DNA of 64,000 nucleotides from Exiguobacterium acetylicum (GTDB lineage Bacteria > Bacillota > Bacilli > Exiguobacteriales > Exiguobacteriaceae): contig NZ_CP082333.1 in NCBI RefSeq assembly GCF_019890935.1, positions 2,754,001 through 2,818,000 of the forward strand. The letters are read 5' to 3'. Within the stretch, counting starts at the first letter, position 1, and each line of letters starts with the position of its first letter. Of the stretch, positions 1 through 64,000 are shown one piece after another. The notes beneath the pieces are model-generated. The model made no database searches. It was not told the origin of the DNA and saw only the letters and a list, made by a program, of their open reading frames with translations. Position numbers and translations under genes: made by a program.

Positions 1-1746
1 AAATTCTAGCAACTTATGCATCTGCGCTTTATACGGACTGATGATCCCTACCGTTTTAGGAACTTCCAAATGATCATTTAACCAATTAAGGATAGATTCA
101 ATAGCAAAAACTTCTCCTTCATTCGAGAAAGAAGTATTTTCTTTTTTCTCAAGGAATCGATCCGTATTCGGAGTATCTACCCAATAAAATGCATTAGAAA
201 GAATATTTTCTAATGAATGTTTTTTATCCTTTACGTTATCACCATCTAGTAACTTATTGTCATAATAATATCTAGATACTGCATCCGAAATTCCTGGACT
301 CATCCGGAATTGTTTATTTAAAAAAGTCTTTAACATTGGATGTGCGTCTTCATACATTAATCCAAATAATGACTTTTTATATACATTATTAATTTCTTCA
401 GAATCAACAATGTTATCTTTTTCTAACTTCACTAAAATATCTCGTTCTAATGTCGGACTAATTTGTTTATGGTCACCAACTAATACAATCTTCTTTCCTC
501 TGATTAAAGGAATGAGTAACTCCATACTAGAGGCGCGGGCTGCTTCATCTAAAATCACATAATCAAATTCAGTATTTAAGAAGTGATTGTTATTTGTTGA
601 GGCAATTCCTAAGCACGTTGCGCAAATAAGATTCGAAGAGTTAATATAAATGTCTTCAAAATTTTCTTGATAATATTGCAATTTTTTATTCCATTCATTT
701 TGAATATCTTGAGACATCTCGTACAATTCTAATTCTTCTTTGTTGAATTTATACGATGAAATAAAATTAGATGTACGTTCTAACTCTTGAGAAACAGAAA
801 GACTTTCAAAAGTTATTCCATAGTATGACAAGTACGTTTGAATATGATGATTTTGCTGATAAGTCAATAACGCTTCTTCAAATTTCTTAATTATCGCCTT
901 CTTTTTGGCTCTTTCTACATCAAGTTCCGAAATACGCACTTCTTGTTTCTCCATGGCATTTTGAATCGAAATTATTTCTTCATGTTCTGTTAGCTGATTT
1001 AATAAATGGACATACGATATAACCGACGAAAATTCTTTTTTAAACTGATCGATATCACTCCACAATGTTATGAATTTTTCTTTAGAAATTGAAGAAGTAC
1101 CGAAATGTTTTTCCCAAATAGAAGAGTTATTAGAAATTGCTTTTTCAATCATCTCTTTTATTTCTAAAGCTAAATTTCTTAAACCAAGTGCCTTTTTATT
1201 CATGCCAGACATCTTTTCATCAATTTTTGACAACTTATATTTATACTCGTGTAAATCCATTTCAAGATCATTCATAGCGGCATTTAGATTTTGGATATCT
1301 TTCATCAAATAAGTTTTCATTTGTTCTGATAAACCATTATATTGATTTTCTAAATCACTGATTGCACTATTTATTTGTTGCATTTCTTCAACGATTTGCT
1401 CCATTTCAGAAATACTTAGTACTCTTTCTTCTTTCAATGATTTAATTTCAGCAACTATCGCTTGGATTTCTTCAATCAAACCCTTATAAATACTCAAGTT
1501 GTTAATATTTTCTTCCGATAGTCGAATTTTATTCATTAAATCAGCACTCAATTTATTTTTTTGTAAACTATTTAAACTATTTGCTTGAATTTCCTTAATA
1601 TGATTTAAATAACTTAAGTTTTCTCCAAGCAGTTTATTTTTTGTTTGAAATTCTATATTTAATACGCGTAATTTATCTTTTAAAGAAGTAAGCTTATGCT
1701 CAAGTTGAGAAAATGCTTCATTATTTACAGTATAGTTTTGCTTCAT
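1..1746 (-). CDS. SF1 (UvrD/Dna2-like) helicase, C-terminal part; runs off left edge
   Basis: The frame is open from an ATG at 1746 to the window edge (582 codons, no stop). The first about 350 residues are Lys/Glu/Leu-rich and look like coiled coil. Then come helicase motifs: ILDEAARAS (Walker B, about residue 395), LVGDHKQISPT (motif III, about 422) and NKQFRMSPGI (motif IV, about 477), as in the Dna2/Nam7/Upf1 branch of superfamily 1. Walker A is missing here but present in the gene just upstream (1743-3158), so the two frames together make one normal helicase. The ATG overlaps the upstream stop (ATGA) and has no Shine-Dalgarno of its own beyond coupled translation. I infer that this is the second half of one protein, made by frameshifting or separated by mutation. 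Confidence 0.85.
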   Translation of the reverse strand, partial: MKQNYTVNNEAFSQLEHKLTSLKDKLRVLNIEFQTKNKLLGENLSYLNHIKEIQANSLNSLQKNKLSADLMNKIRLSEENINNLSIYKGLIEEIQAIVAEIKSLKEERVLSISEMEQIVEEMQQINSAISDLENQYNGLSEQMKTYLMKDIQNLNAAMNDLEMDLHEYKYKLSKIDEKMSGMNKKALGLRNLALEIKEMIEKAISNNSSIWEKHFGTSSISKEKFITLWSDIDQFKKEFSSVISYVHLLNQLTEHEEIISIQNAMEKQEVRISELDVERAKKKAIIKKFEEALLTYQQNHHIQTYLSYYGITFESLSVSQELERTSNFISSYKFNKEELELYEMSQDIQNEWNKKLQYYQENFEDIYINSSNLICATCLGIASTNNNHFLNTEFDYVILDEAARASSMELLIPLIRGKKIVLVGDHKQISPTLERDILVKLEKDNIVDSEEINNVYKKSLFGLMYEDAHPMLKTFLNKQFRMSPGISDAVSRYYYDNKLLDGDNVKDKKHSLENILSNAFYWVDTPNTDRFLEKKENTSFSNEGEVFAIESILNWLNDHLEVPKTVGIISPYKAQMHKLLEF

Positions 1747-3158
1747 ATTAATAATTTTTTTATTTCATTGTTCATATATTCATGAGCTTGAAATAGTGAT
1801 TTAGTTTTTTCTAATTCTGTTCTCACTTTCTTAAAATGGTTAGGACGATTTGATAATGTAGTAGTAATTTCTTTTTGCAAATTCTCGACGCGCTGCTCTA
1901 ACGCATACTGGATACTGTCTAATTCAAATTTTTCTTCAGAGCCAATACGAATAGCACGCACATTATCCTTATGACCAATTCTTTGTAAAACATTATCTAC
2001 AGCCAGATTCGTTTGTGACGATAATAATATTTTTTGATTGTCATTTACTAAATATTGAATGATTTCACTTATAACTGTCGTTTTGCCTGTTCCAGGAGGA
2101 CCTTGAATCAAGTAGATATCGTTTGTATTGAGAGCACCGAGTACGGCTTCTTTTTGTTTGTCTTTAAATTGATGGAATTGATCTGATAGTAATTCTGTCT
2201 TGACATGACTATGAACTACAGGATTTTTAATCATTCCAATTTCAGGCATGAAGGATTTTAGTTGAGCATTGGCACTCTCACCCTTGAATAACCTTTTTAA
2301 CGCTTCACTTTCCCGATTGAGTTTTGACTTCGCACCGATATCATCAATCCAAAAAAAGCCAGCCTTTAAATCATCTTTTTGAATCAATCTTTCAATAATA
2401 GACGGCTTAGATTGTATAACAATAAGACGTTCACCTTTTCTATATTTTTTAATGCGCCCCAATCCAAATCCTCTCAGTGTTTTTAAGTGTATATTTCCTA
2501 ATTGTTTTTGCTTGTTCCAAACTTCTTTTGAAGTAATCACAACATTTTCATCGACTGAATATTTGAGATTTACTCCAGATATATGCATCTTGATTAAATG
2601 GTTATCAAAATCAATAGTAAAATGTGAAAATTCAGAGACAGAATCCACTTTTTTCTCAAACAACGCTTCTTCTTGATATTTCTTTAAAATATCGTGATTT
2701 TCCCAGTATGCTACGTATTTTTCGAAGTCTAAACCATCTTCAATTGAAAAAGAATCTTTATTGTTTTTCCGTAAATCTTCTTCAATAAAATCTAATGAAT
2801 GTTCACCGAGATTCTTATTATTTTTTTCTAAACGATAGGCTTCATTCGATAAAATAAATGACCAGTTTCCCGCTAATATTTTTCCGCGCTCTAATATGAA
2901 ATGATATTGAAAGTCCTTCACTCTTTTTACTGCAACAACTTTTAAACTATTTTTTTCTGAAGCCTGAGTACATATGAGTGCAATTTTTTTAGACCAAATT
3001 TTTATTTGCTTTCCTTCTTCACGATAAAGCAATCCTCGGTTGTTAGGCGAGAATTCTCTTTGCAGTACATTTGCTATATCTGTAAATTTTTCATCATTTT
3101 CTAGAAACAACATTTTTAATTCATCAATAATTCTCGGTAATAGAATGATGTTCTTCAT
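1743..3158 (-). CDS. SF1 helicase, N-terminal part with Walker A
   Basis: 471 codons with a good ribosome binding site (GTGGAGG, ATG). The first about 340 residues form an accessory region. Walker A GPPGTGKTT starts at residue 353 and motif Ia-like SSQTNLAVDNVL follows at about 380, typical of AAA_11/DNA2-type helicases. The frame stops at TGA 1745-1743, before Walker B, so this product alone cannot be a complete ATPase. The remaining motifs lie in the -1 frame downstream. It starts 22 bp after the Hsp70 stop in the same direction, so it is probably co-transcribed and works with the Hsp70 module. The substrate is unknown; nucleic acid unwinding is inferred from the family. Confidence 0.85.
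   Translation of the reverse strand: MKNIILLPRIIDELKMLFLENDEKFTDIANVLQREFSPNNRGLLYREEGKQIKIWSKKIALICTQASEKNSLKVVAVKRVKDFQYHFILERGKILAGNWSFILSNEAYRLEKNNKNLGEHSLDFIEEDLRKNNKDSFSIEDGLDFEKYVAYWENHDILKKYQEEALFEKKVDSVSEFSHFTIDFDNHLIKMHISGVNLKYSVDENVVITSKEVWNKQKQLGNIHLKTLRGFGLGRIKKYRKGERLIVIQSKPSIIERLIQKDDLKAGFFWIDDIGAKSKLNRESEALKRLFKGESANAQLKSFMPEIGMIKNPVVHSHVKTELLSDQFHQFKDKQKEAVLGALNTNDIYLIQGPPGTGKTTVISEIIQYLVNDNQKILLSSQTNLAVDNVLQRIGHKDNVRAIRIGSEEKFELDSIQYALEQRVENLQKEITTTLSNRPNHFKKVRTELEKTKSLFQAHEYMNNEIKKLLI
1755..1761 (-). other. A AAA AAA slippery heptamer at helicase frame junction
   Basis: On the minus strand the upstream frame reads ATA AAA AAA TTA, so the seven A residues form the canonical X XXY YYZ heptamer in the zero frame. 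Slipping back one base continues as ATT ATT AAT ATG AAG, exactly the frame of the downstream helicase half. The two frames overlap only from 1764 (just after a TGA at 1767-1765 in the downstream frame) to 1743, and the heptamer lies inside that overlap. It could be programmed -1 frameshifting, transcriptional slippage on the A run, or a one-base loss from an ancestral run of eight A. Confidence 0.6.
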
Positions 3159-3180
3159 TTAGAGCCTCCACTTCATTCAA

Positions 3181-4860
3181 TTAATCTAATAAATCGGCCA
3201 TAATATCTTCTAACTCGACTTTGTCCTCATATTTTATTGCTTCAATAATTCGCTTTCCTTGCTTTACTTCATCGTGTTTCTTTAATGAATTCATTAATAC
3301 AATTGCTTCTTCAACTTGTGCATTCTCTATGAAGTGCGATTCAACTCTAGCTTTTTCTTTTCTAGAACCTTCAACGCTGTATCCATATTTGTGTGTATGT
3401 GTCACTTCGATACCTGTACTTAATATTTTTGCTTTAATCATCAAAATCCCATCAGTATTGTATTTAAAGGTAACTCGAATTTTTTCATCTCCTGCTAACC
3501 TTTCTGGAATATTTCGAACAACAAAGGTACATACTTCTTCATTATTTGTTGCTCGATTAGATTCACCTTGATAAATTTCAAGTTCCATCGTGTTCTGGTA
3601 ATTTAACGCAGTTGAATATTCTTCACTAAATTCTTCGCCGTACGGAAAGTTTTTAGTGATCAATGGATCGAATAGATCATTTTCGACTCCATCTCCGTAC
3701 TTTAATCCTAGAGTAAACGGACAAACATCCCTTGTGACTTTAATTTTTTTCTTCAACAGTGATACGCCAGCTAAGTTTGCAGCCTCTATTCCTGCTCCAA
3801 CAGCTACACATTCATCAGGATTTATGTTTCCCATAGTTGTCTTTATATTTAAATCTTTTTCAATCATTTTCTTTACTAAAGGAATCCGACTACTTCCCCC
3901 AACAAGTAATACTTTATTAATGTATCTCAAGGAGATGTTACTATCGGATGCCACACCTTTAACAATTTCAATTGTTTTTTTTATTTCATGAGCAATTAAT
4001 GCTTCAAATTCACTTCTTTTGATTTTTTTAAAGTATCCAACCGTACCCCCGTTAGGTTTTTTGAGAGCTGGTATACTGATTGAAGCCTCATATTTTTCTG
4101 TTAAATCAATTTTTAACAACTCGACCGCTTCAAAAATTTGAAGTGCACCGAATTCTAATTTCATACTTGAACCATTAAATCGAAATCCTTTTGTTTTCAT
4201 TAAATCTTGATTGATAGCATTAAACATCAAACGATCGATATCACTACCACCTAATTCACGATTACCACCAGTAGCTAAAATCTTTACACTTTGTCCACCG
4301 TAGCTACTTGTAATTTCCGCAATCGATACATCGAACGTACCGCCACCATAGTCGTAACAAAGTACAGTTTCTTTTTGGATATTATTTTCTGCAGCATACG
4401 CTAATAAGGCTGCTGTTGGCTCATTAATAATTTTACGAACATTAAATCCTGCTATTTCACCAGCCTGAATAATTTCTTTTCTTTGTGCATCTGAAAATTG
4501 TGCTGGAACTGTGATTACAACATCTTTAACCTCTTCGTTAAAGTATAGTTGTAAGTTTCGCTTGATTTTCCTTAAAATGATTGCCGCTACTTCATAGGGT
4601 TGTAACATTTGATTATCAAATTTTATTGTTTTTTTCTTGCCGATGTATTTCTTTATTTCCTTGATTCCGTCTCCTTTAGAGAAAGCACCTAGATTCTCTT
4701 TTGCTTCTTTTCCGACGATTAATTTTCCATCAAACTTACACACGACAGAAGGTAAAGTATGCTCAATATCCTTACTTTGAATGGTCCGAACTTTTCCATT
4801 TTGTACAAACGTGACTAGTGAGTTGGTCGTTCCAAAGTCTATTCCAACGATTTTATTCAT
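3181..4860 (-). CDS. Hsp70 (DnaK-family) chaperone
   Basis: 559 residues from the ATG at 4860, chosen because GGGAGGAAA sits 7 bases upstream; an in-frame start at 4887 has no such site. The N-terminal ATPase carries VGIDFGTTNS, the NEPTAALLAY segment, YDYGGGTFDVS (phosphate 2) and LLVGGSSRIP (adenosine). A beta substrate-binding domain follows (about 380-490) and then a shortened helical lid, making it smaller than DnaK (about 610). The C-terminus lacks the EEVD-type or DnaK tail. The start overlaps the stop of the upstream GrpE-like gene by 8 bp, implying coupled translation. This is not the housekeeping dnaK, because there is no grpE-dnaK-dnaJ context. I infer a dedicated chaperone for this helicase operon. 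Confidence 0.9.
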   Translation of the reverse strand: MNKIVGIDFGTTNSLVTFVQNGKVRTIQSKDIEHTLPSVVCKFDGKLIVGKEAKENLGAFSKGDGIKEIKKYIGKKKTIKFDNQMLQPYEVAAIILRKIKRNLQLYFNEEVKDVVITVPAQFSDAQRKEIIQAGEIAGFNVRKIINEPTAALLAYAAENNIQKETVLCYDYGGGTFDVSIAEITSSYGGQSVKILATGGNRELGGSDIDRLMFNAINQDLMKTKGFRFNGSSMKLEFGALQIFEAVELLKIDLTEKYEASISIPALKKPNGGTVGYFKKIKRSEFEALIAHEIKKTIEIVKGVASDSNISLRYINKVLLVGGSSRIPLVKKMIEKDLNIKTTMGNINPDECVAVGAGIEAANLAGVSLLKKKIKVTRDVCPFTLGLKYGDGVENDLFDPLITKNFPYGEEFSEEYSTALNYQNTMELEIYQGESNRATNNEEVCTFVVRNIPERLAGDEKIRVTFKYNTDGILMIKAKILSTGIEVTHTHKYGYSVEGSRKEKARVESHFIENAQVEEAIVLMNSLKKHDEVKQGKRIIEAIKYEDKVELEDIMADLLD

Positions 4861-5689
4861 GTATACTTTCCTCCCAACGATAGACAATAACTGAAGCTTT
4901 TCTCTTTAGCTCCCCTTTAACTGTAATTCCTTTTTTAATAACTTCTTTAATTAAAAATTCTTTTGAAATATCTTCTGTCTCACAAATATCGATAGTTATA
5001 CATTTATCTAATTCAAGACGATCACCAGCATCAATCTCTAAATAAGAGATGTGAAGTGCGTGTAAGATTTGATTGAACTGTGCATCAACTTCTCCAACGA
5101 ATAATTGATCAGCAGAATAACTGTATGATTCAATAAAATCTAAAATTAGAATGGCTTTTTCAACAACTTTTGCGTACATTTCTTCAAATTCAAGACTTTT
5201 AGCGTGTAACGTTTCAATCATTCTTGAATCGATGATTTCATTTTTCACTTCGTCATTATTCACATGATTAGGATCTTTGATCATTTCAATTTGTTCATTC
5301 AAAGGTTGGTTTTTCATCTTCTCAACTAAATGTGCTCCTAAATAAATCCATTCATCTACATTTTCAAGAGCTTGCGTTGTTCGTTGCGCTGTAAAATAGA
5401 AAGCTTCACGTGTGTCTATCGATAATTCTAATTTTTCTTTTATAGATTCAATCAATAAATCAAGATAATTATTGAGTAAACGGTATTGTATCCAGTCGTT
5501 CATTAAAATTAAGTCATTTGAATTCACAGGAGTTCTTTTGACGTCTTGCTTCTCAAAAGTCGTTGGTTTTGAATTAGAAGAATAGGCTTGATGAACGGTC
5601 TCCATTGATGGTTTTGAAAACTGATTAGTTTTTCGATCAAATTGAAAACGTTTGTCTTTAAATACTCCATCACAAATAATATCTGACAT
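4853..5689 (-). CDS. GrpE-like C-terminal domain protein, partner of the Hsp70
   Basis: 278 residues from ATG 5689, which is preceded by AAGGAGG with a 9-base spacer. An in-frame ATG pair at 5746 with its own AAGGAG is a credible alternative and adds 19 residues (hydrophobic, then basic). The middle is helical and acidic. The last about 55 residues (ITIDICETEDISKEF ... KKGITVKGELKRKASVIVY) follow the pattern of the GrpE beta wing, where family members end in a KGY...DRVIRPAMVKV-like strand pair. GrpE proteins are nucleotide exchange factors of Hsp70. The 8-bp overlap with the Hsp70 gene supports this pairing. The similarity was read by eye and the N-terminal half is not GrpE-like at sequence level. 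Confidence 0.5.
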   Translation of the reverse strand: MSDIICDGVFKDKRFQFDRKTNQFSKPSMETVHQAYSSNSKPTTFEKQDVKRTPVNSNDLILMNDWIQYRLLNNYLDLLIESIKEKLELSIDTREAFYFTAQRTTQALENVDEWIYLGAHLVEKMKNQPLNEQIEMIKDPNHVNNDEVKNEIIDSRMIETLHAKSLEFEEMYAKVVEKAILILDFIESYSYSADQLFVGEVDAQFNQILHALHISYLEIDAGDRLELDKCITIDICETEDISKEFLIKEVIKKGITVKGELKRKASVIVYRWEESIHE

Positions 5690-5777
5690 TTTTCTTAGCC
5701 TCCTTATTTTTTTCAGCAAGTTTTTTATACACGAAAAAAGCATCATTTTTCTCTCCTTGTGTTTGTTTCATTTATCG

Positions 5778-6281
5778 TTAAAAACTTATATAGTGTGTTA
5801 GAAAAATAGCTTTCCTTTTTAAAAAATCTAAAAATATAGATTTCTCTTTTTTACATAAAACATTAATCAAATCGTTTGAATCATTCATAAAAGATTGAAG
5901 ATAATTAGATAAAAAGAGCAGTTTCTCTTCTGAAACTGCTCTTTTGGGGACGTATTCTGCTAAAAGGTTTGCATAACAGGCATCACTTTCTTTTAAGTTA
6001 CATATGAATAAAAAAGTTTCTTTTGGATAACCTGTAGGAACAAACTTGTCAGCTAGCTTAGTTGAAGTAAGTTGTGTTAATACACTATGTTTCATTATCT
6101 TTTTGATAACTATTAGTACTTCTTCTTGCCAAAGCTTTGCTTTAATTGGCCATGCTGATTGATTTTTTATATATACCACTTCTAGACTATCTACCACTTC
6201 TTTTATGCACAGTAGTTGTAAATAATCTAGCTCTAGTTGTAAAAGATCACTTTTCTGAGATTTAGCTGTATTTACATTCAT
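5778..6281 (-). CDS. unknown helical protein of the Hsp70/helicase operon
   Basis: 167 residues, ATG at 6281 with a weak TAAGGT upstream, starting 10 bp after the CFI-box gene stop and ending 30 bp before the longer possible start of the GrpE-like gene. The sequence is rich in Leu, Lys and Glu, with predicted helices throughout, no signal peptide and no membrane segment. It has two Cys in the first half (LLCIKEV, FICNL) and two more (SDACYAN, VLCKKEK), without a clear metal-binding spacing. There is no HPD motif, so it is not a J-domain protein. I do not recognise the family. Its place in the operon suggests an adaptor or effector for the Hsp70/helicase, which is only inference. Confidence 0.65.
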   Translation of the reverse strand: MNVNTAKSQKSDLLQLELDYLQLLCIKEVVDSLEVVYIKNQSAWPIKAKLWQEEVLIVIKKIMKHSVLTQLTSTKLADKFVPTGYPKETFLFICNLKESDACYANLLAEYVPKRAVSEEKLLFLSNYLQSFMNDSNDLINVLCKKEKSIFLDFLKRKAIFLTHYISF

Positions 6282-6291
6282 ATCTTAGACC

Positions 6292-6669
6292 TTACTTCAT
6301 GAAACGAATAATAGATTTTACTATTGTTCGAACAGGTGCTTTAAAAATTGGATACTTTTTGATGAAGTCAGCCAATGAAGGACCCACTTTGTAGTAAAAT
6401 GCAATGAATTGACGACCAATACTATTATATCTAAGCGTATTGTCGCGCCAATTTCTTAAAACTTGAATCTCATATTGCAAAGGTGTTCCATATGCTGCTG
6501 TCGCTACAAAGCAATCTGAGTTATTAGAACTACCAGAGTTTCCAGAAGAACTTGAACCTGAGCTGTTTCCTGTTCCACCTGAAATTACTTTAGATCGGTT
6601 ATTACCGGCATTTCCTGAAATTACTTTAGGACGCCCACTACCTGTATTTCCACCTATCTCTTTTGACAA
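6292..6669 (-). CDS. CFI-box C-terminal domain protein with Gly/Ser/Asn linker
   Basis: About 125 residues from TTG 6669, preferred because GGGAG lies 9 bases upstream. An in-frame ATG at 6678 touches the same GGGAG and is too close, and the longest frame begins at TTG 6699. Residues 1-45 are low-complexity Gly, Ser and Asn with a repeated (P/S)KVISG(N/G) unit. Then comes CFVATAAYGTP, the hallmark of the CFI-box (CFIATAAYG) module, followed by LRNWRDN and an amphipathic C-terminus (YYKVGPSLADFI, VKSIIRFM). CFI-box modules are found at C-termini of many bacterial proteins and their function is not established. This is the first gene of the operon. It may be a short client or membrane-targeted partner of the Hsp70. 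Confidence 0.7.
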   Translation of the reverse strand: MSKEIGGNTGSGRPKVISGNAGNNRSKVISGGTGNSSGSSSSGNSGSSNNSDCFVATAAYGTPLQYEIQVLRNWRDNTLRYNSIGRQFIAFYYKVGPSLADFIKKYPIFKAPVRTIVKSIIRFMK

Positions 6670-6699
6670 AATTAACATCTCCCATAAAAAATAATTCAA

Positions 6700-7235
6700 T
6701 GTAGTAAAATTTTAATCAATTCCGTCTTTTCAATTGATTCATAATAATTAGATGATCTTTCATGACAAAAAAACATTATAAGAACACTTTTAAATGAAAA
6801 TCCATAAAATAAATAAATCACCTAAAATGTATTTTAATGTATTTTAAATCAAATATTTATCCTTTTTTAAAATTAAAGTAAATATTTGTTTTTTTAAATT
6901 CTGATTGTCTAAAAAAATACAAAAAACCGATTACTATATATAAAAAATGTGAACTGATTCCTTCAAAATGTGGGCTAACCTAAAATTTTGAGACAATATA
7001 AAAAATCTTCGGAGTAATACACTTTTAATAAGTATTAACATCGAAGGTGTTTTTGCATGAGCAAAAATGTATATTCAAGCAAAATAAAAAGATAATTCAT
7101 CGCATATAAAATCAATGCCCTACTTCTTTAGAAATCTAAAAAACCATTTACTTGAATCCTTTTTCGAAAAAAATTCTTGTTAACACTTGATTATAATTTA
7201 AATGTAGTACCATTTATTTGAAGGAGGATTATCAC
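6700..7235. other. AT-rich intergenic region between divergent genes; operon promoter candidate
   Basis: No convincing gene. On the minus strand a perfect TATAAT lies at 6780-6775 about 110 bp before the operon start, without a good -35. On the plus strand TATAAT at 7192-7197, again with a poor -35, sits 39 bp before the gene at 7236. An imperfect inverted repeat at about 7006-7050 (arms ending CTTCG and CGAAG, with TAATAC/GTATTA) is followed by GTGTTTTTG and may be a terminator relic or small structured RNA. The whole stretch is strikingly A/T-rich, like an island boundary. Confidence 0.4.
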
Positions 7236-8096
7236 ATGAAAAGAATCGGTCTCACATTACTTGCTTTGACACTCTCGACCATTCCAGTCGATGCTTCTTC
7301 AACTGACAAGAAAATCGAACAACTAAAAAAGGAATCGATTAAGGGGCATACATATTTAATGCATCGTACACTACAGATGAATCAGTCCTCCTCCAAGGAA
7401 ATTGTCTCCATCTTTAAAAAGAAAAGAGATTCATTTTTTAATGACTATATCATCCGGGTTCACGAATTAAAAAACGGAAAATGGAAAGATTCTTATAAAA
7501 AAGTCATCAAAGAACAACATGATGTAAAGTTCATTACGGCTGGTCTTATCGGAAAATATGAACATACTGTTGTTGGCTACAAATCAGGGAGTAGAAATTT
7601 CTTGAACTCCTATCTCATTGGATCACCAGACGGAGAAACACTAAAAACGATTCAAACGAAGGAAGGACTTTTGATGGGAAATGCGAAGATCGCCAAAGGA
7701 AACCTTTACTATCTCAATCGTTCCATCACCCTCAGCAAATACAGCTATAAAAAAAATAAACTGGTATCGACTGGTCAACCAACGGGTCAAGATGATCGGA
7801 TTGTAGCAGAGCAACCGGAAGTTTGGTTAGGACTGGAGCAGCTATCAGGAAGAGCGAAATATATCGGTAAACATACTTATACGGTTCATGTTGGAGATCG
7901 AATCGGAATAGGACGTAATCAATTGACCGATGCGAGAAACTACGAATATAGTCTTCATTCAAAAGGTCATTACACGATGGACTGGGACTATTCAAAAGTA
8001 AGTCTACTAACGAAAAAACCAGGTACAACGTATCTCATTCTTTCACCTGGACCTGGAGAAAAAGAAGTAGACATAGAAATCATCGTTAAAAAATGA
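7236..8096 (+). CDS. secreted protein of unknown function (paralogue of 8413-9318)
   Basis: 286 residues; ATG 7236 is 7 bases after AAGGAGGA. A signal peptide is clear (MKRIGLTLLALTLSTIP, cleavage near VDASS). The mature part is Lys-rich and mostly beta. It shares a series of short blocks in the same order with the convergent gene at 8413-9318: LIG(S)xDG, KxxLYxL, YSYKxxKL, GxDDR, a GQRFGI/GDRIGIGR-like block and a hydrophobic C-terminal strand. No catalytic motif is visible and I do not know the family. The two paralogues face each other with separate terminators, so they are regulated independently. Confidence 0.7.
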   Translation: MKRIGLTLLALTLSTIPVDASSTDKKIEQLKKESIKGHTYLMHRTLQMNQSSSKEIVSIFKKKRDSFFNDYIIRVHELKNGKWKDSYKKVIKEQHDVKFITAGLIGKYEHTVVGYKSGSRNFLNSYLIGSPDGETLKTIQTKEGLLMGNAKIAKGNLYYLNRSITLSKYSYKKNKLVSTGQPTGQDDRIVAEQPEVWLGLEQLSGRAKYIGKHTYTVHVGDRIGIGRNQLTDARNYEYSLHSKGHYTMDWDYSKVSLLTKKPGTTYLILSPGPGEKEVDIEIIVKK

Positions 8097-8150
8097 TCCA
8101 AAATCATATACCTCATGTCTGCTATACAAAACGTAGATAGGCAATATTTT

Positions 8151-8182
8151 AACGGCTTGAGCCCTTTAGGATTCAAGCCGTT
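8151..8182 (+). terminator. terminator of the secreted-protein gene
   Basis: A perfect 10-bp stem AACGGCTTGA/TCAAGCCGTT with a 12-base loop, followed by TTTAATTGTTCTTG. The rest of 8097-8412 holds no gene that I can support. Confidence 0.7.
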
Positions 8183-8373
8183 TAATTGTTCTTGTTATCC
8201 TTCTTCGTACTTCATTAGTGACGTTTCACTTTTCACTGGAAGAGTACTTACTTTTGAACACAGAAAAAGCTTCCATCAAACCAGATAAAAGTGCTTGTCT
8301 ATTGTAAACATCATTTATACGAAAGAATCTCGACTGAGCCGATTTGATAAAAATTCATCCTAATGGCTACTCT

Positions 8374-8410
8374 AAAAGCCAGTTCCTAAAATAATCAGGA
8401 ACTGGCTTTT
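8374..8410. terminator. bidirectional terminator between convergent paralogues
   Basis: A perfect 14-bp stem AAAAGCCAGTTCCT/AGGAACTGGCTTTT. The A run before it serves as a U tract for the minus-strand gene ending at 8413. Confidence 0.85.
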
Positions 8411-8412
8411 AC

Positions 8413-9318
8413 TTATTTCACCGTAAATTTCACTGTGACAGAATTACCGTATGCTTCTGGTTCGAAATGCCATTTCTCGACACCCATTTTGATTGCTTTG
8501 AAGCCATAGCCATCAAGTTTCAGTTTACTTTCTCCTGATGAGAGTGCCCGGTAGACATATGGATTCGTATCCTTCGTCGACTTACGGACGATTCCGAAAC
8601 GTTGTCCTTTTTTGAGCGTCATCGACTTATTACTCGTAAGATGCGTAGTTCCGCCATATTCATCAAGCGTCATGTATTTCGAGACTTTTCCAACAGCATC
8701 TCGATCATCCGCCCCCGTACCGATGCGATGTTTTAATGTCTTTCCTTTATAGGAATAGACATCATGAACGATCGTCATCGAACCAAGATAGAGTTTTTTA
8801 TCTTTAATTAACGCGCGACCGAATGGGTACGCTTCTTTTGCTTCAAACACCTTCTTGATTGCCTTACCATCCGTTGATCCAATTAAAATTGGTGTTAGAA
8901 AGCTACCACTTCCCTCGACTGGTCCGATGACGAGTTGTTCTTTTTTCGCATCGACCAATTTTCCTTTAGCCCACACATCATAATAAGCTGTATCTCGATC
9001 CGTATACGTATAGATCGTCGTCCATTTTTTCTTCTTCGCATCATACTTCTGCGCTTTACCGATAACATCGTTCATGTACGTCTTCGTATTGAATCGTTCA
9101 TACAGCGTAAACGTTTCAGGATACTTGCCACCAAGTAGATAGACGGACCGGACATCGATTGGTTTATAACCACCAGATAGTTTACTTTTCTTTAACGCAG
9201 CGATTTGGCGATCAACGATTGATTTCTCTGTTTTACTGAGTGCTGCTACCGAGTCACTCGCTACTGGTAATGTGCTGATGATGAAACCGAGTGCTGTTGC
9301 TACAACTACTTTTTTCAT
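8413..9318 (-). CDS. secreted protein of unknown function (paralogue of 7236-8096)
   Basis: 301 residues with ATG 9318 after AAGGAGGAATTCAA. Signal peptide MKKVVVATALGFIISTLPVA, cleavage near DSVAA. The body is Lys/Tyr-rich and likely beta: FLTPILIGSTDGKAI, DVYSYKGKTLKHRIG, GADDRDAVG and LKKGQRFGIVRKS all have counterparts in the gene at 7236. There is no lipobox, sorting signal or membrane segment after the signal, so it is probably released or loosely wall-bound. No enzymatic motif is seen. Confidence 0.7.
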   Translation of the reverse strand: MKKVVVATALGFIISTLPVASDSVAALSKTEKSIVDRQIAALKKSKLSGGYKPIDVRSVYLLGGKYPETFTLYERFNTKTYMNDVIGKAQKYDAKKKKWTTIYTYTDRDTAYYDVWAKGKLVDAKKEQLVIGPVEGSGSFLTPILIGSTDGKAIKKVFEAKEAYPFGRALIKDKKLYLGSMTIVHDVYSYKGKTLKHRIGTGADDRDAVGKVSKYMTLDEYGGTTHLTSNKSMTLKKGQRFGIVRKSTKDTNPYVYRALSSGESKLKLDGYGFKAIKMGVEKWHFEPEAYGNSVTVKFTVK

Positions 9319-9336
9319 TTGAATTCCTCCTTATGA

Positions 9337-9978
9337 TTAATACATCGTCGTATCGTTATGACTAAAGCTTTTCAGTTGTTCCGAATCAACGATATACCAT
9401 CGTTCATCATCTAAGTTGTACTTCAGATAATACTTGAAGGGAACGTCATCTCCAGGATCACGCTCATCGAGTGAACCGTCATCTTCTTTGTAATAGTCAC
9501 CTTCGTAGTAGCAAATGGCTTCTACGGTCGCCGTCAAATCAGTTGCTATTTCACTGACATTAATAGATGAAGGTGAATATTCGACATCATCCAAGTATTC
9601 TTCCCAATAAACACCTTTCTTGTCCATGCTTGCATAATAACTTTGTTGCTTACTTAAATAAGCAGAAGATGTGAACAACGTGAAAGCAGATGTATCCTTA
9701 TCGATATATGCTTGTTCCCATTCTTTTGCATGTTGATATACGGTATTAACGATATCTTCTTTAACCGATTCTCGGACTTCCATGCCTCTTCCTGTCGCTG
9801 AATCTGAGAGCGACTTCCGTTGATCAACGAGCCAATCTTGTCCCGATTTCACAAGATTTAGTTCCCAGACAATCGTGCTGCCGTCCGGACGTTCGTGTAG
9901 ATACGGCTGATAAGACCGTGAGGAGTAGTCGACCTTTACTCTGACCGTCGCCTTATCTCCTTTAATCGTAATATCGTT
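9337..9978 (-). pseudogene. 5'-truncated remnant of a TcaA/YvbJ-like surface protein (NTF2-like C-terminus)
   Basis: The frame is open from just after a TAA at 9981-9979 to the stop at 9337 (213 codons), but the upstream 42 codons lack a usable start. The first possible start, GTG 9852, falls in mid-domain and has no ribosome binding site. The protein reads as the end of a larger one: a beta segment (DKATVRVKVDYSSRSYQPY), then a helix-plus-sheet domain with EWEQAYIDKDTSAF, YLSKQQSYY and KYNLDDERWYIVDSE, the pattern of NTF2-like domains at the C-termini of TcaA/YvbJ-type zinc-ribbon membrane proteins. The 5' part ends about 25 bp from the terminator of the next gene, suggesting a deletion. It could still be translated from GTG 9852 as 171 residues. 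Confidence 0.55.
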
Positions 9979-10003
9979 TTATAGACTGTAAATATAAAAT
10001 AAA

Positions 10004-10032
10004 AACCTTCACTCCTGAGGGAGCAAAGGTTA
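10004..10032 (-). terminator. terminator of the 10041-10601 gene
   Basis: Stem AACCTT..CTCC/GGAG..AAGGTT, followed on the minus strand by TTTTTATTTTATATTT. Confidence 0.75.
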
Positions 10033-10040
10033 AAAATGAA

Positions 10041-10601
10041 TCATCGATCCGTCGCAGAAACACCAATCGCGCGGACATATCCTTTTGTATCGTAGTCGAA
10101 CCAAAGCAGTGCTTTTTTGCTGACGTTATAATAGTAGGTACCTTCTTGCTTGAAGTTGAGATACTTCTCTTTTTTAATCAGGAAAATCATCTTCGTCGGA
10201 ACTTCGCCTTTTTTCAGCTTCTCATGCTCATCCGGTTTACCGAGTGCTTTCTTGACCTCACTTAACTTGATCTTCCGATCGTCAAGCTTCGGTAACGTCA
10301 TCAAGACACCGACATGCTCCGGATACTTCGCGCTGAAACGGAAATCCGAGTACAAATTCTTTCCTTTCAACTTGCCGAACACACAGCAGTCTGTTTCGTC
10401 GACCCCATAACTGGCGTCTTTTCCTTTGATGGTGAAGCGATCATACAGTTTTGCTTTCGCATCCAGCAATGTTCCTTTTTCCGCTGCTGCGAATTGTTTC
10501 TTTAAGTACTTGGCGTTTGACATGGTTTTGGCATCAATCGAAGTTGGGACGAGCAACACCAACATCATGACAAGCACGACGAGCCCTTTCATCCATTTCA
10601 T
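10041..10601 (-). CDS. secreted protein of unknown function
   Basis: 186 residues; ATG 10601 follows AAAGGAGGA with an 8-base spacer. Signal peptide MKWMKGLVVLVMMLVLLVPTS, cleavage near IDAKT. The mature protein is small, basic and probably alpha/beta, with an adjacent Cys pair in GVDETDCCVFGK and a C-terminal YYYNVSKKALLWFDYD strand region. The segment LSEVKKALGKPDEHEKL resembles the GMT..VxxxLGxP pattern of SmpA/BLIP-like modules, but only loosely. I do not recognise the family. Three TCTATTT direct repeats at exact 20-bp spacing lie upstream (10667-10716). Confidence 0.65.
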   Translation of the reverse strand: MKWMKGLVVLVMMLVLLVPTSIDAKTMSNAKYLKKQFAAAEKGTLLDAKAKLYDRFTIKGKDASYGVDETDCCVFGKLKGKNLYSDFRFSAKYPEHVGVLMTLPKLDDRKIKLSEVKKALGKPDEHEKLKKGEVPTKMIFLIKKEKYLNFKQEGTYYYNVSKKALLWFDYDTKGYVRAIGVSATDR

Positions 10602-10666
10602 TTGACGATTCCTCCTTTGTCACGGATTACGACTACTGTAACATTTATCCATTTTTATTTCATCAT

Positions 10667-10716
10667 TCTATTTCAAAAAACATCAATCTATTTTTGAAAT
10701 TTATTTTCTATTTCTG
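10667..10716. promoter_or_regulatory. three TCTATTT direct repeats at 20-bp period
   Basis: TCTATTTC at 10667, TCTATTTTTG at 10687 and TCTATTTCTG at 10707 start exactly 20 bp apart, about two helical turns. They lie 66-115 bp upstream of the secreted-protein gene starting at 10601 (minus strand). On that strand a possible -10 TACAGT with an upstream TG follows them. The pattern fits a response-regulator binding array, but the protein is unknown. Confidence 0.4.
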
Positions 10717-10725
10717 ATGATCAAA

Positions 10726-10753
10726 AAACCTCTCACTAACATTAGGAGAGGTT
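10726..10753 (-). terminator. terminator of the ABC transporter operon
   Basis: Perfect stem AAACCTCTC/GAGAGGTTT with a T run on the minus strand, 70 bp after the ATPase gene. Confidence 0.8.
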
Positions 10754-10825
10754 TCACTCTATCAATTATCTAAGCGAGAAACGCTAAAGTGGTGTCCACC
10801 GATCAATGACGAATCGTTCATTTCG

Positions 10826-11437
10826 TCACCCAATCTCCACCAGCCTTTTCCCTTGTTGTTTGATTGTTTCATCATGCGTGACAAGGATGATCGTCTTTCC
10901 TTGATCGTTCAATTCTTGTAAGAGCGCCATCACCCGCTCAGCATTCGCTTGATCGAGCGAGCCTGTCGGTTCATCCGCTAAGATAATGTCACACTGCTTC
11001 AGCATCAATCGAGCTAATGCGACCCGTTGCTGTTCCCCACCTGACAACATGAAAACTTTTTGATTGATTTTGTCATTTAACCCAACAGAAGTCAGCACTT
11101 CTTCGATCGTCTTACCCGAGCGATAGCGTTTTTGAACGATCTCGAGATTCTGTCGAACCGTTTTCTGGTCGACGAGTGCGAAGTTCTGAAACAAGAAGCC
11201 AAGCTGCGTCCGGAAGTATGCCAGTTGATTGCGCTTATTCGTGATGTCCTTTCCGTCAACGACAATTGTTCCCGTATCGATCGGCTCTAGCGCTCCAATC
11301 ATATTGAGTAGCGTTGTTTTCCCGCATCCACTCGGACCGGAAAAGATGACGAAGTCACCCTGAGAAATCGTTAACGATAGGTTTTCGAATAAGGTTTTTC
11401 CTTGAAATGATTTAGTCAGTTGTCGGATTTCAATCAT
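10826..11437 (-). CDS. ABC transporter ATPase, lactococcin-972 export type
   Basis: 203 residues. Walker A FSGPSGCGKTTLLN (about 33-46), Q-loop GFLFQNFALVDQ, signature LSGGEQQRVALARLML (about 136), Walker B CDIILADEPTGSLD and switch His LVTHDE are all intact. The size and sequence match the LolD/MacB-like ATPases grouped with putative bacteriocin export of the lactococcin 972 class. The ATG overlaps the permease stop by 4 bp (ATGA), with AAAGGGGGGA upstream. It should power the permease encoded at 11434-13386. No bacteriocin-like small gene is visible beside it, so the cargo is open; a peptide or immunity role is inferred from the family. Confidence 0.88.
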   Translation of the reverse strand: MIEIRQLTKSFQGKTLFENLSLTISQGDFVIFSGPSGCGKTTLLNMIGALEPIDTGTIVVDGKDITNKRNQLAYFRTQLGFLFQNFALVDQKTVRQNLEIVQKRYRSGKTIEEVLTSVGLNDKINQKVFMLSGGEQQRVALARLMLKQCDIILADEPTGSLDQANAERVMALLQELNDQGKTIILVTHDETIKQQGKRLVEIG

Positions 11438-13386
11438 AGATTTCCCCCCTTTAAAATGCGTTGGACATTTGCCCGTTCAATCTTTCGAATCAGCCAAATT
11501 AGCAAGACGCCTTCTGCCACTAGTAAGAGTCCTCCGCCAGCTAATAGTAGCCCGGGTGAAGAAAACTCAAGGATATAGGCAGTAAGCGCTACAGCCAGTG
11601 TACTGACAAGCGTAATTCCCATTGTTGACACGATCAGGCGTCTATTTTTCTTCCAGATGCTGTATCCCATCACCTTCTGAACCGATAACTCGATCGCATT
11701 CACTTGATACTCGAGTCGCAGCACCGTCCAGATGACAAGTAACTCCAGACTAAGAATCAGAATGACAAAGATCAGGTTCATATTCATCAATCGTTTTGCC
11801 GCTTCCCAGATGCCAAGATACTTTTCCCACGCATTCGTCTGTAAGACGAGTTCGTTCGTCATCTGTTTCTCCGCCACATAGTCTTGAAAGGCTTCTTGGT
11901 CCAGGTCATACATGACGTCAGCCAGTAAGACATTGGACAGTTGTTTTGGTGCTTTCGGTTGCTTTGCTTCATTGACGACGATGAGTAACGGATCATCGAT
12001 GAGTGTACTGCCGCTAGTAAGATTTTGATCGATCGCGACGGTCTCGAAATCTTCCTGATAGCGGACGACCGTATAGGTGTCTGCGAGATACGCCCCGAGT
12101 CCGAGTTCACGAAGTCCACTATCAATGGTCGACTTCGCTGGAATTGAAATCCCCTCTGGCGCGAAGAATGTGAGTTCATGCGCAAAGACGGAGGCACTAT
12201 TCGCAAATCGCCCGGCAACTTCATTAAATGCTGTCCGGTTCATCAAGACGGTCGGTTGATCTACCGTGAAGCTATTAACCGGGGTACTCAATGTCACTTT
12301 AAAGTCATCGTAAAAGCGTGTGTACAGTTCCGTCTGGATTCGTTCCGAGATGTCGGAACTTTTTTCATCCGAAAAGCGTGGAGAGGTTACTTTATGACCG
12401 ATGTAAGTGTACGAATAATTTTTCTTCGCTTCAAAGAACGGGCGTTGTTTATAGATCGTCACCGCTTCGGCGATGACCGTGATACTGCTCGAGAGCATCA
12501 AAATCGTCAAGAACGCTGTTACGAATTTCATGCCATATGTAAAGACAAGTAACTTATTCGACCGCTGACCGTTTGAGAACGCTTCTTTGATCGTCAAGCG
12601 TCGTAAGCGGAGATAGACCAGTCCGTTTACGACAATCAATCCAACCATCAAGCCACTGAACAGCATCAAGTACGGATCAATTGGTGTGAACAAACGGAGT
12701 ATCAAAAAGCTGACGATGAACGAAAGCAATAAAATGCCGGAGTCTATCAGAATCGAACGCGTTATCCAACGGGCTAACGATTCGCCCATCGATAGACGAA
12801 CGAGCAATTCCTTTCTGACGACAGCCAGCTCATAGAAGGTCAGTAACACGGTGATGATCGCAACAAGTGTGAATACGCCTAAGATACGGTACCGTTCTGC
12901 CGACTCGTTATAACCAGGTTGCGGATAATTCCCCGCGTATGTATCAATCAATTCCATCTTAAACGCCTTTACGGCAGAAGCTGAACCAATCCCGTAGAAG
13001 TTCGGCGTATAGGAAACGGCAGGATGTTCGGATAACGACTTGAACTGGAACGTGATATCACCGAGAAAGACACTTTGATAGATCTGTTCTTCAATCGAGC
13101 GGGAGGCAAATGCCGCTTTTACACCAGCCGTCCCGTAAATCGTCTTCGTACTCGAGAGCGTCCGATTAGGCGTCTCTTCATAGGTGAAGACATCGACCTG
13201 ATGTTTCGTCGAGGCTCGCTCGATATCTGCTAGCATCTGTTGTTCCGAAACCTTCGGATTCGGATAGATCGTCGTCGACACGAATGGTTCTGCGAATCCT
13301 TCAAGTGTCAGCATCCGACTTTCTCCAATGATGAACAGACTCGTAAACACCATCACGGTTAGAATCATTAACTTCAAGCGTTTCAT
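11434..13386 (-). CDS. bacteriocin-associated ABC permease (DUF1430-like)
   Basis: 650 residues from ATG 13386 (GGGAGGAAACCGG before it; the in-frame ATG at 13401 contains that site). The architecture is an N-terminal membrane segment, a large outer domain (about 30-165), three or four membrane helices (about 170-265), a helix at about 290, a second outer domain (about 320-515) and C-terminal helices with a VMGYSIWKKNRR loop. This duplicated FtsX-like plan is that of the DUF1430 proteins found next to lactococcin-972-type bacteriocins. With the ATPase it forms one operon and one transporter. The substrate may be a peptide acting at the envelope; this is inferred. Confidence 0.8.
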   Translation of the reverse strand: MKRLKLMILTVMVFTSLFIIGESRMLTLEGFAEPFVSTTIYPNPKVSEQQMLADIERASTKHQVDVFTYEETPNRTLSSTKTIYGTAGVKAAFASRSIEEQIYQSVFLGDITFQFKSLSEHPAVSYTPNFYGIGSASAVKAFKMELIDTYAGNYPQPGYNESAERYRILGVFTLVAIITVLLTFYELAVVRKELLVRLSMGESLARWITRSILIDSGILLLSFIVSFLILRLFTPIDPYLMLFSGLMVGLIVVNGLVYLRLRRLTIKEAFSNGQRSNKLLVFTYGMKFVTAFLTILMLSSSITVIAEAVTIYKQRPFFEAKKNYSYTYIGHKVTSPRFSDEKSSDISERIQTELYTRFYDDFKVTLSTPVNSFTVDQPTVLMNRTAFNEVAGRFANSASVFAHELTFFAPEGISIPAKSTIDSGLRELGLGAYLADTYTVVRYQEDFETVAIDQNLTSGSTLIDDPLLIVVNEAKQPKAPKQLSNVLLADVMYDLDQEAFQDYVAEKQMTNELVLQTNAWEKYLGIWEAAKRLMNMNLIFVILILSLELLVIWTVLRLEYQVNAIELSVQKVMGYSIWKKNRRLIVSTMGITLVSTLAVALTAYILEFSSPGLLLAGGGLLLVAEGVLLIWLIRKIERANVQRILKGGNL

Positions 13387-13667
13387 CCGGTTTCCTCCCA
13401 TCTTTTAGTAATACGTTCAGATTACCTTGAAACATGAATAACCAAAAGATGTAATTTTATCAAGCAATCCTACAGAATGCGTCTTTTAAAAACAATAGCC
13501 ATCTATTCCTTAAAATCAGCAGACTCGCTTCTCTTTTACAACTAGGAATCTAAGGACTATAAGCGAATTAGGAAGATTTCCTCTTTAATTATCTTTTTTC
13601 CATGACTTACTCCGTATCTTTCGATTGGTAGAACGATACTGATTTCTTTTTTTCCGAACACCCCAGC

Positions 13668-13836
13668 GGATAAGTAGAGTTATCCTGAAAGCAATCGCGC
13701 TAGAATGCGGGTTTATCTGAAGCGAATGGACGGAAGGATGGAAAATCACACGGCTTACGCTCATCGAAAGTTAAAGAAACCGTTGGCATGATTGAAGAAA
13801 TGGAGCGTTGCGCCCGGCGGATAACTCTACTTATAC
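13668..13836. repeat. 133-bp segment between inverted 18-bp recombinase-like sites
   Basis: Left site 13668-13685 GGATAAGTAGAGTTATCC and right site 13819-13836 GGATAACTCTACTTATAC are inverted copies (17 of 18 identical). Each is itself two inverted arms (GGATAA/TTATCC) around a 6-base centre, GTAGAG on the left and its reverse complement CTCTAC on the right. Arm-spacer-arm sites with opposed spacers are what a tyrosine recombinase needs for inversion, and two such enzymes are encoded just downstream. A possible -10 TATACT (13832-13837) overlaps the right site, so inversion would change its -35 context. The rest of 13387-13890 holds no clear gene. Confidence 0.5.
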
Positions 13837-13859
13837 TAAAACTACCGCGGAATACATAA

Positions 13860-13875
13860 CAGATATGCATATCTG
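13860..13875. promoter_or_regulatory. perfect 16-bp palindrome before the sigma-like gene
   Basis: CAGATATGCATATCTG, 15 bases upstream of ATG 13891. It could be an operator or a hairpin that limits access to the weak ribosome binding site of that gene. Confidence 0.4.
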
Positions 13876-13890
13876 AAGAAACGGATACCC

Positions 13891-14325
13891 ATGAACGACT
13901 TACTACGTAACTGGATTCCCCTCGTCAACTCCCTCCTGTCCCGCCTCTCGATCCACCCGAATGAACATGATGAATGCCGGCAAGCTGCCCTCCTCCGACT
14001 TTGGAAATCAATCGAAGAAGGAAAGGTCATGACCGTCACCTTCGCCCGGATCCGGGCAAAAGGGGCGATGCTAGACTACTTAGCGACCCGTAATCGAACG
14101 CTTGCGACCGAAGTCGCGGTCGAGACGATGCCGGAGCTTCCTCGGACACCGAACGTCTCCTTTCATTATCTCCTCAGCGAACTTAAACGGGATCTGTCGA
14201 ATAAAGAGTACACGTTTCTCGAAGCCTTGATGCACGGCACGGAAGAGACGCTCGGTTACTCACCGGCGCGACTCCGTTCATTGAAGTCGGAACTCCGGCA
14301 GAAAGTCCAGTTCCTTCTCGGATGA
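13891..14325 (+). CDS. small sigma-70-like protein
   Basis: 144 residues. The N-terminal half resembles sigma region 2: HDECRQAALLRLWKSIEEGK matches the ExDLxQEaxLxLWkAie pattern and FARIRAKGAMLDYL matches the FxxYAxxRIRGAMLDYLR core. The C-terminal 50 residues (LLSELKRDLSNKEYTFLEALM ... YSPARLRSLKSELRQK) are spaced like region 4 with a helix-turn-helix. It is shorter than normal sigma factors and lacks region 3. The ribosome binding site is poor. The stop overlaps the start of the recombinase gene, so the two are translationally coupled. It may direct transcription of the recombinase module, or be a DNA-binding accessory factor; I cannot tell which. Confidence 0.6.
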   Translation: MNDLLRNWIPLVNSLLSRLSIHPNEHDECRQAALLRLWKSIEEGKVMTVTFARIRAKGAMLDYLATRNRTLATEVAVETMPELPRTPNVSFHYLLSELKRDLSNKEYTFLEALMHGTEETLGYSPARLRSLKSELRQKVQFLLG

Positions 14326-15155
14326 TGACCTACTATCAAGAACGCTTACTCGCGATCATCGAACAGGCGGACTATCGTCCCTTGACGAAAAAAGCCTATC
14401 GCTCCGACGTACGGCATCTCTGTCACCATGTCGAGCGGATCGACGTCCCGTCGCTCCAACGCTATGGTAAGTTCCTACGCGACACGTACGCCCCAGCAAC
14501 TGCCGCTCGACGACTACATGCGCTCTCCATCCTGTTTGATCAATTGGTCGCGGAACGTTCACTACAGGCGAATCCGTTGGCTCGTGTCAAAAAACCGGTT
14601 CCCGCACCCTACCGACGACTTGCCTTCACGTATGACGACGTCCACCGTGTCCTTGAGACGATTCGTGATGAGACCGTCTATGCCTTTAGCTTTCTTCTCC
14701 TGCACACGGGACTAAGGTTTTCGGAAGCCCGTGACTTACAGCTCGCAGATATCGACTTTGCGCGCGATCAGTTACTCGTCCGAAGTGGTAAAGGCGATCA
14801 ATCCCGTCAGGTTCCGCTGCATCATGCATTACGTGATGTCCTGACGCGTTACATCGAGACGATTCGCCCTGATGTCCTGCCGTTGTTTTGTGAAGATAGT
14901 GGACGACCGGTCAATCCGGCAAAGTTTCGTCGTGTCCTAAAAGAAGCAAGTGAACGATGTCTCGGACGGATCCTACGACCGCATGACATCCGGGTCACGT
15001 TCGCAACGACACTTTATCACGTGCATCAGACGGATATTCTGACCATCATGCGCTTACTCGGTCACAGCGATGTCCGGACGACTCAGCACTACGTCCTACC
15101 GTCGCACGACATTGCCCATACGTCAGTCAATCGACTCAAGCGGACAGACGATTAA
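14322..15155 (+). CDS. tyrosine recombinase/integrase
   Basis: 277 residues (ATG 14322, or 14325 one codon on). The N-terminal SAM-like core-binding domain (about 5-90; LTKKAYRSDVRHLCHHVERI) is followed by the catalytic domain with Arg in HTGLRFSEARDL, Lys in VRSGKGDQSRQVPL, HDIR in RPHDIRVTFAT, LLGHSDVRTT and the nucleophile in TTQHYV. All residues of the R-K-HxxR-H-Y set are present, so the enzyme should be active. It is coupled to the sigma-like gene upstream, and its 3' end overlaps the convergent second recombinase by 20 bp. It is neither XerC nor XerD by context. It probably acts on the inverted sites at 13668-13836 (inference). Confidence 0.88.
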   Translation: MMTYYQERLLAIIEQADYRPLTKKAYRSDVRHLCHHVERIDVPSLQRYGKFLRDTYAPATAARRLHALSILFDQLVAERSLQANPLARVKKPVPAPYRRLAFTYDDVHRVLETIRDETVYAFSFLLLHTGLRFSEARDLQLADIDFARDQLLVRSGKGDQSRQVPLHHALRDVLTRYIETIRPDVLPLFCEDSGRPVNPAKFRRVLKEASERCLGRILRPHDIRVTFATTLYHVHQTDILTIMRLLGHSDVRTTQHYVLPSHDIAHTSVNRLKRTDD

Positions 15156-15954
15156 GAACGTCCCGGACGTGATTCGTCTGGCTACGGATGTATCCTTCCG
15201 TCGTCGAGATGCTGGCGTGACCAAGCAGACGCTTTATATCGAGCAACTTCAACCCTGCCTGCTGATAAAGATAGGTCGCATAGGCGATCCGGAGCATATG
15301 CGGACGGACGTGACGCTTCAAGGACGTAAATCCAACCTCGCGAAGTGCCTTCCTTGCCGCATGTTCATTGATCATCCGTCCCGTGACGGACTGAAACAAG
15401 TAGCCGGTCGTGCGACCTGTAAGAAACAGACTAATCTTGTCGCAAAGGGTCACTCCGATTGGAACGGTCCGTGTCCGCCCACCTTTCCCGTGACGAACAT
15501 ACAGTTCATTCTTCGCTAAATCAAAATCCTGCACCGTCAACAAACGGGCCTCCATGAAGCGGAGGCCCGTTTGGCTGAGCACCTCGAAGAAGAGGCGATA
15601 GGTTGGATCTTGAATCTGTCGAATCACGGGGATCAACTGTTCACTATCATAATAGGTCTCATCTTGGAGACGTTGATGGACGATCGGACGGATCTCGACC
15701 ATCGGATTCTTTTTGATCCGTCGTCGCTCAACGAGGACATTTCCGAGCCGGTGTAAGGCATGATACCGTCGCAGGATCGTCGACGGCTTATAATGTGCTT
15801 TCATCCAGTGAAAGTAGCGTCGTAAGGACGTGACTGACCAATCGATTTGATGCAAACGCATTTGCCGAAGATCACTCCGGTATGCCTTGATCGTATGGGC
15901 TGCCCGCGAGAAATCGTTCAATAAATACTGATCGAGATAGTCATAGTGGGTCAT
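15136..15954 (-). CDS. tyrosine recombinase/integrase, convergent with its homologue
   Basis: 272 residues from ATG 15954, chosen for AAGGAGGA 7 bases upstream (an in-frame start at 16029 lacks one). Core-binding domain about 1-95 (AHTIKAYRSDLRQMRLHQIDW), catalytic residues in SQTGLRFMEARLL, VRHGKGGRTRTVPI, RPHMLRIAYATYLY, LLGHASISTT and TTEGYI. It is homologous to the recombinase at 14322-15155 over its whole length, especially in the catalytic blocks, but is transcribed towards it. Pairs of this kind can form heterotetramers, as XerC and XerD do; that is an inference here. Confidence 0.88.
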   Translation of the reverse strand: MTHYDYLDQYLLNDFSRAAHTIKAYRSDLRQMRLHQIDWSVTSLRRYFHWMKAHYKPSTILRRYHALHRLGNVLVERRRIKKNPMVEIRPIVHQRLQDETYYDSEQLIPVIRQIQDPTYRLFFEVLSQTGLRFMEARLLTVQDFDLAKNELYVRHGKGGRTRTVPIGVTLCDKISLFLTGRTTGYLFQSVTGRMINEHAARKALREVGFTSLKRHVRPHMLRIAYATYLYQQAGLKLLDIKRLLGHASISTTEGYIRSQTNHVRDVLNRLSA

Positions 15955-16190
15955 AGCTGGTTCCTCCTTCTTATAGGGACTGACGTGACAGCCGATGGAG
16001 TACATGATTGATTTTCGATGAAATATCAAGAATCGCTTTCCCTAAACAATCAATGCACGAAAAACAAAAATAAGGAAAAAAGTTACAATCATATTGAATC
16101 TATGTTCTGTAGAGCAGAAAAAGCATACCTTTCTTTACCCTGAACGACAGCGCATTGATTCCCTCCACTAATCGATAAAGGAGCTTACAT

Positions 16191-16634
16191 ATGAATACGG
16201 ATAACGACTACCTTGGCAATCCATCAGATATTCTCGTCACGACGTATGTGACGGAAGAAGACTTGCGCGACATCATCGCAACCGAATTTAAAGATTTTTG
16301 GCACCCGAAACTACGCATCACGCCACATGAGCTCGTGATTAGCGGATCGACCGTCTCAACAGAACATCGATTTGCCCATCATAAATCGTTCACCCTCACG
16401 ATTGCCCCGTTTCGCATCCGTCATAACATCATCTCGTTTCATATCTATGACATCAGCCCAGCCTCCCAAGAACAGACGATTTTGAATCTGCTAAAGGCAA
16501 ACCCAAACTTGTCTTACAGCTATCACATGATTCATGTCCATCTTCAACCATGCGACTTCGGAAATCCGTTTTTCCATACGCTCCAGTATACGAAATTAAT
16601 GGATCATAAAATCCTCGTCGGTCTCCACCTATAA
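16191..16634 (+). CDS. hypothetical cytosolic protein
   Basis: 147 residues; ATG 16191 with AAGGAG 7 bases upstream. It has no signal or membrane segment. It is rich in His and aromatic residues (KDFWHPKLRITPHEL, HRFAHHKSF, YHMIHVHLQPCDF) and probably alpha/beta. I do not recognise a family. It lies between the recombinase pair and a c-di-GMP protein, with 120 bp to each side, so it is likely a single-gene unit. Confidence 0.6.
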   Translation: MNTDNDYLGNPSDILVTTYVTEEDLRDIIATEFKDFWHPKLRITPHELVISGSTVSTEHRFAHHKSFTLTIAPFRIRHNIISFHIYDISPASQEQTILNLLKANPNLSYSYHMIHVHLQPCDFGNPFFHTLQYTKLMDHKILVGLHL

Positions 16635-16770
16635 TCAATACGCTTTGATGTTTCCTCACCTGCGGATGTTATTTGAAAAAAATGTATATGATTGAATGAA
16701 AAAGGGTATCTAGATTACACCTTTACCATTCGATTAAACATTCCACTCTGCCGAGGTGACTCCATCCATC

Positions 16771-19101
16771 ATGCCAAACCATACGATGCATGCTCATACT
16801 GACTTTTTACTTGTTACGTTATCTTATCTGATTGCCGCAACATCCGCTTACATCGCAATTGAACTCGCGGGACGCGTCAAAACAGCGACCGATCGCTCGA
16901 AACATCTTTGGTTGATTGCCGGTGGCTCGATTTTAGGTCTCGGCATTTGGTCGATGCATTTCGTCGCGATGCTTGGTCACGGTACCTTGAAGGATGCGAC
17001 CTACTCGTTCCCGCTCGTCTTTCTATCGGTTCTCATCGCGATGACGGGATGTATCCTTGGCTTTTATCTCGTCGCCCGTCGCATGTCCCGTGAATCGTTC
17101 GTTCTTGGTGGTTTTTTGATGGGAAGTGCGATTGCTGGCATGCATTATGTCGGGATCACCGCTTTACAGGGAATGACCCTGCAGTATCATACAGGATATG
17201 TGTTGCTCTCGATCTTGATTGCGATTGCTGCTTCTTGGACCGCACTCTGGATCGGTTTCTTTTCGCGTTACGCAAAGCAACAGATGTTGGTACAAACGAA
17301 AGTCTTCTTTGCTCTCATCATGGGCATCGCGATCTCCGGAATGCATCATGTTGGGATGCTCGGCTTAGAGTTTCAGATGATTCCATCGTTCACGAGCAAT
17401 CAAGTCATCGAACCAGCGATGCTGTTGACACTTGTCTCAATCGTCACGCTCTTTTTGTTCATCGTTTTCTTCGCTTCCGTCTTGTTTGACCTCCAGTTAC
17501 GTAAACGTGACTTCATCCAAGCGACGATTCTTGAATCAACCGAAGATGGTGTCGTGACGACGAATCCTGACGGTCTGATCCAATATGCAAACTCGCTGTT
17601 CCATGATTTTTTCCCGGAACGTCACTCATACTTAACGGAACATGACGTAGCCTTACGTCTTGATGTGCCCGATCTTACGAAACAGATGCTACACGTCGAC
17701 GAACGTATCCTTGAAGTCGTCAATCACCCGCTAAAAGGCGAGAACTTGAATCAGACACTGTGGTTCTTCCGCAACGTCACCGATCAAGTCTCGTCCCAGC
17801 AACAACTCGAACACCTTGCCTTTCATGACCGGTTGACGGATTTACCGAATCGAGACAAGATTACACTCTTTATCGAGGAACAGATCAGACAAGCGATTCC
17901 GATTTCGTGTCTCGCGCTCAGTATGGATCGTTGGCGTTCTCTCAGTGATATGCTCGGACATAAAGGCGTCGAGAGTCTGTTGCTGCAAATTGCAGAGCGT
18001 CTGCAAGCGACGATTCACGCCCGTGATGTCCTAGCACGCCTTGATTCATCCGAATTCCTCGTTCTCCTCAGTGACGAGCGGAGTCAGCTGGCGACACAAA
18101 AAGCCGAGAAGTGTTACGCTGCCCTATCGCAACCATTTGATATCGATGGAACGGTCATTACGCTGACGATGCGCGCCGGGATCAGTCATTACCCGGAAGA
18201 CGCCACAACAGCAGAAGAACTGATTGAGTATGCGAAACTGGCACTACATGCTTCGTTTACTGAAGCGCAAAACACGATCAAGGAATTTAAGGTCGAGAAT
18301 CGAAACGATATCTTACGGACCGTCCAGATTGAAAAATTCATGACGGAGGCACTCGAAGCAGAAGCCTTTGAGCTCGTCTATCAACCAAAGATTGCAGTAG
18401 TTACGGAACGAATGACCGGTGTTGAAGTGTTGGCACGCTGGACGCATGATGAGCTTGGCTTCGTCTCACCAGCCGAGTTCATTCCCGTCGCTGAAAATAC
18501 GGGAGCAATTCATGCCTTAGGTGACTGGGTGTTACGTACTGCTTGCCTACGCTGGGTCGCGTGGCAAGACCAAGTACTGGAACCATTCTCGATTGCCGTT
18601 AACGTTTCCCCACTTCAGTTCGCGAGTCAAAAATTCTTACGTCGCGTCGAAACGATTCTCGCAGAGACAGGAATGAATCCCGCATACCTGGAGCTCGAAA
18701 TCACGGAGTCCGCCGCCTTATCGTATGAGACGGCTATCTATGAAAAATTAGCACGACTACAGGAACTCGGTATTCAGGTTTCCCTCGACGACTTCGGTAC
18801 TGGTTACTCGTCCTTTAAACAACTTCGTTCATTACCGATTCAGTTATTGAAGATTGACCGTTCATTTATCAGTTCGTTATTTGACGGTAAGAATCAACAA
18901 GCAATCGTCCAATCGATGATTCAACTTGGACATAATCTCGAGATGGAGGTGTTAATTGAAGGAGTAGAAACGTCGGAGCAGGCAGATTGGCTCGCGCAAG
19001 AAGGCTGTGATTATTTCCAGGGCTATTATTTTAGTCGACCGTTAAAAGAAGAAGATCTGTTTGAATATTTAAATCTATTACGATCGAGCGGAAGCGCCTA
19101 A
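16771..19101 (+). CDS. MHYT-GGDEF-EAL c-di-GMP signalling protein
   Basis: 776 residues from ATG 16771 (GAGGTGA upstream; GTG 16756 also in frame). The N-terminus has seven membrane helices with repeated SMHFV, GMHYV and GMHHV motifs, the MHYT sensor thought to bind metal, oxygen, NO or CO. A short PAS-like linker (about 250-350) follows. The GGDEF domain is degenerate: the signature reads LDSSEF, so cyclase activity is unlikely. The EAL domain reads EVLAR where EAL is usual, and keeps EITESAAL, DDFGTGYSSF, LKIDRSFI and IEGVETSEQ, so phosphodiesterase activity is likely. It should lower c-di-GMP in response to a small ligand and so affect surface or motility functions. It forms a single transcription unit with a terminator at 19171. 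Confidence 0.9.
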   Translation: MPNHTMHAHTDFLLVTLSYLIAATSAYIAIELAGRVKTATDRSKHLWLIAGGSILGLGIWSMHFVAMLGHGTLKDATYSFPLVFLSVLIAMTGCILGFYLVARRMSRESFVLGGFLMGSAIAGMHYVGITALQGMTLQYHTGYVLLSILIAIAASWTALWIGFFSRYAKQQMLVQTKVFFALIMGIAISGMHHVGMLGLEFQMIPSFTSNQVIEPAMLLTLVSIVTLFLFIVFFASVLFDLQLRKRDFIQATILESTEDGVVTTNPDGLIQYANSLFHDFFPERHSYLTEHDVALRLDVPDLTKQMLHVDERILEVVNHPLKGENLNQTLWFFRNVTDQVSSQQQLEHLAFHDRLTDLPNRDKITLFIEEQIRQAIPISCLALSMDRWRSLSDMLGHKGVESLLLQIAERLQATIHARDVLARLDSSEFLVLLSDERSQLATQKAEKCYAALSQPFDIDGTVITLTMRAGISHYPEDATTAEELIEYAKLALHASFTEAQNTIKEFKVENRNDILRTVQIEKFMTEALEAEAFELVYQPKIAVVTERMTGVEVLARWTHDELGFVSPAEFIPVAENTGAIHALGDWVLRTACLRWVAWQDQVLEPFSIAVNVSPLQFASQKFLRRVETILAETGMNPAYLELEITESAALSYETAIYEKLARLQELGIQVSLDDFGTGYSSFKQLRSLPIQLLKIDRSFISSLFDGKNQQAIVQSMIQLGHNLEMEVLIEGVETSEQADWLAQEGCDYFQGYYFSRPLKEEDLFEYLNLLRSSGSA

Positions 19102-19170
19102 TTTTTTGTCATAGCCTCGTAGCGGAGTAATTTTGATAATCACTAAATCGCTCATCTCTCTGGGAATAAA

Positions 19171-19204
19171 GAAAGCACCTGAATCCATAGATTCAAGTGC
19201 TTTC
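19171..19204. terminator. terminator after the c-di-GMP gene
   Basis: A perfect 15-bp stem GAAAGCACCTGAATC/GATTCAAGTGCTTTC followed by TTTTTT. Its reverse strand could serve the converging gene at 19226. Confidence 0.88.
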
Positions 19205-19225
19205 TTTTTTCGGTAAAAAAATAAA

Positions 19226-19777
19226 CTAACCAAGTATTAGAAACGATTTTATGTCTTGGTTCATTCCTACGTATAAATTATTAATTGCTTGTTGAATATC
19301 TTTTTTACTCGAAAAAGAATCTTCAATGATTTGATTGGTATTATATGAATTCGCTTCAAGATGATTTTTTAATTCAATGAGATAGAATCGCTGCTTGTCA
19401 TTAAAATACTCTGGTTGATATCTTACACTATGTCCGATGTTTTTTACTAAGTTATTCATCTCACTCAATAATTTTCGTAAGTCCGATTTTTTTATATCTT
19501 CTTTTTTCAATGTTGAAGAAGCGAGAACGTTCTCAATCTGTGCGCTTATTTTTTCGTTGTATGATTGATTTTCTGACAGAGTTGAAACATTTGCAGACAG
19601 TTTTTTTAGATTGTTCATATAACGAGTTGTTGTTTTATTTTGATCTACTTCGATTTTCTTATTCACACTTAAAGCGCTATACGGATACATATAATTAATT
19701 ACTAGTGCAGTAACAATAACTATGATCATAACGATTCCTATGTATTTTTTTGTATTACTTTTCAATTTCCCCACCAT
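19226..19777 (-). CDS. membrane-anchored protein of unknown function
   Basis: 183 residues with one N-terminal membrane helix (IGIVMIIVIVTALVINY, about 13-29), then a Lys/Asn-rich helical extracellular part with coiled-coil-like heptads (about 45-180). No lipobox. The start is uncertain: ATG 19777 follows AAAAGG with almost no spacer, and TTG 19765 after GGTGGGG is an alternative. The gene is AT-rich compared with its left neighbour. It may be an envelope stress or capsule-associated protein; there is no motif to decide. Confidence 0.6.
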   Translation of the reverse strand: MVGKLKSNTKKYIGIVMIIVIVTALVINYMYPYSALSVNKKIEVDQNKTTTRYMNNLKKLSANVSTLSENQSYNEKISAQIENVLASSTLKKEDIKKSDLRKLLSEMNNLVKNIGHSVRYQPEYFNDKQRFYLIELKNHLEANSYNTNQIIEDSFSSKKDIQQAINNLYVGMNQDIKSFLILG

Positions 19778-20060
19778 CCTTTTCAGAACAACTACTATGT
19801 TATGAAAAATATAACACGTATTAATTTGATTACAAAGCTAACCTTATTAATAAAATTATTCTTTTTTATTAATAATCTACAACCATAGAGATAAAAAAAT
19901 ATAGATACTAAATTGGAGTGATTCTTGGTCAACGTGAAACACTTGATATTTTGATGAATATCGCACAGTTTAATTAGTCTAGTTAACAAATGGTATCCGT
20001 ATTACGTACTCAAAAACAATGGAGTATAAACTTTTCAAACTTCCTTGGAAATCCATACAA
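19778..20060. other. AT-rich intergenic region, no gene seen
   Basis: Short frames here lack ribosome binding sites and recognisable sequence. It presumably contains the promoter of the gene at 19777, but I see no clear -35/-10 pair. Confidence 0.4.
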
Positions 20061-20108
20061 AAAGAGTGCACTTGGGTGAACAGTTCGTTTCATCCAAGTG
20101 CACTCTTT
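20061..20108 (-). terminator. terminator of the polysaccharide operon
   Basis: A perfect 15-bp stem AAAGAGTGCACTTGG/CCAAGTGCACTCTTT, 10 bp after the last gene of the cluster. Confidence 0.8.
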
Positions 20109-20118
20109 CGATTGTTCT

Positions 20119-21285
20119 TTAATCTCTACTATACAAATCCCGTGTATAAACTTTCTCTTCCACATCACTCAACTCTGGATGCATGCGGTTCGAAAGAATT
20201 ATATCCGATTCTTGCTTGAACGCTTCAATGTCACGAATGACACGTGAGTTGTAGAACGTATCTTCCGTCAAGACCGGTTCGAAGACAGTCACTTCAATTC
20301 CTTTTGCCTTGATCCGTTTCATGATACCTTGGATTGATGACGCACGGAAGTTGTCCGAATCCGTTTTCATCGTCAGGCGATATACACCTACGACTTTCGG
20401 ATTTTGTTTGATGATTGTATCCGCGATATAGTCTTTCCGTGTCCGATTCGCTTCAACGATTGCACCGATAATGTTGTTCGGAACATCCTCATAGTTCGCA
20501 AGTAGCTGCTTTGTATCTTTCGGTAAGCAGTATCCACCGTATCCAAACGACGGATTATTGTAATGGCTACCAATACGGCTATCAAGACCAACACCTTCAA
20601 TGATCTGTTTAGAATCCAGGCTTCTGACTTCTGCATATGTATCGAGTTCATTGAAGAAAGCGACACGCATCGCAAGATAGGTATTCGAGAAGAGCTTGAT
20701 CGCTTCAGCTTCCGTAGAGTCCGTCAATAAGACAGGAACATCTTTCTTTACTGCTCCTTGTAGTAACAAGTCTGCAAATTGCTGCGCACGTTCTGATCGT
20801 TCCCCAACGACGATACGCGAAGGATAGAGATTGTCATGCAATGCTTGCCCTTCACGCAAAAACTCTGGTGAGAAGACGATATTCGGCGTATCGAACTTTT
20901 CTTTCAACTCTTGTGTATAACCGACTGGTACCGTCGACTTGATGATCATCGTCGCATCTGGATTAATCGCAAGTACTGTTGCGACGACACTCTCAACCGT
21001 ACGCGTATTGAAGTAGTTCCGTGTTGGATCGTAATCTGTCGGCGTTGCGATGACGACGAATTCTGCTTCTTTGTAGGCTTCGAAGTTATCTGTCGTCGCG
21101 TGTAAGTTCAATTCCTTATGTTGAAGGAATTTTTCAATTTCTGCGTCAACGATTGGTGATTTACGGTTGTTGACCATTTCGACCCGTTCTTTAATAATAT
21201 CGATTGATGTGACTTCATTATGTTGTGCGAGTAATACGGCCATTGATAGACCAACGTATCCTGTTCCTGCTACTGTGATTTTCAT
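20119..21285 (-). CDS. ugd: UDP-glucose/nucleotide-sugar 6-dehydrogenase
   Basis: 388 residues. NAD-binding [13 protein letters not shown] at 8-20, the substrate-handling PEFLREG (about 145), and the catalytic Cys in [14 protein letters not shown] (about 259). It is the length of the short Ugd class (about 390). It oxidises UDP-glucose (or a related sugar) to the uronate for capsule or exopolysaccharide units. Last gene of the cluster; its ATG overlaps the Wzx stop by 4 bp. A second, longer dehydrogenase of the same family is encoded at 49056-50297, so this one is probably devoted to the polymer made here. Its base composition is that of the conserved genes rather than the AT-rich core. Confidence 0.92.
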
Positions 21286-22694
21286 TTATTTACCACCTTA
21301 CGTTTTTTTAAAGTACACAAAATATCAATTTTATTGTCCAACAACACATATACCAGTACATAGAGTAAAGATGCAACAATTACGACGATGAGTACTTCCA
21401 TGTAATTTGAATACATATACGGGATAGTTAGCTTTAAAAATACCCACAAAATTAAACTACTAGGAATTACAATTAATGAGTCTTTAAAGTAGTTCTTTAT
21501 CTCTATGATTTCTTTGACAAAGTATGTTTGAAGCAACATTACTATCGATTCTGTTATGATTGCAGTGTATACAGCACCCATTGCTCCAAATTGTGGAATT
21601 AAAAATATGTTTAAAAGCACACTAAATAATGCTCCTATTAAAATAGAAATCATATAAAATTTATCCATATTTCTTGGTAATAAAATTTGAGTTCTAATGA
21701 CATTTGCCCAAGCAATAATTACTCCGACTGGAACAAGAATTTCTATTAGTTCACTAACGTATGCATAGTTATTTCCTAGATACAAAGAAATAAAATATGG
21801 TGAAATCGTGTAGATACCCACACTTAGACCAAATGCAATAAAAATACTGAACTTCATAGATTTTCTAATTATTTTATCAATGTCATTCTTATTTTTATTT
21901 AAATTCATTTTTGACATTTTAGGCATCATTACTACACCTAATGATGCTATTATAGTTGTCTGTACTAAGTTAAATTGCAATGCTGTTGAATAAAATCCTA
22001 ATTGAGTAACATTTGAAAAAGTAGCCAACATTATTTTATCTAGCAATTTATAAATACTTATAGATATTACTGGAACAAATAAAATGATTGATCCTTTTAA
22101 ATGTTTTTTAAAGAAACCTTTATTAAATTTCAATATAGGTTTTTCAACTTCTTTAAGTAGTCTTGGCCACATTATTAAATTACTTAACAATGTACCTGAT
22201 GACATTATAAAAATATACTTGTCTAAATCATTTGTATTTTTCACCAATAAATATACCAATAACAAAGTTAACAACTTTATAAACGTATTTCTAATTACTA
22301 TCATTTTAAAATATTGCTTGCCTACAAAATACCAATTAACATCAAATAAAGCTGATATAAACAAAGGTACTTGAAAAATTAAATAATTTTTGTACTTTAT
22401 ATCAATAAAAGTAATTATAACGAACAATAATAATGATAAAAAAACAAAAGAAACTAATTGAACCAAATATATCTCCCAAAATTCATTACGTGTAGATTGT
22501 GCTATTTTTCGGCTTCCATAAATATTCATCCCTAACAGAGTAAAAAGAACAAAGTAGCTAATTATTGAAAAAGTGTAGTTGTATATACCAATACCTTTAA
22601 TCCCTATTGTTTGTGTCAAATAAGGAATTAAAATTAAGGGAACAATTAAAATTAAAATTTGATAAACTAAGTTATATAAATAATTTTTTTTCAT
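21282..22694 (-). CDS. wzx: Wzx-type oligosaccharide flippase
   Basis: 470 residues with about 12-14 hydrophobic helices along the whole length and the usual N-terminus of the polysaccharide-transport MATE/MOP family ([21 protein letters not shown]). Such proteins flip undecaprenyl-diphosphate-linked repeat units across the membrane. It overlaps Wzy upstream and Ugd downstream by 4 bp each, which places it in the middle of one operon. It is very AT-rich, like the other core genes and unlike the flanks, as is common for exchangeable serotype cores. Confidence 0.85.
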
Positions 22695-23878
22695 ATACAG
22701 TTGGAATTCCTTTCCCTTTCTGATTCTTTCATAATGTTAACAGTTATAATCCCTAAAAAAGTAACATATAAATAAAAGAAAGGGGTATTTCTTAGCAGTT
22801 GAAATTCAAAATATTGAGAAGCCATTGTTGCCAATACAATTCCTAAAATTGAGTTCAACCAATAATTTTTATCAATTTGATTCAATTGAGTTTTATATTT
22901 AAAAAATTGTAATAGTGGTTTAAATAATAAATATAGACCTATAACAAGCCAAATTAATCCACCTTCAACTAGTAACCCTATATAAGTATTGTGCCAACTG
23001 TTGAACCAAGGCATTCCAAACGAAGCAAGAATATAACCTGTCGTTCCATATCCATGCCCTTCTAAATTTATAATACTCTTACCTAATTCGAACAACTGAA
23101 ATCTTCTATCAATCTCAATTCCTCTACTACCTATTACAACAATTAAAACAGTTGTCACACCTAAACTATATAATGCGAATACAGTGATTTTTTTTATTAA
23201 GCTGGTTCTTTTTTGAATAAAAGTAGTCAGTGCAATCACAGTTATCCCAATACCCATCATTAGTATTGATCCTCGTGAAAAGGTACCAATAATTATAAGT
23301 ATATATATAAAAATATATGGAAGGCTTCGCATGACTTTTTGTTCTCGTATTTGATTGTTTATCATTAGTATAAAAATAAACGCTGTTAACATTCCTAACT
23401 GATTACTGTTATCAAACATTCCCTTAAGTCGTTCATTTTCCAAGGTGAAAATACTATTTATAGAAAAAATTAAAAAAACAAACAAAAAAGTTTTAAAAGT
23501 CACATTTGTAAACTCATTTACAGATATTTTTTTACCTATTTCTATAGAAATGAATAGTACTAAAATTGATGGGATTATTAAATTAATAGATGCTCCTAAA
23601 GTTTGCGCTTTTTGTATACTCCAAAATGAAGTTATCAATGAAAAAGTTATGAGAATGGAAAATGTAAATATAAATTTATTAAAAGTGTCATCCTTTATTA
23701 ATATTTTTTTTAATAGCACAAGTAATAAAGAAAAACTTATACAACTTAAAAATATAATTAAATTTATATTTTTGTTTTCTGTAAGAGAACTACTGTGAAA
23801 CATTATTGCGATAATTAAAAATATGAGCGCTATTTTATATGTTTTTGCTTTAGTTTCCATGTGTTTTTTGGTATTCAT
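22691..23878 (-). CDS. wzy: Wzy-type polymerase / O-antigen ligase family
   Basis: 395 residues from ATG 23878 (GGAGAG upstream; the in-frame ATG at 23890 is part of that site). About 11-12 membrane helices, with a larger outer loop near residue 260-300 containing GHGYGTTGYIL and WFNSWHNTYIGLLVEGG; the HNxxL...GxxG pattern is that of the Wzy_C/O-antigen ligase family. It would polymerise lipid-linked repeat units on the outer face. It overlaps the upstream glycosyltransferase by 29 bp and Wzx by 4 bp. Confidence 0.82.
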   Translation of the reverse strand: MNTKKHMETKAKTYKIALIFLIIAIMFHSSSLTENKNINLIIFLSCISFSLLLVLLKKILIKDDTFNKFIFTFSILITFSLITSFWSIQKAQTLGASINLIIPSILVLFISIEIGKKISVNEFTNVTFKTFLFVFLIFSINSIFTLENERLKGMFDNSNQLGMLTAFIFILMINNQIREQKVMRSLPYIFIYILIIIGTFSRGSILMMGIGITVIALTTFIQKRTSLIKKITVFALYSLGVTTVLIVVIGSRGIEIDRRFQLFELGKSIINLEGHGYGTTGYILASFGMPWFNSWHNTYIGLLVEGGLIWLVIGLYLLFKPLLQFFKYKTQLNQIDKNYWLNSILGIVLATMASQYFEFQLLRNTPFFYLYVTFLGIITVNIMKESERERNSNCI

Positions 23879-24758
23879 AGTACTCTCCATTTATCAAGCC
23901 ATAAAGATTACCTTTAATTTTATTTATATTTATCAAAAAATCAATTTTTCTTTTTTTATTCTTAGAAAAGTAACGAGTCAACATTACAGGAATAGCAATT
24001 ATTCTAAGAGTTATTATTACGATTCTTTTAAGCACACCCTTAAATCCAAATAAGTCTTTTTCTATTAAGGCAGCTGTATAACCAGTTCTAAATGCTCGAT
24101 TTAAAATCCATTGACCGTTCGCCCTAGATAAAGGGATTTTCTCAAACACTTCAGCATCTTTTACATATAAAAGTTCGCTTCCTTCTCTTAATAATCTTAT
24201 TTTTAAATGAGTATCGCTTCCACCAGTCAAAGCATATTTTTTATCTAGAGGATAATCCATATGCTTAATCTTATTAATACTAAATAGAGCGTTTGCAGTT
24301 AAGGGAGCTTTAGGTTTGTGATAGTAAGTACTATTTTTTATCCATAATGGTGGAGTCTCTTCAAAAACAGGAGTAACACTTCCTAAAATTATTTTTTCTG
24401 GATTAGTCATATAATTTCTTATCATTATTTCAATCCAATTATCTTTTATTGTTTCATCATCATCTAAAAAAGCAATGACTTCACATTTCTCATTTATTGC
24501 TTCTTTAATTGATCGATTCCGTGCAAAAGAAATACCTCTATTTTTTTCATGAAAATATTTAATTTTGATTTGATTATTACGCTTTTTAAAATTTTCAATT
24601 ATGTTCAAAGCACTTTTGTCTGGATCATTATCTACTACAATAATACCTAAATTTGTATTTACTGGAATTGTAGCATTATATATTGAATCCAAAAGATCTG
24701 TAAGATAGTTTTTCCTTTTGTAAGTACAAATACAAATTTCTAAATTGATTTTTAACAT
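23850..24758 (-). CDS. GT2 family glycosyltransferase
   Basis: 302 residues. GT-A fold: EICICTYKRKNYLTDLL at the start, VVDNDPDKSA (first Asp motif), GISFARNRSIKEA, then the metal-binding AFLDDDET (about 95) and a C-terminal region with a short hydrophobic stretch (RIVIITLRIIAIPVML) that may dip into the membrane. It adds a sugar to the lipid-linked repeat unit; donor and acceptor cannot be read from sequence. Very AT-rich. Confidence 0.85.
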   Translation of the reverse strand: MLKINLEICICTYKRKNYLTDLLDSIYNATIPVNTNLGIIVVDNDPDKSALNIIENFKKRNNQIKIKYFHEKNRGISFARNRSIKEAINEKCEVIAFLDDDETIKDNWIEIMIRNYMTNPEKIILGSVTPVFEETPPLWIKNSTYYHKPKAPLTANALFSINKIKHMDYPLDKKYALTGGSDTHLKIRLLREGSELLYVKDAEVFEKIPLSRANGQWILNRAFRTGYTAALIEKDLFGFKGVLKRIVIITLRIIAIPVMLTRYFSKNKKRKIDFLININKIKGNLYGLINGEYYEYQKTHGN

Positions 24759-24780
24759 ATAAGTTCACCCTTATTTTTTA

Positions 24781-25716
24781 TTAAAATATTTTCAGTCTAA
24801 TTCCATAAACAATTTTAAGAATACTGTGAGGCATTAAAGATGCAACATATAGACCAAATTTGTAAGGTACATTTTTTTTACGACAATCCCATTCTTTTAT
24901 TATTTCCCGAGCTTTCAATCTATCGCCAGATAAACACATAGTATATATGTATGCAATCATTTTAAAATCGAATTTACTTTTTATATTTGATAATTCTTTT
25001 TTGCTTCTGGAAGAATTATTAATTTCTTCTTTTAAAACTTCCATATAAGCAGGAGCGTAGGCTAATTTTATTCGAGTACGAGCATTATTTTCGGCCATTC
25101 TATTATAAGTAACACAAACTTTTTCAGTAAAAGCAACACGACTATTGATTCTCGCCAATTTCGAAAAGAAATGCAAATCTTGCCCTATATTTTCACCAGG
25201 CTTAAATAGACCAGATTCTTTGAGTGCTCTTTTTCTTACAGTGGTTGCAGATGTCCAAACAAACTCGTATTTATTATTAATTTCTGACCAATAATTAGAA
25301 ATGCCATATTTATTGGATTCTAAATTTCCTTTGGAATAATTAACTTTATTATTTGGTAGATCTACTTTATATGCAGTAACGAAAATATCAGATTCATTAA
25401 ACATCATTGTTAATTTATTTATTTCATGCAAATAATCATGGTTCCATAAATCATCCGCATCTAAAAAACAAATAAATTCACCGCTCGATTTATTTATACC
25501 TAAATTTCTAGCAACAGACACTCCAGAATTCTTTTGCTCAAATATTTTTATTCTGTTATCACTAAAAGTATTGACTAACTCTAATCCGTCATCAGTCGAT
25601 CCATCATCAACAATTATTAATTCAAAATCCTCAAATGATTGCTGTATAACACTCGAAATAGTCTCTTTAATATGATTCCTTTTATTGTACAAAGGAATTA
25701 TTACTGAAAATTTCAT
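24781..25716 (-). CDS. GT2 family glycosyltransferase
   Basis: 311 residues from ATG 25716, after AGGTGAG. Motifs: FSVIIPLYNKRNHIKETISS, IVDDGSTDDGLEL, GVSVARNLGINKSSGEF and FLDADDLWNHDYL (DAD metal site at about 90). A C-terminal helical part is typical of EpsE/EpsH-like transferases. It is the second sugar transferase of the cluster, so the repeat unit has at least three sugars if the initiating transferase and both GT2 enzymes each add one (inference). Confidence 0.87.
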   Translation of the reverse strand: MKFSVIIPLYNKRNHIKETISSVIQQSFEDFELIIVDDGSTDDGLELVNTFSDNRIKIFEQKNSGVSVARNLGINKSSGEFICFLDADDLWNHDYLHEINKLTMMFNESDIFVTAYKVDLPNNKVNYSKGNLESNKYGISNYWSEINNKYEFVWTSATTVRKRALKESGLFKPGENIGQDLHFFSKLARINSRVAFTEKVCVTYNRMAENNARTRIKLAYAPAYMEVLKEEINNSSRSKKELSNIKSKFDFKMIAYIYTMCLSGDRLKAREIIKEWDCRKKNVPYKFGLYVASLMPHSILKIVYGIRLKIF

Positions 25717-25725
25717 TAATCTCAC

Positions 25726-26589
25726 CTATTCTAATGTTCTTTTTATTTTTTTGTTTAATGACAAATTTAGGAATTCTTTATTGTTAGATTCAAAATTTTC
25801 ATCAATTTCTATTATCAAGTTTCCAAAAATTTTACTTAAAATAGGCAGCTTGACAAGTTTATTTTTTAAAAAAATCGGTATATAAATAAAATTTATTTTT
25901 GTTCTTTTAATTTTACTAAAAATCAGGATAATTTCTTTGGTACTATAGTAGTGTAAACTTTGAGGAAAGCTCAATCCTTTAACATCAAACAACACATACT
26001 GAACAAGATACTCACAAAATTCTTCAATGTATATCATACTTCTTTGATTATCAATATTAAGAAAAAATCTTGTTTTATAAACCATGTTTAGTAGTTTAAT
26101 TAGATTTCCTGGAGCATCTTTTCCAAATATCATAGGTGGTCTTACTATTAGAACTTTAAAATCTTCATTTACCAATTGTTTAATATTTTTTTCACCGAGT
26201 AGCTTAGATTTACCATATAAACTTTTAGGAAGTAATGGTGTATTTTCTTTTATTACACCAGTATCTAAACCATAAACTGCAATGCTACTAATATAAATAA
26301 ACTGACCAACTTTTTCTTTCTTAGCTTTTTTAGCAATTTCGTATGGAAGTTCACTATTAATACGATAATATAATTGTGTATTCTGTTTTCTTTCGTTTAA
26401 ATGAACGATTGATGCTAAATAGATAATTGAATGGAACACAGAAAAGTCAATGTTTCTCCATGTTTCATCTCTTACACTAATCATTTTTAAATCAATACTT
26501 TGGTTGTATCTTGTATCAACTAATGATCTGAAATTTTTCCCGACATATGAATTTTCTCCAATTACCAATACTTTTTTCAAAAATTTCAC
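25726..26589 (-). CDS. NAD-dependent epimerase/dehydratase (extended SDR)
   Basis: 287 residues. Nucleotide-binding VLVIGENSYVGKNF (the usual GxxGxxG is GENSYVG), IYISSIAVYG (catalytic Ser region), and the YxxxK active site in SLYGKSKLLGE. The later part carries RPPMIFGKDAPGNLIKLL, as in UDP-GlcNAc/UDP-glucose 4-epimerase relatives such as WbpP/WbnF-like or dTDP-hexose reductases; the exact substrate is open. It lies directly after the initiating sugar transferase (4-bp overlap), suggesting it supplies or reduces the sugar that is transferred first. Confidence 0.8.
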   Translation of the reverse strand: MKFLKKVLVIGENSYVGKNFRSLVDTRYNQSIDLKMISVRDETWRNIDFSVFHSIIYLASIVHLNERKQNTQLYYRINSELPYEIAKKAKKEKVGQFIYISSIAVYGLDTGVIKENTPLLPKSLYGKSKLLGEKNIKQLVNEDFKVLIVRPPMIFGKDAPGNLIKLLNMVYKTRFFLNIDNQRSMIYIEEFCEYLVQYVLFDVKGLSFPQSLHYYSTKEIILIFSKIKRTKINFIYIPIFLKNKLVKLPILSKIFGNLIIEIDENFESNNKEFLNLSLNKKIKRTLE

Positions 26590-27203
26590 CTCTTAGTATT
26601 GATATTTTGTTTAAGAGAAGGACCCCCTTCAGATACTCCTTCACTTTTTATTACACTTATTGCCGTTGAAAAAATACACTTACAGTCTACCCAAAAATTT
26701 ATATTTTTCATGTACTCACCATCTAATTTTGCTTTTGAGTAAATATCTAATTCATCTCGTCCACTTATTTGTGCCCAGCCAGTTAGACCTGGTAGTGTAT
26801 TGTTTGCACCGTACTTATCTCGTTCATCAATCAAATCAAATTGATTCCACAATGCCGGTCTTGGTCCAACAAAACTCATCTCACCTTTAATAATATTAAA
26901 TAGTTGAGGTAACTCATCTAAACTTGTTTTACGTAGTACTTTACCAACGCGTGTGATGTAGACATCTGGATCAGCCAGCAAATGGGTAGGCATATCTTTT
27001 GGTGTTTCAATATACATTGTCCGGAACTTTAAAATATTAAAGTGACTTTTATTTAAGCCCACCCGCTTTTGCTTGAAAAAAATAGGTCCCTTTGATTCAA
27101 GTTTGATCGCTACCATAATTAAAAAAAATACTGGAATTAATATGATACACGTTATTAATGCCAACATAAATCCTAACAACCGCTTAAACATCATATAACT
27201 CAT
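26586..27203 (-). CDS. initiating sugar-phosphate transferase (WcaJ/EpsL-like)
   Basis: 205 residues; ATG 27203 with AAGGAG 9 bases upstream. One N-terminal membrane segment (LLGFMLALITCIILIPVFFL), then the bacterial sugar transferase core: FFKQKRVGLN, FNILKFRTM, RVGKVLRKTSLDELPQLFNIIKGEMSFVGPRPAL in parts, and LPGLTGWAQISGRDELD. It is the short form without the extra membrane domain of WbaP. It moves a sugar-1-phosphate onto undecaprenyl phosphate to start the repeat unit. Confidence 0.9.
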   Translation of the reverse strand: MSYMMFKRLLGFMLALITCIILIPVFFLIMVAIKLESKGPIFFKQKRVGLNKSHFNILKFRTMYIETPKDMPTHLLADPDVYITRVGKVLRKTSLDELPQLFNIIKGEMSFVGPRPALWNQFDLIDERDKYGANNTLPGLTGWAQISGRDELDIYSKAKLDGEYMKNINFWVDCKCIFSTAISVIKSEGVSEGGPSLKQNINTKR

Positions 27204-27222
27204 CCACTTTAGCTCCTTATGT

Positions 27223-29073
27223 CTATACCAATTTTTGTTTTACAATGGCTACATCGTTTGCAATGTCGAGTAAGATATTTCGTAACTGCACCGGATTGAG
27301 CTGATTATTTTCAACCATTCGCAAAATTTCTTCAATCGGTTCTGCTTGTTTCGTTCGACCTACGAAAATCTTCGGATAAATCGCTTCTGGATCGACTTCT
27401 CCGTCTTTTAGTAACTCTTCGTACATCTTTTCTCCTGGTCGAATGCCCGAAAATACAATTGGCATCTCATCTTCTGTGAAGCCACTCAACTCAATCATAT
27501 TTTTCGCAAGATCAACGATTTTAACAGGTTCCCCCATATCGAGAACAAAGACTTCGCCACCGTCAGCTAAAATACCCGCTTGGATGACCAAACGACTTGC
27601 TTCTGGAATCGTCATGAAGAATCGAGTCATCTCTGGATGAGTGACTGTTACAGGTCCACCCGCTTCGATTTGTGATTTAAAGAGTGGGATGACCGATCCC
27701 CGACTACCAAGAACGTTACCAAAACGAACTACTGCGAACTTCGTCCGACTCCGTTTCCCTAGATCCTGGATAATCATCTCGGCAATACGTTTCGTTGAAC
27801 CCATGACGTTCGTCGGGTTGACTGCTTTATCCGTCGAGATCATTACGAACCGCTCAACCTCATGACGATCAGCTACCTCCGCTACATTTTTTGTACCATA
27901 AACATTATTTTTCACAGACTCGTATGGATTTGCTTCCATTAAAGGAACGTGTTTATGAGCTGCTGCGTGGAAGACGACATCCGGACGATATTGTGCAAAC
28001 ACTTCTTCAAGTCGCATCCGATCTTGTACATCCGCGATAACAGGAATCAAATTGATTGCTGTCTGTAAACCACGTAGTTCTCGTTCAATTAAATAGATAC
28101 TATTCTCACCATGACCGAGTAGTAACAATGTCGTAGGATTGAACTGAATGATTTGGCGACAGATTTCTGATCCAATCGACCCGCCAGCTCCTGTGACGAG
28201 AACCGTCCGTCTCTCAATCTCACTACGAATTCCTGAGATATTCAGTTCGACTGCTTCTCGCCCGAGCAAGTCTTCAATTGAGACATCTCGAATCGCATTA
28301 ACCGAGATTTTTCCAGTCACGAGTTCTTCAATCATTGGTAACGTCTGGACGTTTTTACAAAGTGTCTTCGCTTCTGTTATTAATTCAATTCGTCGTTGTT
28401 GCGACAACGATGGAATCGCTAAAACGATTGCTTCGATTTTATATCGTTCGATGACGGCTTTTAGATCTTCCGTCGTACCTGCGACTTCAAGTCCTTGAAT
28501 CACAAAGTGCATATGCTTCGGATCGTCATCAATGAATGCTACTGGCTTCAATTCGTGAAATGGTGATGCATAGAGTTGACGAACCAATGCTCGCCCAGCA
28601 CGCCCTGCTCCGATGACCAACGTTCGCTTACGCGATTTGATCATGCGCCTTGGTAGAGCATACTTCCGCCAGTGCTGACCAATCCCAAGTAGACGTAATC
28701 CGACTCGAATCGCTCCGAGTAACAATAATGAAATACAAAAACTTAATAGCGTGATACGTTCTAAAACTTGTCCGAAGAATAGAACTTGATACACTATTAA
28801 GCCGATTGAGCTCAACGCAAGGGACAATGACAACGTCATGGCCTCTTGCACACTCGCATATTTCCAATTGACACGATATAACTTCATTAAGAAAGCCAGC
28901 GTGATGAAGAGTAAAGCAAATACTGCAGCGGACTGAACTAGTGCACGACTGTCAATCAATGAAAATAATTCCTTCGGATACAAGAAAAAATATGTAAAGC
29001 TCATTGCTACAATCAATGCGAACGCATCCATACATGCTAATAAAAAGGTCCGATAGTAATAGTACTTCTTCAA
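27223..29073 (-). CDS. membrane UDP-GlcNAc 4,6-dehydratase-type protein (CapD/EpsC/PglF family)
   Basis: 616 residues. The start is taken as TTG 29073, 8 bases after AAAGGAG; the longer frame begins at TTG 29091 before that site. Four N-terminal membrane helices (about 10-120), a first Rossmann CoA-binding-like domain (VIGAGRAGRALVRQL, about 160), then the dehydratase with VTGAGGSIGSEICRQ (about 290), VFHAAAHKHVPLME and STDKAVNPTNVMGSTKR in parts. In this family the active-site Tyr is replaced, here by Met in VMGSTK, as in CapD and FlaA1 relatives. It would make a 4-keto-6-deoxy sugar nucleotide for the polymer. The neighbours are galU and the initiating transferase. Confidence 0.9.
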   Translation of the reverse strand: MKKYYYYRTFLLACMDAFALIVAMSFTYFFLYPKELFSLIDSRALVQSAAVFALLFITLAFLMKLYRVNWKYASVQEAMTLSLSLALSSIGLIVYQVLFFGQVLERITLLSFCISLLLLGAIRVGLRLLGIGQHWRKYALPRRMIKSRKRTLVIGAGRAGRALVRQLYASPFHELKPVAFIDDDPKHMHFVIQGLEVAGTTEDLKAVIERYKIEAIVLAIPSLSQQRRIELITEAKTLCKNVQTLPMIEELVTGKISVNAIRDVSIEDLLGREAVELNISGIRSEIERRTVLVTGAGGSIGSEICRQIIQFNPTTLLLLGHGENSIYLIERELRGLQTAINLIPVIADVQDRMRLEEVFAQYRPDVVFHAAAHKHVPLMEANPYESVKNNVYGTKNVAEVADRHEVERFVMISTDKAVNPTNVMGSTKRIAEMIIQDLGKRSRTKFAVVRFGNVLGSRGSVIPLFKSQIEAGGPVTVTHPEMTRFFMTIPEASRLVIQAGILADGGEVFVLDMGEPVKIVDLAKNMIELSGFTEDEMPIVFSGIRPGEKMYEELLKDGEVDPEAIYPKIFVGRTKQAEPIEEILRMVENNQLNPVQLRNILLDIANDVAIVKQKLV

Positions 29074-29113
29074 GAGGACAACTCCTTTCAACTAATATTT
29101 AAAATGCTATTTT

Positions 29114-30001
29114 TTAAACAAGCGATTGTTCTTTATGAGCTTCAAGTAGCTCTTGCATGATTTCTGCGACGTCTTGACCTAAATCTTTACGATTCAATGC
29201 AAACTCAAGTGTTGTCCGAATGAATCCTAGTTTTTCACCGACATCATACCGTTTACCATCAAACTCGTAGGCAAAGACACGTTGCATCTCGTTGAGTCGT
29301 GTAATCGCATCCGTCAATTGAATTTCGCCACCTGAGCCGACCTGTTGTGTTTCGAGATACTTAAAGATTTCTGGTGTGAGTAGATAACGTCCTAAGATCG
29401 CTAAGTTCGATGGTGCAGTTCCCGGTGCTGGCTTCTCAACGAATGATTTTACCTTATGTAATTGTTCTGAGATGCTCGTACTTGGATCAACGATGCCGTA
29501 ACGATTCGTATCTTTTTCCGGAACTGGCTGTACACCGATGATTGAACTATTCGTGATTTCATATTGCTCGATTAATTGTCGTGTACACGGTATGTCTGCT
29601 TGAACGATATCATCACCCAGCATGACGACGAATGGTTCGTTCCCGATAAATGCTTTTGCTTGAAGAATCGCATCCCCTAAACCTTTGGGTTTCGATTGAC
29701 GAATGAAGTGGATATTGATATTCGTCGTTGCTTCAACAAGATATAACAATTCCGATTTATTTTTTGAAATCAGGTTTGCCTCGAGCTCTGGTACAGAATC
29801 AAAATGATCTTCGATCGCACGTTTCCCTTTACCGGTGATGATTAAGATATCTTCAATTCCTGATTCAATTGCTTCTTCAATGATGTATTGAATCGTCGGT
29901 TTATCGACGATTGGTAACATTTCCTTTGGCATCGCTTTTGTCGCCGGTAAAAAACGTGTACCAAGACCTGCTGCTGGAATGACTGCTTTTTTTACTCTCA
30001 T
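29114..30001 (-). CDS. galU: UTP-glucose-1-phosphate uridylyltransferase
   Basis: 295 residues from ATG 30001; upstream GAGGAG is 11 bases away (an in-frame TTG at 30031 precedes it). The N-terminal nucleotidyltransferase signature [25 protein letters not shown] is complete apart from spacing, shown in two pieces: [15 protein letters not shown] and [19 protein letters not shown] and [15 protein letters not shown] follow. It makes UDP-glucose, the substrate of both Ugd enzymes in the window. It is the first gene after an internal terminator and has its own promoter and a perfect cre site. Confidence 0.93.
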
Positions 30002-30060
30002 TACGAAATACACTCCTCTATCAAGTTTCAAGATGGCAAATTATATTTTTCATTCCATTC

Positions 30061-30089
30061 TTTATGTAAAATACAATACCATATGACAA
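30061..30089 (-). promoter_or_regulatory. sigma-A promoter of galU and downstream genes
   Basis: Minus strand TTGTCA (30089-30084), 17-base spacer, CATAAA (30066-30061). It is placed between the terminator at 30146-30171 and the galU start. Confidence 0.5.
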
Positions 30090-30124
30090 GCATCATTTTC
30101 CATAAAGTTTTCCATAATTTAATA

Positions 30125-30139
30125 ATGTAAGCGTTAACA
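30125..30139. promoter_or_regulatory. cre site (CcpA) upstream of galU
   Basis: ATGTAAGCGTTAACA fits the cre consensus WTGNAANCGNWNNCA at every fixed position. Its centre is about 78 bp upstream of the predicted galU start site, so CcpA could activate here rather than block. Confidence 0.65.
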
Positions 30140-30145
30140 TAGAAA

Positions 30146-30171
30146 AAAGAGAGTGCGAATTCACTCTCTTT
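30146..30171 (-). terminator. terminator after cpsB, inside the cluster
   Basis: Perfect stem AAAGAGAGTG/CACTCTCTTT with a run of T on the minus strand. It splits the cluster into a short regulatory operon and the long synthesis operon, perhaps leaky. Confidence 0.8.
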
Positions 30172-30192
30172 CCCTTACCTTGACAAAAAATG

Positions 30193-30957
30193 TTACACCC
30201 ATTGCCCCTTCCAATTCTTCTCGACAGGACTCGGTGGATTGATTGTCACGAGTTGGTTCAAGAGAACGGCTTCATTATTTTCATAAATTTCATCGATCAA
30301 CCAATCTTCGAACGTTTTCTCAAGCACTCGTTCGCATTGCTTCCAGTAGAATGGGCGTTTCTCGAGATGATGTGCATCACTTGCAATGAGATGGGCTAAA
30401 CCGTTTTCAAGCAAAGCGATTGCGAACCGCTGGACATCCTTTCCGTATTTCCCGATTAAACTGGCACATGTCACCTGACTAATCGCACCGTTTGAAATCA
30501 ATTCAAACAGCAATGACGGATTTTGAATGATTGCCTTATTTTTTTCCGGATGGGCGACGATTGGAATATAGCCATCGGAAATCAATTCAGCGAAGACTTG
30601 ACGTGCGTAAGACGGAATCCCACTTGACGGAAACTCGATTAAAATATAACGTGACTCGTTGAGTGTCAGTGCTTGTCCTGCTTCTAACGCTTGCATCAAC
30701 TCACCAATCAAACGAATCTCATGACCTGGATAAACGATTAGTGGAATATCACGTTGCTTCAACAAAACATTGAACTCGTTGACCGTCAGTTTCACATCGA
30801 CATCTTCCGTTTCGAATTGTGGATGATAAAGATGGGGTGTCGCGATAATCCGCGACACTCCCTCTTCAGCGGCTTGTTCAGCTAACTGTAAGGCATGTTC
30901 GACACTAGCCGGACCGTCATCGACGAGCGGCAAGATATGACAATGGATATCAACCAT
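30193..30957 (-). CDS. cpsB: capsule tyrosine-protein phosphatase (PHP family, CpsB/YwqE-like)
   Basis: 255 residues; ATG 30957 with GAAGGAG 6 bases upstream. PHP metal motifs are present: MVDIHCHILPLVDDGP (residues 1-16), IIATPHLYHP (about 43), PGHEIRL, FPSSGIPSY, IVAHPEKNKA (about 133) and LIASDAHHLEKR (about 194). These manganese enzymes remove phosphate from the Tyr cluster of the partner kinase CpsD, which is encoded just upstream (11 bp). It controls chain length and export of the polysaccharide. Confidence 0.92.
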   Translation of the reverse strand: MVDIHCHILPLVDDGPASVEHALQLAEQAAEEGVSRIIATPHLYHPQFETEDVDVKLTVNEFNVLLKQRDIPLIVYPGHEIRLIGELMQALEAGQALTLNESRYILIEFPSSGIPSYARQVFAELISDGYIPIVAHPEKNKAIIQNPSLLFELISNGAISQVTCASLIGKYGKDVQRFAIALLENGLAHLIASDAHHLEKRPFYWKQCERVLEKTFEDWLIDEIYENNEAVLLNQLVTINPPSPVEKNWKGQWV

Positions 30958-30968
30958 GTAGATCTCCT

Positions 30969-31664
30969 TCACTCATAGGAATAGTAGTATTGATATGCTG
31001 AATCATCCGTTAGTTCACGACGGTTCAAGACGACACCGAGGATTTTTGCCTCCGCCAGTTCAAGTTGTTCTTTTGCTTTCAAGACCCGTTGACGATCGGA
31101 TGTCGTACAACCAACGACTAAGACGACGCCATCAGTTAATTTCGAAGTAATCCGACTATCGGCTACTTGTAATAATGGTGGTGCGTCAAAGATGATGACG
31201 TCGAATTCTTCACGGAGTTGTGCCACAAGATGCTCCATCGCACGCGACGATAAGAGTTCCGCTGGGTTCGGTGGAATCGGACCCGCCGTCAAAATTGATA
31301 AGTTATCAACTTTAGTTGGTAAGATGGCTTTTTCTTTTTCCGCTTGGCGTGTCAACAAACTTGAAAGTCCAAGCCCATTCGCTACACGGAAAGTATAGTG
31401 GACCGTCGGACGACGCATGTCCGTGTCAATAATCAAAACTTTCTTACCTTGTTGAGCATAAGCAACTGCTAAGTTCGAAGATGTCGTCGATTTCCCTTCA
31501 CCTTGTGTTGCTGAAGTAACGAGAATCGCTTGAATCTCACGATCGACGGCCATAAATTCAATATTCGTCCGGATTGTGCGGTACTGCTCAGCGACAGGTG
31601 ACTTAGGTTGCGTGACTGTAATCAGCTTTCTTGCATCTTTATTCATCTTACTCTTCTTAGCCAT
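30969..31664 (-). CDS. cpsD: bacterial tyrosine kinase (CpsD/YwqD-like)
   Basis: 232 residues from ATG 31664, which overlaps the CpsC stop by 8 bp; a longer frame to 31832 lies inside cpsC and is a shadow. Walker A SATQGEGKSTTSSNLA (about 52), Walker A' VLIIDTDMRRP, Walker B DVIIFDAPPLL (about 155) and the C-terminal Tyr cluster YQYYYSYE. The kinase autophosphorylates this cluster and needs the cytosolic end of CpsC for activity. It regulates polysaccharide assembly together with the phosphatase downstream. Confidence 0.93.
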   Translation of the reverse strand: MAKKSKMNKDARKLITVTQPKSPVAEQYRTIRTNIEFMAVDREIQAILVTSATQGEGKSTTSSNLAVAYAQQGKKVLIIDTDMRRPTVHYTFRVANGLGLSSLLTRQAEKEKAILPTKVDNLSILTAGPIPPNPAELLSSRAMEHLVAQLREEFDVIIFDAPPLLQVADSRITSKLTDGVVLVVGCTTSDRQRVLKAKEQLELAEAKILGVVLNRRELTDDSAYQYYYSYE

Positions 31665-32388
31665 GTTGTTGGACCGCCTCTCGTTTTGCTGCTTTTGACG
31701 ATGACTTGAATACTTTGCTATCAATGTCCGGGATACTACCAAGAACCGGAAGATCAAGAATCTGTTGGACTTGATCTTCTGTCCGGATGCGACGGTCGAG
31801 TACTTCACGTAAGAACGCAAGACCGACACCAAGTAAGAATCCGACGACTGCTGCGATTGCTGTGTTTAATAAGATGTTTGGACTGATGGGTGACGTCGGG
31901 ATACTGGACGTTGATAAGACTTTAACGTTATCTACGCTCATTAATTCTTGGACATCCGCACTAAAGATTTCTGCAATCGAATTTGCTAAGTTCGATGCGA
32001 GTGCTGCGTCCGTATTTTGAACAGAAACATTAATGACCTGTGAATTTTGTTCACTTTCAACAGTGACCATATCGTTTAGTGATTTAATACTTGTTGGTGC
32101 ATTCGCTACTTCTTTTTGAACCTGTTCTAAAATCGCTGGGCTCTTGATGATGACTCGGTATGTATTAACCAATGTGACAGATGACTGAACTTGTGATGCA
32201 TCGATGACTTGATTTTCTTGCTTGTTTGGTGTGACGAGAATTTGAGTTCCTGCTTGATACGTTGGTTTAATTAAAAAGCTACTGACGGCAAATGAGATGA
32301 GAGCGGCGACAATCGTCAACGCCAAGATGCGCCAGAACGATTTACGTAAAATCGAAAATAATTCCTGTAAGCTAATCGTTTCATTCAT
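31657..32388 (-). CDS. cpsC: polysaccharide co-polymerase / kinase activator (CpsC/YwqC-like)
   Basis: 243 residues. Two membrane helices (about 20-40 and 175-195) enclose an outer Wzz-type domain (QILVTPNKQENQVIDASQ, TLVNTYRVIIKSPAIL, VSVQNTDAALASNLAN); the second helix is preceded by the proline-rich STSSIPTSPISP, the Wzz hallmark. The cytosolic tail (from about 196) should bind and activate CpsD. It is the first gene of the cluster with AAAGGAG 12 bases upstream. Confidence 0.9.
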   Translation of the reverse strand: MNETISLQELFSILRKSFWRILALTIVAALISFAVSSFLIKPTYQAGTQILVTPNKQENQVIDASQVQSSVTLVNTYRVIIKSPAILEQVQKEVANAPTSIKSLNDMVTVESEQNSQVINVSVQNTDAALASNLANSIAEIFSADVQELMSVDNVKVLSTSSIPTSPISPNILLNTAIAAVVGFLLGVGLAFLREVLDRRIRTEDQVQQILDLPVLGSIPDIDSKVFKSSSKAAKREAVQQHG

Positions 32389-32447
32389 GGTCTAATTATT
32401 CTCCTTTATTTGTCTAATTCAGTGACTTCCTACATCAACTAGGACTC

Positions 32448-32456
32448 AGTATAACA
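32448..32456 (-). promoter_or_regulatory. extended -10 promoter of the cpsCDB operon
   Basis: Minus strand TGTTATACT (TG at 32456-32455, TATACT at 32453-32448). No good -35 is visible, as is common with an extended -10. The predicted start is about 50 bp before cpsC. Confidence 0.5.
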
Positions 32457-32586
32457 AATATTTGGGAAATGGTTGATGTTTTTTTAGGAAATGTCATACG
32501 TTTATTGAAAAACATTGCGTATAATAAAAGATGAATTGTTACTTTTTACATTCATTTCCGTATCTCGACATAGGAGGAATTTCTTT

Positions 32587-33738
32587 ATGCATCGCTCGTT
32601 ACAAGCGCTTCAATTCTATACATCCCACTCGAAAGAGGACATCGCACGACTTCATGAACGGATTCGTTCGAATCTTGCTTCGACGGAATCCTTGACGGAT
32701 ACGATGATCCGAATCACCGGGCACCCCCCACTAATTCCATATGATGAAGACACCGTAACAGTCGACGAATGGAATGCATTCCTCGCCGGAAAACATCATG
32801 AAGCGTTAGCTGATTTTTACGGTACATTGGTCGCACGCCCGATTCTCGATGAAGATGGACCGCTTCCGGATAAGGAAGAAGAACCATTACCGACACTTTC
32901 ACGCAGTCATCGCGAACCGGAACCAAAACGGCGAAAAAAAGTGAAAGAAATTAAGCATGCTGGAGTAAAACGACCATTACCTTGGGGTTGGATCGCGCTG
33001 TTGATCCTTTGTTTCTTACTTGGAGCCAGTGGAACCTATGTTTACTCGACGTACTTCGCAGGTTCTGCAGATACGACACCAAAAGCCACTGTCGAAAAGC
33101 CGATCACAGTTGAGAAAACAAAGGAAAAGAAACCAAAAGCAGCAGAAGAGACTGCCGCTGTTGATGATGTATTGTATGTTAAAACACGCTCAAGCAATAT
33201 CTATCGAGAAGAAGCGATGACGACATTACTTTATGAAGCAGACTTCGGTGACGGGTATCGTATCGTCAAGAAAACAGACGGTGTAACCGAAATTGAATTA
33301 TCCGATGATTTAACAGGATTTATCAAAACGTCCGATACGACAAAACGACTTGAAGGTGAACCGCTTGCTGACGAGACACTCTTAACGTGGGCGAATGATA
33401 ACCTCGATACGAGTTTTGTGACCGGCACCCTCATTGACCTTATCGGCAAAAGTAGTGAAGAACTGAATAGTCTTTATGGACCAGCCGATCGGACTTTCAA
33501 TGATGAATTGCATGACTACCTATTTTACGGAAAGCACTTCTTTGTCTTGAAGGACAACAAAGTCATCGCTATTGACTGGACGGAGACGACTATTACCAAT
33601 GAGCAATTAGCCTCACTCGCTCCACTTCAACTCGAAACAGAATCGACAGGGCTCGTCACGAGTAACTCCTATCGTCTTCAACGTTTTGCCAAAGAGGGGA
33701 CGATCAGCCGGATTCGTCTAGCTGAACAATCGTTCTAA
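32587..33738 (+). CDS. single-pass membrane protein with SH3-like outer part, unknown function
   Basis: 383 residues; ATG 32587 follows TAGGAGGAATTTCTTT (an in-frame start at 32515 has no site). Residues 1-135 are cytosolic and acidic then basic (RSHREPEPKRRKKVKE), one membrane helix about 142-162 (WGWIALLILCFLLGASGTY), a Lys/Glu/Thr linker, and an outer region from about 205 whose start (DVLYVKTRSSNIYREEAM) resembles a bacterial SH3 fold. The segment LIDLIGKSSEELNSLYGPAD looks like a SmpA-type module. It is divergent from the capsule operon and has its own terminator. It may monitor the envelope (inference). Confidence 0.6.
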   Translation: MHRSLQALQFYTSHSKEDIARLHERIRSNLASTESLTDTMIRITGHPPLIPYDEDTVTVDEWNAFLAGKHHEALADFYGTLVARPILDEDGPLPDKEEEPLPTLSRSHREPEPKRRKKVKEIKHAGVKRPLPWGWIALLILCFLLGASGTYVYSTYFAGSADTTPKATVEKPITVEKTKEKKPKAAEETAAVDDVLYVKTRSSNIYREEAMTTLLYEADFGDGYRIVKKTDGVTEIELSDDLTGFIKTSDTTKRLEGEPLADETLLTWANDNLDTSFVTGTLIDLIGKSSEELNSLYGPADRTFNDELHDYLFYGKHFFVLKDNKVIAIDWTETTITNEQLASLAPLQLETESTGLVTSNSYRLQRFAKEGTISRIRLAEQSF

Positions 33739-33739
33739 A

Positions 33740-33773
33740 AAAAGCACCGAATCCTAACGGATTCGGTGCTTTT
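33740..33773. terminator. bidirectional terminator
   Basis: A perfect 15-bp stem AAAAGCACCGAATCC/GGATTCGGTGCTTTT with T on one side and A on the other, between converging genes. Confidence 0.9.
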
Positions 33774-33775
33774 AT

Positions 33776-34702
33776 TCATTCCATATCGAGTGAATAGCGT
33801 AATGCCGTTTGTGTTTCTTTCAGTGAATCTTCTGTCGGGTGCCAGTAATAGATTCCGTCGCCTTCTTTTCCACCCGTTCCTTCGAGTTTCAAGTTCTTCT
33901 GGTTACGGAAGGCATCCATGTAATCAAATGCTAAAGTACGCATCGGTTTGAACGAGACATTTGTTTGTGCATTTTTGCCAACTACATCCATGATGGCATT
34001 GAAGTTACTGACTGAAACGTTGGACGACAATTTATTCGCGACTTGAGCGATGACTTCTCGCTGACGCATCTGACGACCAAAGTCACCACGTGGATCTTCA
34101 TAACGCATCCGTGTGAACTTTAACGCTGATTCCCCATCTAAGTTGACTTTACCAACTGGGAAATGTGTTCCACTGACCGTAAAGTCGATATCGTTATTGA
34201 CCGTTACACCACCGACTGCATCAACGAGAGACGTGAATCCTTCCATGTTAATTTCTGCATAGTAGTTGATTGGGATATCGAGGAATTTCTCGACCGTCTT
34301 GATTGCCATCTCTGGTCCACCGAATGAATAGGCATGGTTGATTTTATCATTTGTTCCCTTACCGACGATATCAACCTTCGTGTCCCGAGGAATACTGATC
34401 AACCGACTTTCGTTTCGTGTCGGGTTCAGTGTCATGACCATGATCGAGTCACTACGCCCCCGCTCTCCTGGTCGTTGGTCGACACCAAGTAATAGTACGG
34501 AAACCGGCTTTTGTTCTTCGACGACTTTATCTCCCGTATTCTTGACTGGCGACTGAATTTTTTTGACCGTCTGGTCGACTTGATAGTATGTATAGCCGAT
34601 GAATCCGCCGACACCGACGACGAGGACAAGTGCAATCAATAGCATAATTTTCAGTGGCGTCCATCGTTTCTTCACCTTACGTCTTTTTTTGATTCGTTCC
34701 AA
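33776..34702 (-). CDS. LytR-CpsA-Psr (LCP) family glycopolymer ligase
   Basis: 308 residues from TTG 34702 (AGAAGGGA 10 bases upstream; no ATG in frame). Basic N-terminus, one membrane helix (about 18-42), then the LCP domain: VLLLGVDQRPGERGRSDSIM, ISIPRDTKVDI, NKLSSN and the Arg-rich FTRMRYEDPRGDFGRQMRQ. These enzymes transfer wall teichoic acid or capsule from the lipid carrier to peptidoglycan. Placed near the capsule cluster, it may attach its polymer, although TagTUV-like housekeeping ligases look the same. Confidence 0.9.
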   Translation of the reverse strand: MERIKKRRKVKKRWTPLKIMLLIALVLVVGVGGFIGYTYYQVDQTVKKIQSPVKNTGDKVVEEQKPVSVLLLGVDQRPGERGRSDSIMVMTLNPTRNESRLISIPRDTKVDIVGKGTNDKINHAYSFGGPEMAIKTVEKFLDIPINYYAEINMEGFTSLVDAVGGVTVNNDIDFTVSGTHFPVGKVNLDGESALKFTRMRYEDPRGDFGRQMRQREVIAQVANKLSSNVSVSNFNAIMDVVGKNAQTNVSFKPMRTLAFDYMDAFRNQKNLKLEGTGGKEGDGIYYWHPTEDSLKETQTALRYSLDME

Positions 34703-34824
34703 CTGCGTCCATTCCCTTCTGTGTTTTGGCTCTCATTAATATCGGTTATGCATGAAAAAACTTACAGTCCGAGTATAACGAAATTTGAGCGTGATTTGTC
34801 AATAACGGGAAAAGATGAAAAAAA

Positions 34825-34847
34825 GAGCCTATCGTTCAGATAAGCTC
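34825..34847 (-). terminator. terminator of the subtilase/five-paralogue operon
   Basis: Stem GAGC.TATC/GATA.GCTC with a T run on the minus strand, 10 bp after the last paralogue. Confidence 0.65.
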
Positions 34848-34856
34848 CTTCGTTCA

Positions 34857-35543
34857 TTAGAGTGACGTTTGACTACCTACTGTATAGGTTTTCTTCTCAT
34901 AATCATAGTTCATGATGACAAGTTTACGCTGTGTTGTCGAAGTCGGGAACACGTATGTTTTCGAGAGTGCTTTGATTCCGAGTCCATAGTCTAGTTCTTG
35001 TTTCGTTTGAATCGATGTCCAGTCGATTGAATCCACTCCTGTCCACTCACCCAAACCAGTTCCAGATAATACTGCATCCAATTGCTTTTCGGTCATGCCC
35101 GTCTTTATTTTCTTTCCTTTGAGCAGTTTCATCTTACTTTCACGCGCACCTGAGTAACTATCTGCACGATAAAGATCTAGCGATTTCCCTGTCAAACGAT
35201 AAATCGAACTGTTCTTTTTCGTCATGAACTGAAAAACAGATATATTCGTAAAGTTCTTTTCATCAGAGAACGCATATGTCGTCGTTTTTTGACCTTGAGA
35301 TACGGTCGTAAATTCCGCTTTTTTCTTCAGTACCGTCGAACCGCTCTTTTTCGTCAGCTGCTTCTTATATTCTTTCCCATAGATGACTTTTGCCGCTTGC
35401 TCAATTGTCATCCCCGCTTTTAATGCTGTGTAACGGTCGGTTACTTTCGTTTCGTCTTTCGTCGCCGCAGATGCTGCGCCTCCGAATAAAGTCGTTCCTG
35501 CGATTACTGTTGCTACTGCAACTTTCGTAAATGTCGTTTTCAT
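34857..35543 (-). CDS. secreted two-module protein, paralogue 5 (SmpA/BLIP-like)
   Basis: 228 residues from ATG 35543 (AAAGGGGATAGGAAC before it). Signal peptide MKTTFTKVAVATVIAGTTLF, cleavage near AASA-ATK. Module 1 begins YTALKAGMTIEQAAKVIYG and module 2 KKIKTGMTEKQLDAVLSG; each is a helix-turn followed by beta strands, the layout of SmpA/OmlA and beta-lactamase-inhibitor-like (BLIP) domains. The fold is assigned only from the repeated GMT..Q pattern. It is the last gene of the array and starts 16 bp after the previous stop. Proteins of this fold often bind other proteins, so a role with the subtilase at the head of the operon is plausible. Confidence 0.7.
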   Translation of the reverse strand: MKTTFTKVAVATVIAGTTLFGGAASAATKDETKVTDRYTALKAGMTIEQAAKVIYGKEYKKQLTKKSGSTVLKKKAEFTTVSQGQKTTTYAFSDEKNFTNISVFQFMTKKNSSIYRLTGKSLDLYRADSYSGARESKMKLLKGKKIKTGMTEKQLDAVLSGTGLGEWTGVDSIDWTSIQTKQELDYGLGIKALSKTYVFPTSTTQRKLVIMNYDYEKKTYTVGSQTSL

Positions 35544-35559
35544 GTTCCTATCCCCTTTA

Positions 35560-36249
35560 TTAGAATGTTTGATAGTCTTCAACAATGTAGGTTTTCTTTT
35601 TAGCATCGTATGTCATATCGACGTAAACACGTGATTTTGTAGATTTTTGAAAGATATACGTTTTCCCTTTATATTCGCTTGCTTCTCCAGCTTTGATTTC
35701 AGCTTGGCTGTAAACACTACGTGTATCAGCTTCCATCACTCCACCCCATTCACCAAGACCCGTCCCTGATAATATGCCGTCGAGTTGTTTTTCCGTCATA
35801 CCGAATTTAATTTTAGCTCCTGAATTCACCTTACGTGTGCTCTCGCGATATTTTGAATAACTATCCCGACCGATTTCTAGTTCTTTAAAGACAAGACGAT
35901 ACACAGAGTCATTCTTTTTTGTCATGAAAGCAAGTCCAGTGAACGTCGGAGGCGTCTTGACTTTTCGATCGTAAAGCTCATAGTAGATTTCCTTACTTTT
36001 CCCTGACGTATTTTGAAGCACTTCCTTCATTTTCAATACTTGTGAACCTTTTTTCGTCGTCAATTGTTTTTTGTAGTCTTTGCCGTATAAGACTTTGGCG
36101 ACTTGCTCCATCGTCATACCCGCTTTAAGTGCTGTGTATTGATTTGTCGCTGTTGTCTCGACTTTCGTCGCCGCCGATGCCTTTCCACTAAAGAGTGTTG
36201 ATCCCGCGATGATTGTCGCCACTGTGATTTTCATGAAGGTCGTGTTCAT
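35560..36249 (-). CDS. secreted two-module protein, paralogue 4 (SmpA/BLIP-like)
   Basis: 229 residues, ATG 36249 after AAAAGGAGAGTAAAGT. Signal peptide MNTTFMKITVATIIAGSTLF, nearly the same as paralogue 5. Module 1 YTALKAGMTMEQVAKVLYGK, module 2 AKIKFGMTEKQLDGILSGTG, then GLGEWGGVMEADTRSV. It is closest to paralogue 5, so the last two copies arose by recent duplication. Between the modules a conserved FMTKKNDSVYRLVFKELE strand pair is seen in all copies. Confidence 0.7.
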   Translation of the reverse strand: MNTTFMKITVATIIAGSTLFSGKASAATKVETTATNQYTALKAGMTMEQVAKVLYGKDYKKQLTTKKGSQVLKMKEVLQNTSGKSKEIYYELYDRKVKTPPTFTGLAFMTKKNDSVYRLVFKELEIGRDSYSKYRESTRKVNSGAKIKFGMTEKQLDGILSGTGLGEWGGVMEADTRSVYSQAEIKAGEASEYKGKTYIFQKSTKSRVYVDMTYDAKKKTYIVEDYQTF

Positions 36250-36264
36250 ACTTTACTCTCCTTT

Positions 36265-36951
36265 TTAATACTGACTATGATCTTCAACACGATACGCTTT
36301 CTTTTTCGTGTCATAGATGAAAAAGATGTATTGCCATTTGTTTGTTGCAGTCGGAAAAACGTATGATTTCGTATGAATGATCGTCGCTTTCCCTGCTTTG
36401 ACTTCTTTTTTTCGAAGGACGGATGTTGTATCGACGTGACCGAGTGTTCCGAATGCCCCGAGCCCTTTCCCCGTCAGTAATCGATCGACTTGTTGCTCCG
36501 TCATCCCGTTCTTGATTTTCGCACCTTTGACCAGTTTGCGATCGCTCGTCCGAAATCCGGCTGCCGTGTCACGCTTGAACTCCATTTGTTTCATCGTCAG
36601 CCGGTACTTCGTTCCGCCCGTCTCTGTCATGAACATCAGGACCCCGATTGCTGACGGGAATTCTACTTTTCGATTCACGAGATCATAGAGAAGGACGTTC
36701 CGATCCCATTCTTCCATCTCAATCTCTGTGTTCAATCGTAAGACTTGTGAACCATTTTTCATCTTCAGTTGTTTTTTATACGCCTTGCCGTAGAGGACTT
36801 TGGCGACTTGTTCCACCGTCATCCCCGGTTTTAAAGCACGATATTGTTTCGTGGCGATCGTCTCAGCCTTCGTTGCTGCGGATATCGTTCCTGGAACAAA
36901 CAGACCAAGCAACAGTACTAAACAGAGTGACCCTATCATGATGCGTTTCAT
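36265..36951 (-). CDS. secreted two-module protein, paralogue 3 (SmpA/BLIP-like)
   Basis: 228 residues, ATG 36951 with AGGAGAGTAGG upstream. Signal peptide MKRIMIGSLCLVLLLGLFVPG, cleavage near ISAATK. Module 1 YRALKPGMTVEQVAKVLYGK, module 2 AKIKNGMTEQQVDRLLTGKG. The C-terminal strand block KSYVFPTATNKWQYIF corresponds to KTYVFPTSTTQRKLVI of paralogue 5. Gap to the next gene is 15 bp. Confidence 0.7.
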   Translation of the reverse strand: MKRIMIGSLCLVLLLGLFVPGTISAATKAETIATKQYRALKPGMTVEQVAKVLYGKAYKKQLKMKNGSQVLRLNTEIEMEEWDRNVLLYDLVNRKVEFPSAIGVLMFMTETGGTKYRLTMKQMEFKRDTAAGFRTSDRKLVKGAKIKNGMTEQQVDRLLTGKGLGAFGTLGHVDTTSVLRKKEVKAGKATIIHTKSYVFPTATNKWQYIFFIYDTKKKAYRVEDHSQY

Positions 36952-36995
36952 ACCTGTTTCCTACTCTCCTCGATGACTCCATGAATCATCCTTAT

Positions 36996-37685
36996 TCATT
37001 TTTCGTATTTCAATGAAATCCCGATTTCTGTATCCACCTCATATCGCTTTTTCTGCGTGTTATAGGACAAGGTGACAACCTGCATCTTTTTCGAATGTGG
37101 TCGATGGAATTGATAGATTTTGTAGCGCACCGTTTTCATCGGACTTTCTTTGATAATGGACGAAACGTTCCAACTAAAATACATTGACACCTGTCCGAGT
37201 TTTTTGCCGGACACCAGTTGGTCGAGTTGTTTCTCCGTCATCCCGTGGCGTAATGACGCCGGCTTCATGAGTGTCCGGCTATTTTCATACAACCCATTTT
37301 CCGTATCGGCTTGGTAGTACAGCGCTTTTTGTGTCAGATAATATGTCTTCTGGTGCTGTTTCGTACTAAATTCAAGAAGTGTTGTCGTTGGAAGGTTTTT
37401 TGAGGGGCGATCCAGTACGTATCCGAGGGACCGATACCCTTGTTCGTTATCGGTCGTTCCCGGTTTTTTCGTAAAGACGACGCTACCATTTTGTTTCTTG
37501 ATGTATTTCCGATAGTCTTTTCCGTATATTGTCTTCGCGACTTCCGTTAGCGTCATACCGAACTTGAGTGCTTTGTACTCTCGTTTGATCTGCAGTGCTT
37601 CCTTTGATGCTGCCGATGCTGTAGTTGGAGCAAAAATCGACATCACTATAATTACGAAAACTATCAGTTTTGCCAGTACTTTCAT
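36996..37685 (-). CDS. secreted two-module protein, paralogue 2 (SmpA/BLIP-like)
   Basis: 229 residues, ATG 37685 with GAAGGGGA upstream. Signal peptide MKVLAKLIVFVIIVMSIFAP, cleavage near ASAASK. Module 1 YKALKFGMTLTEVAKTIYGK, module 2 ASLRHGMTEKQLDQLVSGKK. It shares with paralogue 1 the middle block STKQHQKTYYLTQKALYYQA and a C-terminal RYKIYQFHRP strand, so these two form a second subgroup distinct from paralogues 3-5. Confidence 0.7.
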   Translation of the reverse strand: MKVLAKLIVFVIIVMSIFAPTTASAASKEALQIKREYKALKFGMTLTEVAKTIYGKDYRKYIKKQNGSVVFTKKPGTTDNEQGYRSLGYVLDRPSKNLPTTTLLEFSTKQHQKTYYLTQKALYYQADTENGLYENSRTLMKPASLRHGMTEKQLDQLVSGKKLGQVSMYFSWNVSSIIKESPMKTVRYKIYQFHRPHSKKMQVVTLSYNTQKKRYEVDTEIGISLKYEK

Positions 37686-37742
37686 TTCTATTTTCCCCTT
37701 CTAATTGTTCCTTCGTGATGACTGTTCGATGTGATTCTCTAC

Positions 37743-38444
37743 TTATTTTGTTTTAGGAGCTTCAATCGGAATGAGTCTATAGTTATTGAGCTTATATTGC
37801 TTCTGCTGATCATCAAACTTCAGCGTCATATCGATTTGCTTCTTTGGATTAGAGCTTTGGAAGATATAAATCTTGATCCGTCCCTTATACTTATACTCTT
37901 TCCGTTCCTGTTTCGTCTGGACGGATGTAAAGTCCCATGACCAGCGCATTCCAACCTGACCTAATCCTTTTCCTGACAACAGTGCGTCGAGCTCAGCTTC
38001 CGTCTCATTTCCTTCAATATGTGTCACATGCTTCAGTGTCCGCGTGCTCTCCCGAAGTCCCGTATTCGTATTCGCTAAAAACTGAATCGCTTTTTGCGCA
38101 AGATAATACGTTTTTCCATTTTTCTTCGTATAGAACTCAAGTGTCGTCCGACTCGGAAGAGTCTTCGACTGATCCACAAATGAATACGACCGGGACCGGT
38201 ATCCTTTATCCTGCTTTGCCCAATTCGCTTTTTGCTTCAAGACCGTTGCACCATTCTTTTTCGTTAGATGCTCCTTGTATGATGAACCGTAGACGACTTT
38301 TGCGATTTGCTTCAGTGTCAGTCCAAACTTCAACTTCCGATAATCGTTTAATGTTTGCTGTTCTTCTTTTGACGCTGCTTGTCCTTCGAGTGTCCCACTG
38401 AAACAAAGGACACCAATGAGGAAGACACATAGAATACGTTTCAT
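37743..38444 (-). CDS. secreted two-module protein, paralogue 1 (SmpA/BLIP-like)
   Basis: 233 residues, ATG 38444, starting 17 bp after the subtilase stop, with AAGGAAAGTAGG upstream. Signal peptide MKRILCVFLIGVLCFSGTLEG. Module 1 YRKLKFGLTLKQIAKVVYGS (GLT instead of GMT), module 2 THIEGNETEAELDALLSGKG, where the Met of GMTE is also lost. Middle block FYTKKNGKTYYLAQKAIQFL. Being directly coupled to the subtilase, it is the most likely partner of that enzyme, for example as inhibitor or folding aid (inference). Confidence 0.7.
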   Translation of the reverse strand: MKRILCVFLIGVLCFSGTLEGQAASKEEQQTLNDYRKLKFGLTLKQIAKVVYGSSYKEHLTKKNGATVLKQKANWAKQDKGYRSRSYSFVDQSKTLPSRTTLEFYTKKNGKTYYLAQKAIQFLANTNTGLRESTRTLKHVTHIEGNETEAELDALLSGKGLGQVGMRWSWDFTSVQTKQERKEYKYKGRIKIYIFQSSNPKKQIDMTLKFDDQQKQYKLNNYRLIPIEAPKTK

Positions 38445-38461
38445 CGTTTAACCTACTTTCC

Positions 38462-40021
38462 TTATTTCACGAGCTGAACGGCACGATCGGCATTCAAGCG
38501 ACCGTATCCGTATGTCGTATCACGACCTTTTTTCCCGAGGTCCTTTGCTGACTTCCGAAGAATCGATTCGACGTCCGTCACTTTGATACTTGGCTTTAAG
38601 CTATAGAGGACACTCGCGACCCCTGCGACATGCGGTGTTGCCATCGATGTGCCACTCCAGAAGATCGATTCGCCGTCCTGTAAATAACTGGCGATATCCT
38701 GCCCCGGTGCGACGAGATCGAGTCCTTCGCCATAGTTCGAGAACGACGCTCGTTTATCGAATCGGTTCGTCGCCCCGACCGAGAACGCATATTTCGAACG
38801 TGCCGGATAGGACAGTTTCGATACGCCTTCGTTACCGGTTGCTGCTGCGACGAAGATCCCTTTCTTGCGTGCTTCCGCTAAGGCATCTTCAATCGCCAGT
38901 GAGACACCTCCACCACCAAGGCTCAAGTTGATGACTTTTGCCTTTTGTTTCACAGCGAACAGAATGCCTTTAGCGATATTCGAGTTCGATGCATAGTTAT
39001 TGCGCGAGATGACCTTGATCGGAATGATGCTTGCTCGATCGTTAATCCCCGTCATCCCATAGCCGTTGTTTGATGTTGCGGCGATGACACCGGCGACATG
39101 TGTCCCGTGTCCGTGATCGTCGTAAGCAAGTTGACGTTTATGAACAAAATCGTAGCCGAGATCCATCCGGACGCGTCCAGCGAAATCCGCATAGGTCGGA
39201 TTGATCCCTGTATCGACGACCGCCACACGAACGGTCGAACGTGACTTGTTGGCAATCCGTTTGACCATCGCGTGATAACCGATGTCCGCTCCTTTAACGC
39301 CTCCGCGTTGTCCGGTGTTTTTTAATGCCCACTGGACCGATTGAAACGGATCGGCGCTGAGTAACTTCATCGGTTGATCGAGTTCGACGTACCGGACGCC
39401 CTTCGTTTTTTCAAGTTGCCGTTTGGCTGCTAAAGCTTGGATAAAACTGTTGTAGGAGAACTTTTCAAGACGTAGCGTACTGTCAATCGTTTCGTGATCA
39501 GTAGCCCGTGACGTCTGTGACAACGTACTCGCTTTCGTCGCCCCGTTCAGACGAACAACGAGACTCGTCGCTTGTCCGGTTGTCGTTGATTTTGTCGCGT
39601 ATTCGCGAATGGGCTCAAGGCGTTCGAGTTTATAGGGAATCGTAAACGCTTTATTCTTCGTTCCCGTCACTTCGATGTATTGTCGCCCACTCCATGTCAG
39701 TGGGAAAAAGAGTGTCTTTTTACTATTCGCATACCGCGCATATGGATCTTTTTGATTGTATTCCGTCTGCGACGTATAAACGGTCGCTTTTTTGGAAGCG
39801 TCAAAGGCGAACTTCAAGTGTGTTCCACCTGACAGATACGTCTTCGTATCAAAATAGAACAAAGCTTTCCCGTTCGCATCGAACGTTCCTTTGATGTAGC
39901 CTTTTTTCGTTTTCGCTTCGATGGCCGGGACTTTTTTCGCCGTTGTCGCAGCTTCTGTCGCACTAAATGTATATGTACCAAATGCACTCACGAGGAGCGC
40001 ACTGACGATGACCTTTTTCAT
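38462..40021 (-). CDS. secreted subtilisin-like serine protease (S8)
   Basis: 519 residues; ATG 40021 after AAGGAGTGAAATCAA. Signal peptide MKKVIVSALLVSAFGTYTFS. A propeptide-like N-terminal part (about 30-225) contains a beta domain and VRYVELDQPMKLL. The catalytic triad lies in VAVVDTGINPTYADF (Asp), DDHGHGTHVAGVIAATSNNG (His) and WSGTSMATPHVAGVASVL (Ser), with the oxyanion Asn in AATGNEGVSK. It is an extracellular protease. It heads an apparent operon with five small secreted paralogues downstream and no terminator in between. Confidence 0.92.
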   Translation of the reverse strand: MKKVIVSALLVSAFGTYTFSATEAATTAKKVPAIEAKTKKGYIKGTFDANGKALFYFDTKTYLSGGTHLKFAFDASKKATVYTSQTEYNQKDPYARYANSKKTLFFPLTWSGRQYIEVTGTKNKAFTIPYKLERLEPIREYATKSTTTGQATSLVVRLNGATKASTLSQTSRATDHETIDSTLRLEKFSYNSFIQALAAKRQLEKTKGVRYVELDQPMKLLSADPFQSVQWALKNTGQRGGVKGADIGYHAMVKRIANKSRSTVRVAVVDTGINPTYADFAGRVRMDLGYDFVHKRQLAYDDHGHGTHVAGVIAATSNNGYGMTGINDRASIIPIKVISRNNYASNSNIAKGILFAVKQKAKVINLSLGGGGVSLAIEDALAEARKKGIFVAAATGNEGVSKLSYPARSKYAFSVGATNRFDKRASFSNYGEGLDLVAPGQDIASYLQDGESIFWSGTSMATPHVAGVASVLYSLKPSIKVTDVESILRKSAKDLGKKGRDTTYGYGRLNADRAVQLVK

Positions 40022-40121
40022 TTGATTTCACTCCTTATCGTTGTATCCTTTTTCATTATAATGGAAAAAATTGATTTTCCTAGTTCTTTTTACCTCTATC
40101 AATCAATGAATTGACTGAAAA

Positions 40122-40149
40122 AAGAAGCCCTGTTCGCACAGGACTTCTT
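40122..40149 (-). terminator. terminator of the second subtilase
   Basis: Stem AAGAAGCCCTGT/ACAGGACTTCTT with one mismatch and a TTTTTTC run on the minus strand. Confidence 0.8.
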
Positions 40150-40156
40150 GACTGCA

Positions 40157-41731
40157 TTAAGGGATTAGTTTGACGGCGTTATCGGCATTCAAACGACCGG
40201 CACCATAACTCGTATCATAGCCTTTTTTACCGAGATCCTTCGCTGATTTCTTGAGGATACTTTCCACACTACTTGCCTTCAAGGACGGCTTCAGACTGAT
40301 CATAAGACTCGCGACACCCGCGACGTGTGGCGTCGCCATCGAAGTCCCACTTCCATATAACAGCTCCCCATCTGCAAGGTAGCTTGGGATCGAGACGCCT
40401 GGAGCGACGAGGTCCAGTCCCGTTCCGTAATTTGAGAACGACGCTTTCGTATCTTTTCGTCCGGTTGCACCGACCGACAAGACATATTTCGAACGGGCCG
40501 GATATGCGACCGTTCCGCGTCCTTCGTTCCCGGAAGCAGCGACGATCAGGATGTTCTTCTTGACCGCTGCGGCTAATGCCGAATCGATCGATTTTGAAGA
40601 AGAACTACCGCCGAGACTCATGTTGATGACTCGGGCACCTTGTTTTGTCGCATGCTGGATACCTTTGACGAGTCCCGAGACCGAACCAGCTCCTGACTCA
40701 TCGAGCACCTTGATCGGAATCAACGTCGTCATCGGATTGATACCGGTCATCCCGTACGTGTTATTTCCACCTGCAGCAATGATCCCGGCGACGTGTGAAC
40801 CGTGTCCGTTGTCATCCCAGGCTGTCTTATCGCCATTGATGAAATCATAGCCGAGATCCATCCGGACTTTACCTGCGAAGTCCGCATACGTCGGATTAAT
40901 GCCGGAGTCGAGGACTGCGACTTTCGTTGCAGACAGCTTCTTGCCTTTGATGCGTTTTTGCATGGCGACGAAGCCGATGTCCGCTCCTTTCAGTCCCTTC
41001 TTTTGTCCCGTGTTCTGCAGCGACCATTGATGTTTTTGATAGGCGTCGACACCGAAGGCTTGGATCGGTGCGTCAAACTCCGCGAACGCAACACTATTCG
41101 ATCGCTCGAACTTTTTCTTCGCTGCTTCAGCGTCAGCATAGGAATCATAGACGAGTCGTTCGATGCGGAGCTCAGACGCTAGTGGTTCGACTTTGGAGGC
41201 ACCGAACGATTGCGCCCGCATTGCACCAGGGCGTGTCTGAACGAGTAACGCCGGTTTGACTGCTTTGACGGTAGCTGTCATCGATTCCTCAATCGGTTCG
41301 TAACGTGAGATGTAGGCGGGAACAGAATAACGATCGCCCGGATAGCCTTCGAGAACTAAGTACTGCCGTCCGCTCCAACTGAGTGGGAAGTAGAGTGTAT
41401 CGTCCGTAACTTGATAGTAGCGGTTGTAGACACGACCTGCTTCCGCGTCAGCTTTACTGGCGAACATCGTTCCGTACGTATCGTAGTCAAGCTCGAACTC
41501 AAAGTGCGTTCCTTTTGCGACAAAATTCTTCGCATCAAAATACCATACGGCAAGTCCATCCGAGTCGAAGCGACCTGTCAAGGCACTGCCGGCTTGTTTT
41601 GAGAAGGCCGGGACTTCTTTCGCCTTCGTTAATGTCGCCGGACGAATCGTTTCCTGCTTTTCAAGCGCCTTGACTGGTAGCGTACTGCAGATCAAACCAA
41701 GTGCTAAGCTCCCTGCTATCCATGTTCGCAT
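40157..41731 (-). CDS. secreted subtilisin-like serine protease (S8), paralogue
   Basis: 524 residues from ATG 41731, 7 bases after GGAGG (ATG 41734 precedes it; a frame reaching 41920 has no ribosome binding site near its start). Signal peptide MRTWIAGSLALGLICSTLPV. Triad in VAVLDSGINPTYADF, DDNGHGSHVAGIIAAGGNN and YGSGTSMATPHVAGVASLM, oxyanion Asn in AASGNEGRGT. The N-terminal beta domain and the catalytic domain both match the protease at 38462-40021 along their length, so the pair arose by duplication. It is transcribed separately, with its own terminator. Confidence 0.92.
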   Translation of the reverse strand: MRTWIAGSLALGLICSTLPVKALEKQETIRPATLTKAKEVPAFSKQAGSALTGRFDSDGLAVWYFDAKNFVAKGTHFEFELDYDTYGTMFASKADAEAGRVYNRYYQVTDDTLYFPLSWSGRQYLVLEGYPGDRYSVPAYISRYEPIEESMTATVKAVKPALLVQTRPGAMRAQSFGASKVEPLASELRIERLVYDSYADAEAAKKKFERSNSVAFAEFDAPIQAFGVDAYQKHQWSLQNTGQKKGLKGADIGFVAMQKRIKGKKLSATKVAVLDSGINPTYADFAGKVRMDLGYDFINGDKTAWDDNGHGSHVAGIIAAGGNNTYGMTGINPMTTLIPIKVLDESGAGSVSGLVKGIQHATKQGARVINMSLGGSSSSKSIDSALAAAVKKNILIVAASGNEGRGTVAYPARSKYVLSVGATGRKDTKASFSNYGTGLDLVAPGVSIPSYLADGELLYGSGTSMATPHVAGVASLMISLKPSLKASSVESILKKSAKDLGKKGYDTSYGAGRLNADNAVKLIP

Positions 41732-41821
41732 CATTGTTCCTCCCTCTAGGTCTTTCTTACTAATACCCGGATTAGATGGGATTATGTGGAATATAGTAAA
41801 ACATTGACGTGAATCGAAAAA

Positions 41822-41850
41822 AACATCACTCTCGCAACGAGAGTGATGTT
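41822..41850 (-). terminator. terminator of the GH70 gene
   Basis: Perfect 12-bp stem AACATCACTCTC/GAGAGTGATGTT with TTTTTTT on the minus strand. Confidence 0.9.
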
Positions 41851-41855
41851 CGATG

Positions 41856-44534
41856 TTACTTGACTGTGACTGTGAATGTTTTGACGACTTTGTAGTTTCC
41901 TGCTGTCGTGTATGTGACACGGATCGTCGTTTTACCTGCTTTAATCCCTTTTACGTTACCGCGTGACGAGACTTGCGCGACTTTTTTGTTCACTGACGTA
42001 TACTGAACAGATTTGATCTTATCCGTTGCTGACGTATACGCGATACGCGTCGTCTGGTTTTTCTTGAGTGTTGCTTTTGTTGCTTTCAGCGTGACGCTGT
42101 TTGCTTTTGTTTCGATTGGTAAGACTGTTTTTAAGACAAAACCATCTTTTAACGTAACCGTTGCTTCAACCGTCGTCTTACCTGTTGCTTTACCTGTCAG
42201 GCGACCTTTTGAATCAACTGTCGCTTTTTTCGTATCGAGGACACGGTAGCGTGTTGACGCAACTGCTGCTGTCGTGTTCGTAACTGTCGTTTTCAAGTCG
42301 AGTGCTTTTCCTTGATAGACTGCACCAGCTTTGATCGATGCGACTGGCGCTTTTGTTGCTTGTGGGACGAAGACGCCGACGTAACCGTTGACTTCAGCTG
42401 TTTTGATCCCTTTGACTGGAACTGTCAAGATACCGTTCTTATCTGTGACGAGTTTCGTATTCGTCACGCCACTAGCATCGACGAAGACTTGGTTCGCGTG
42501 TGTTTTACCCATGTTGACTTGAACTGTCGTATCAAGCGCTGCATTTTTCCCGATGACTGTCGCAACACCTGTGTTGCGGTCTTTTCCGAAACGGACGCTT
42601 GAGATCAAGTCTTTACCCGCTTCTTTAGACGTGTTCGATGTGTGATACGCAACGTGTTGTTTACCGTACACATATTGCTTACGGACTTTTAGGAGATTCG
42701 TGATTTCATCATAGTACGGTGTCGTTTTCGACATATACGATGCATCCGTCTGGTAGAGATCACCGTAGTAGACCGTTGGGACCGTGTTTTTGTTCGAAAG
42801 AAGGAACGCGTATTGTGCGACGACGTTTTCCGTCGAGTATTTCTTCGTTGGACTTGCGAGCTCTTTGTTGTAGATTGCAAGTGCCTTCGCTTCATCTTCT
42901 TTATTGTAGAGCTTCTCGAACGATTTCGGCTCGCCGTCTTTTCCGTACTGCGCATTCGTTTTGATACCGTACGCATCAAGCATGATTTGATTGACACGGT
43001 TTTTCTCTTGGTCATGGTTATTGACGAATGACCAGTTCGCTTGAACATTTGTTGCCCCGTCACCTTCACGGTTAACGACTGAAACTTTCGCTAAGTCACT
43101 AAGTGCACGTTTGTTCGAAGACGTAAGTGCTGTGCGAAGCGTGAAATAGAGCTCTCCGTCCATGACGAGTTGTTCGTTATTGTTTGCTTTCATGTAAGCA
43201 TTCTGTTCTGTTTTATAGCTCTCAATGTAGCTGAGGTAATCTTGTTTACCGAAGTGCGCTTTTGACACTTCTGCTTCTGCATTCAAGATTTTTGTATCAT
43301 AGTGTGATGCTGCATCGATTCGGAAACCGTCAAACTTGTATGTCTCAAGCATCCACTTCATCCAGTTCTTTTGTTCCTTGATGACTTCTGGGTTCGAGTT
43401 CGCAAGGTCGACACCGATCAAGAACTCATCGTTGTTTGCCATCGTTTTGTTGTATGCCTGCGTTGGGAAACCAGTCTCATCGACGAAGAGGAACTGATCT
43501 TCGATATCGATGCCTGAGTTATCGTTTTGGTATGAACGTTCTTCTGATCCATAACCGTACGCAGCTTGTGTTTTCATGTATTCTTCCGTCAACGAAGCGA
43601 TTTTGCTGTTTTCCGTTGAAGTAAGCAAAGCTTCTTTTGATGGGAAGCCGTTTTGTTTCATGTACTCGAGGTATCCTTCATCCTTCGCATATTGCGAAAG
43701 CATCGGCTTCCAGTTCTCTGGTGAGACTTCATACCAGCCATCTGCTGCGAGGTATGTATCGACGACATTCAAGTTCTGTGTCTTCGCTGCATCAAGCAAC
43801 CATTCTGGTAAGTAGTTGTTCGCATCGTCTTTACCGAAGTAACGGTACGGTTTACCGTCTTTGTCCGTCATGACGCGACCCATACCCTGTCCTTGTAGCG
43901 ATGTCCCATTGATGAACGATTTGTTCCACTCTTTGAGGTAACCGTATTTTGCTTGTCCCATACCGCCACCTTTTGTATAAGCGAGGTAAGGCGTTGCGAG
44001 CGTCTTCGTTTTTTCTCCGCCTGTGAACGGGTTCGTGAACGGCTCACCTGAGCTTGTCGCACGACGAACGAAAACAGCTTCCCGTTTGTTGAGACCGAGC
44101 ATTTGGTTCGGAACGAGGTCCATCTGGACTTTGATGTTGTCGTCATGCAACATGTCGACCATCATCTCGAGTTGTGTGGCTTTTCCGTACTTCGTCGCAA
44201 CCGATCCACCTGGTCCTTGTGGGAATTCACCGAGGTCATAACGGTCAGCGATTGCATAGCCTTCCATGTAACGTGCCATATCGAATGAACGATATGCTGG
44301 TGGCAACCATACATCTGTCACACCCCAAGAGTTGAGCAACTCACCTTTTTTAGCAAGCGTCCGGTACATGTTGCTTTCGTACGGTTGATATAAGCTGAAG
44401 CTTTGGAAAATAACGCGGTTGTCGAGCTTTTCACTTGATGTGAAAGCCTTTGCGCTTTCTGGTGCATACGTCAGTCCGCTTGTCGCGACCAATGCCGCAA
44501 GCAAACCTGTTGAGACTTTTTTCGTCTTGTTCAT
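41856..44534 (-). CDS. gtfC: GH70 4,6-alpha-glucanotransferase, GtfC type
   Basis: 892 residues. Signal peptide MNKTKKVSTGLLAALVATSG with cleavage near AKAF. The catalytic region (about 35-680) is in GH13-like, non-permuted order with GH70-like motifs: VQMDLVPNQML (I), DGFRIDAASHYD (II, nucleophile Asp), LVMDGELYF (III, Glu) and FVNNHDQEKNRVNQI (IV). Two bacterial Ig-like (Big_2) modules follow (about 735-890, e.g. STRYRVLDTKKATVDSKGRL, SVNKKVAQVSSRGNVKG). This arrangement is that of the GtfC enzymes known from Exiguobacterium sibiricum, which turn starch or maltodextrins into products with alpha-1,6 links. No sorting signal, so it is secreted. A cre site upstream suggests catabolite control. 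A plain GH13 amylase is the less likely alternative. Confidence 0.85.
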   Translation of the reverse strand: MNKTKKVSTGLLAALVATSGLTYAPESAKAFTSSEKLDNRVIFQSFSLYQPYESNMYRTLAKKGELLNSWGVTDVWLPPAYRSFDMARYMEGYAIADRYDLGEFPQGPGGSVATKYGKATQLEMMVDMLHDDNIKVQMDLVPNQMLGLNKREAVFVRRATSSGEPFTNPFTGGEKTKTLATPYLAYTKGGGMGQAKYGYLKEWNKSFINGTSLQGQGMGRVMTDKDGKPYRYFGKDDANNYLPEWLLDAAKTQNLNVVDTYLAADGWYEVSPENWKPMLSQYAKDEGYLEYMKQNGFPSKEALLTSTENSKIASLTEEYMKTQAAYGYGSEERSYQNDNSGIDIEDQFLFVDETGFPTQAYNKTMANNDEFLIGVDLANSNPEVIKEQKNWMKWMLETYKFDGFRIDAASHYDTKILNAEAEVSKAHFGKQDYLSYIESYKTEQNAYMKANNNEQLVMDGELYFTLRTALTSSNKRALSDLAKVSVVNREGDGATNVQANWSFVNNHDQEKNRVNQIMLDAYGIKTNAQYGKDGEPKSFEKLYNKEDEAKALAIYNKELASPTKKYSTENVVAQYAFLLSNKNTVPTVYYGDLYQTDASYMSKTTPYYDEITNLLKVRKQYVYGKQHVAYHTSNTSKEAGKDLISSVRFGKDRNTGVATVIGKNAALDTTVQVNMGKTHANQVFVDASGVTNTKLVTDKNGILTVPVKGIKTAEVNGYVGVFVPQATKAPVASIKAGAVYQGKALDLKTTVTNTTAAVASTRYRVLDTKKATVDSKGRLTGKATGKTTVEATVTLKDGFVLKTVLPIETKANSVTLKATKATLKKNQTTRIAYTSATDKIKSVQYTSVNKKVAQVSSRGNVKGIKAGKTTIRVTYTTAGNYKVVKTFTVTVK

Positions 44535-44651
44535 GAGTCTAATCTCCCTTTTAAAGATGTATATTTTTGATTATTTCTACCTAAAATTCCAAATAACATC
44601 ACATAATTTAACATCTTTTTAAAGTAAAGACAGATGTAAATTTAAAAAACA

Positions 44652-44667
44652 GGTAAATAGATTTACC
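44652..44667. promoter_or_regulatory. 16-bp perfect palindrome upstream of gtfC
   Basis: GGTAAATAGATTTACC, next to the cre site and about 120 bp before the gtfC start. It looks like an operator for a dimeric regulator. The regulator is unknown. Confidence 0.45.
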
Positions 44668-44670
44668 AAA

Positions 44671-44685
44671 ATGCAATCGATTGCG
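44671..44685. promoter_or_regulatory. cre-like site upstream of gtfC
   Basis: ATGCAATCGATTGCG matches WTGNAANCGNWNNCA except for the last base, and its core CGCAATCGATTGCG is a perfect palindrome. CcpA control fits a starch-acting enzyme. Confidence 0.55.
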
Positions 44686-44701
44686 CTATTTTGTCACAAA
44701 A

Positions 44702-44733
44702 AAACTCTCCCTACCGAAGTAGGAAGAGGGTTT
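44702..44733 (-). terminator. terminator of the S-layer-like gene
   Basis: Stem AAACTCTCCCTAC/GTAGGAAGAGGGTTT (bulged) with TTTTTTT on the minus strand. Confidence 0.85.
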
Positions 44734-44741
44734 AGCGTTTC

Positions 44742-47700
44742 TTATAGTCCGAGAAGAACTGCTTTCTCGTAACCACCAGTCAATACAGAGTTGTCATACG
44801 ACTGAAGCTCTTTGTTGACCGTGATGACGTTCGACAATGTTTTGAGTGTGCCTTCTGGGACTTTGATCTTAACGATGTCGAGACCGTTCGTGATATCACC
44901 ATCCGAATCAGCAAGCGAGATGCTTGTGCCGACTGGAAGATTTTTTCCGTTCAATGTGTACTGTGCAGTGTTCGTTGCATCGTACATACCAGTGTATTGA
45001 ACACCTTCAGAGAACTTGATACGGATGACATCTTTTTCATCTTTTGCGTTTGCCGTGACCTTAACGATTTCGAATGGCGAAGCCACTGGAACGACTGGCG
45101 TTTTCGAAACTTTGAAGTCGTGTGTTGCTGTAGCAACCGTGTTACCGACATCGTCAGAGAGTGACTTGACGACGACTTTCCACTCTTCGCCGTATCCTTC
45201 TTTGTCGACGAGGTACTGAAGGTTATCATTCGCAGCGACGCGGAAGTTCATATCTGAGCTATCCGTGTAACCAACGACTGATCCATCGATTGTAACGGTT
45301 TTACCGTTTTTATCTTTACCGATGAACTCAACTGTTGTTTTTGGCGGAAGTACTGTACCTTCTGCGTTGATGAGTGGTGTATCCGACTGATCAAGACCAC
45401 GAAGTTTAACCGGCTCGCTCATCATGACTGTGAAGTCATTCGTCAAGAGATAACGGTCAATCGTCGTGATTTCCGCACTCTTCAGATCTGGAGAGTTGAG
45501 CGGTGAACCAGCATAGTTGAGATCAAGCGACAACAAGTCGTTTTTCTCGCCGTTTGCTTCTGCTTTGACAGAATCTTTTGCGAGCGAAAGTTTGAACTTA
45601 TCGTTGTAGTAGTTCTCTTTCGTGTTGACTGTATCGTAGATTTCCGTCCAGTCCTTATTGAGTTCGAGGAGAACTTCGCCTGACTCTTCGTCGTAGTACG
45701 TCACATCAGCATACTGGCTGAAGTCTTCGTACACCTTCGTATTCGAGTTGTAACGCTCGAGTTTCAATTTCTTCGAAGCAAGCAATGCTTTGACTGCATC
45801 GAGGTCGAGACCTTTGAGCTGTTTGCTGAACATGATACGGAATTGTTCTGGCGACTCAACAACGACGCCTGCAGTTGGCTTGACTGTATCAGCAGCAACT
45901 GTGAAGTCGAGGTTTTGTGTCGTTCCGATGTTCGACTCATCCGAAAGGGCTGCGAAGTCCATCGCGTTCCAGATCTGGAGTGAGTGTTTACCAGGCGTGA
46001 AGTAGCCTTTCTTCGGTCCTGGGTAAGCTTCTTCTGCTTTTGCACCCATCATCATCTGCTCATCGTTCAACGTGATGATGACTGTATCACGACGATCGAC
46101 ACCTGTTTTGTTATCAAATCCGAGGTATTCGACTTTGAAGTACTTCTCGCCGTATTGACCATCGATTTTGAACTTCGCATCCGCGATTGCTTCAGAGAAT
46201 TTCACTTCAAGTTGGTTCAGACCGACTGGTTTGACCGAAGTGACTTCCGGCTGACGTGCATCCGTCAACTTGAAGCTTGCTTTTGACTTCACTTCTGTAT
46301 CCGTGCTGCTTGTGATTTTCGCAAGCACTTTAACAGTTGCGTTGTCTTGGAGTGGTGTTTCTTTATCAAGGATCAATTCGAATGCCTTTGGATTCGAAGG
46401 AATCGATTTGATACCGATGACGCGTTTCGAACCATCGAATTGCTCGATTTGGATGTTGTCGTTTGCGAGGTATTCGCTCTCGTCAACCGTCGGTAATTTC
46501 TTATCGAGACCGAACGATTTCAAGAGAAGATCACGTGAGACGGCTTTATCGAGGAAGATTGTCACACGATCAGCTTGGTTCGATTCCGCTGCAAGGACGT
46601 TGATCAATTCAACTGGTGCTGGCGTAACCATGACCGTGCTGAATTTGACTTTCGCTTGTCCATCGATTTTACCGATCAAGTCTTTGTACTCACCGTTGAC
46701 TGTTTCGATGATTTGCGCGTCGATTGTTGCTTCGATGTCTGTGTTGCTGAACTCAGACGTCAAGAGAACCGTCGCTTTACCATCTTGGATCGTGACGCGT
46801 TCTTTCGCGAGTGATCCGAATGATGTCGATAATTTCAAGACGATATCGTCTGCTTTCGTATCGACTTCACCTGTTGCTTTGTTTTTCAACTGGAATGTGA
46901 CTTCCGTGTTGTCTGATCCGTTTGCAAGGATCGAAGACGCTTTTGGTGTCACTTCAAGCATCCAGATGTTTTCGACGCTTTGCGTCATGAAGCTGAGTGA
47001 ACCGAGGTCTTTCGCAACGCCACCGATCAAGATGCCTTTTGCGTCAACTGAGTAGTCCATGCCGTACTCAAGTCCTTCGACTTCAAGAACTGCTGACTTC
47101 TTGTCTGCGCTGAGTGTCGCTGACTTGACTGTCGCACCTGCGATTTTGAAGTTGTCTGCTGAGACAGAGTCAACTGCACGCGAGAATGAGACTTCGACTT
47201 TCTCTTTGCCGATTGCTTTTGCTGAAGCGAGAACCGTGTTTGCAATCGTGAAGTCCATCGGAGCTGATTTGACATCGCCGACTTTGACGACGTAGCTGTG
47301 TGTTCCTTCTGGAATGCCACCTTGTGATGCCATGAACTTCCCTTTCGAGAGCGTTCCTTTTGCAACGATTGGAGTTGCTGACATGTCTTTGCCTGGGTAG
47401 ATCAAGAGTTCTGCCATTGCGCCCACTGCTGGGTACATGACGTCTGCTTTGACTGAAAGCATCTGATCATCGACGCTTCCCATGACGTTCGAGATGCTCG
47501 CTGCCTTGACTTCGTAGTTGATGTAACCTGTCACGACAGAGTTAGCACCTTTGTACGAGTAAGCCAATTTATATTTGCCTGCTTTTGAAGTCGATGGTGT
47601 TTTGAGGTTGAACTTGCTGATTGGACGCTTAACGATGATACCTGATTTGTACTGGATGCTGATCGTGCTTGGCAATTGAACTTTTTCGCCAACAGCGACT

Positions 47701-48083
47701 GGCTCGAGGACTGGTTCGAGGACATCAACTGGGTAGTTTTGAAGTTCGACCTTGAGGATCGCTTTCTTCGTCGTACCTGCTACCTTACCGTAAAGGACTT
47801 GGTATTTGTTGATGTACTTCTTTTCGAATTTGACAGAACCGCTCCATTTGACTGAGCGCATTTCGTACTTGCCGTTTGAAAGTTTGACTTTGACCTTCGT
47901 CGGAAGCGTCAATTTCTTGACTGCATATTTCGAACCACCAGCATGTTTCATCAAGATTGGCGAGATGTATTTAACCGAGACCTTCGATGCTGCATCAGCA
48001 GCAACCGGTGCTACGACAGACGCCGTGACTGCGAGCGCAGCTGCAGCAGCGTACAATTTGTTCGTTTTCTTCGAATAACCCAT
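44742..48083 (-). CDS. large secreted S-layer-like surface protein with Ig-like repeats
   Basis: 1113 residues; ATG 48083 after GAGGAGGAATAGTAAAC. Signal peptide to about residue 33 (cleavage after VAADAAS). The N-terminal 190 residues are basic (many Lys and Tyr) and may bind the wall. From about 285 there are repeated beta modules of the SbsA/CopC-like Ig type, each opening like EKVEVSFSRAVDSVSADNF, NQADRVTIFLDKAVS, NQLEVKFSEAIADAKF and KDVIRIKFSEGVQY. The C-terminal half is acidic. No SLH domain or sorting signal is seen. The uniform codon choice and strong ribosome binding site suggest high expression, as for an S-layer protein. Function beyond surface structure is unknown. Confidence 0.8.
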   Translation of the reverse strand: MGYSKKTNKLYAAAAALAVTASVVAPVAADAASKVSVKYISPILMKHAGGSKYAVKKLTLPTKVKVKLSNGKYEMRSVKWSGSVKFEKKYINKYQVLYGKVAGTTKKAILKVELQNYPVDVLEPVLEPVAVGEKVQLPSTISIQYKSGIIVKRPISKFNLKTPSTSKAGKYKLAYSYKGANSVVTGYINYEVKAASISNVMGSVDDQMLSVKADVMYPAVGAMAELLIYPGKDMSATPIVAKGTLSKGKFMASQGGIPEGTHSYVVKVGDVKSAPMDFTIANTVLASAKAIGKEKVEVSFSRAVDSVSADNFKIAGATVKSATLSADKKSAVLEVEGLEYGMDYSVDAKGILIGGVAKDLGSLSFMTQSVENIWMLEVTPKASSILANGSDNTEVTFQLKNKATGEVDTKADDIVLKLSTSFGSLAKERVTIQDGKATVLLTSEFSNTDIEATIDAQIIETVNGEYKDLIGKIDGQAKVKFSTVMVTPAPVELINVLAAESNQADRVTIFLDKAVSRDLLLKSFGLDKKLPTVDESEYLANDNIQIEQFDGSKRVIGIKSIPSNPKAFELILDKETPLQDNATVKVLAKITSSTDTEVKSKASFKLTDARQPEVTSVKPVGLNQLEVKFSEAIADAKFKIDGQYGEKYFKVEYLGFDNKTGVDRRDTVIITLNDEQMMMGAKAEEAYPGPKKGYFTPGKHSLQIWNAMDFAALSDESNIGTTQNLDFTVAADTVKPTAGVVVESPEQFRIMFSKQLKGLDLDAVKALLASKKLKLERYNSNTKVYEDFSQYADVTYYDEESGEVLLELNKDWTEIYDTVNTKENYYNDKFKLSLAKDSVKAEANGEKNDLLSLDLNYAGSPLNSPDLKSAEITTIDRYLLTNDFTVMMSEPVKLRGLDQSDTPLINAEGTVLPPKTTVEFIGKDKNGKTVTIDGSVVGYTDSSDMNFRVAANDNLQYLVDKEGYGEEWKVVVKSLSDDVGNTVATATHDFKVSKTPVVPVASPFEIVKVTANAKDEKDVIRIKFSEGVQYTGMYDATNTAQYTLNGKNLPVGTSISLADSDGDITNGLDIVKIKVPEGTLKTLSNVITVNKELQSYDNSVLTGGYEKAVLLGL

Positions 48084-48228
48084 GTTTACTATTCCTCCTC
48101 TTTTCTAACAAATCAAAAGCGAAAATCCCAATTTTAAATCTACAATATAAGTAAAATATAGAAATATTTTACTTCAAAGCAGTTAAAAAATTCTTTAGTC
48201 GTCTTAGGAGGAGTACGTTCTGTTTCAC

Positions 48229-48438
48229 GTGCGACTTTTCGTCTATCATCAAGACGATTCATTCGTGAGCCATTATGTATCCGATTGGGATGAACTAAAG
48301 AAACTGCCGAAATCGCTCCAAGAAGCCATTTCTGATTGTAGATTCGTGCGCTCCACCGTTTCGTTTTTGAGAATCGGTAAGAACGCTACAGGTCAAATAT
48401 ACAAAACTAGGAAAGACGCCACAATAGATTTTTTGTAA
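48229..48438 (+). CDS. possible small protein, unknown
   Basis: 69 residues from GTG 48229. A good AGGAGGAG lies 15 bases upstream; CTG 48220 in frame would give a normal 8-base spacer. The sequence is polar with VSDWDELKKLPKSLQEAI as an amphipathic segment. I know no family. It sits upstream of the S-layer-like gene on the other strand, in a stretch that could alternatively be its long regulatory region. Confidence 0.4.
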   Translation: MRLFVYHQDDSFVSHYVSDWDELKKLPKSLQEAISDCRFVRSTVSFLRIGKNATGQIYKTRKDATIDFL

Positions 48439-48517
48439 AAAATAGGTGAATAGTAGTAATTCGAAATATATTTATATAGGCTGTGCATGGAAATTAAATT
48501 TCGGATTCACCCCTTTA

Positions 48518-48532
48518 AAGAAAACGCTTACA
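48518..48532. promoter_or_regulatory. cre-like sequence
   Basis: AAGAAAACGCTTACA fits the cre consensus with one mismatch. It lies between the 3' ends of the small frame at 48229-48438 and the gene at 48584, so the target is unclear. The minus-strand S-layer-like gene starts 435 bp away. Confidence 0.3.
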
Positions 48533-48583
48533 TTTTATTAAGTTTTTGTCTCATTTTCGTTTTACTAAAATAAAGTTTTGATT

Positions 48584-48994
48584 TTACGAGATGAAATGAT
48601 CTGCTTTTTCGATTGCTCGGAGGAACGATTCCCGATGCAAGCGATGGACATCATCGGCCCACATTTCGATCTTCGTTCCGCGTCGCTTTAATTCAATCGG
48701 TAATCCGCGACCAATCCAATCGAGCTGTCGTTGCAAGACATGACGTTTTCGTCCATCTTGTCGCTCCGCCTCCGTGAACTGACGTAGGTACTGCAATACA
48801 TAACCGAATCCGAACTCGATCGGAATCCGCAATTCCGCTCCTTTATCACGGATTCGGATGATCCCGGCTCCATAATGAATCGCCCGAAACAGTTCCTCAT
48901 TGATACGCTGATACCATGTTCCTTGAGTCAGACAGTGTGGCTCTAGTGCGCCTTTTTTTCCACTCGGTAAGACTGCGAAATAATCAATGACCAT
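48584..48994 (-). CDS. hypothetical cytosolic protein
   Basis: 137 residues from ATG 48994 (AAAGGAG 7 bases upstream; a longer frame from 49042 has none). It is basic, with no signal or membrane segment. Motifs such as HYGAGIIRIRDKGAELRIPIE and RHVLQRQLDWIGRGLPIEL are not from a family I know. It follows a UDP-glucose dehydrogenase gene by 62 bp in the same direction and may be co-transcribed with it. Confidence 0.6.
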   Translation of the reverse strand: MVIDYFAVLPSGKKGALEPHCLTQGTWYQRINEELFRAIHYGAGIIRIRDKGAELRIPIEFGFGYVLQYLRQFTEAERQDGRKRHVLQRQLDWIGRGLPIELKRRGTKIEMWADDVHRLHRESFLRAIEKADHFIS

Positions 48995-49055
48995 GCGTCT
49001 ACTCCTTTTTATCAAAAATAGGTGAGTCCGCGAGGGGCTCACCTATCATGACAGG

Positions 49056-50297
49056 TCAAACGGTTCGATTGTTCGAAAATGATTTAGCCGGTCTTCCAAT
49101 ACTTTCGTATTGAACATCTCCCGGTTGTTCCGTGAATGACCAACAGTTACGTCCATCAACGACACGTGGTTGACGCATCTGACGAACGAATTGCTCTGGT
49201 TTAATATGACGGAGCTCTTCCCATTCCGTCATAATAACTGCAACATCTGCATCCTTCAATGCTTCTTCTACCGTTTGTTTTTGATCGAGTAACGTCCGGG
49301 CAACTGGATCATATCCGGTTACGCTGACACCAAGTTGCTCCAGACGTGTTGCGAGGCGTAGTGCTGGCGCGTCTCGTAAATCATCCGTTCCTGGCTTAAA
49401 GGCTAGACCGAGTAGTGCCACGCGCATTCCCATCCGTGGTTGGATTTTTTGTAAGACATAATCCAGCTGGGCTTCATTCGTTTTATCTGCTGCTTCAATG
49501 ACATGAAGTTGTTGCTCATGCTCACGGGCAAGCGTCGTAAGCGCTGCGATATCTTTCGGGAAACAAGACCCCCCGTACCCGGCTCCAGCTCGTAAAAACG
49601 AGGAACCGATCCGTGGATCAAGACCGATTCCTTTTGCGACGTCCGATACGTCAGCCCCAACAGCATCCGCTAATCGCGCAATCTCATTGATAAAACTGAT
49701 TTTCACTGCCAGAAAACTATTCGCTGCATATTTCGTTAACTCAGCCGTCGTCGGGTCGACTTCAACAAGAGGTGCTGTCGTCGCAAATAATGTTGCAAGT
49801 TCTTTTGACAACTCATCATCATTCGTTCCAATGACGACCCGATGAGGATTCCGCATATCAGCGAGAGCCGTACCCTCCCGTAAAAACTCAGGAACCATCG
49901 CAAAGCGTAGTCCCGGATACTGTTCAGCAAGTTGCATCGTCGTACCAGGTGGAACTGTTGATTTAATAATGACTGCTGCAGTTGGTGCGATTCGTTCAAT
50001 ATGGGCTACGACGGCTTCTACTGCCGATAAGTCACAGCTCCCGTCCGCCTTTTCCGGTGTTCCGACAGCGACAAGATATGCCTTTGCGACTGGGTACTCC
50101 GTCGTGAACGTCATTCGTTGTTGATTCGCGACTAGCGCTTCTTCGATGCCCTCTTCTTTAATCGGCGGGATACCTCGTGTCAGTTGCGCCATTCGTTCTG
50201 CATTCAAGTCAACGCACGTTACGTCGTGTCCGTTTTCCGCCAGTCCAATTGCGGTCACAAGACCGACATATCCTGTTCCAATCACTGTCAGTTGCAT
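49056..50297 (-). CDS. UDP-glucose 6-dehydrogenase (TuaD/Ugd long type)
   Basis: 413 residues from ATG 50297, after AAGGACGTGATGAA (a frame to 50360 has no site). NAD-binding VIGTGYVGLVTAIGLAENG at the start, PEFLREGTALADM (about 150), catalytic Cys in GAGYGGSCFPKDIAAL (about 256), and the C-terminal VALLGLAFKPGTDDLRDAP. It is the common Gram-positive type that makes UDP-glucuronate for teichuronic acid or exopolysaccharide. It is not close to the capsule-cluster Ugd at 20119 in length or sequence. The product may go to a different polymer. Confidence 0.92.
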   Translation of the reverse strand: MQLTVIGTGYVGLVTAIGLAENGHDVTCVDLNAERMAQLTRGIPPIKEEGIEEALVANQQRMTFTTEYPVAKAYLVAVGTPEKADGSCDLSAVEAVVAHIERIAPTAAVIIKSTVPPGTTMQLAEQYPGLRFAMVPEFLREGTALADMRNPHRVVIGTNDDELSKELATLFATTAPLVEVDPTTAELTKYAANSFLAVKISFINEIARLADAVGADVSDVAKGIGLDPRIGSSFLRAGAGYGGSCFPKDIAALTTLAREHEQQLHVIEAADKTNEAQLDYVLQKIQPRMGMRVALLGLAFKPGTDDLRDAPALRLATRLEQLGVSVTGYDPVARTLLDQKQTVEEALKDADVAVIMTEWEELRHIKPEQFVRQMRQPRVVDGRNCWSFTEQPGDVQYESIGRPAKSFSNNRTV

Positions 50298-50414
50298 TTC
50301 ATCACGTCCTTCGATAGTTTCTCTGTCTCCACTATACGGGAGAGCAGAAGATTTGTGCATCGAAAAAGCTTTCCGAATACGCTATACTGAATTACGGGAA
50401 TGGGAGGAATGCTC

Positions 50415-50660
50415 GTGGCTATCATTATCTTTTGCCTCGTCTGTCTCATTGCGTATCGGATCCGCAAGCTTCCCGAAGCACTACGGACGATTTTACTCAT
50501 CCTCGGTTTGATTAGTGGATGGTTCGCGCTCTTTGAGATGATCAGCTTCATCGAAGCTAACCCGTACCTGGCTGCAATCCCGATTGGACTCGGACTTGCT
50601 TACTGGTACTGGTACCGTAAAAAGAAACAAGCAAACGACAAAACCCCTTCCGACTCGTGA
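50415..50660 (+). CDS. small membrane protein
   Basis: 81 residues from GTG 50415, 6 bases after GGGAGGA (ATG 50409 is in frame but too close). Three hydrophobic segments (AIIIFCLVCLIAY, ILLILGLISGWFALFEMI, YLAAIPIGLGLAYWYWY) and a basic tail RKKKQANDK. No known family. It is a single gene with its own terminator overlapping the stop codon. Confidence 0.65.
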   Translation: MAIIIFCLVCLIAYRIRKLPEALRTILLILGLISGWFALFEMISFIEANPYLAAIPIGLGLAYWYWYRKKKQANDKTPSDS

Positions 50661-50671
50661 AGTGGGTTTTT
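50641..50671 (+). terminator. terminator of the small membrane protein gene
   Basis: Stem AAACCCCTTC/GAAGTGGGTTT followed by TTTTC; it overlaps the stop codon. Confidence 0.7.
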
Positions 50672-50687
50672 CTTATGATCGAACGAA

Positions 50688-50723
50688 AAAAGCGATGTCT
50701 CCTTAATTGGGGACATCGCTTTT
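50688..50723. terminator. bidirectional terminator
   Basis: Perfect 12-bp stem AAAAGCGATGTC/GACATCGCTTTT, 5 bp after the HTH regulator gene. Confidence 0.85.
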
Positions 50724-50728
50724 CGTGT

Positions 50729-51154
50729 TCAGGACTGGACTTTCCGTTCGATTGCTGCGATTTTCTCTTCGATCTCAAGCAACTTCAGTTCATGCTCGAG
50801 TTCAAGACGACGTTTTTTGCGTTTGAGACGATCGAGTTCTTCTGCGAGTGATTCGTTTGATGCTTCCGGCTTCGGTGGGGCTTGCTCCATCGATTGACGG
50901 AGTGGATCAAACAAGTTCGATTTCGCGAACTGAGCCGCTTCCGGTCCAAACATGTCTTGGATGAGTGGGAGAATCTTGTTCATCGCGGTTCCTGGAATCT
51001 GCGACTTTTCATCGACGAGACGTTTGAGCGCCAATTCATCGACGAGATAGCCTTTTCCGTCCTGTTCGGCATGCAATTCGCCTGTCCGAATCCAGCGACG
51101 GACCGTTTCTTCTGAGACACGTAACAATTCACTGATCTGCTTTGTCGTTAACAT
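50729..51154 (-). CDS. excisionase/MerR-type HTH DNA-binding protein with coiled coil
   Basis: 141 residues from ATG 51154 (GAGGG 6 bases upstream; the ATG 6 bases earlier is too near). Residues 1-50 are a helix-turn-helix of the excisionase class: LTTKQISELLRVSEETVRRW, IRTGELHAEQDGKGYLVDE. A Pro-rich linker (APPKPEAS) leads to a long charged coiled coil (about 100-138). No ligand domain. A sigma-A promoter whose spacer holds a palindrome (51187-51216) suggests autoregulation. Confidence 0.82.
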   Translation of the reverse strand: MLTTKQISELLRVSEETVRRWIRTGELHAEQDGKGYLVDELALKRLVDEKSQIPGTAMNKILPLIQDMFGPEAAQFAKSNLFDPLRQSMEQAPPKPEASNESLAEELDRLKRKKRRLELEHELKLLEIEEKIAAIERKVQS

Positions 51155-51186
51155 CGTCATCCCTCTTTCCCTCTAGTAGTATCTTT

Positions 51187-51216
51187 ACTATACACACATG
51201 TGTGCGTGTGTGTCAA
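51187..51216 (-). promoter_or_regulatory. sigma-A promoter with palindromic operator in the spacer
   Basis: Minus strand TTGACA (51216-51211), 18-base spacer, TATAGT (51192-51187). The spacer holds the perfect palindrome CACACATGTGTG (51193-51204). An outer inverted repeat GTATCTTT (51179-51186) / AAAGATAC (51216-51223) brackets the promoter. This is well suited to repression by the HTH protein encoded directly downstream. Confidence 0.75.
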
Positions 51217-51235
51217 AAGATACACACACCAAAAA

Positions 51236-51260
51236 AGAGACCCTCTGATCGAAGGTCTCT
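51236..51260 (-). terminator. terminator of the LPQAG protein gene
   Basis: Stem AGAGACC/GGTCTCT with TTTTTT on the minus strand. Confidence 0.7.
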
Positions 51261-51265
51261 AATCA

Positions 51266-52813
51266 TTATGCTCCCCGACGAACGAGTAACCAAAGACCGA
51301 CGATGGCAAGTCCTGCTCCCGTTGCTGCATATGGGAACGGCTTGTCTTCACCTGCTTGTGGTAATGTGCCCGTTGCTGTTGCTGTCGTCGACTGTTTTGT
51401 CGCAGCATCAACTGCTTTGACTGGTGTTTCTGTTGATGTTGGAGTTGGCGTCGGTTTCGCGACCGGTGTTGCTTTTGCGATTTCTGCAAACACGATTGTA
51501 CCGATGCTACCTTCTTCGATCGTCACACCGGCTTCTGGTGATTTCCGCACGACGTATTTCAACAACTCATCAATCATCTCTTGCTCTTCTGGCGATAAGG
51601 CGTCTTCGTCACTCGCCAGTAATTTCATCGCTTTCGTTTGCTTAGCGAATGACTCATATTCTTCAAACATCTCTTCTTCCATGTCTTCTAGCAAGGCATC
51701 CATGTCAAGATGGTGCATCGCTTTGACCGTATAGCCTTTTGCGACTTCTGTCTTGATCGTGTACGTCCCTGGCTCGAGTTGGATTTCCATCGAATCATCT
51801 TTCGCGACTTTTTCCTGATAGATATCTTTTCCTGTGATCGCATCCGTCACCGTATACGTCGCAGGAACCGTTGATTCGTCAAAATCTGGCTTTTGGTTTC
51901 CGTTCGCATCAAAGAAGTTAACGACGGCTAACCAATGCTCGAACGCACCGTCGAGCTCTTCGTCGCCGTAAATCCCGGCGTCGATCACTTCCGTCTGACC
52001 TGCGACGAGACGGACTTTCTTCATCCCAAAGTCTTCATCGACATCGGAGTCGATCGTCCGGTCATCACCAACGTTTTGCTCGGAATAGAAGTAGTACCCC
52101 ATGTCATATCCGTCGACTTCGACTTCATATGTTCCTGGTTTTAAATCTTTGAAGCTATATAGACCATTCTTCGTGTAGGCTTCGTCGATGACATCTTCAT
52201 TCCGGTCCATCAAATAAACGACGACATCATCGAGACGTGTTTCTTTCTCTTGGCGAATGCCATCTTCGTTCTCATCGAACCAGATCGTTCCTTCGATCGT
52301 TGCCGTCGTTGGTGCCTCGACTGGTGTCGGTGTCGCATCATCACCCGTCTCTGGCTCGTCTGTCGTCGGCTCTTCCTTGACCGGTTCTTCCGTCACAGGC
52401 TCTTCCGGTGTCGGTTCGTCTGTCGTCGGTTCATCCGTTGCCGGATCTTCTTTAACCGGTGTCTCTGGAGTTGGTTCTTCTGTCGTCGGCTCTTCTGGTG
52501 TGACAACTTTACCGAACTGGACGAGAATCGTCCGTTGTCCATCTGCTGAGACGACCTTGACGACAGGTGCCGTCTCTGCCGTGAACGTCACAACCGGTGT
52601 TTCTTCGATATTGACGTCTTCACCTGTCACGCCATCTTCAAAGACGAGTGCCGTCTCCGACGTGATATCAACGATTCCTGTGCCTTCAAACGTCAACGTA
52701 TACGGACCCGTGCCCGTTCCTGTGACGTCCCACTCGACCGTTTCCGCGTAGACCGGTAACTTCAGGCCGAACGCGACGACGAGTGCCATCAAAAGTAAGC
52801 TAAGTTTTTTCAT
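51266..52813 (-). CDS. sortase-anchored surface protein with SdrD-B/Cna-B-like domains
   Basis: 515 residues. Signal peptide MKKLSLLLMALVVAFGLKLP (cleavage near YAE). A short beta domain (about 25-110) is followed by a Pro/Thr/Glu/Asp repeat stalk (about 112-170, units like TTDEPTPEEPV), then an SdrD-B domain GTIWFDENEDGIRQEKETRL ... KPGTYEVEVDG (about 175-260), a Cna-B-like domain (about 290-365, QLEPGTYTIKTEVAKGY) and a helical acidic part. The C-terminus is a sorting signal: LPQAGEDKP, hydrophobic AATGAGLAIVGLWLLV, RRGA. It would be attached to the wall by a sortase. Two sortases are encoded 3.6-8 kb away. Confidence 0.9.
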   Translation of the reverse strand: MKKLSLLLMALVVAFGLKLPVYAETVEWDVTGTGTGPYTLTFEGTGIVDITSETALVFEDGVTGEDVNIEETPVVTFTAETAPVVKVVSADGQRTILVQFGKVVTPEEPTTEEPTPETPVKEDPATDEPTTDEPTPEEPVTEEPVKEEPTTDEPETGDDATPTPVEAPTTATIEGTIWFDENEDGIRQEKETRLDDVVVYLMDRNEDVIDEAYTKNGLYSFKDLKPGTYEVEVDGYDMGYYFYSEQNVGDDRTIDSDVDEDFGMKKVRLVAGQTEVIDAGIYGDEELDGAFEHWLAVVNFFDANGNQKPDFDESTVPATYTVTDAITGKDIYQEKVAKDDSMEIQLEPGTYTIKTEVAKGYTVKAMHHLDMDALLEDMEEEMFEEYESFAKQTKAMKLLASDEDALSPEEQEMIDELLKYVVRKSPEAGVTIEEGSIGTIVFAEIAKATPVAKPTPTPTSTETPVKAVDAATKQSTTATATGTLPQAGEDKPFPYAATGAGLAIVGLWLLVRRGA

Positions 52814-52928
52814 GAGTGTATGTATGCTCCTATCGTGATTTAATATTACCTCCCTAAATAGTAAACAAATCCGCCAAAAATAACCAGAATAATTCTTGAA
52901 TTCCTGCTATTTTTTTATAATAAAAAAG

Positions 52929-52946
52929 CCTTGTCGAAAGACAAGG
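52929..52946 (-). terminator. terminator of the four-helix copper protein gene
   Basis: Stem CCTTGTC/GACAAGG with loop GAAA, followed on the minus strand by TTTTTTATTAT. Confidence 0.75.
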
Positions 52947-52948
52947 TC

Positions 52949-53263
52949 TTAGACGAGCTGACTGCACGCTTCCGCGCATGCCGTACACGCTTTCGCGCAC
53001 TCTTGGCAATGATCGTGATCGTGTTTAATACACTCATCGGCGCATGCTTCACAAATTTCCTGGCATGCTTTTGCAAGGACTGCGACATTCGAGCTGTTTC
53101 GAGCGATTGCTTGTAGCAAGAGGCTACAAATATCAGCACAATCCCGGTCAAGTCGAATACAATCCGCCATATGCCCGACATGTTCTTCCTTCAGACAGGC
53201 ATCAAAACAATGATTACAAGCAAGAATACAATCTGTCAGTTGTTGCTGTACAGTGTGATCCAT
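52949..53263 (-). CDS. four-helix bundle copper-binding protein (Csp/DUF326-like)
   Basis: 104 residues from ATG 53263 after AAAGGAGGAATCAAT (a longer frame to 53332 has no site). Many Cys sit on helical faces with CxxxC spacing: CILACNHCFDACLK, CIRLDRDCADICSLL, CQEICEACADECIK, CQECAKACTACAEAC. The count and spacing match the Csp family, which stores Cu(I) inside a four-helix bundle. No signal peptide, so it is the cytosolic (Csp3-like) type. A single gene. Confidence 0.9.
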   Translation of the reverse strand: MDHTVQQQLTDCILACNHCFDACLKEEHVGHMADCIRLDRDCADICSLLLQAIARNSSNVAVLAKACQEICEACADECIKHDHDHCQECAKACTACAEACSQLV

Positions 53264-53318
53264 ATTGATTCCTCCTTTATATATATTTTCTGTTCCCTCA
53301 CGAGCCGAAATCAAACAA

Positions 53319-53365
53319 AAATAAGACAGCACATGGAGCTAGAAGCTCGCTATGCTGTCTTATTT
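53319..53365 (-). terminator. long hairpin terminator overlapping the lipoprotein stop
   Basis: Perfect outer stem AAATAAGACAGCA/TGCTGTCTTATTT with an inner GAGC/GCTC. On the minus strand TTTGTTTGA follows. Confidence 0.7.
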
Positions 53366-53782
53366 GACGATCTCAAGCGGAATTTCGATCCCACGCCCTG
53401 CTCCTGCATCAATGATGAGGACCGGAAGACGCTTGTCATCGAAGACTTCTTTTTCGATCGTCGTATTGGACGTATAAGTCCGGATTTCCCCCATCTTCTT
53501 CGCTTCGAAGGAGACGAACGGAAACGGAATCGATTGGTTGGCGACTTCGAGCCGGATATCAACCTGTTGGTCATCGAGTCGAATGTCATTCGCTGTCCGG
53601 ATGACGAGACGCATCCGATCATTTTCCGTCAGGGTGACCTGCGCGGAAATGTTCTCGGTCTGTCCTGCACGCTTAACAGGATCCACGATGACCGTCGGGG
53701 AAGCGGTCTTCGCTTGTTCTGCGCGCTGACAACCAGGAACGACGAGTAAGGAAATCGCGAGGGGGAGAAGCCAGCGTTTCAT
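53360..53782 (-). CDS. small lipoprotein
   Basis: 140 residues. Lipobox LVVPGC (Cys 18) after a basic, hydrophobic start MKRWLLPLAISLLV, so it is a membrane-anchored lipoprotein. The mature part is beta-rich (VTLTENDRMRLVIRTAN, DIRLEVANQSIPFPFVSF) and may be Ig-like, as in BsuPI or DUF4352-like proteins. It starts 8 bp after the fabZ stop and is probably in the same operon. No function can be assigned. Confidence 0.75.
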   Translation of the reverse strand: MKRWLLPLAISLLVVPGCQRAEQAKTASPTVIVDPVKRAGQTENISAQVTLTENDRMRLVIRTANDIRLDDQQVDIRLEVANQSIPFPFVSFEAKKMGEIRTYTSNTTIEKEVFDDKRLPVLIIDAGAGRGIEIPLEIVK

Positions 53783-53789
53783 GTTCGCT

Positions 53790-54212
53790 TCACTTCATAG
53801 CAAACGTCAGTTCAGCGACACAGGCGACTTCCCCATCGACTGTGGCTGTGGCACGACCTTTACCGATTGGTCCGCGGACCTTCGTCAATTCGACTTCGAG
53901 GCGGAGCTGATCCCCGGGCACGACTTGACGTTTGAAACGGCATCCTTCAATTCCTGCGAAGAAAGCGAGCTTCCCTTGGTTCTCTTCCATCTTCAATACG
54001 GCGAAGGCACCAACTTGGGCAAGTGCTTCGACGATCAAGACGCCGGGCATGACATTGTATTCTGGGAAATGGCCATTGAAGAATTCTTCATTCGCCGTGA
54101 CGTTCTTGATTCCAACGGCACGTTTTCCCTCTTCGACCTCCAAAATGCGGTCAACGAGTAAAAACGGATACCGATGCGGAATGACTTCCTTGATTTGTTC
54201 GATCGTATACAT
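53790..54212 (-). CDS. fabZ: 3-hydroxyacyl-ACP dehydratase
   Basis: 140 residues, ATG 54212 after GGGAGCTGTCGAAT. Hot-dog fold with the FabZ catalytic pair: His in [13 protein letters not shown] and Glu in [13 protein letters not shown]. Other family blocks are [13 protein letters not shown] and [16 protein letters not shown]. It removes water from 3-hydroxyacyl-ACP in fatty acid elongation. The promoter of the two-gene unit carries a FapR-type box, tying it to malonyl-CoA control. Confidence 0.96.
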
Positions 54213-54240
54213 ATTCGACAGCTCCCATCACTGATTAAAA

Positions 54241-54537
54241 TTAAGATTTCATCCAAAAATCGGTGATGCGGGTCCATGTGTCGAGCTTTAACACATCCAT
54301 TGCCTCGCCACCACCAAACGTCGCATAACCCACCATTGCGCCGACGATCAGTGCTACGACGATGAGAACGAGAACGATCAGTACACGTACGATGATCGGA
54401 ACTCGGCGTGTCGAATATGCACGAAGACGTCGCTCTGATTTGTGCTCCGGATTGCCGGTTTCCTGGTTTGAAGCCTGTTGCTTCTTCTTCAGGCGTTCAC
54501 GCGTTGGCTGATCCGTGCCTGTTTGGTTTTGTACCAT
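54241..54537 (-). CDS. EpuA/YwzB-family small membrane protein (annotated as RNA polymerase subunit beta-like)
   Basis: 98 residues from ATG 54537 (AAGGTG upstream; GTG 54546 also in frame). Polar, basic N-terminus (1-48), one membrane helix (IIVRVLIVLVLIVVALIVGAM), then the family tail YATFGGGEAMDVLKLDTWTRI. Members of PF11772 are often labelled DNA-directed RNA polymerase subunit beta because of an early fusion; their function is not established. As in Bacillus, it lies next to fabZ. Confidence 0.8.
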   Translation of the reverse strand: MVQNQTGTDQPTRERLKKKQQASNQETGNPEHKSERRLRAYSTRRVPIIVRVLIVLVLIVVALIVGAMVGYATFGGGEAMDVLKLDTWTRITDFWMKS

Positions 54538-54570
54538 CTTGATCACCTTTCATTGATTCAGTCTGAGAAC

Positions 54571-54599
54571 AGTATAGCATATTAGTACCTGGTATTAAA
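54571..54599 (-). promoter_or_regulatory. promoter with FapR box upstream of the epuA-like/fabZ unit
   Basis: TTAGTACCTGGTATTAA at 54582-54598 is close to the FapR operator known from Bacillus (TTAGTACCTAGTCTTAA in its own promoter). Minus strand -10 TATACT (54576-54571) and a weak -35 TTTAAT (54599-54594), 17 bases apart. The box covers the -35 and most of the spacer, so bound FapR would block RNA polymerase. Confidence 0.75.
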
Positions 54600-54742
54600 T
54601 AGTTCCAAATTCGCTACAAAACGTGTTCCGCAACTAGTGTAACACGACCAGACAGGCAATTCCTCTAAAAAATTTTAGTTTGTGTATATAAGGAAGGCGA
54701 AAAACAGTTTCCCACGTTCTGCGGTTTTTTTACACTTTTTTA

Positions 54743-54890
54743 AATCCAAATGAAACTGTCCGGCGTAAGCTTTCCAGAACGACGCAACAACGGTCCTTGG
54801 ATGGCACGAAACATCACTCCAATAACTCTTTAAAAAATTTAAAACTTTATGCAATCCAAATTACCCGACGTTGCGTAAGCTATTCAGAAC
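54743..54890. repeat. two direct repeats 110 bp apart upstream of the MPNTG protein
   Basis: Both copies hold AATCCAAA (54743-54750 and 54853-54860) and, 12 bases later, GCGTAAGCTTTCCAGAAC (54763-54780) or GCGTAAGCTATTCAGAAC (54873-54890; 16 of 18 identical). The offset is 110 bp for both blocks. The second copy ends 51 bp before the start of the gene at 54942, so this looks like a paired activator or repressor site. The rest of 54600-54941 shows no gene. Confidence 0.5.
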
Positions 54891-54941
54891 AGGCAAGAAA
54901 CACCTACCAAATAAACCAAAAACTGAGAGGAATGATTTAAG

Positions 54942-56309
54942 ATGAAACACACGAAAAAATTCGCAGCATCAGCAATGGCAGCAGCACTCGTACTACCAGG
55001 AACGGCAGCATTCGCTTCCGGTGGCGGAGAAGACATGAAACAAGATGCACCGAAAAACGTCACGGTCAAAACGAAAGCCGCTGACCTTCGTGCAACACTC
55101 GATCAATTACTCTCTGAGCACTTCGTCCTCGCAGTCATGGACATGAAGAAACAATATGACGGCTCAAAAGACGCACAGTACTACGAAGCAGCACTCAAAC
55201 AAAACGCACTCGACATGACTCCAGCAATCGCTTCAGTCTACGGTGACGAAGGCGCGAAACAGTTCGAGAAAATCTTCGTTGATCACAACAAATATACGAC
55301 AGACCTCGTCAAAGCTGTAAAAGCAGACGACCAAGACGGTATCAACGCTTCGAAGAAAGAAACAGAAGAGTTCGTTCAAGATCTCTCAAGCTTCCTCGAT
55401 ACAGCTACGGAAGGTAAACTCCCGAAAGCAGCAGCTGAAGAAGTCCTCCGTGCTCACGAAGCAGACGTCTACAAAACATTCCAGCAATATGCAGCTGGTG
55501 ACTACGAAGGATCGTACAACACGTTCCGCGAAGGTTACAGCCGCATGTACGATATCTCAAAAGCACTCTCTGTTGCAATCACAACACAGATGCCTGAGAA
55601 ATTCGACAATACAAAAGCTGACTCAAAAGCAGCAGATCTTCGTTCAACACTCAACAGCCTTGCCGCTGAACACGTTGCTCTTGCAAACCTCAGCATGACA
55701 GCTGGCGTCGACCAAGCGAAAGACTACGATGCAGCAAACTGGGCTGAAGACATGCACACAGCTGACTTCAAAGCAGCCATCAAATCGATCTACGGTCAAG
55801 CCGGTGCAGATCAGTTCGAGCAAGTTTGGACGAAAAACCACATCGAAGCACAAGCGAACCTCGTCACAGCAGCAGTCAATGACGATAAGAAATTGATGGG
55901 TGACGCACAAGACATGCTCAAAATGTTCTCAAACGACTTTGGTGCATTCCTTGGTGCAGCGACAGAAGAAAACCTTCCAACAAAAGCAGCACAAGAAGCC
56001 GTATCAGGTCACGAGACTTACGTCCAAGATACGTTCATGCAGTATGTTGAAGGCGACTACAAAGGTTCTGTCGACACATTCCGTGAGTCTTACGCTTACA
56101 TGTACGGCGTAGGAGCTAACCTCGGTGATGCAATCGTTAAACAATCACCAGAGAAGTTCATGGATGGTACTCCAGGATCAATGCCTAACACAGGTAACGG
56201 TGGAATGAGCGACAACAACTCAGCTGCAACAACTGGTGCGATCGCAGTATTCGGTCTTGCACTCGGAGCAGTCGGTCTTGTCCTCGCACGTAAACGTCAA
56301 AACGCCTAA
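54942..56309 (+). CDS. sortase-anchored (MPNTG) protein with two helical repeats
   Basis: 455 residues with signal peptide MKHTKKFAASAMAAALVLPG (cleavage near AFASG). Two homologous helical units of about 180 residues, each beginning KAADLR(A/S)TL(D/N)xL(L/A)(S/A)EH and each containing a (K/D)QFE segment, a (G/E)HExYV or AHEADV segment, a Q(Y)xxGDY(E/K)GS segment and FRE(G/S)Y. The C-terminus is a sorting signal MPNTG, hydrophobic ATTGAIAVFGLALGAVGLVLA, RKRQNA. Strong codon bias suggests high expression. It is directly followed by a sortase gene, its likely enzyme. The ligand is unknown; conserved His and Glu in the helices could bind metal or haem (inference). Confidence 0.85.
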   Translation: MKHTKKFAASAMAAALVLPGTAAFASGGGEDMKQDAPKNVTVKTKAADLRATLDQLLSEHFVLAVMDMKKQYDGSKDAQYYEAALKQNALDMTPAIASVYGDEGAKQFEKIFVDHNKYTTDLVKAVKADDQDGINASKKETEEFVQDLSSFLDTATEGKLPKAAAEEVLRAHEADVYKTFQQYAAGDYEGSYNTFREGYSRMYDISKALSVAITTQMPEKFDNTKADSKAADLRSTLNSLAAEHVALANLSMTAGVDQAKDYDAANWAEDMHTADFKAAIKSIYGQAGADQFEQVWTKNHIEAQANLVTAAVNDDKKLMGDAQDMLKMFSNDFGAFLGAATEENLPTKAAQEAVSGHETYVQDTFMQYVEGDYKGSVDTFRESYAYMYGVGANLGDAIVKQSPEKFMDGTPGSMPNTGNGGMSDNNSAATTGAIAVFGLALGAVGLVLARKRQNA

Positions 56310-56325
56310 GAAATTGGGTATAATC

Positions 56326-56358
56326 AATAACAGGATAGCGACATGCTATCCTGTTATT
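56326..56358 (+). terminator. terminator between surface protein and sortase genes
   Basis: Perfect 14-bp stem AATAACAGGATAGC/GCTATCCTGTTATT with T. The two genes can be made in different amounts. Confidence 0.85.
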
Positions 56359-56405
56359 TTTGTACATAGAGGGAATCCCTTCTCTCGGAAAGGAGATACG
56401 CGTTT

Positions 56406-57341
56406 ATGAAACGTTGGTTATTACCGGCGAGCATCATCTTAATGGTCGCATCGGTCGGAACGTTATTGTTCCTCTTGTTCGGTCAAACAAAACCGGATAC
56501 ATCAAACATCACGCAAGGTGACCCCAAAACAGAATCCGCGGCCTCTTCCGAGACGAAGGAAGAAGATCCGCTCAAGCCGTCTGAAATCTTCAAGAAGGAG
56601 TTCAAGGACCTCTCGGCAACGGAGGTCGAGCTTCCGAAACAACTCTTCATCCCGAAGCACGATATCAAGACGAAAGTCGAACAGGTCGGGCTCGATAAGG
56701 ATGGTGCAATGGCGACACCTAAAAATGAACAACAAGCTGGCTGGTACAAGTTTGGTCCGCGTCCGGGTGACGTCGGCAATGCCGTCATCGACGGTCACAC
56801 CGATACGAAGACCGGGCCAGCAATCTTCTATAAGTTGCATGAGCTGAAGAAAGGTGACCCGGTCGAAATCACCGATGCGTCCGGACGGAAGCTCGTCTTC
56901 CGCGTCAAAGAGCTCGTCCAGTACGATCACTTAAAAGCACCACTCAAGAAAATCTTTGGTCCAGCCGATACTCGGAACCTGAACTTGATCACCTGTATCG
57001 GAACGTATGATCAGAACCAAGGCACGTACGACGATCGTCTCGTCGTCTTCACGGAGCTTGACGAAAAAGCATCGGATCCAGTCAAGACACCACCAAAACC
57101 GGCGACGAACATTCGCGTCAGTGGTGGATTCATCAACTGGTATGCGTCAACCGATGAAGACGTCGTCAAGTACAACGTCTATCAAGAGAAGGATGGAAAA
57201 CGCAAAAAACTCGGTACGACAGAATCGATCGAGCGTAAAGCGTTCCCACTCCCTGAAGATGCAACAGGTCGTTTCGTCGTCACAGCGGTCAGTAAAGCCG
57301 GCATCGAATCAGAAGACGCGTTCAGCGCCGTCCAGAAATGA
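56406..57341 (+). CDS. class F-like sortase with C-terminal Ig/FN3-like domain
   Basis: 311 residues; ATG 56406 after AAAGGAGATACGCGTTT. N-terminal membrane anchor (LLPASIILMVASVGTLLFLLF), a charged linker, then the sortase barrel (about 75-215) with the catalytic His in AVIDGHTDTKTGPAIF, Cys in LNLITCIGTYD and Arg in TYDDRLVVFT. The G(x)HTD and LITC context is that of class F (often annotated class F sortase). From about 225 an extra beta domain (ATNIRVSGGFINWYASTDED, RFVVTAVSKAGIES) resembles fibronectin type III and is unusual. Follows its presumed substrate gene (MPNTG). Confidence 0.85.
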   Translation: MKRWLLPASIILMVASVGTLLFLLFGQTKPDTSNITQGDPKTESAASSETKEEDPLKPSEIFKKEFKDLSATEVELPKQLFIPKHDIKTKVEQVGLDKDGAMATPKNEQQAGWYKFGPRPGDVGNAVIDGHTDTKTGPAIFYKLHELKKGDPVEITDASGRKLVFRVKELVQYDHLKAPLKKIFGPADTRNLNLITCIGTYDQNQGTYDDRLVVFTELDEKASDPVKTPPKPATNIRVSGGFINWYASTDEDVVKYNVYQEKDGKRKKLGTTESIERKAFPLPEDATGRFVVTAVSKAGIESEDAFSAVQK

Positions 57342-57344
57342 CAA

Positions 57345-57377
57345 AACGGGATGTCTCCAAGCCGGAGACATCCCGTT
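57345..57377. terminator. bidirectional terminator
   Basis: Perfect 14-bp stem AACGGGATGTCTCC/GGAGACATCCCGTT between converging genes, with TTCTTTATTT on the right. Confidence 0.88.
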
Positions 57378-57379
57378 CT

Positions 57380-57973
57380 TTATTTATTTGCTGCCGGTAG
57401 CGCAATCCGAAGTTGTTTCTTACCGGACATCGTCTCATAGAACAAACTAAGTCGCCCTTCCGTCACGCGGAGCTGCTCCGACGGAATGAAGACGATCCCG
57501 ATTCGGCTCTCATTCGGTTTATATTTACCGTTCAAGGCATTAAATTGATCCGCAATCGTCACAATCTCATCCTCTGTCTCATACTCCCCGATCTTTGGTA
57601 GGATCTCGATCGTATCCGCCGACTGATTCGTCACTTTGACCGTGATCGCAAGCAACCGCCCCGACTCTCCCATCACTTGGAGGAGCTTTTGTTTTTCGAC
57701 CTTCATCTGAACGAGCGGCGTTTGTCGCGTTTTTTCCGTCGTATCGACGTCCAGCGTCTTCAGCTTCAATCCTGCCATCTCATAGACGACACCCAGTCGA
57801 TCTTCGCGATCGAACTGCTTCAGCTGTGCTTCATCGAGTCGGATCGATGTCCGTGGTTTTGTCTCTTTTACCGGCTCCTCTGCCTGAAACCAACCGAAGA
57901 GCGGGACCATGAATTTTGTTACGATGATGAGGACGAGCAAGCCCGACATCACATAAAACAATACTGTCTTCAC
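57380..57973 (-). CDS. single-pass membrane protein, unknown function
   Basis: 197 residues from GTG 57973, 6 bases after AGAGG; longer frames reach into the previous gene. One membrane helix (MKTVLFYVMSGLLVLIIVTKFMV by parts, about 3-22), then an outer beta-rich part with ITVKVTNQSADTIEILPKIG (Ig-like) and FIPSEQLRVTEGRLSLFYE. It resembles DUF4352-like outer domains in plan. Last gene of the sortase D operon, 14 bp after the ATP-grasp gene. Confidence 0.7.
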   Translation of the reverse strand: MKTVLFYVMSGLLVLIIVTKFMVPLFGWFQAEEPVKETKPRTSIRLDEAQLKQFDREDRLGVVYEMAGLKLKTLDVDTTEKTRQTPLVQMKVEKQKLLQVMGESGRLLAITVKVTNQSADTIEILPKIGEYETEDEIVTIADQFNALNGKYKPNESRIGIVFIPSEQLRVTEGRLSLFYETMSGKKQLRIALPAANK

Positions 57974-57987
57974 ACGTCGCCTCTTTT

Positions 57988-59049
57988 CTAAGCCTCGATC
58001 CGTTCCTTCATCCATCCCCGATCGAGCCCATGTACACCGGGACGCCCATGTGTCGCAAGGTACTGGCAATACTGGACTGCGAGATACTCTGCCTGAAACT
58101 CGACGTAGCGCGTACCAGGCAAGCTGTTGACCTCATAGAGATAGATTTTCCCATCCGCCCCGATCCCGACATCGATCCCGAGCGCATCGAGCGGGTAGGC
58201 ATAAAACGATTCGAAATAAACGGGGAACCGTCGCGCAAAGTCGACGATCCGTCGCGAAATCGCTTCATGTTGATCCGGATAGTTCTGCTTCATGAAGATG
58301 TCCATCCGCGTCGTCGAGAATGCCCCGTGACTGAGATGGCTGACCGATTCTTGGTGATTGTTGCTGACGAACGGAAAATATTTGACGAGTTTCCATCGAC
58401 CGTTCGCTCCCTTCGCGACATGGATCCGCATGCAATACGAATGGCCATGAATCGTTTGCGAGGCAATGAACGGCTGGACGATCATCGGATTCCGTTTCGT
58501 CTCTTCTTCGATGCGGCTAATCAATTCCCCTGTCGAACAGACGGTCGACTCGAGTAGATGGCTGAACCGGTACTGGTCTCCCTCCGGTTCGATCGTATAA
58601 ATCCGTTGCCCTTGTTTTCCGTTCGCCGGCTTGAAGACGATTTTTCCGTACTTTTCAATCAGTGGAAAAATCGCCTTTCCTTTCTTTACCCAGTGCATCG
58701 GAATCAAGACATCCTGAAACGATCCTTCTTGCGCGAGTTGACGTAAGACGACGTTTTTATTGCCAATCCGGTGCGTCGTAAAGGGAATCTCGGCTGCGAG
58801 ACGATTAAACAATTCCTTGTCTGCATCACTGAGCGGCAAATGATTGTAGATGACGTCCGGAAATTCATACATACCTGGGTGCCAGGCATCTTCGTCAAAG
58901 AAGAGTCCGCGGATCGTCCGATTTTCGAAGTCGACATCGCGCGGTCGGAAAAAGAAAATGTCAACGCCCATCGAGGCACCGATGACGCAGGCAATCTTAT
59001 CGCGAAACTGAGGTTTCTTATTCAGGCGCAAAATTCCGATTCGTGTCAT
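57988..59049 (-). CDS. YheC/YheD-type ATP-grasp protein
   Basis: 353 residues. N-terminal part typical of YheC/D proteins (GVDIFFFRPRDVDFENRTI, DVIYNHLPLSDADKE), then an ATP-grasp fold: IVFKPANGKQGQRIYTIE (Lys of the ATP site), MIVQPFIASQTIHGHSYCMRIHV, and the metal-binding LGIDVGIGADGKIYLYEVNSLPG (Glu and Asn in EVN). In Bacillus, YheC/D are spore-coat-associated, but their reaction is not known; ATP-grasp enzymes usually join an amino acid or peptide to an acid. Here it sits in an operon with a sortase and no spore gene, which suggests an envelope role. Confidence 0.85.
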   Translation of the reverse strand: MTRIGILRLNKKPQFRDKIACVIGASMGVDIFFFRPRDVDFENRTIRGLFFDEDAWHPGMYEFPDVIYNHLPLSDADKELFNRLAAEIPFTTHRIGNKNVVLRQLAQEGSFQDVLIPMHWVKKGKAIFPLIEKYGKIVFKPANGKQGQRIYTIEPEGDQYRFSHLLESTVCSTGELISRIEEETKRNPMIVQPFIASQTIHGHSYCMRIHVAKGANGRWKLVKYFPFVSNNHQESVSHLSHGAFSTTRMDIFMKQNYPDQHEAISRRIVDFARRFPVYFESFYAYPLDALGIDVGIGADGKIYLYEVNSLPGTRYVEFQAEYLAVQYCQYLATHGRPGVHGLDRGWMKERIEA

Positions 59050-59663
59050 GACGCATCCTCCTCGACGGGTTCAAAGTAGATCAAATACCGTTCCGTACTA
59101 TCTGTGACGTTATAAAACGGATAACAGGTCGAGACGACGAGCGACTCCTGCTTCGTTGACTCAAGAACCCGCGTGTCTTTGTAATCGACAATCTCGCTCG
59201 ATTGCATGACGTAGCGATAGGATCCGTTCGCGAGATAGAGGACGACCTCATCGCCCTTCTTCAACTTACTGATTTTCGAGAATGTCGTATCGTTATGCCC
59301 AGCGAGGAAAATCCGGTCGCCTTGCCCTGGAAAGGCTGTCTCCGGATGATGCCCGACGCCTTTTGCGAGTGTCGCGTCATCTACGCCTTCAAGCACCGGC
59401 AACTCCATTTCAAGTGACGGCACTTTTAAATAACCGACCGTCTCACCGGTTTGGAAGAGGACGTCCTCCGTCTTCTCCTTCGCTTGTTTGCTCGTTGCTG
59501 CTGATTTTGATGTCGTCGAAGACGTTCCTTCCGCCTGCACGACATCTTTTGCTTTTGCGAGTTCCGTCGTCAAGGTTTGCTGGACCGTCAGTTTTTGATA
59601 CCCGACATATCCAAGTAAGGCAAGTCCGATGACAAGTAACAGCGTTGATACGCGTCGCATCAT
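59046..59663 (-). CDS. class D-like sortase
   Basis: 205 residues from ATG 59663 (GGAGGTGCCGTT before it; overlaps the upstream stop by 4 bp). Membrane anchor about 6-25, Ser/Thr/Lys linker, then the sortase barrel: YLKVPSLEMELPVLEGVDD, His in RIFLAGHNDTTFSKI, Cys in LVVSTCYPFYNV and Arg in DSTERYLIYFEP. The STCYPF and AGHND motifs suggest class D. Start overlaps on both sides show it is translated together with its neighbours. The LPNTS protein just upstream of the operon is its most likely substrate. Confidence 0.9.
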   Translation of the reverse strand: MMRRVSTLLLVIGLALLGYVGYQKLTVQQTLTTELAKAKDVVQAEGTSSTTSKSAATSKQAKEKTEDVLFQTGETVGYLKVPSLEMELPVLEGVDDATLAKGVGHHPETAFPGQGDRIFLAGHNDTTFSKISKLKKGDEVVLYLANGSYRYVMQSSEIVDYKDTRVLESTKQESLVVSTCYPFYNVTDSTERYLIYFEPVEEDAS

Positions 59664-61288
59664 AACGGCACCTCCTTCAGCATTCGTGTCCATGCCCGGC
59701 AATACCCAGATAAATTATGCTCGACGTCATCGATCCGAACCCGCATCGAGTGGTGCCGGATATAAAAACTTCCGAGAATCCGACCGGGTTTCTTCATATA
59801 CATTGCGACTTCTGGATAGAAGAAGCCGTTTCGCTGATAAATCATCCGTCGTTCAATCGTCTGGTCGAGCCAGTCGAGCGGAAAATCAGCTAACACGTCG
59901 GCTCGTCCGAGCGCTTCGATCCGGTCAATCATCTCGCGTGCCGCAAGCATCAGTTCAAGGAACGTCGGGTACGTCGTCTCCCGGTGATGAATGAAGTCGA
60001 GTTTCGGGGAGACGTTCTTTAGACCGAACTGGAAATACCGCGCTTCCGGCAACCATTTCGTTAGTTCGTTCGCACTGTAGCTCAACCAGTGATCGTGGAA
60101 CTTCCAGTACGATTTAGCGATGAAATGCTCGAATGACCGGGCGACGCTGTCGAGCCAACGTGGATTGGAATCAAGTGCATACAACCGCATCAAGGCGTAC
60201 GTCGCTTCTCCTTCGTAGTAGATGATCCGGAAGGCATCCTTCAACGCAAACGACGGGTACTCGAGTACATGCAGGTATTGACCTGATGGTTGTTGCAGTG
60301 AAAGAATGCCGGCTGCGAGTCGTTGACTGAGTCGTAGATCCTCCGTCATCTGAAACGTCTGCATGTATTCCGTCAATGCTAAGATCGCTGCAGCATTCGC
60401 GCCGAGCTTGATTTCGTTCGATTCACGATCAAGCACGAAGGAACGCTCCCCTTCATGTACGATCAATTCCTCGATCAAATAGCGTTTTGCTCGATCGATT
60501 GCTTGGCGTAATCGTTCGCTTGGTGTCAGTCGATAGGCTTCAATCATTGAATAGAGTGTGCTTGCATGACGTAAGCTGTTGTAGAACTTGATCGGTTTAT
60601 CAAAGCATGGGAAGTAACCATATTGGAAGCGACCATTCGTCCGGACTTGGCGAGCAAGATACTCACTCGACTGGGCGACGATCGTCTTGATTTCAGAAGG
60701 AAGTGGGCTTGTCGTCTCACGGATTTTTTCGACATCACGTATGACTTCAAGTACATATGGTGTTTCGTCTGCGAAGACACCGAGTGTATCAAAGAGGAGG
60801 CATGGACTTGTCGGATGAAAGTCCATCCGCTCCGTCCGCCCTTGTTGGTGCGCATAATTGCTCAAGTTCGTTAGATTGATGTGTAGTTCTTGATGCGTCG
60901 GATCTTGTGTCAAAACGGCATTACCATTCAATTCTTCTTCTAGATAGGCACAATGCATCTTCCGATCGAATGCGATTCCGTGTCGGAAGTAATTTTTCCG
61001 AGTGTCTTTCACACGCTCGTTTAAGGCCTCAAATGAAAGTGCCTCAAAGTTTCGAGCGATATCGAGTTTTAACCACTCCATCTCCGGTTGTTTACGGAGC
61101 CAATTACGTGCTTGATCTTTTACGGATTGTAGTCCTTTGCCTTGAAATCGAACGACACGAGCCCGCTCTGATGCTTGTCCGAGTGAGACGAATAACATTA
61201 TCTGACGATTCCAGTAATAGATATCATCGGTCTTCATGTGTTGTTCCAGTACATCGATGGCAGTGGTGAATCGGTTGAGCAGATCCAT
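59660..61288 (-). CDS. protein with (alpha/alpha)-barrel-like domain, unknown function
   Basis: 542 residues from ATG 61288 (TAGGAG 11 bases upstream; GTG 61300 is too close to it). Residues 1-170 form an alpha/beta domain of unknown type. Residues about 220-480 have paired helices with the repeating (Y/F)xxLxxAYxLTxxxRLxxA and GEATYALMRLYALDSNPRWL patterns of six-hairpin (alpha/alpha) toroids, as in glycosidases and epimerases. No signal peptide. First gene of the sortase D/ATP-grasp operon. Catalytic residues cannot be named. It may process a sugar or peptide used at the envelope (inference). Confidence 0.7.
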   Translation of the reverse strand: MDLLNRFTTAIDVLEQHMKTDDIYYWNRQIMLFVSLGQASERARVVRFQGKGLQSVKDQARNWLRKQPEMEWLKLDIARNFEALSFEALNERVKDTRKNYFRHGIAFDRKMHCAYLEEELNGNAVLTQDPTHQELHINLTNLSNYAHQQGRTERMDFHPTSPCLLFDTLGVFADETPYVLEVIRDVEKIRETTSPLPSEIKTIVAQSSEYLARQVRTNGRFQYGYFPCFDKPIKFYNSLRHASTLYSMIEAYRLTPSERLRQAIDRAKRYLIEELIVHEGERSFVLDRESNEIKLGANAAAILALTEYMQTFQMTEDLRLSQRLAAGILSLQQPSGQYLHVLEYPSFALKDAFRIIYYEGEATYALMRLYALDSNPRWLDSVARSFEHFIAKSYWKFHDHWLSYSANELTKWLPEARYFQFGLKNVSPKLDFIHHRETTYPTFLELMLAAREMIDRIEALGRADVLADFPLDWLDQTIERRMIYQRNGFFYPEVAMYMKKPGRILGSFYIRHHSMRVRIDDVEHNLSGYCRAWTRMLKEVPL

Positions 61289-61318
61289 ATTCAGCTTCAC
61301 TCCTATTCTAAAAGGATG

Positions 61319-61353
61319 AATCGCAGTGAGGCACAGATGGCCCCACTACGATT
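61319..61353 (-). terminator. terminator of the Asp-Ala repeat protein gene
   Basis: A 14-bp stem (AATCGTAGTGGGGC/GCCTCACTGCGATT on the minus strand, two G-U pairs), then CATCCTTTT. Confidence 0.6.
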
Positions 61354-61367
61354 AACTACAGCATGAC

Positions 61368-64000
61368 TTACTCTTGTGGACGGCGGCGGAACAGTTTCGT
61401 GAACAATCCGGCAGCTGTCGCAAGCATTCCCATGAGGGTGATCAAGAACAGATTTTCCGAAGTGTTCGGTAACGTGCCACCAACGATTCGTTTAACGGGT
61501 TGAGTGATCGGTTTTGAGACGAGTGGTGATTTATTAATCGGTGCACCGACTGTGTTCGCTGGCAATGTCGGCTTGACGCTTGGTCCGTTTACAGTGCCAG
61601 TCGAAGGAGCTGGCTTGACGTTCGGACCTGAGACAGGGCTCATGCCAGGAGTTGGTGTGACACCTGGACCATTTCCTGGTGGAGTCGTTGGAGGCGTGAC
61701 GACCGGGATTGGGATGATGACATTGTCATTGTCGTTATCATCGTTCGGATTCGAGACGTTGTCTGGATCCTCTTTCCCATCATTGTCGTTATCCTTGTCT
61801 CCACCATTGTTATTATCATTGTCACCATCATTATCTTGATCCGCATCGGCGTCGGCATCCGCATCCGCGTCGGCATCCGCATCGGCATCCGCATCAGCGT
61901 CAGCGTCAGCGTCAGCATCTGCATCTGCATCCGCGTCAGCATCCGCGTCAGCATCCGCATCGGCGTCAGCATCCGCATCCGCGTCAGCATCCGAATCGGC
62001 GTCAGCGTCAGCATCGGCATCTGCATCGGCATCCGCATCGGCATCAGCGTCAGCATCCGCGTCAGCATCCGCGTCAGCATCCGAATCGGCGTCGGCATCC
62101 GCATCTGCGTCAGCATCGGCATCTGCGTCGGCGTCGGCATCCGCATCCGCATCCGCGTCGGCATCGGCATCAGCGTCGGCGTCAGCATCCGCATCTGCGT
62201 CAGCGTCAGCATCCGCATCGGCATCCGCATCCGCATCCGCATCAGCATCCGCATCGGCGTCAGCATCAGCGTCGGCATCGGCGTCAGCATCCGCATCCGC
62301 ATCAGCATCCGCATCCGCGTCAGCATCCGCATCGGCATCCGCATCCGCATCCGCGTCGGCATCAGCATCCGCGTCGGCGTCAGCGTCGGCATCCGCATCG
62401 GCATCGGCATCCGCATCAGCGTCAGCATCCGCATCGGCGTCCGCATCCGCATCAGCATCCGCATCCGCGTCAGCATCCGCATCGGCGTCAGCATCCGCAT
62501 CGGCATCGGCATCCGCATCGGCGTCGGCATCAGCATCGGCATCCGCATCCGCGTCTGCATCAGCATCTGCGTCAGCATCAGCATCCGCATCGGCGTCAGC
62601 ATCCGCATCGGCGTCGGCATCCGCATCAGCGTCGGCATCCGCATCAGCGTCGGCATCCGCATCAGCGTCGGCGTCAGCATCCGCATCAGCATCCGCATCG
62701 GCGTCAGCATCCGCATCCGCATCGGCGTCCGCATCCGCATCCGCATCCGCGTCGGCATCCGCATCAGCATCAGCATCCGCATCCGCGTCGGCATCGGCGT
62801 CGGCATCAGCATCGGCATCCGCGTCAGCATCCGCATCCGCATCCGCATCGGCGTCGGCATCCGCATCCGCATCAGCGTCGGCATCCGCATCCGCATCGGC
62901 ATCCGCATCCGCGTCAGCATCAGCATCGGCATCCGCATCGGCATCAGCATCGGCATCAGCATCCGCATCGGCATCAGCGTCCGCATCAGCGTCAGCATCC
63001 GCATCAGCGTCAGCATCAGCGTCGGCATCCGCATCGGCATCGGCATCCGCATCCGCATCTGCGTCGGCGTCAGCATCGGCATCGGCATCAGCATCCGCAT
63101 CTGCATCAGCATCCGCATCCGCATCGGCGTCCGCATCCGCATCGGCATCAGCATCGGCGTCCGCATCAGCGTCGGCATCTGCGTCGGCGTCAGCATCGGC
63201 ATCAGCATCGGCATCAGCATCCGCATCGGCATCAGCATCGGCGTCCGCATCAGCGTCCGCATCAGCGTCCGCGTCGGCATCTGCGTCGGCGTCGGCATCG
63301 GCATCGGCATCCGCGTCGGCATCCGCATCTCCATCTGCCTCTTCATCAAAGACGATCGTATCTTGACCATCTAGATCAGCCAGCAGTTGTGCATCGATTG
63401 CAGACGTATTGACGACAGATCCTGTAACAACAACTTCGTCTTGAGCAACCCCAGCCGGTTTATCAACGATGATATTGGCACTAACAGAAGTTGGTCCAAG
63501 TACTTGTACACCTACGAGTTCATTCGATAAGTTCACCGTATCGTTCGTTACAGCAGTCAGAACATTATTTACACCTGGTAAAAGAGCTTTAACCGGGTTT
63601 AAAACAGGATTAATTAAATTTCCTGCTATTCCGGATAATTTTAAATTAGTGATGGCCTTGACCAAATCGGTCAAGGCGTCTTGAACGACTTGTTTCGTTA
63701 ACGTATCAAGATGTTGCCCTAAACCATCACTAAAATCAATCACGATTGAACCATCCGGATTAATCGTGACTGGAGCAGAGCCTTCATAATCTAGAAGTTC
63801 TGACAGTGCGGTATCTAAATTTTGTAGATTATCCAGGGCATCGGTTAATTCTGTGAGCCCTTCTACTCTCAATAAACTACCTACGACTGGAGTACGTTGT
63901 AATCGATCGATACCCGCTAATAGGTCAGTCACAGTATCTGCTACTGTTCCCGTCAGAGGATCGAGTTGACCTTTCAGCGTCGGTAAATCTTCAAGTGTAA
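61368..64000 (-). CDS. LPNTS-anchored surface protein with about 500-residue Asp-Ala repeat (5' end outside window)
   Basis: The frame is open to the right edge (a GTG at 63932 is inside the domain, not a start). The visible N-terminal part (about 200 residues) is a helical-beta region with [20 protein letters not shown] and [20 protein letters not shown]. Then 497 residues of (Asp-Ala)n with two Ala-to-Ser changes, an Asp/Asn/Gly stretch ([13 protein letters not shown]), a Pro/Thr/Val wall-spanning region ([18 protein letters not shown]) and the sorting signal [11 protein letters not shown] ... LFRRRPQE. The repeat is very acidic and may act as an extended stalk or bind Ca2+, like the Ser-Asp repeats of Sdr proteins. 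It is placed before the sortase D operon. Confidence 0.88.
61839..63329 (-). repeat. hexanucleotide-based repeat encoding (Asp-Ala)n
   Basis: About 248 units of GAY-GCN over 1.49 kb. Both codons vary freely at third positions (GAT/GAC; GCG, GCC, GCT, GCA) so that long exact copies are few. Two GCG-to-TCG changes give Ser. The opposite strand and another frame also stay open through the repeat, but these are by-products of the two-codon pattern. Confidence 0.95.

Follow-up and report, generated by a model that had tools for sequence, protein, structure and literature searches.

Mokosh type I systems (MkoA and MkoB; PADLOC PDLC03920-PDLC03922) combine a Upf1/Sen1-like SF1B helicase with a PLD-family protein encoded directly after it, and the same pair is found in the operon that we describe here. 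In dnaX and the IS3-family transposases, an in-phase A-rich heptamer lies near a stop codon of the 0 frame, and the helicase gene of this operon has both features (the heptamer being A_AAA_AAA), but its junction, unlike theirs, has neither stimulators nor conservation. It also resembles the singleton frameshift genes collected with GeneTack (PMC3711429), in which a frame break that is confirmed by homology occurs in one genome at a poly-A run.

The stretch of DNA analyzed ("the window") comprises 64,000 nucleotides of Exiguobacterium acetylicum, taken from the main contig (bases 2754001-2818000) in a 3.39-Mb genome of 3 contigs; negative positions lie beyond its left edge. Weighing the evidence given below, we consider it probable that the helicase gene was split by an ordinary one-base frame break in an A-run of a Mokosh-like helicase gene.

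The operon compared with Mokosh type I

The operon is read from the minus strand, has a GC content of ~30%, and encodes, in order, a 278-aa protein, an Hsp70/DnaK-like chaperone, the helicase in two open reading frames (ORF1 and ORF2), an MkoB-like PLD protein, and a 498-aa protein. The domain pair that marks an MkoA helicase, AAA_11 with AAA_12, was found on the two helicase halves, though in two frames, and an MkoB PLD-family protein with an HKD motif is adjacent. The gene of this PLD protein (-314 to -1885, minus strand, outside the window) matched MkoB with an E-value of 3e-42 and carries the HKD motif HEKLLICD at residue 468; over its full length, the protein matched plasmid-borne MkoB neighbours of kinase-helicases.

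In other respects, the operon differs from Mokosh type I. It has no MkoA kinase region: a search for an N-terminal protein kinase gave no hit in ORF1, and positions 1-316 of the MkoA model remained unmatched, whereas the kinase is present in the homologous system of genome G210. It also has the Hsp70 gene and the gene for the 278-aa protein upstream, and its helicase lies in two frames. The Hsp70/DnaK-like chaperone gene (3181..4860, minus strand, 559 aa) is located upstream of ORF1 and matched Pfam HSP70 with an E-value of 3e-103, while its match to NCBIfam DnaK was below the cut-off; the phosphate-binding motifs are present. Its start is overlapped by the gene for the 278-aa protein (4853..5689, minus strand), which matched no family, and the 498-aa protein gave no match over any family cut-off. 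Since the kinase region is absent and an Hsp70 gene is found instead, we call the operon Mokosh-like and not type I. Judged by its gene composition, the system putatively works like Mokosh, and the gene cluster is probably anti-phage. In the literature searched, neither a paper dealing with both Mokosh and Hsp70 nor an Hsp70-associated Mokosh-like variant was found, and the kinase-less, Hsp70-linked Mokosh-like operon is a more unusual item than the split of its helicase.

Hsp70 genes are linked to MkoA/MkoB-like pairs at more than this locus: the linked genes lie upstream here (3181-5689) and downstream in genomes G330 and G282, where the Mokosh-like locus (L054 5464-13554) also holds a 665-aa unknown protein. 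Searches of the 38 family genomes, of the class sample, and of plasmids gave no homologue of the 278-aa protein. We considered whether it could be a GrpE and rejected this, as the likeness was confined to the C-terminal tail and seen by eye only, BLAST, hhalign, and Pfam returned nothing, and a single-sequence model reached a pLDDT of 38. On cyanobacterial plasmids, grpE is located directly upstream of related hsp70 genes.

The island and its surroundings

The operon lies in an AT-rich island of ~12.9 kb, which extends from -4512 to 8374 (L002 5488-18374) and occupies 1..8374 of the window. Three close relatives (G001, G016, and G018) are collinear with this genome up to -4512 or -4518 and again from 8374, and thus have an empty site. 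The island is flanked by an imperfect 53-bp terminator-like repeat whose copies are 79% identical, and each of the three relatives has a single copy. Because the site is empty in the relatives and the 278-aa gene occurs in no other genome of the 38-genome family set, the island was probably acquired horizontally.

Several features outside the island were observed as well. At 13670-13834, perfect 16-bp inverted repeats (ATAAGTAGAGTTATCC) enclose 133 bp, and the segment is oriented alike here and in G016 but inverted in G001 and G018. Beside it are genes for a sigma-70 region 2 protein (13891-14325) and for tyrosine recombinases (14322-15155 and 15136-16029), and the segment is likely a site-specific DNA switch. 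For the protein encoded at 9337-9980, matching was confined to residues ~193-407, the C-terminal half, of a protein of 405-407 aa in G001, G016, and G018, and its own N-terminal part has no match there. An 854-aa ORF at 61368-63932 consists of many short repeats, and its repeat content differs from that of G001. The second contig is matched by several Exiguobacterium plasmid records; a stretch of it (L178; G000 contig C2, ~58-61 kb) matched plasmid-borne msr(G)/mef(F) macrolide resistance genes, with an identity of up to 99.8% to a plasmid of Macrococcoides canis.

The helicase junction

ORF1 (1743..3158, minus strand, 471 aa) encodes the N-terminal half of an MkoA-like SF1B helicase with Walker A (GPPGTGKTT) and motif Ia. 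The C-terminal half is encoded by ORF2, also on the minus strand and in the -1 frame, which runs from 1764 leftward past the window edge to -323 (L002 9677) and contains DEAAR, GDHKQ, and the later SF1 motifs; its first ATG is at 1746, and from there it has 689 aa. The claim of the earlier note that Walker A lies in the upstream frame and Walker B with motifs III and IV in the downstream -1 frame was thereby borne out. Pfam AAA_11 is cut in two between ORF1 and ORF2, while AAA_12 falls within ORF2, and the two halves matched complementary stretches of the PADLOC MkoA model, positions 317-737 with ORF1 and 678-1099 with ORF2 (E-values of 1e-35 and 6e-96). When read through, the sequence aligned on both sides of the junction with proteins that are uninterrupted in G210 (1194 aa), G330 (1021 aa), and G282 (1020 aa). 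By these motifs and alignments, ORF1 and ORF2 are one helicase gene in two frames.

The minus-strand sequence of the junction is ATG AAC AAT GAA ATA AAA AAA TTA TTA ATA TGA. The A-run at 1755..1761 (minus strand; T on the plus strand) is exactly seven bases long and forms an A_AAA_AAA heptamer in phase with ORF1 at the site of the frame change, and the ORF1 stop follows three codons past it. This stop (TGA, 1743-1745) overlaps the first ATG of ORF2 (1744-1746) in an ATGA at 1743..1746 of the minus strand, upstream of which there is no Shine-Dalgarno sequence. A TGA at 1765-1767 precedes the opening of the ORF2 frame, and the overlap that is open in both frames therefore spans 1743-1764, or 22 nt (25 nt if the bounding stop is counted). 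The overlap of about 20 bases, the in-phase heptamer, and the ATGA described earlier were thus all found. The break falls within a coiled-coil-like insert, ~60 residues from its start; this insert separates motif Ia from Walker B and varies widely in length among homologues. From its first ATG, ORF2 has 689 stop-free codons, neither ORF has a further lesion, and the remaining helicase motifs are all intact, as is the HKD nuclease motif of the operon's PLD protein.

Single-sequence protein scans of genome and viral contigs gave no close helicase homologue, while 80 distant loci were returned by an alignment-based scan. The blocks with Walker A and Walker B share a single uninterrupted frame in 79 of 83 homologous loci; this tally was made by profile, as counting by regular expression misses Walker B sites of the DEVS type. 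On inspection, none of the four exceptions was a -1 split. In L097, both Walker motifs are inside one 535-codon frame; L137 is a single 1035-codon frame with an unrecognised Walker A; the N-half query gave no score in L145; and in L150, the halves are in the same frame with ~0.9 kb between them. The MkoA-type matches of the class search are stop-free open frames of ~1050-1400 aa, and the closest full-system homologues, those of G210 (helicase of 1194 aa plus MkoB), G330, and G282, are likewise uninterrupted. Conservation of the split, which the earlier note had proposed to check by aligning homologues, is therefore not what this alignment reveals. With identities of ~25-37% (none closer than ~37%), the homologues indicate that the family makes no use of such a site but do not speak against its invention in this lineage. 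No relative sharing the split was found among the genomes searched, the junction DNA pattern had no match in the viral contigs, and family-, class-, and phylum-level searches with the 278-aa protein and the helicase N-terminus returned this genome only.

Origin of the frame break

The earlier note had left the choice between a programmed -1 frameshift and the loss of one base. The evidence favours the loss and tells against regulated production of two forms, given uninterrupted homologues and no stimulators. Programmed or usefully leaky -1 frameshifting (or slippage of RNA polymerase) would make full-length helicase as a minority product and a Walker-A-only form as the majority. Consistent with this, a slippery heptamer of the form X_XXY_YYZ is in the right phase within the overlap and followed by a stop three codons downstream, as in real -1 sites, and both ORFs are free of other lesions. 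Given the codon usage of ORF1, A_AAA_AAA would be expected in phase within seven codon positions ~2% of the time, but homopolymers are also the places where indels arise. On the other hand, the split is not conserved among the homologues, the 30 nt upstream contain no Shine-Dalgarno-like stimulator (GAGG, GGAG, AGGA, GGNGG, or AGGKG), and the folding of the downstream RNA is no stronger than that of shuffled sequence (z +0.74 to +1.48). Such Shine-Dalgarno-like or structural elements are absent from some bacterial frameshift sites. In E. coli, heptamers without stimulators reach at most ~10x a background of 0.055%, and it is A_AA.A_AA.G, not A_AA.A_AA.A, that is among the most efficient (PMC4066793). 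A_AAA_AAA also occurs in phase twice elsewhere in the operon (3247 codons), in the Hsp70 gene and in the 498-aa gene, with the frame unchanged; thus, the heptamer alone is no signal. Seven A's are also short for RNA-polymerase slippage, selection against which is evident in many genomes only at nine A or T (PMC1088944). The A-run, which is the only feature that the junction has in common with programmed sites, is equally expected at an indel, and we regard programmed recoding as very unlikely.

Two further explanations give the split a use. If slipped-strand mispairing altered the length of the A-run, it would toggle the helicase, and with it the putative defence system, within the population. 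Costly defence genes are known targets of phase switches, which favours such toggling. A poly-A run of at least seven bases at a frame break is, moreover, the pattern by which phase-variable genes are flagged (PMC3711429). Yet the genes of the island have ~14 coding-strand A-runs of 7-8 bases, and a break is found at the helicase run alone; such a tract is nothing unusual in DNA of 30% GC and, at seven A's, is short for a hypermutable one, and the genome searches gave no second isolate with the locus. We consider phase variation highly improbable. Alternatively, the helicase could be the product of two genes, with ORF2 translated by termination-reinitiation at the ATGA and the halves assembling in trans through the coiled-coil insert, and the break does fall in this variable-length insert, where a split would be best tolerated. 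However, the ATG of ORF2 lacks a Shine-Dalgarno sequence, whereas the 278-aa, Hsp70, and ORF1 genes have clear GGAGG-type sites, and no homologue is split at that place. When we removed one A in silico from each of the 39 A-runs of the operon (>=6), the overlap was <=30 nt in 9 cases and an ATGA arose in 7, and because one-base losses so often yield one or the other, the short overlap and the ATGA are uninformative. Separate translation of ORF2, as the earlier note had suggested, is weakened accordingly, and a two-gene helicase is the least probable of these readings, with hardly any weight in our assessment. That the A-run is a working switch in the broad sense, by recoding or by A7/A8 phase variation, and that the Hsp70-linked Mokosh-like helicase-nuclease system, being costly, is thereby held mostly off while the short Walker-A half is made by default, we judge unlikely.

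The reading that we prefer is a one-base length change in the A-run, which would have broken the MkoA-type SF1B frame inside the variable coiled-coil insert. The GeneTack authors attribute a homology-confirmed frame break seen in a single genome to indels or sequencing errors (PMC3711429). Most probably, replication slipped here recently, within a defence-like operon acquired by horizontal transfer; a base-calling error that went uncorrected is less likely. When ORFs of the relatives were compared with this genome (45 from G001, or 15,291 aa, 39 from G016, and 11 from G018), no other homopolymer frame break was found over the ~46 kb of genes covered; the one candidate, near 53,285, lies outside a homopolymer, differs in length by two bases, and falls in a stretch where G016 is gap-free. 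Among ~95 ABC-transporter domains genome-wide, none with an interrupted frame was found over the family cut-off. Because the genes compared have no other homopolymer frame break, a real mutation appears somewhat likelier than an assembly error, and we rejected low assembly quality as the default answer; an error is possible, not expected.

We infer that such a mutation would be recent and would inactivate or strongly lower the helicase; the intactness of all the other motifs fits a young event. As read, the gene yields a 471-aa product that lacks Walker B and the later motifs, and full-length helicase would be made at trace level at most, by ribosomal or RNA-polymerase slippage, while the rest of the operon (the 278-aa protein, Hsp70, and the PLD nuclease) is intact. 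Trace amounts of the full-length protein from leaky slippage are likely under any reading. There are points against a one-base slip. With the nearest homologue at ~37% identity, a lineage-specific programmed site is still conceivable; the 689 stop-free codons and intact motifs of ORF2 are also explained by selection on a protein that is still used; and the heptamer has the correct phase and a stop three codons later, like a genuine -1 site.

Should the break be a simple indel, it warns against taking A-runs in 30% GC DNA for programmed sites, because the phase, the short overlap, and the ATGA look right for the reason that they are largely set by where indels occur. If the switch were true, this would be a rare defence helicase under recoding or phase variation. 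Beyond the split, a kinase-less MkoA-like helicase with an MkoB-like PLD protein and an Hsp70 of its own suggests that Mokosh-type systems may be able to swap the part that does the sensing or activating.

Follow-up and report, generated by a model that had tools for sequence, protein, structure and literature searches.

Does a short intergenic segment beside two tyrosine recombinases act as an invertible DNA switch in Exiguobacterium acetylicum, and which genes would it control? The segment lies within the window, the whole stretch of 64,000 nucleotides analyzed here. The original prediction described inverted 18-bp sites with opposed centers around 133 bp, and their positions and pairing are confirmed. 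The left recombination site, GGATAA-GTAGAG-TTATCC, occupies positions 13668-13685 on the plus strand; its 14-bp core is the same in all 18 close relatives. The right site, GGATAA-CTCTAC-TTATAC, occupies positions 13819-13836 on the minus strand, its core opposed to that of the left site. The 133-bp segment between them (13686-13818) is in the orientation that we call '+' in this genome. The site arms are complementary at 17 of 18 positions, and 13670-13685 pairs perfectly with 13819-13834. The 64-kb window has no other perfect 16-bp inverted repeat with arms 20-400 bp apart, and none of this kind arose when the window was simulated 60 times with a first-order Markov model. The sites share the plan ATAA-N6-TTAT, a Xer/dif-like core.

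A genome search finds the segment as a single copy in the 3.39-Mb genome. The sites do not belong to a dispersed repeat, which was one way in which the prediction might have failed. No second site pair was found elsewhere in this genome. The 14-bp core has one further exact match, on contig C2 (L093, around 1501) beside small peptide ORFs. We considered it as a further real site and judged it a chance occurrence; it falls in AT-rich, ABC-transporter-gene-like sequence. Outside the left site, the motif TTCCGAACA (13652-13660) contains CGAACA in 19 of 19 own-genus loci and is possibly an outer protein-binding site.

We find that the segment has flipped repeatedly in evolution, which, on the comparison of genomes, is our central result. 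The relatives form two genus-level groups: g1, with 19 genomes including this one, and g2, with 18 genomes plus G061. In a genus-wide search, two g1 genomes (G001 and G018) match the minus strand of the segment exactly from arm to arm, with both flanks matching the plus strand. We then compared 39 segments (from 37 genomes, plus two E. alkaliphilum loci) in 741 pairs, using a score threshold of 60; the top shuffled score was 35.5. Of these pairs, 63 match unflipped, 60 match only when flipped, and 618 are below threshold, with no conflicts. The best flipped pairs include 140/145 identical positions (G018/G016), 135/145 (G001/G000), and 112/116 (G022/G029).

Both orientations occur in all five clusters with at least three members. 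The cluster counts of '+' and '-' are 4/2, 9/3, 4/3, 3/5, and 2/1, where the labels are comparable only inside one cluster, except that those of the g1 clusters, g1-I and g1-II, were joined by a separate comparison; three further segments stand alone. Within g1, 13 genomes are '+' and five are '-' (G001, G018, G006, G017, and G008); G007 is left without a call, its two orientations being nearly tied (17 versus 14). Parsimony on trees of the downstream DNA, which are small and midpoint-rooted and in which the three-member cluster counts as one, requires at least nine inversions. Thus, the predicted inversion holds in several relatives relative to both flanks, and the outcome that would have spoken against it, a single orientation in all strains, is not what we see among the species. 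Three E. alkaliphilum contigs carry the locus, but because all are identical over 8420 bases they are uninformative on inversion within a strain. The E. alkaliphilum 12/1 assembly, the only one with several copies, has these three locus contigs (L143-L145) and a differing one, L130. Contamination is 8% in G061, which is probably this assembly too, and the assembly is perhaps a mixed one.

The switch architecture is conserved throughout the family. The gene directly downstream, encoding a small sigma-like protein, is present in 37 of the 61 genomes searched (19/19 in g1, 18/18 in g2, and 0/24 from other families). An inverted repeat lies upstream of it in all 37 and in the two E. alkaliphilum loci; the same arrangement is therefore found wherever the gene is, though site sequences differ between groups. 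The 27 loci with relatives among GTDB genomes all belong to Exiguobacterium (e.g., E. sibiricum, E. antarcticum, E. profundum, and E. aurantiacum). Across the 39 loci, the right-hand repeat begins 72-87 bp before the sigma-like start codon, and the best 18-bp repeat scores 14-17 of 18. Shuffled sequences score 11-14, and since seven of 120 reach 14, the two loci with this score rest on position and inversion rather than on the score.

In 18 g1 genomes the sites share the core ATAAGTAGAGTTAT, which is slightly different in G007, and the g2 cores are quite different (e.g., ATAATGGTTGTTAT). The inverted repeat is kept although cores differ between groups, and the two arms must therefore have changed together. 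Among 153 close pairs, the site core is identical in every pair (mean 1.00) versus 67% for the segment between. Between g1-I and g1-II, the cores are likewise 100% identical and the segments 59%, as expected if recombinases hold the sites constant.

Beyond the family, the sigma alignment weakly matched 37 of 360 genomes. We retrieved 15 of these 37 loci and recovered the sigma relative as an ORF in 13 (it is missing in L175 and L179); relatives of the two recombinases were not found beside it in the 15 stretches of 3.9-7.5 kb. A link to phages was also considered and dropped: neither the sigma alignment nor the right-flank pattern brought up any relative among viral contigs.

The sigma-like gene (13891-14325, plus strand) encodes 144 amino acids. 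Its product matches Sigma70_r2 (region 2) above the Pfam cut-off, and 22 of 22 aligned members carry this domain; the second domain, the candidate for a DNA-binding region 4, has no Pfam match. The predicted structure has two helical domains (mean pLDDT 86, pTM 0.48). Sigma factors make up most of the best listed Foldseek matches, none of which has an E value of 0.001 or better. In VIA-align comparisons, residues 1-84 align to gp55 with Z 8.6 (rmsd 3.1, 82 aligned), and residues 87-144 alone align to CnrH in one row (Z 6.4, rmsd 2.8, 58 aligned). Over residues 1-144, scores against sigma factors are middling (Z 6-8); those for FliA-type factors are about 7-8 with an rmsd above 10 Å, as would follow from a different placement of the two domains. 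A sequence profile search reaches FliA at E 0.0003. By domain match and predicted fold, the protein is thus a member of the sigma-70 family, and we infer that it has sigma activity.

Two complete tyrosine recombinases were predicted to adjoin the switch, and both are intact. The first, which we call XerA (14322-15155, plus strand), overlaps the sigma-like gene by 4 bp. The second, XerB (15136-15948, minus strand), is convergent and found in this genus only, where it lies beside the switch in every genome except G007. Both match Phage_integrase (PF00589) above the Pfam cut-off, and each has the R...HxxR...H...Y motif. Their best NCBIfam matches are XerC, XerA, and XerD models, at scores far below the equivalog cut-offs (about 108 bits at best versus 220-335, XerC having 335). 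By these cut-offs the two proteins are Xer-like, yet not equivalogs of XerC, XerD, or XerA.

A close relative of XerA (56-100% identity) lies beside the sigma-like gene in 18 of 19 g1 genomes, and G007 has a 37% relative. In g2 (without G020), every locus in which the gene after the sigma gene is visible has a single recombinase there, the sigma gene itself being unlabelled in G025 and G021. Because of this position and conservation, the neighboring recombinases presumably do the flipping. A conserved promoter was sought for XerB, and its upstream regions differ between groups. In G008, where the segment is in '-', XerB is split by an insert with ORFs of 238 and 522 amino acids (L115, 8999-11280), perhaps an insertion sequence.

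What would the segment control? A promoter appears to be divided between it and its right flank. As predicted, a -10-like TATACT (13832-13837, plus strand) overlaps the right site, by five bases, and it sits on the fixed outer edge of that site. This place holds TATACT or TATGCT in 39 of 39 loci scored, and TATACT in 19 of 19 own-genus loci. The putative -35, TTGCGC (13808-13813, plus strand), is inside the segment, 18 bp from the -10. With the segments of the 18 close relatives aligned in '+', a TTG stands 18 bp from TATACT in every one, in the pattern AAAG.T.A..AAaCCGTTGGCA.gATT.AA.AAA.......TTG......G.GGATAACTCTACTTATACT.AAACTACCGCGGAATAC. The -35 is TTGAAA (the form in most relatives) or TTGAAG in the 12 g1-II segments, and TTGCGC or TTGCAT in the six g1-I segments, including this one. 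Upstream of the promoter in '+', the segment also carries a conserved box, AAACCGTTGGCATGATTGAA (13777-13796, plus strand), a block in the 18 aligned segments. Thus, all 18 close relatives have the -10 in fixed DNA and the -35 TTG and box in the segment, and only '+' joins them. The box may be an activator site or a recombination enhancer, and we suspect that it compensates for the poor -35 of this genome.

Orientation '+' is therefore the likely ON state on these motifs, with promoter activity presumably switched by orientation. Scored with weights of our own choosing, flipped g1-II segments offer no comparable -35, and flipped g1-I segments offer TTGCTT at 16 bp in three of six genomes, almost as good as in '+'. 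In g2, '+' outscores '-' at 17 of the 18 clustered loci and one prefers '-'; this preference is weak, because all -35 candidates score low and the '+' label is set per cluster. A consensus promoter scan of 13402-13960 gave no match above threshold versus 1.2 expected in shuffles.

Two palindromes follow the -10, CCGCGG (13845-13850) and GATATGCATATC (13862-13873). Such a pair is seen in every group: CCGCGG or CCTAGG, the latter in most sister-genus loci, and then, at the place of the second, ATGCAT, GCGCGC, or AGCGCT types. The leader at 13845-13873 is thus a candidate for a conserved operator or other leader feature.

The original prediction left open whether the sigma-like and recombinase genes or the genes to the left respond to inversion. 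The right-hand gene is the sigma-like gene in 37 of 37 genomes, and among 18 loci compared, the left neighbors differ in family and direction. Because the left-hand genes vary, we favor the first part of that claim and not the second: the likely output, as judged from gene order, is the sigma-recombinase operon.

We weighed several other explanations. Opposite orientations might be assembly errors at short inverted repeats, and some of the genomes are indeed drafts in tens of contigs. However, flipped copies occur in near-complete assemblies (one contig in G018, three in G001, and two in G017) and in five separate clusters, and ordinary reads exceed the 16-21 bp of the repeats, so we regard this as extremely improbable. 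Nor is it at all probable that the inverted repeat serves mainly as a long stem in a structured RNA or in single-stranded DNA, with inversion incidental. The arms do change together between groups, and the plus strand folds somewhat more stably than shuffles (z -2.1), but there is no Rfam match at the gathering threshold or at E 5, the arms fit a recombinase site plan and adjoin recombinases, and a sequence-specific RNA could hardly tolerate repeated flipping.

Two further readings accept the inversion and differ in its effect. A promoter further left might read through the segment, with one orientation allowing read-through or a stable leader. Such control after initiation has a precedent in a C. 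difficile tyrosine-recombinase switch of similar size, according to the portion of that study used here (PMC5386303). The weak match of the promoter in our genome, two weak terminator-like hairpins in the segment, and the palindromes that follow in the leader also fit. Against this, the left flank is only 44% identical over 70 bp, so that the relatives show no common promoter there; the -10 and the -35 TTG keep a fixed spacing in 18 of 18 relatives; and the hairpins are little above chance (two versus 0.6 in shuffles). We think this reading unlikely. Alternatively, the switch might mainly drive the genes to the left, here the ABC transporter at 10826-13401. When flipped, the -35 and upstream box do point left, where minus-strand genes start about 270 bp away. 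This is decidedly improbable, given that the left neighbors vary in family and direction and that the left site has no conserved -10 at its mirror position.

The locus has the structural features of an inverton: inverted repeats around a short intergenic segment that occurs, among genomes, in either orientation while its flanks stay the same. We conclude that it is very probably an invertible promoter switch, that is, a phase-variation element, flipped by recombinase, in which '+' joins a promoter for the sigma-recombinase operon. One or both Xer-like recombinases would exchange strands in the 6-bp cores of the inverted dif-like sites and so flip the 133 bp. The -10 would stay at the edge of the right site, and the -35 and upstream box would travel with the segment. 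In '+', the orientation of this assembly, the pieces would join, and the promoter would transcribe the small sigma factor and the overlapping recombinase gene. In '-', the -35 and box would point away, leaving the operon silent or weakly expressed. Since recombinase would be among the products of the ON state, that state would promote its own exit; both this feedback and the identity of the acting enzyme are read from the arrangement of the genes.

Our search for a regulon centered on the neighboring genes and on shared motifs. A Wzx/Wzy-type surface polysaccharide operon (20119-32388, minus strand) is found some 4 kb downstream of the switch. Polysaccharide-gene relatives with at least 60% identity occur downstream of the module in 20 of 36 genomes (11/19 in g1 and 9/17 in g2), a count that stands without a genome-wide baseline for such genes. 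It covers the window and 35 retrieved stretches, some of them short (3.4 kb in G032 and 5.7 kb in G006), with G020 left out. The g1 stretches without a relative are those of G001, G016, G002, G015, G004, G012, G007, and G006. Shared synteny is no proof of regulation.

No target promoter motif was found for the sigma factor. As a regulon motif, the box has one exact copy genome-wide, none with one or two mismatches, and 14 places with three versus eight for a reversed control; the leader motif has 42 further places versus 97 for its control. A role as a competence sigma factor was not supported, there being by eye no switch-like motif upstream of the probable comGA, an ORF of about 282 amino acids below the family cut-off, in 18 of 19 own-genus genomes (without G001).

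Other neighbors are recorded here. To the left, a bacteriocin-export-type ABC transporter (10826-13401, minus strand) matches lactococcin 972 and bact_immun_7tm models below cut-off; G016 and G011 have its permease fragmented into several ORFs. An MHYT-GGDEF-EAL cyclic-di-GMP protein (16756-19101, plus strand) beside the module is two ORFs in G001. Further downstream (34857-38444, minus strand) is a run of secreted-looking proteins of 228-249 amino acids, apparently tandem paralogues.

A broader proposal can be made only tentatively, and we would sooner doubt it than adopt it: the locus could be an ancient, family-wide, self-limiting flip-flop, in which sigma factor and recombinase are made in one orientation and reprogram surface polysaccharide or another surface trait in some cells, with site and recombinase changing together and the architecture staying constant. 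A sigma factor heading a flip switch would mean that one DNA inversion could change a whole gene set. Conservation in 37 of 37 genomes with changing sites also makes it possible to study, in environmental bacteria, how specific recombinases are for their sites and how cell-to-cell diversity is controlled.

Invertible promoters as such are already known. In the open-licence literature, we came across no case in which a small sigma factor and its own recombinase switch together family-wide with site turnover and, by title, no study of such a switch or of phase variation in Exiguobacterium. Inversion switches appear to be rare in the class Bacilli, to go by the part of one survey used here, which has a single Bacilli signature among 22 samples (PMC5903667).

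Several known systems resemble parts of this locus. The small alternative sigma factor SigH of S. aureus is described as switching on, reversibly, in few cells, and its gene, sigH, is preceded by an inverted repeat (PMC3486894). The likeness lies in these features. The systems differ in that the sigH DNA change is a rare tandem duplication and gene fusion and its inverted repeat is reported to act post-transcriptionally (PMC3486894), with no recombinase-driven inversion in the portion of the description used here. The Xer/dif dimer system shares with our locus its site plan and Xer-like proteins. Its dif site has the plan ATAA-N6-TTAT. The Exiguobacterium proteins differ by scoring far below the equivalog cut-offs (e.g., 108 versus 335 bits for XerC), and the sites differ by being inverted and adjoining a regulatory gene. 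The E. coli fim switch has two recombinase genes, encoding FimB and FimE, beside its invertible segment, and FimE expression depends on orientation. Recombinase genes alongside an invertible segment are thus common to both, but the output of fim is fimbriae, and orientation-dependent recombinase expression in Exiguobacterium is our inference. The fimS segment is given as 314 bp (PMC9993118).

Among the systems compared, the nearest known case, on the part of its description used here, is the flg switch of C. difficile. There, the tyrosine recombinase RecV inverts 154 bp between 21-bp repeats upstream of an operon that includes sigD, with control after transcription initiation; RecV also controls the cwpV switch, likewise post-initiation (PMC5386303). 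Both flg and our locus combine a tyrosine recombinase, a segment of about 150 bp, inverted repeats of about 20 bp, and a sigma gene in the downstream operon. They differ in that sigD is one gene within a flagellar operon, whereas here a small, stand-alone sigma gene comes first, with its own overlapping recombinase gene. In our locus the putative promoter elements are also split across a site, and the genome yielded no second pair of sites. Compared with flg as so described, the Exiguobacterium switch is distinguished by being kept across a family while its sites turn over.
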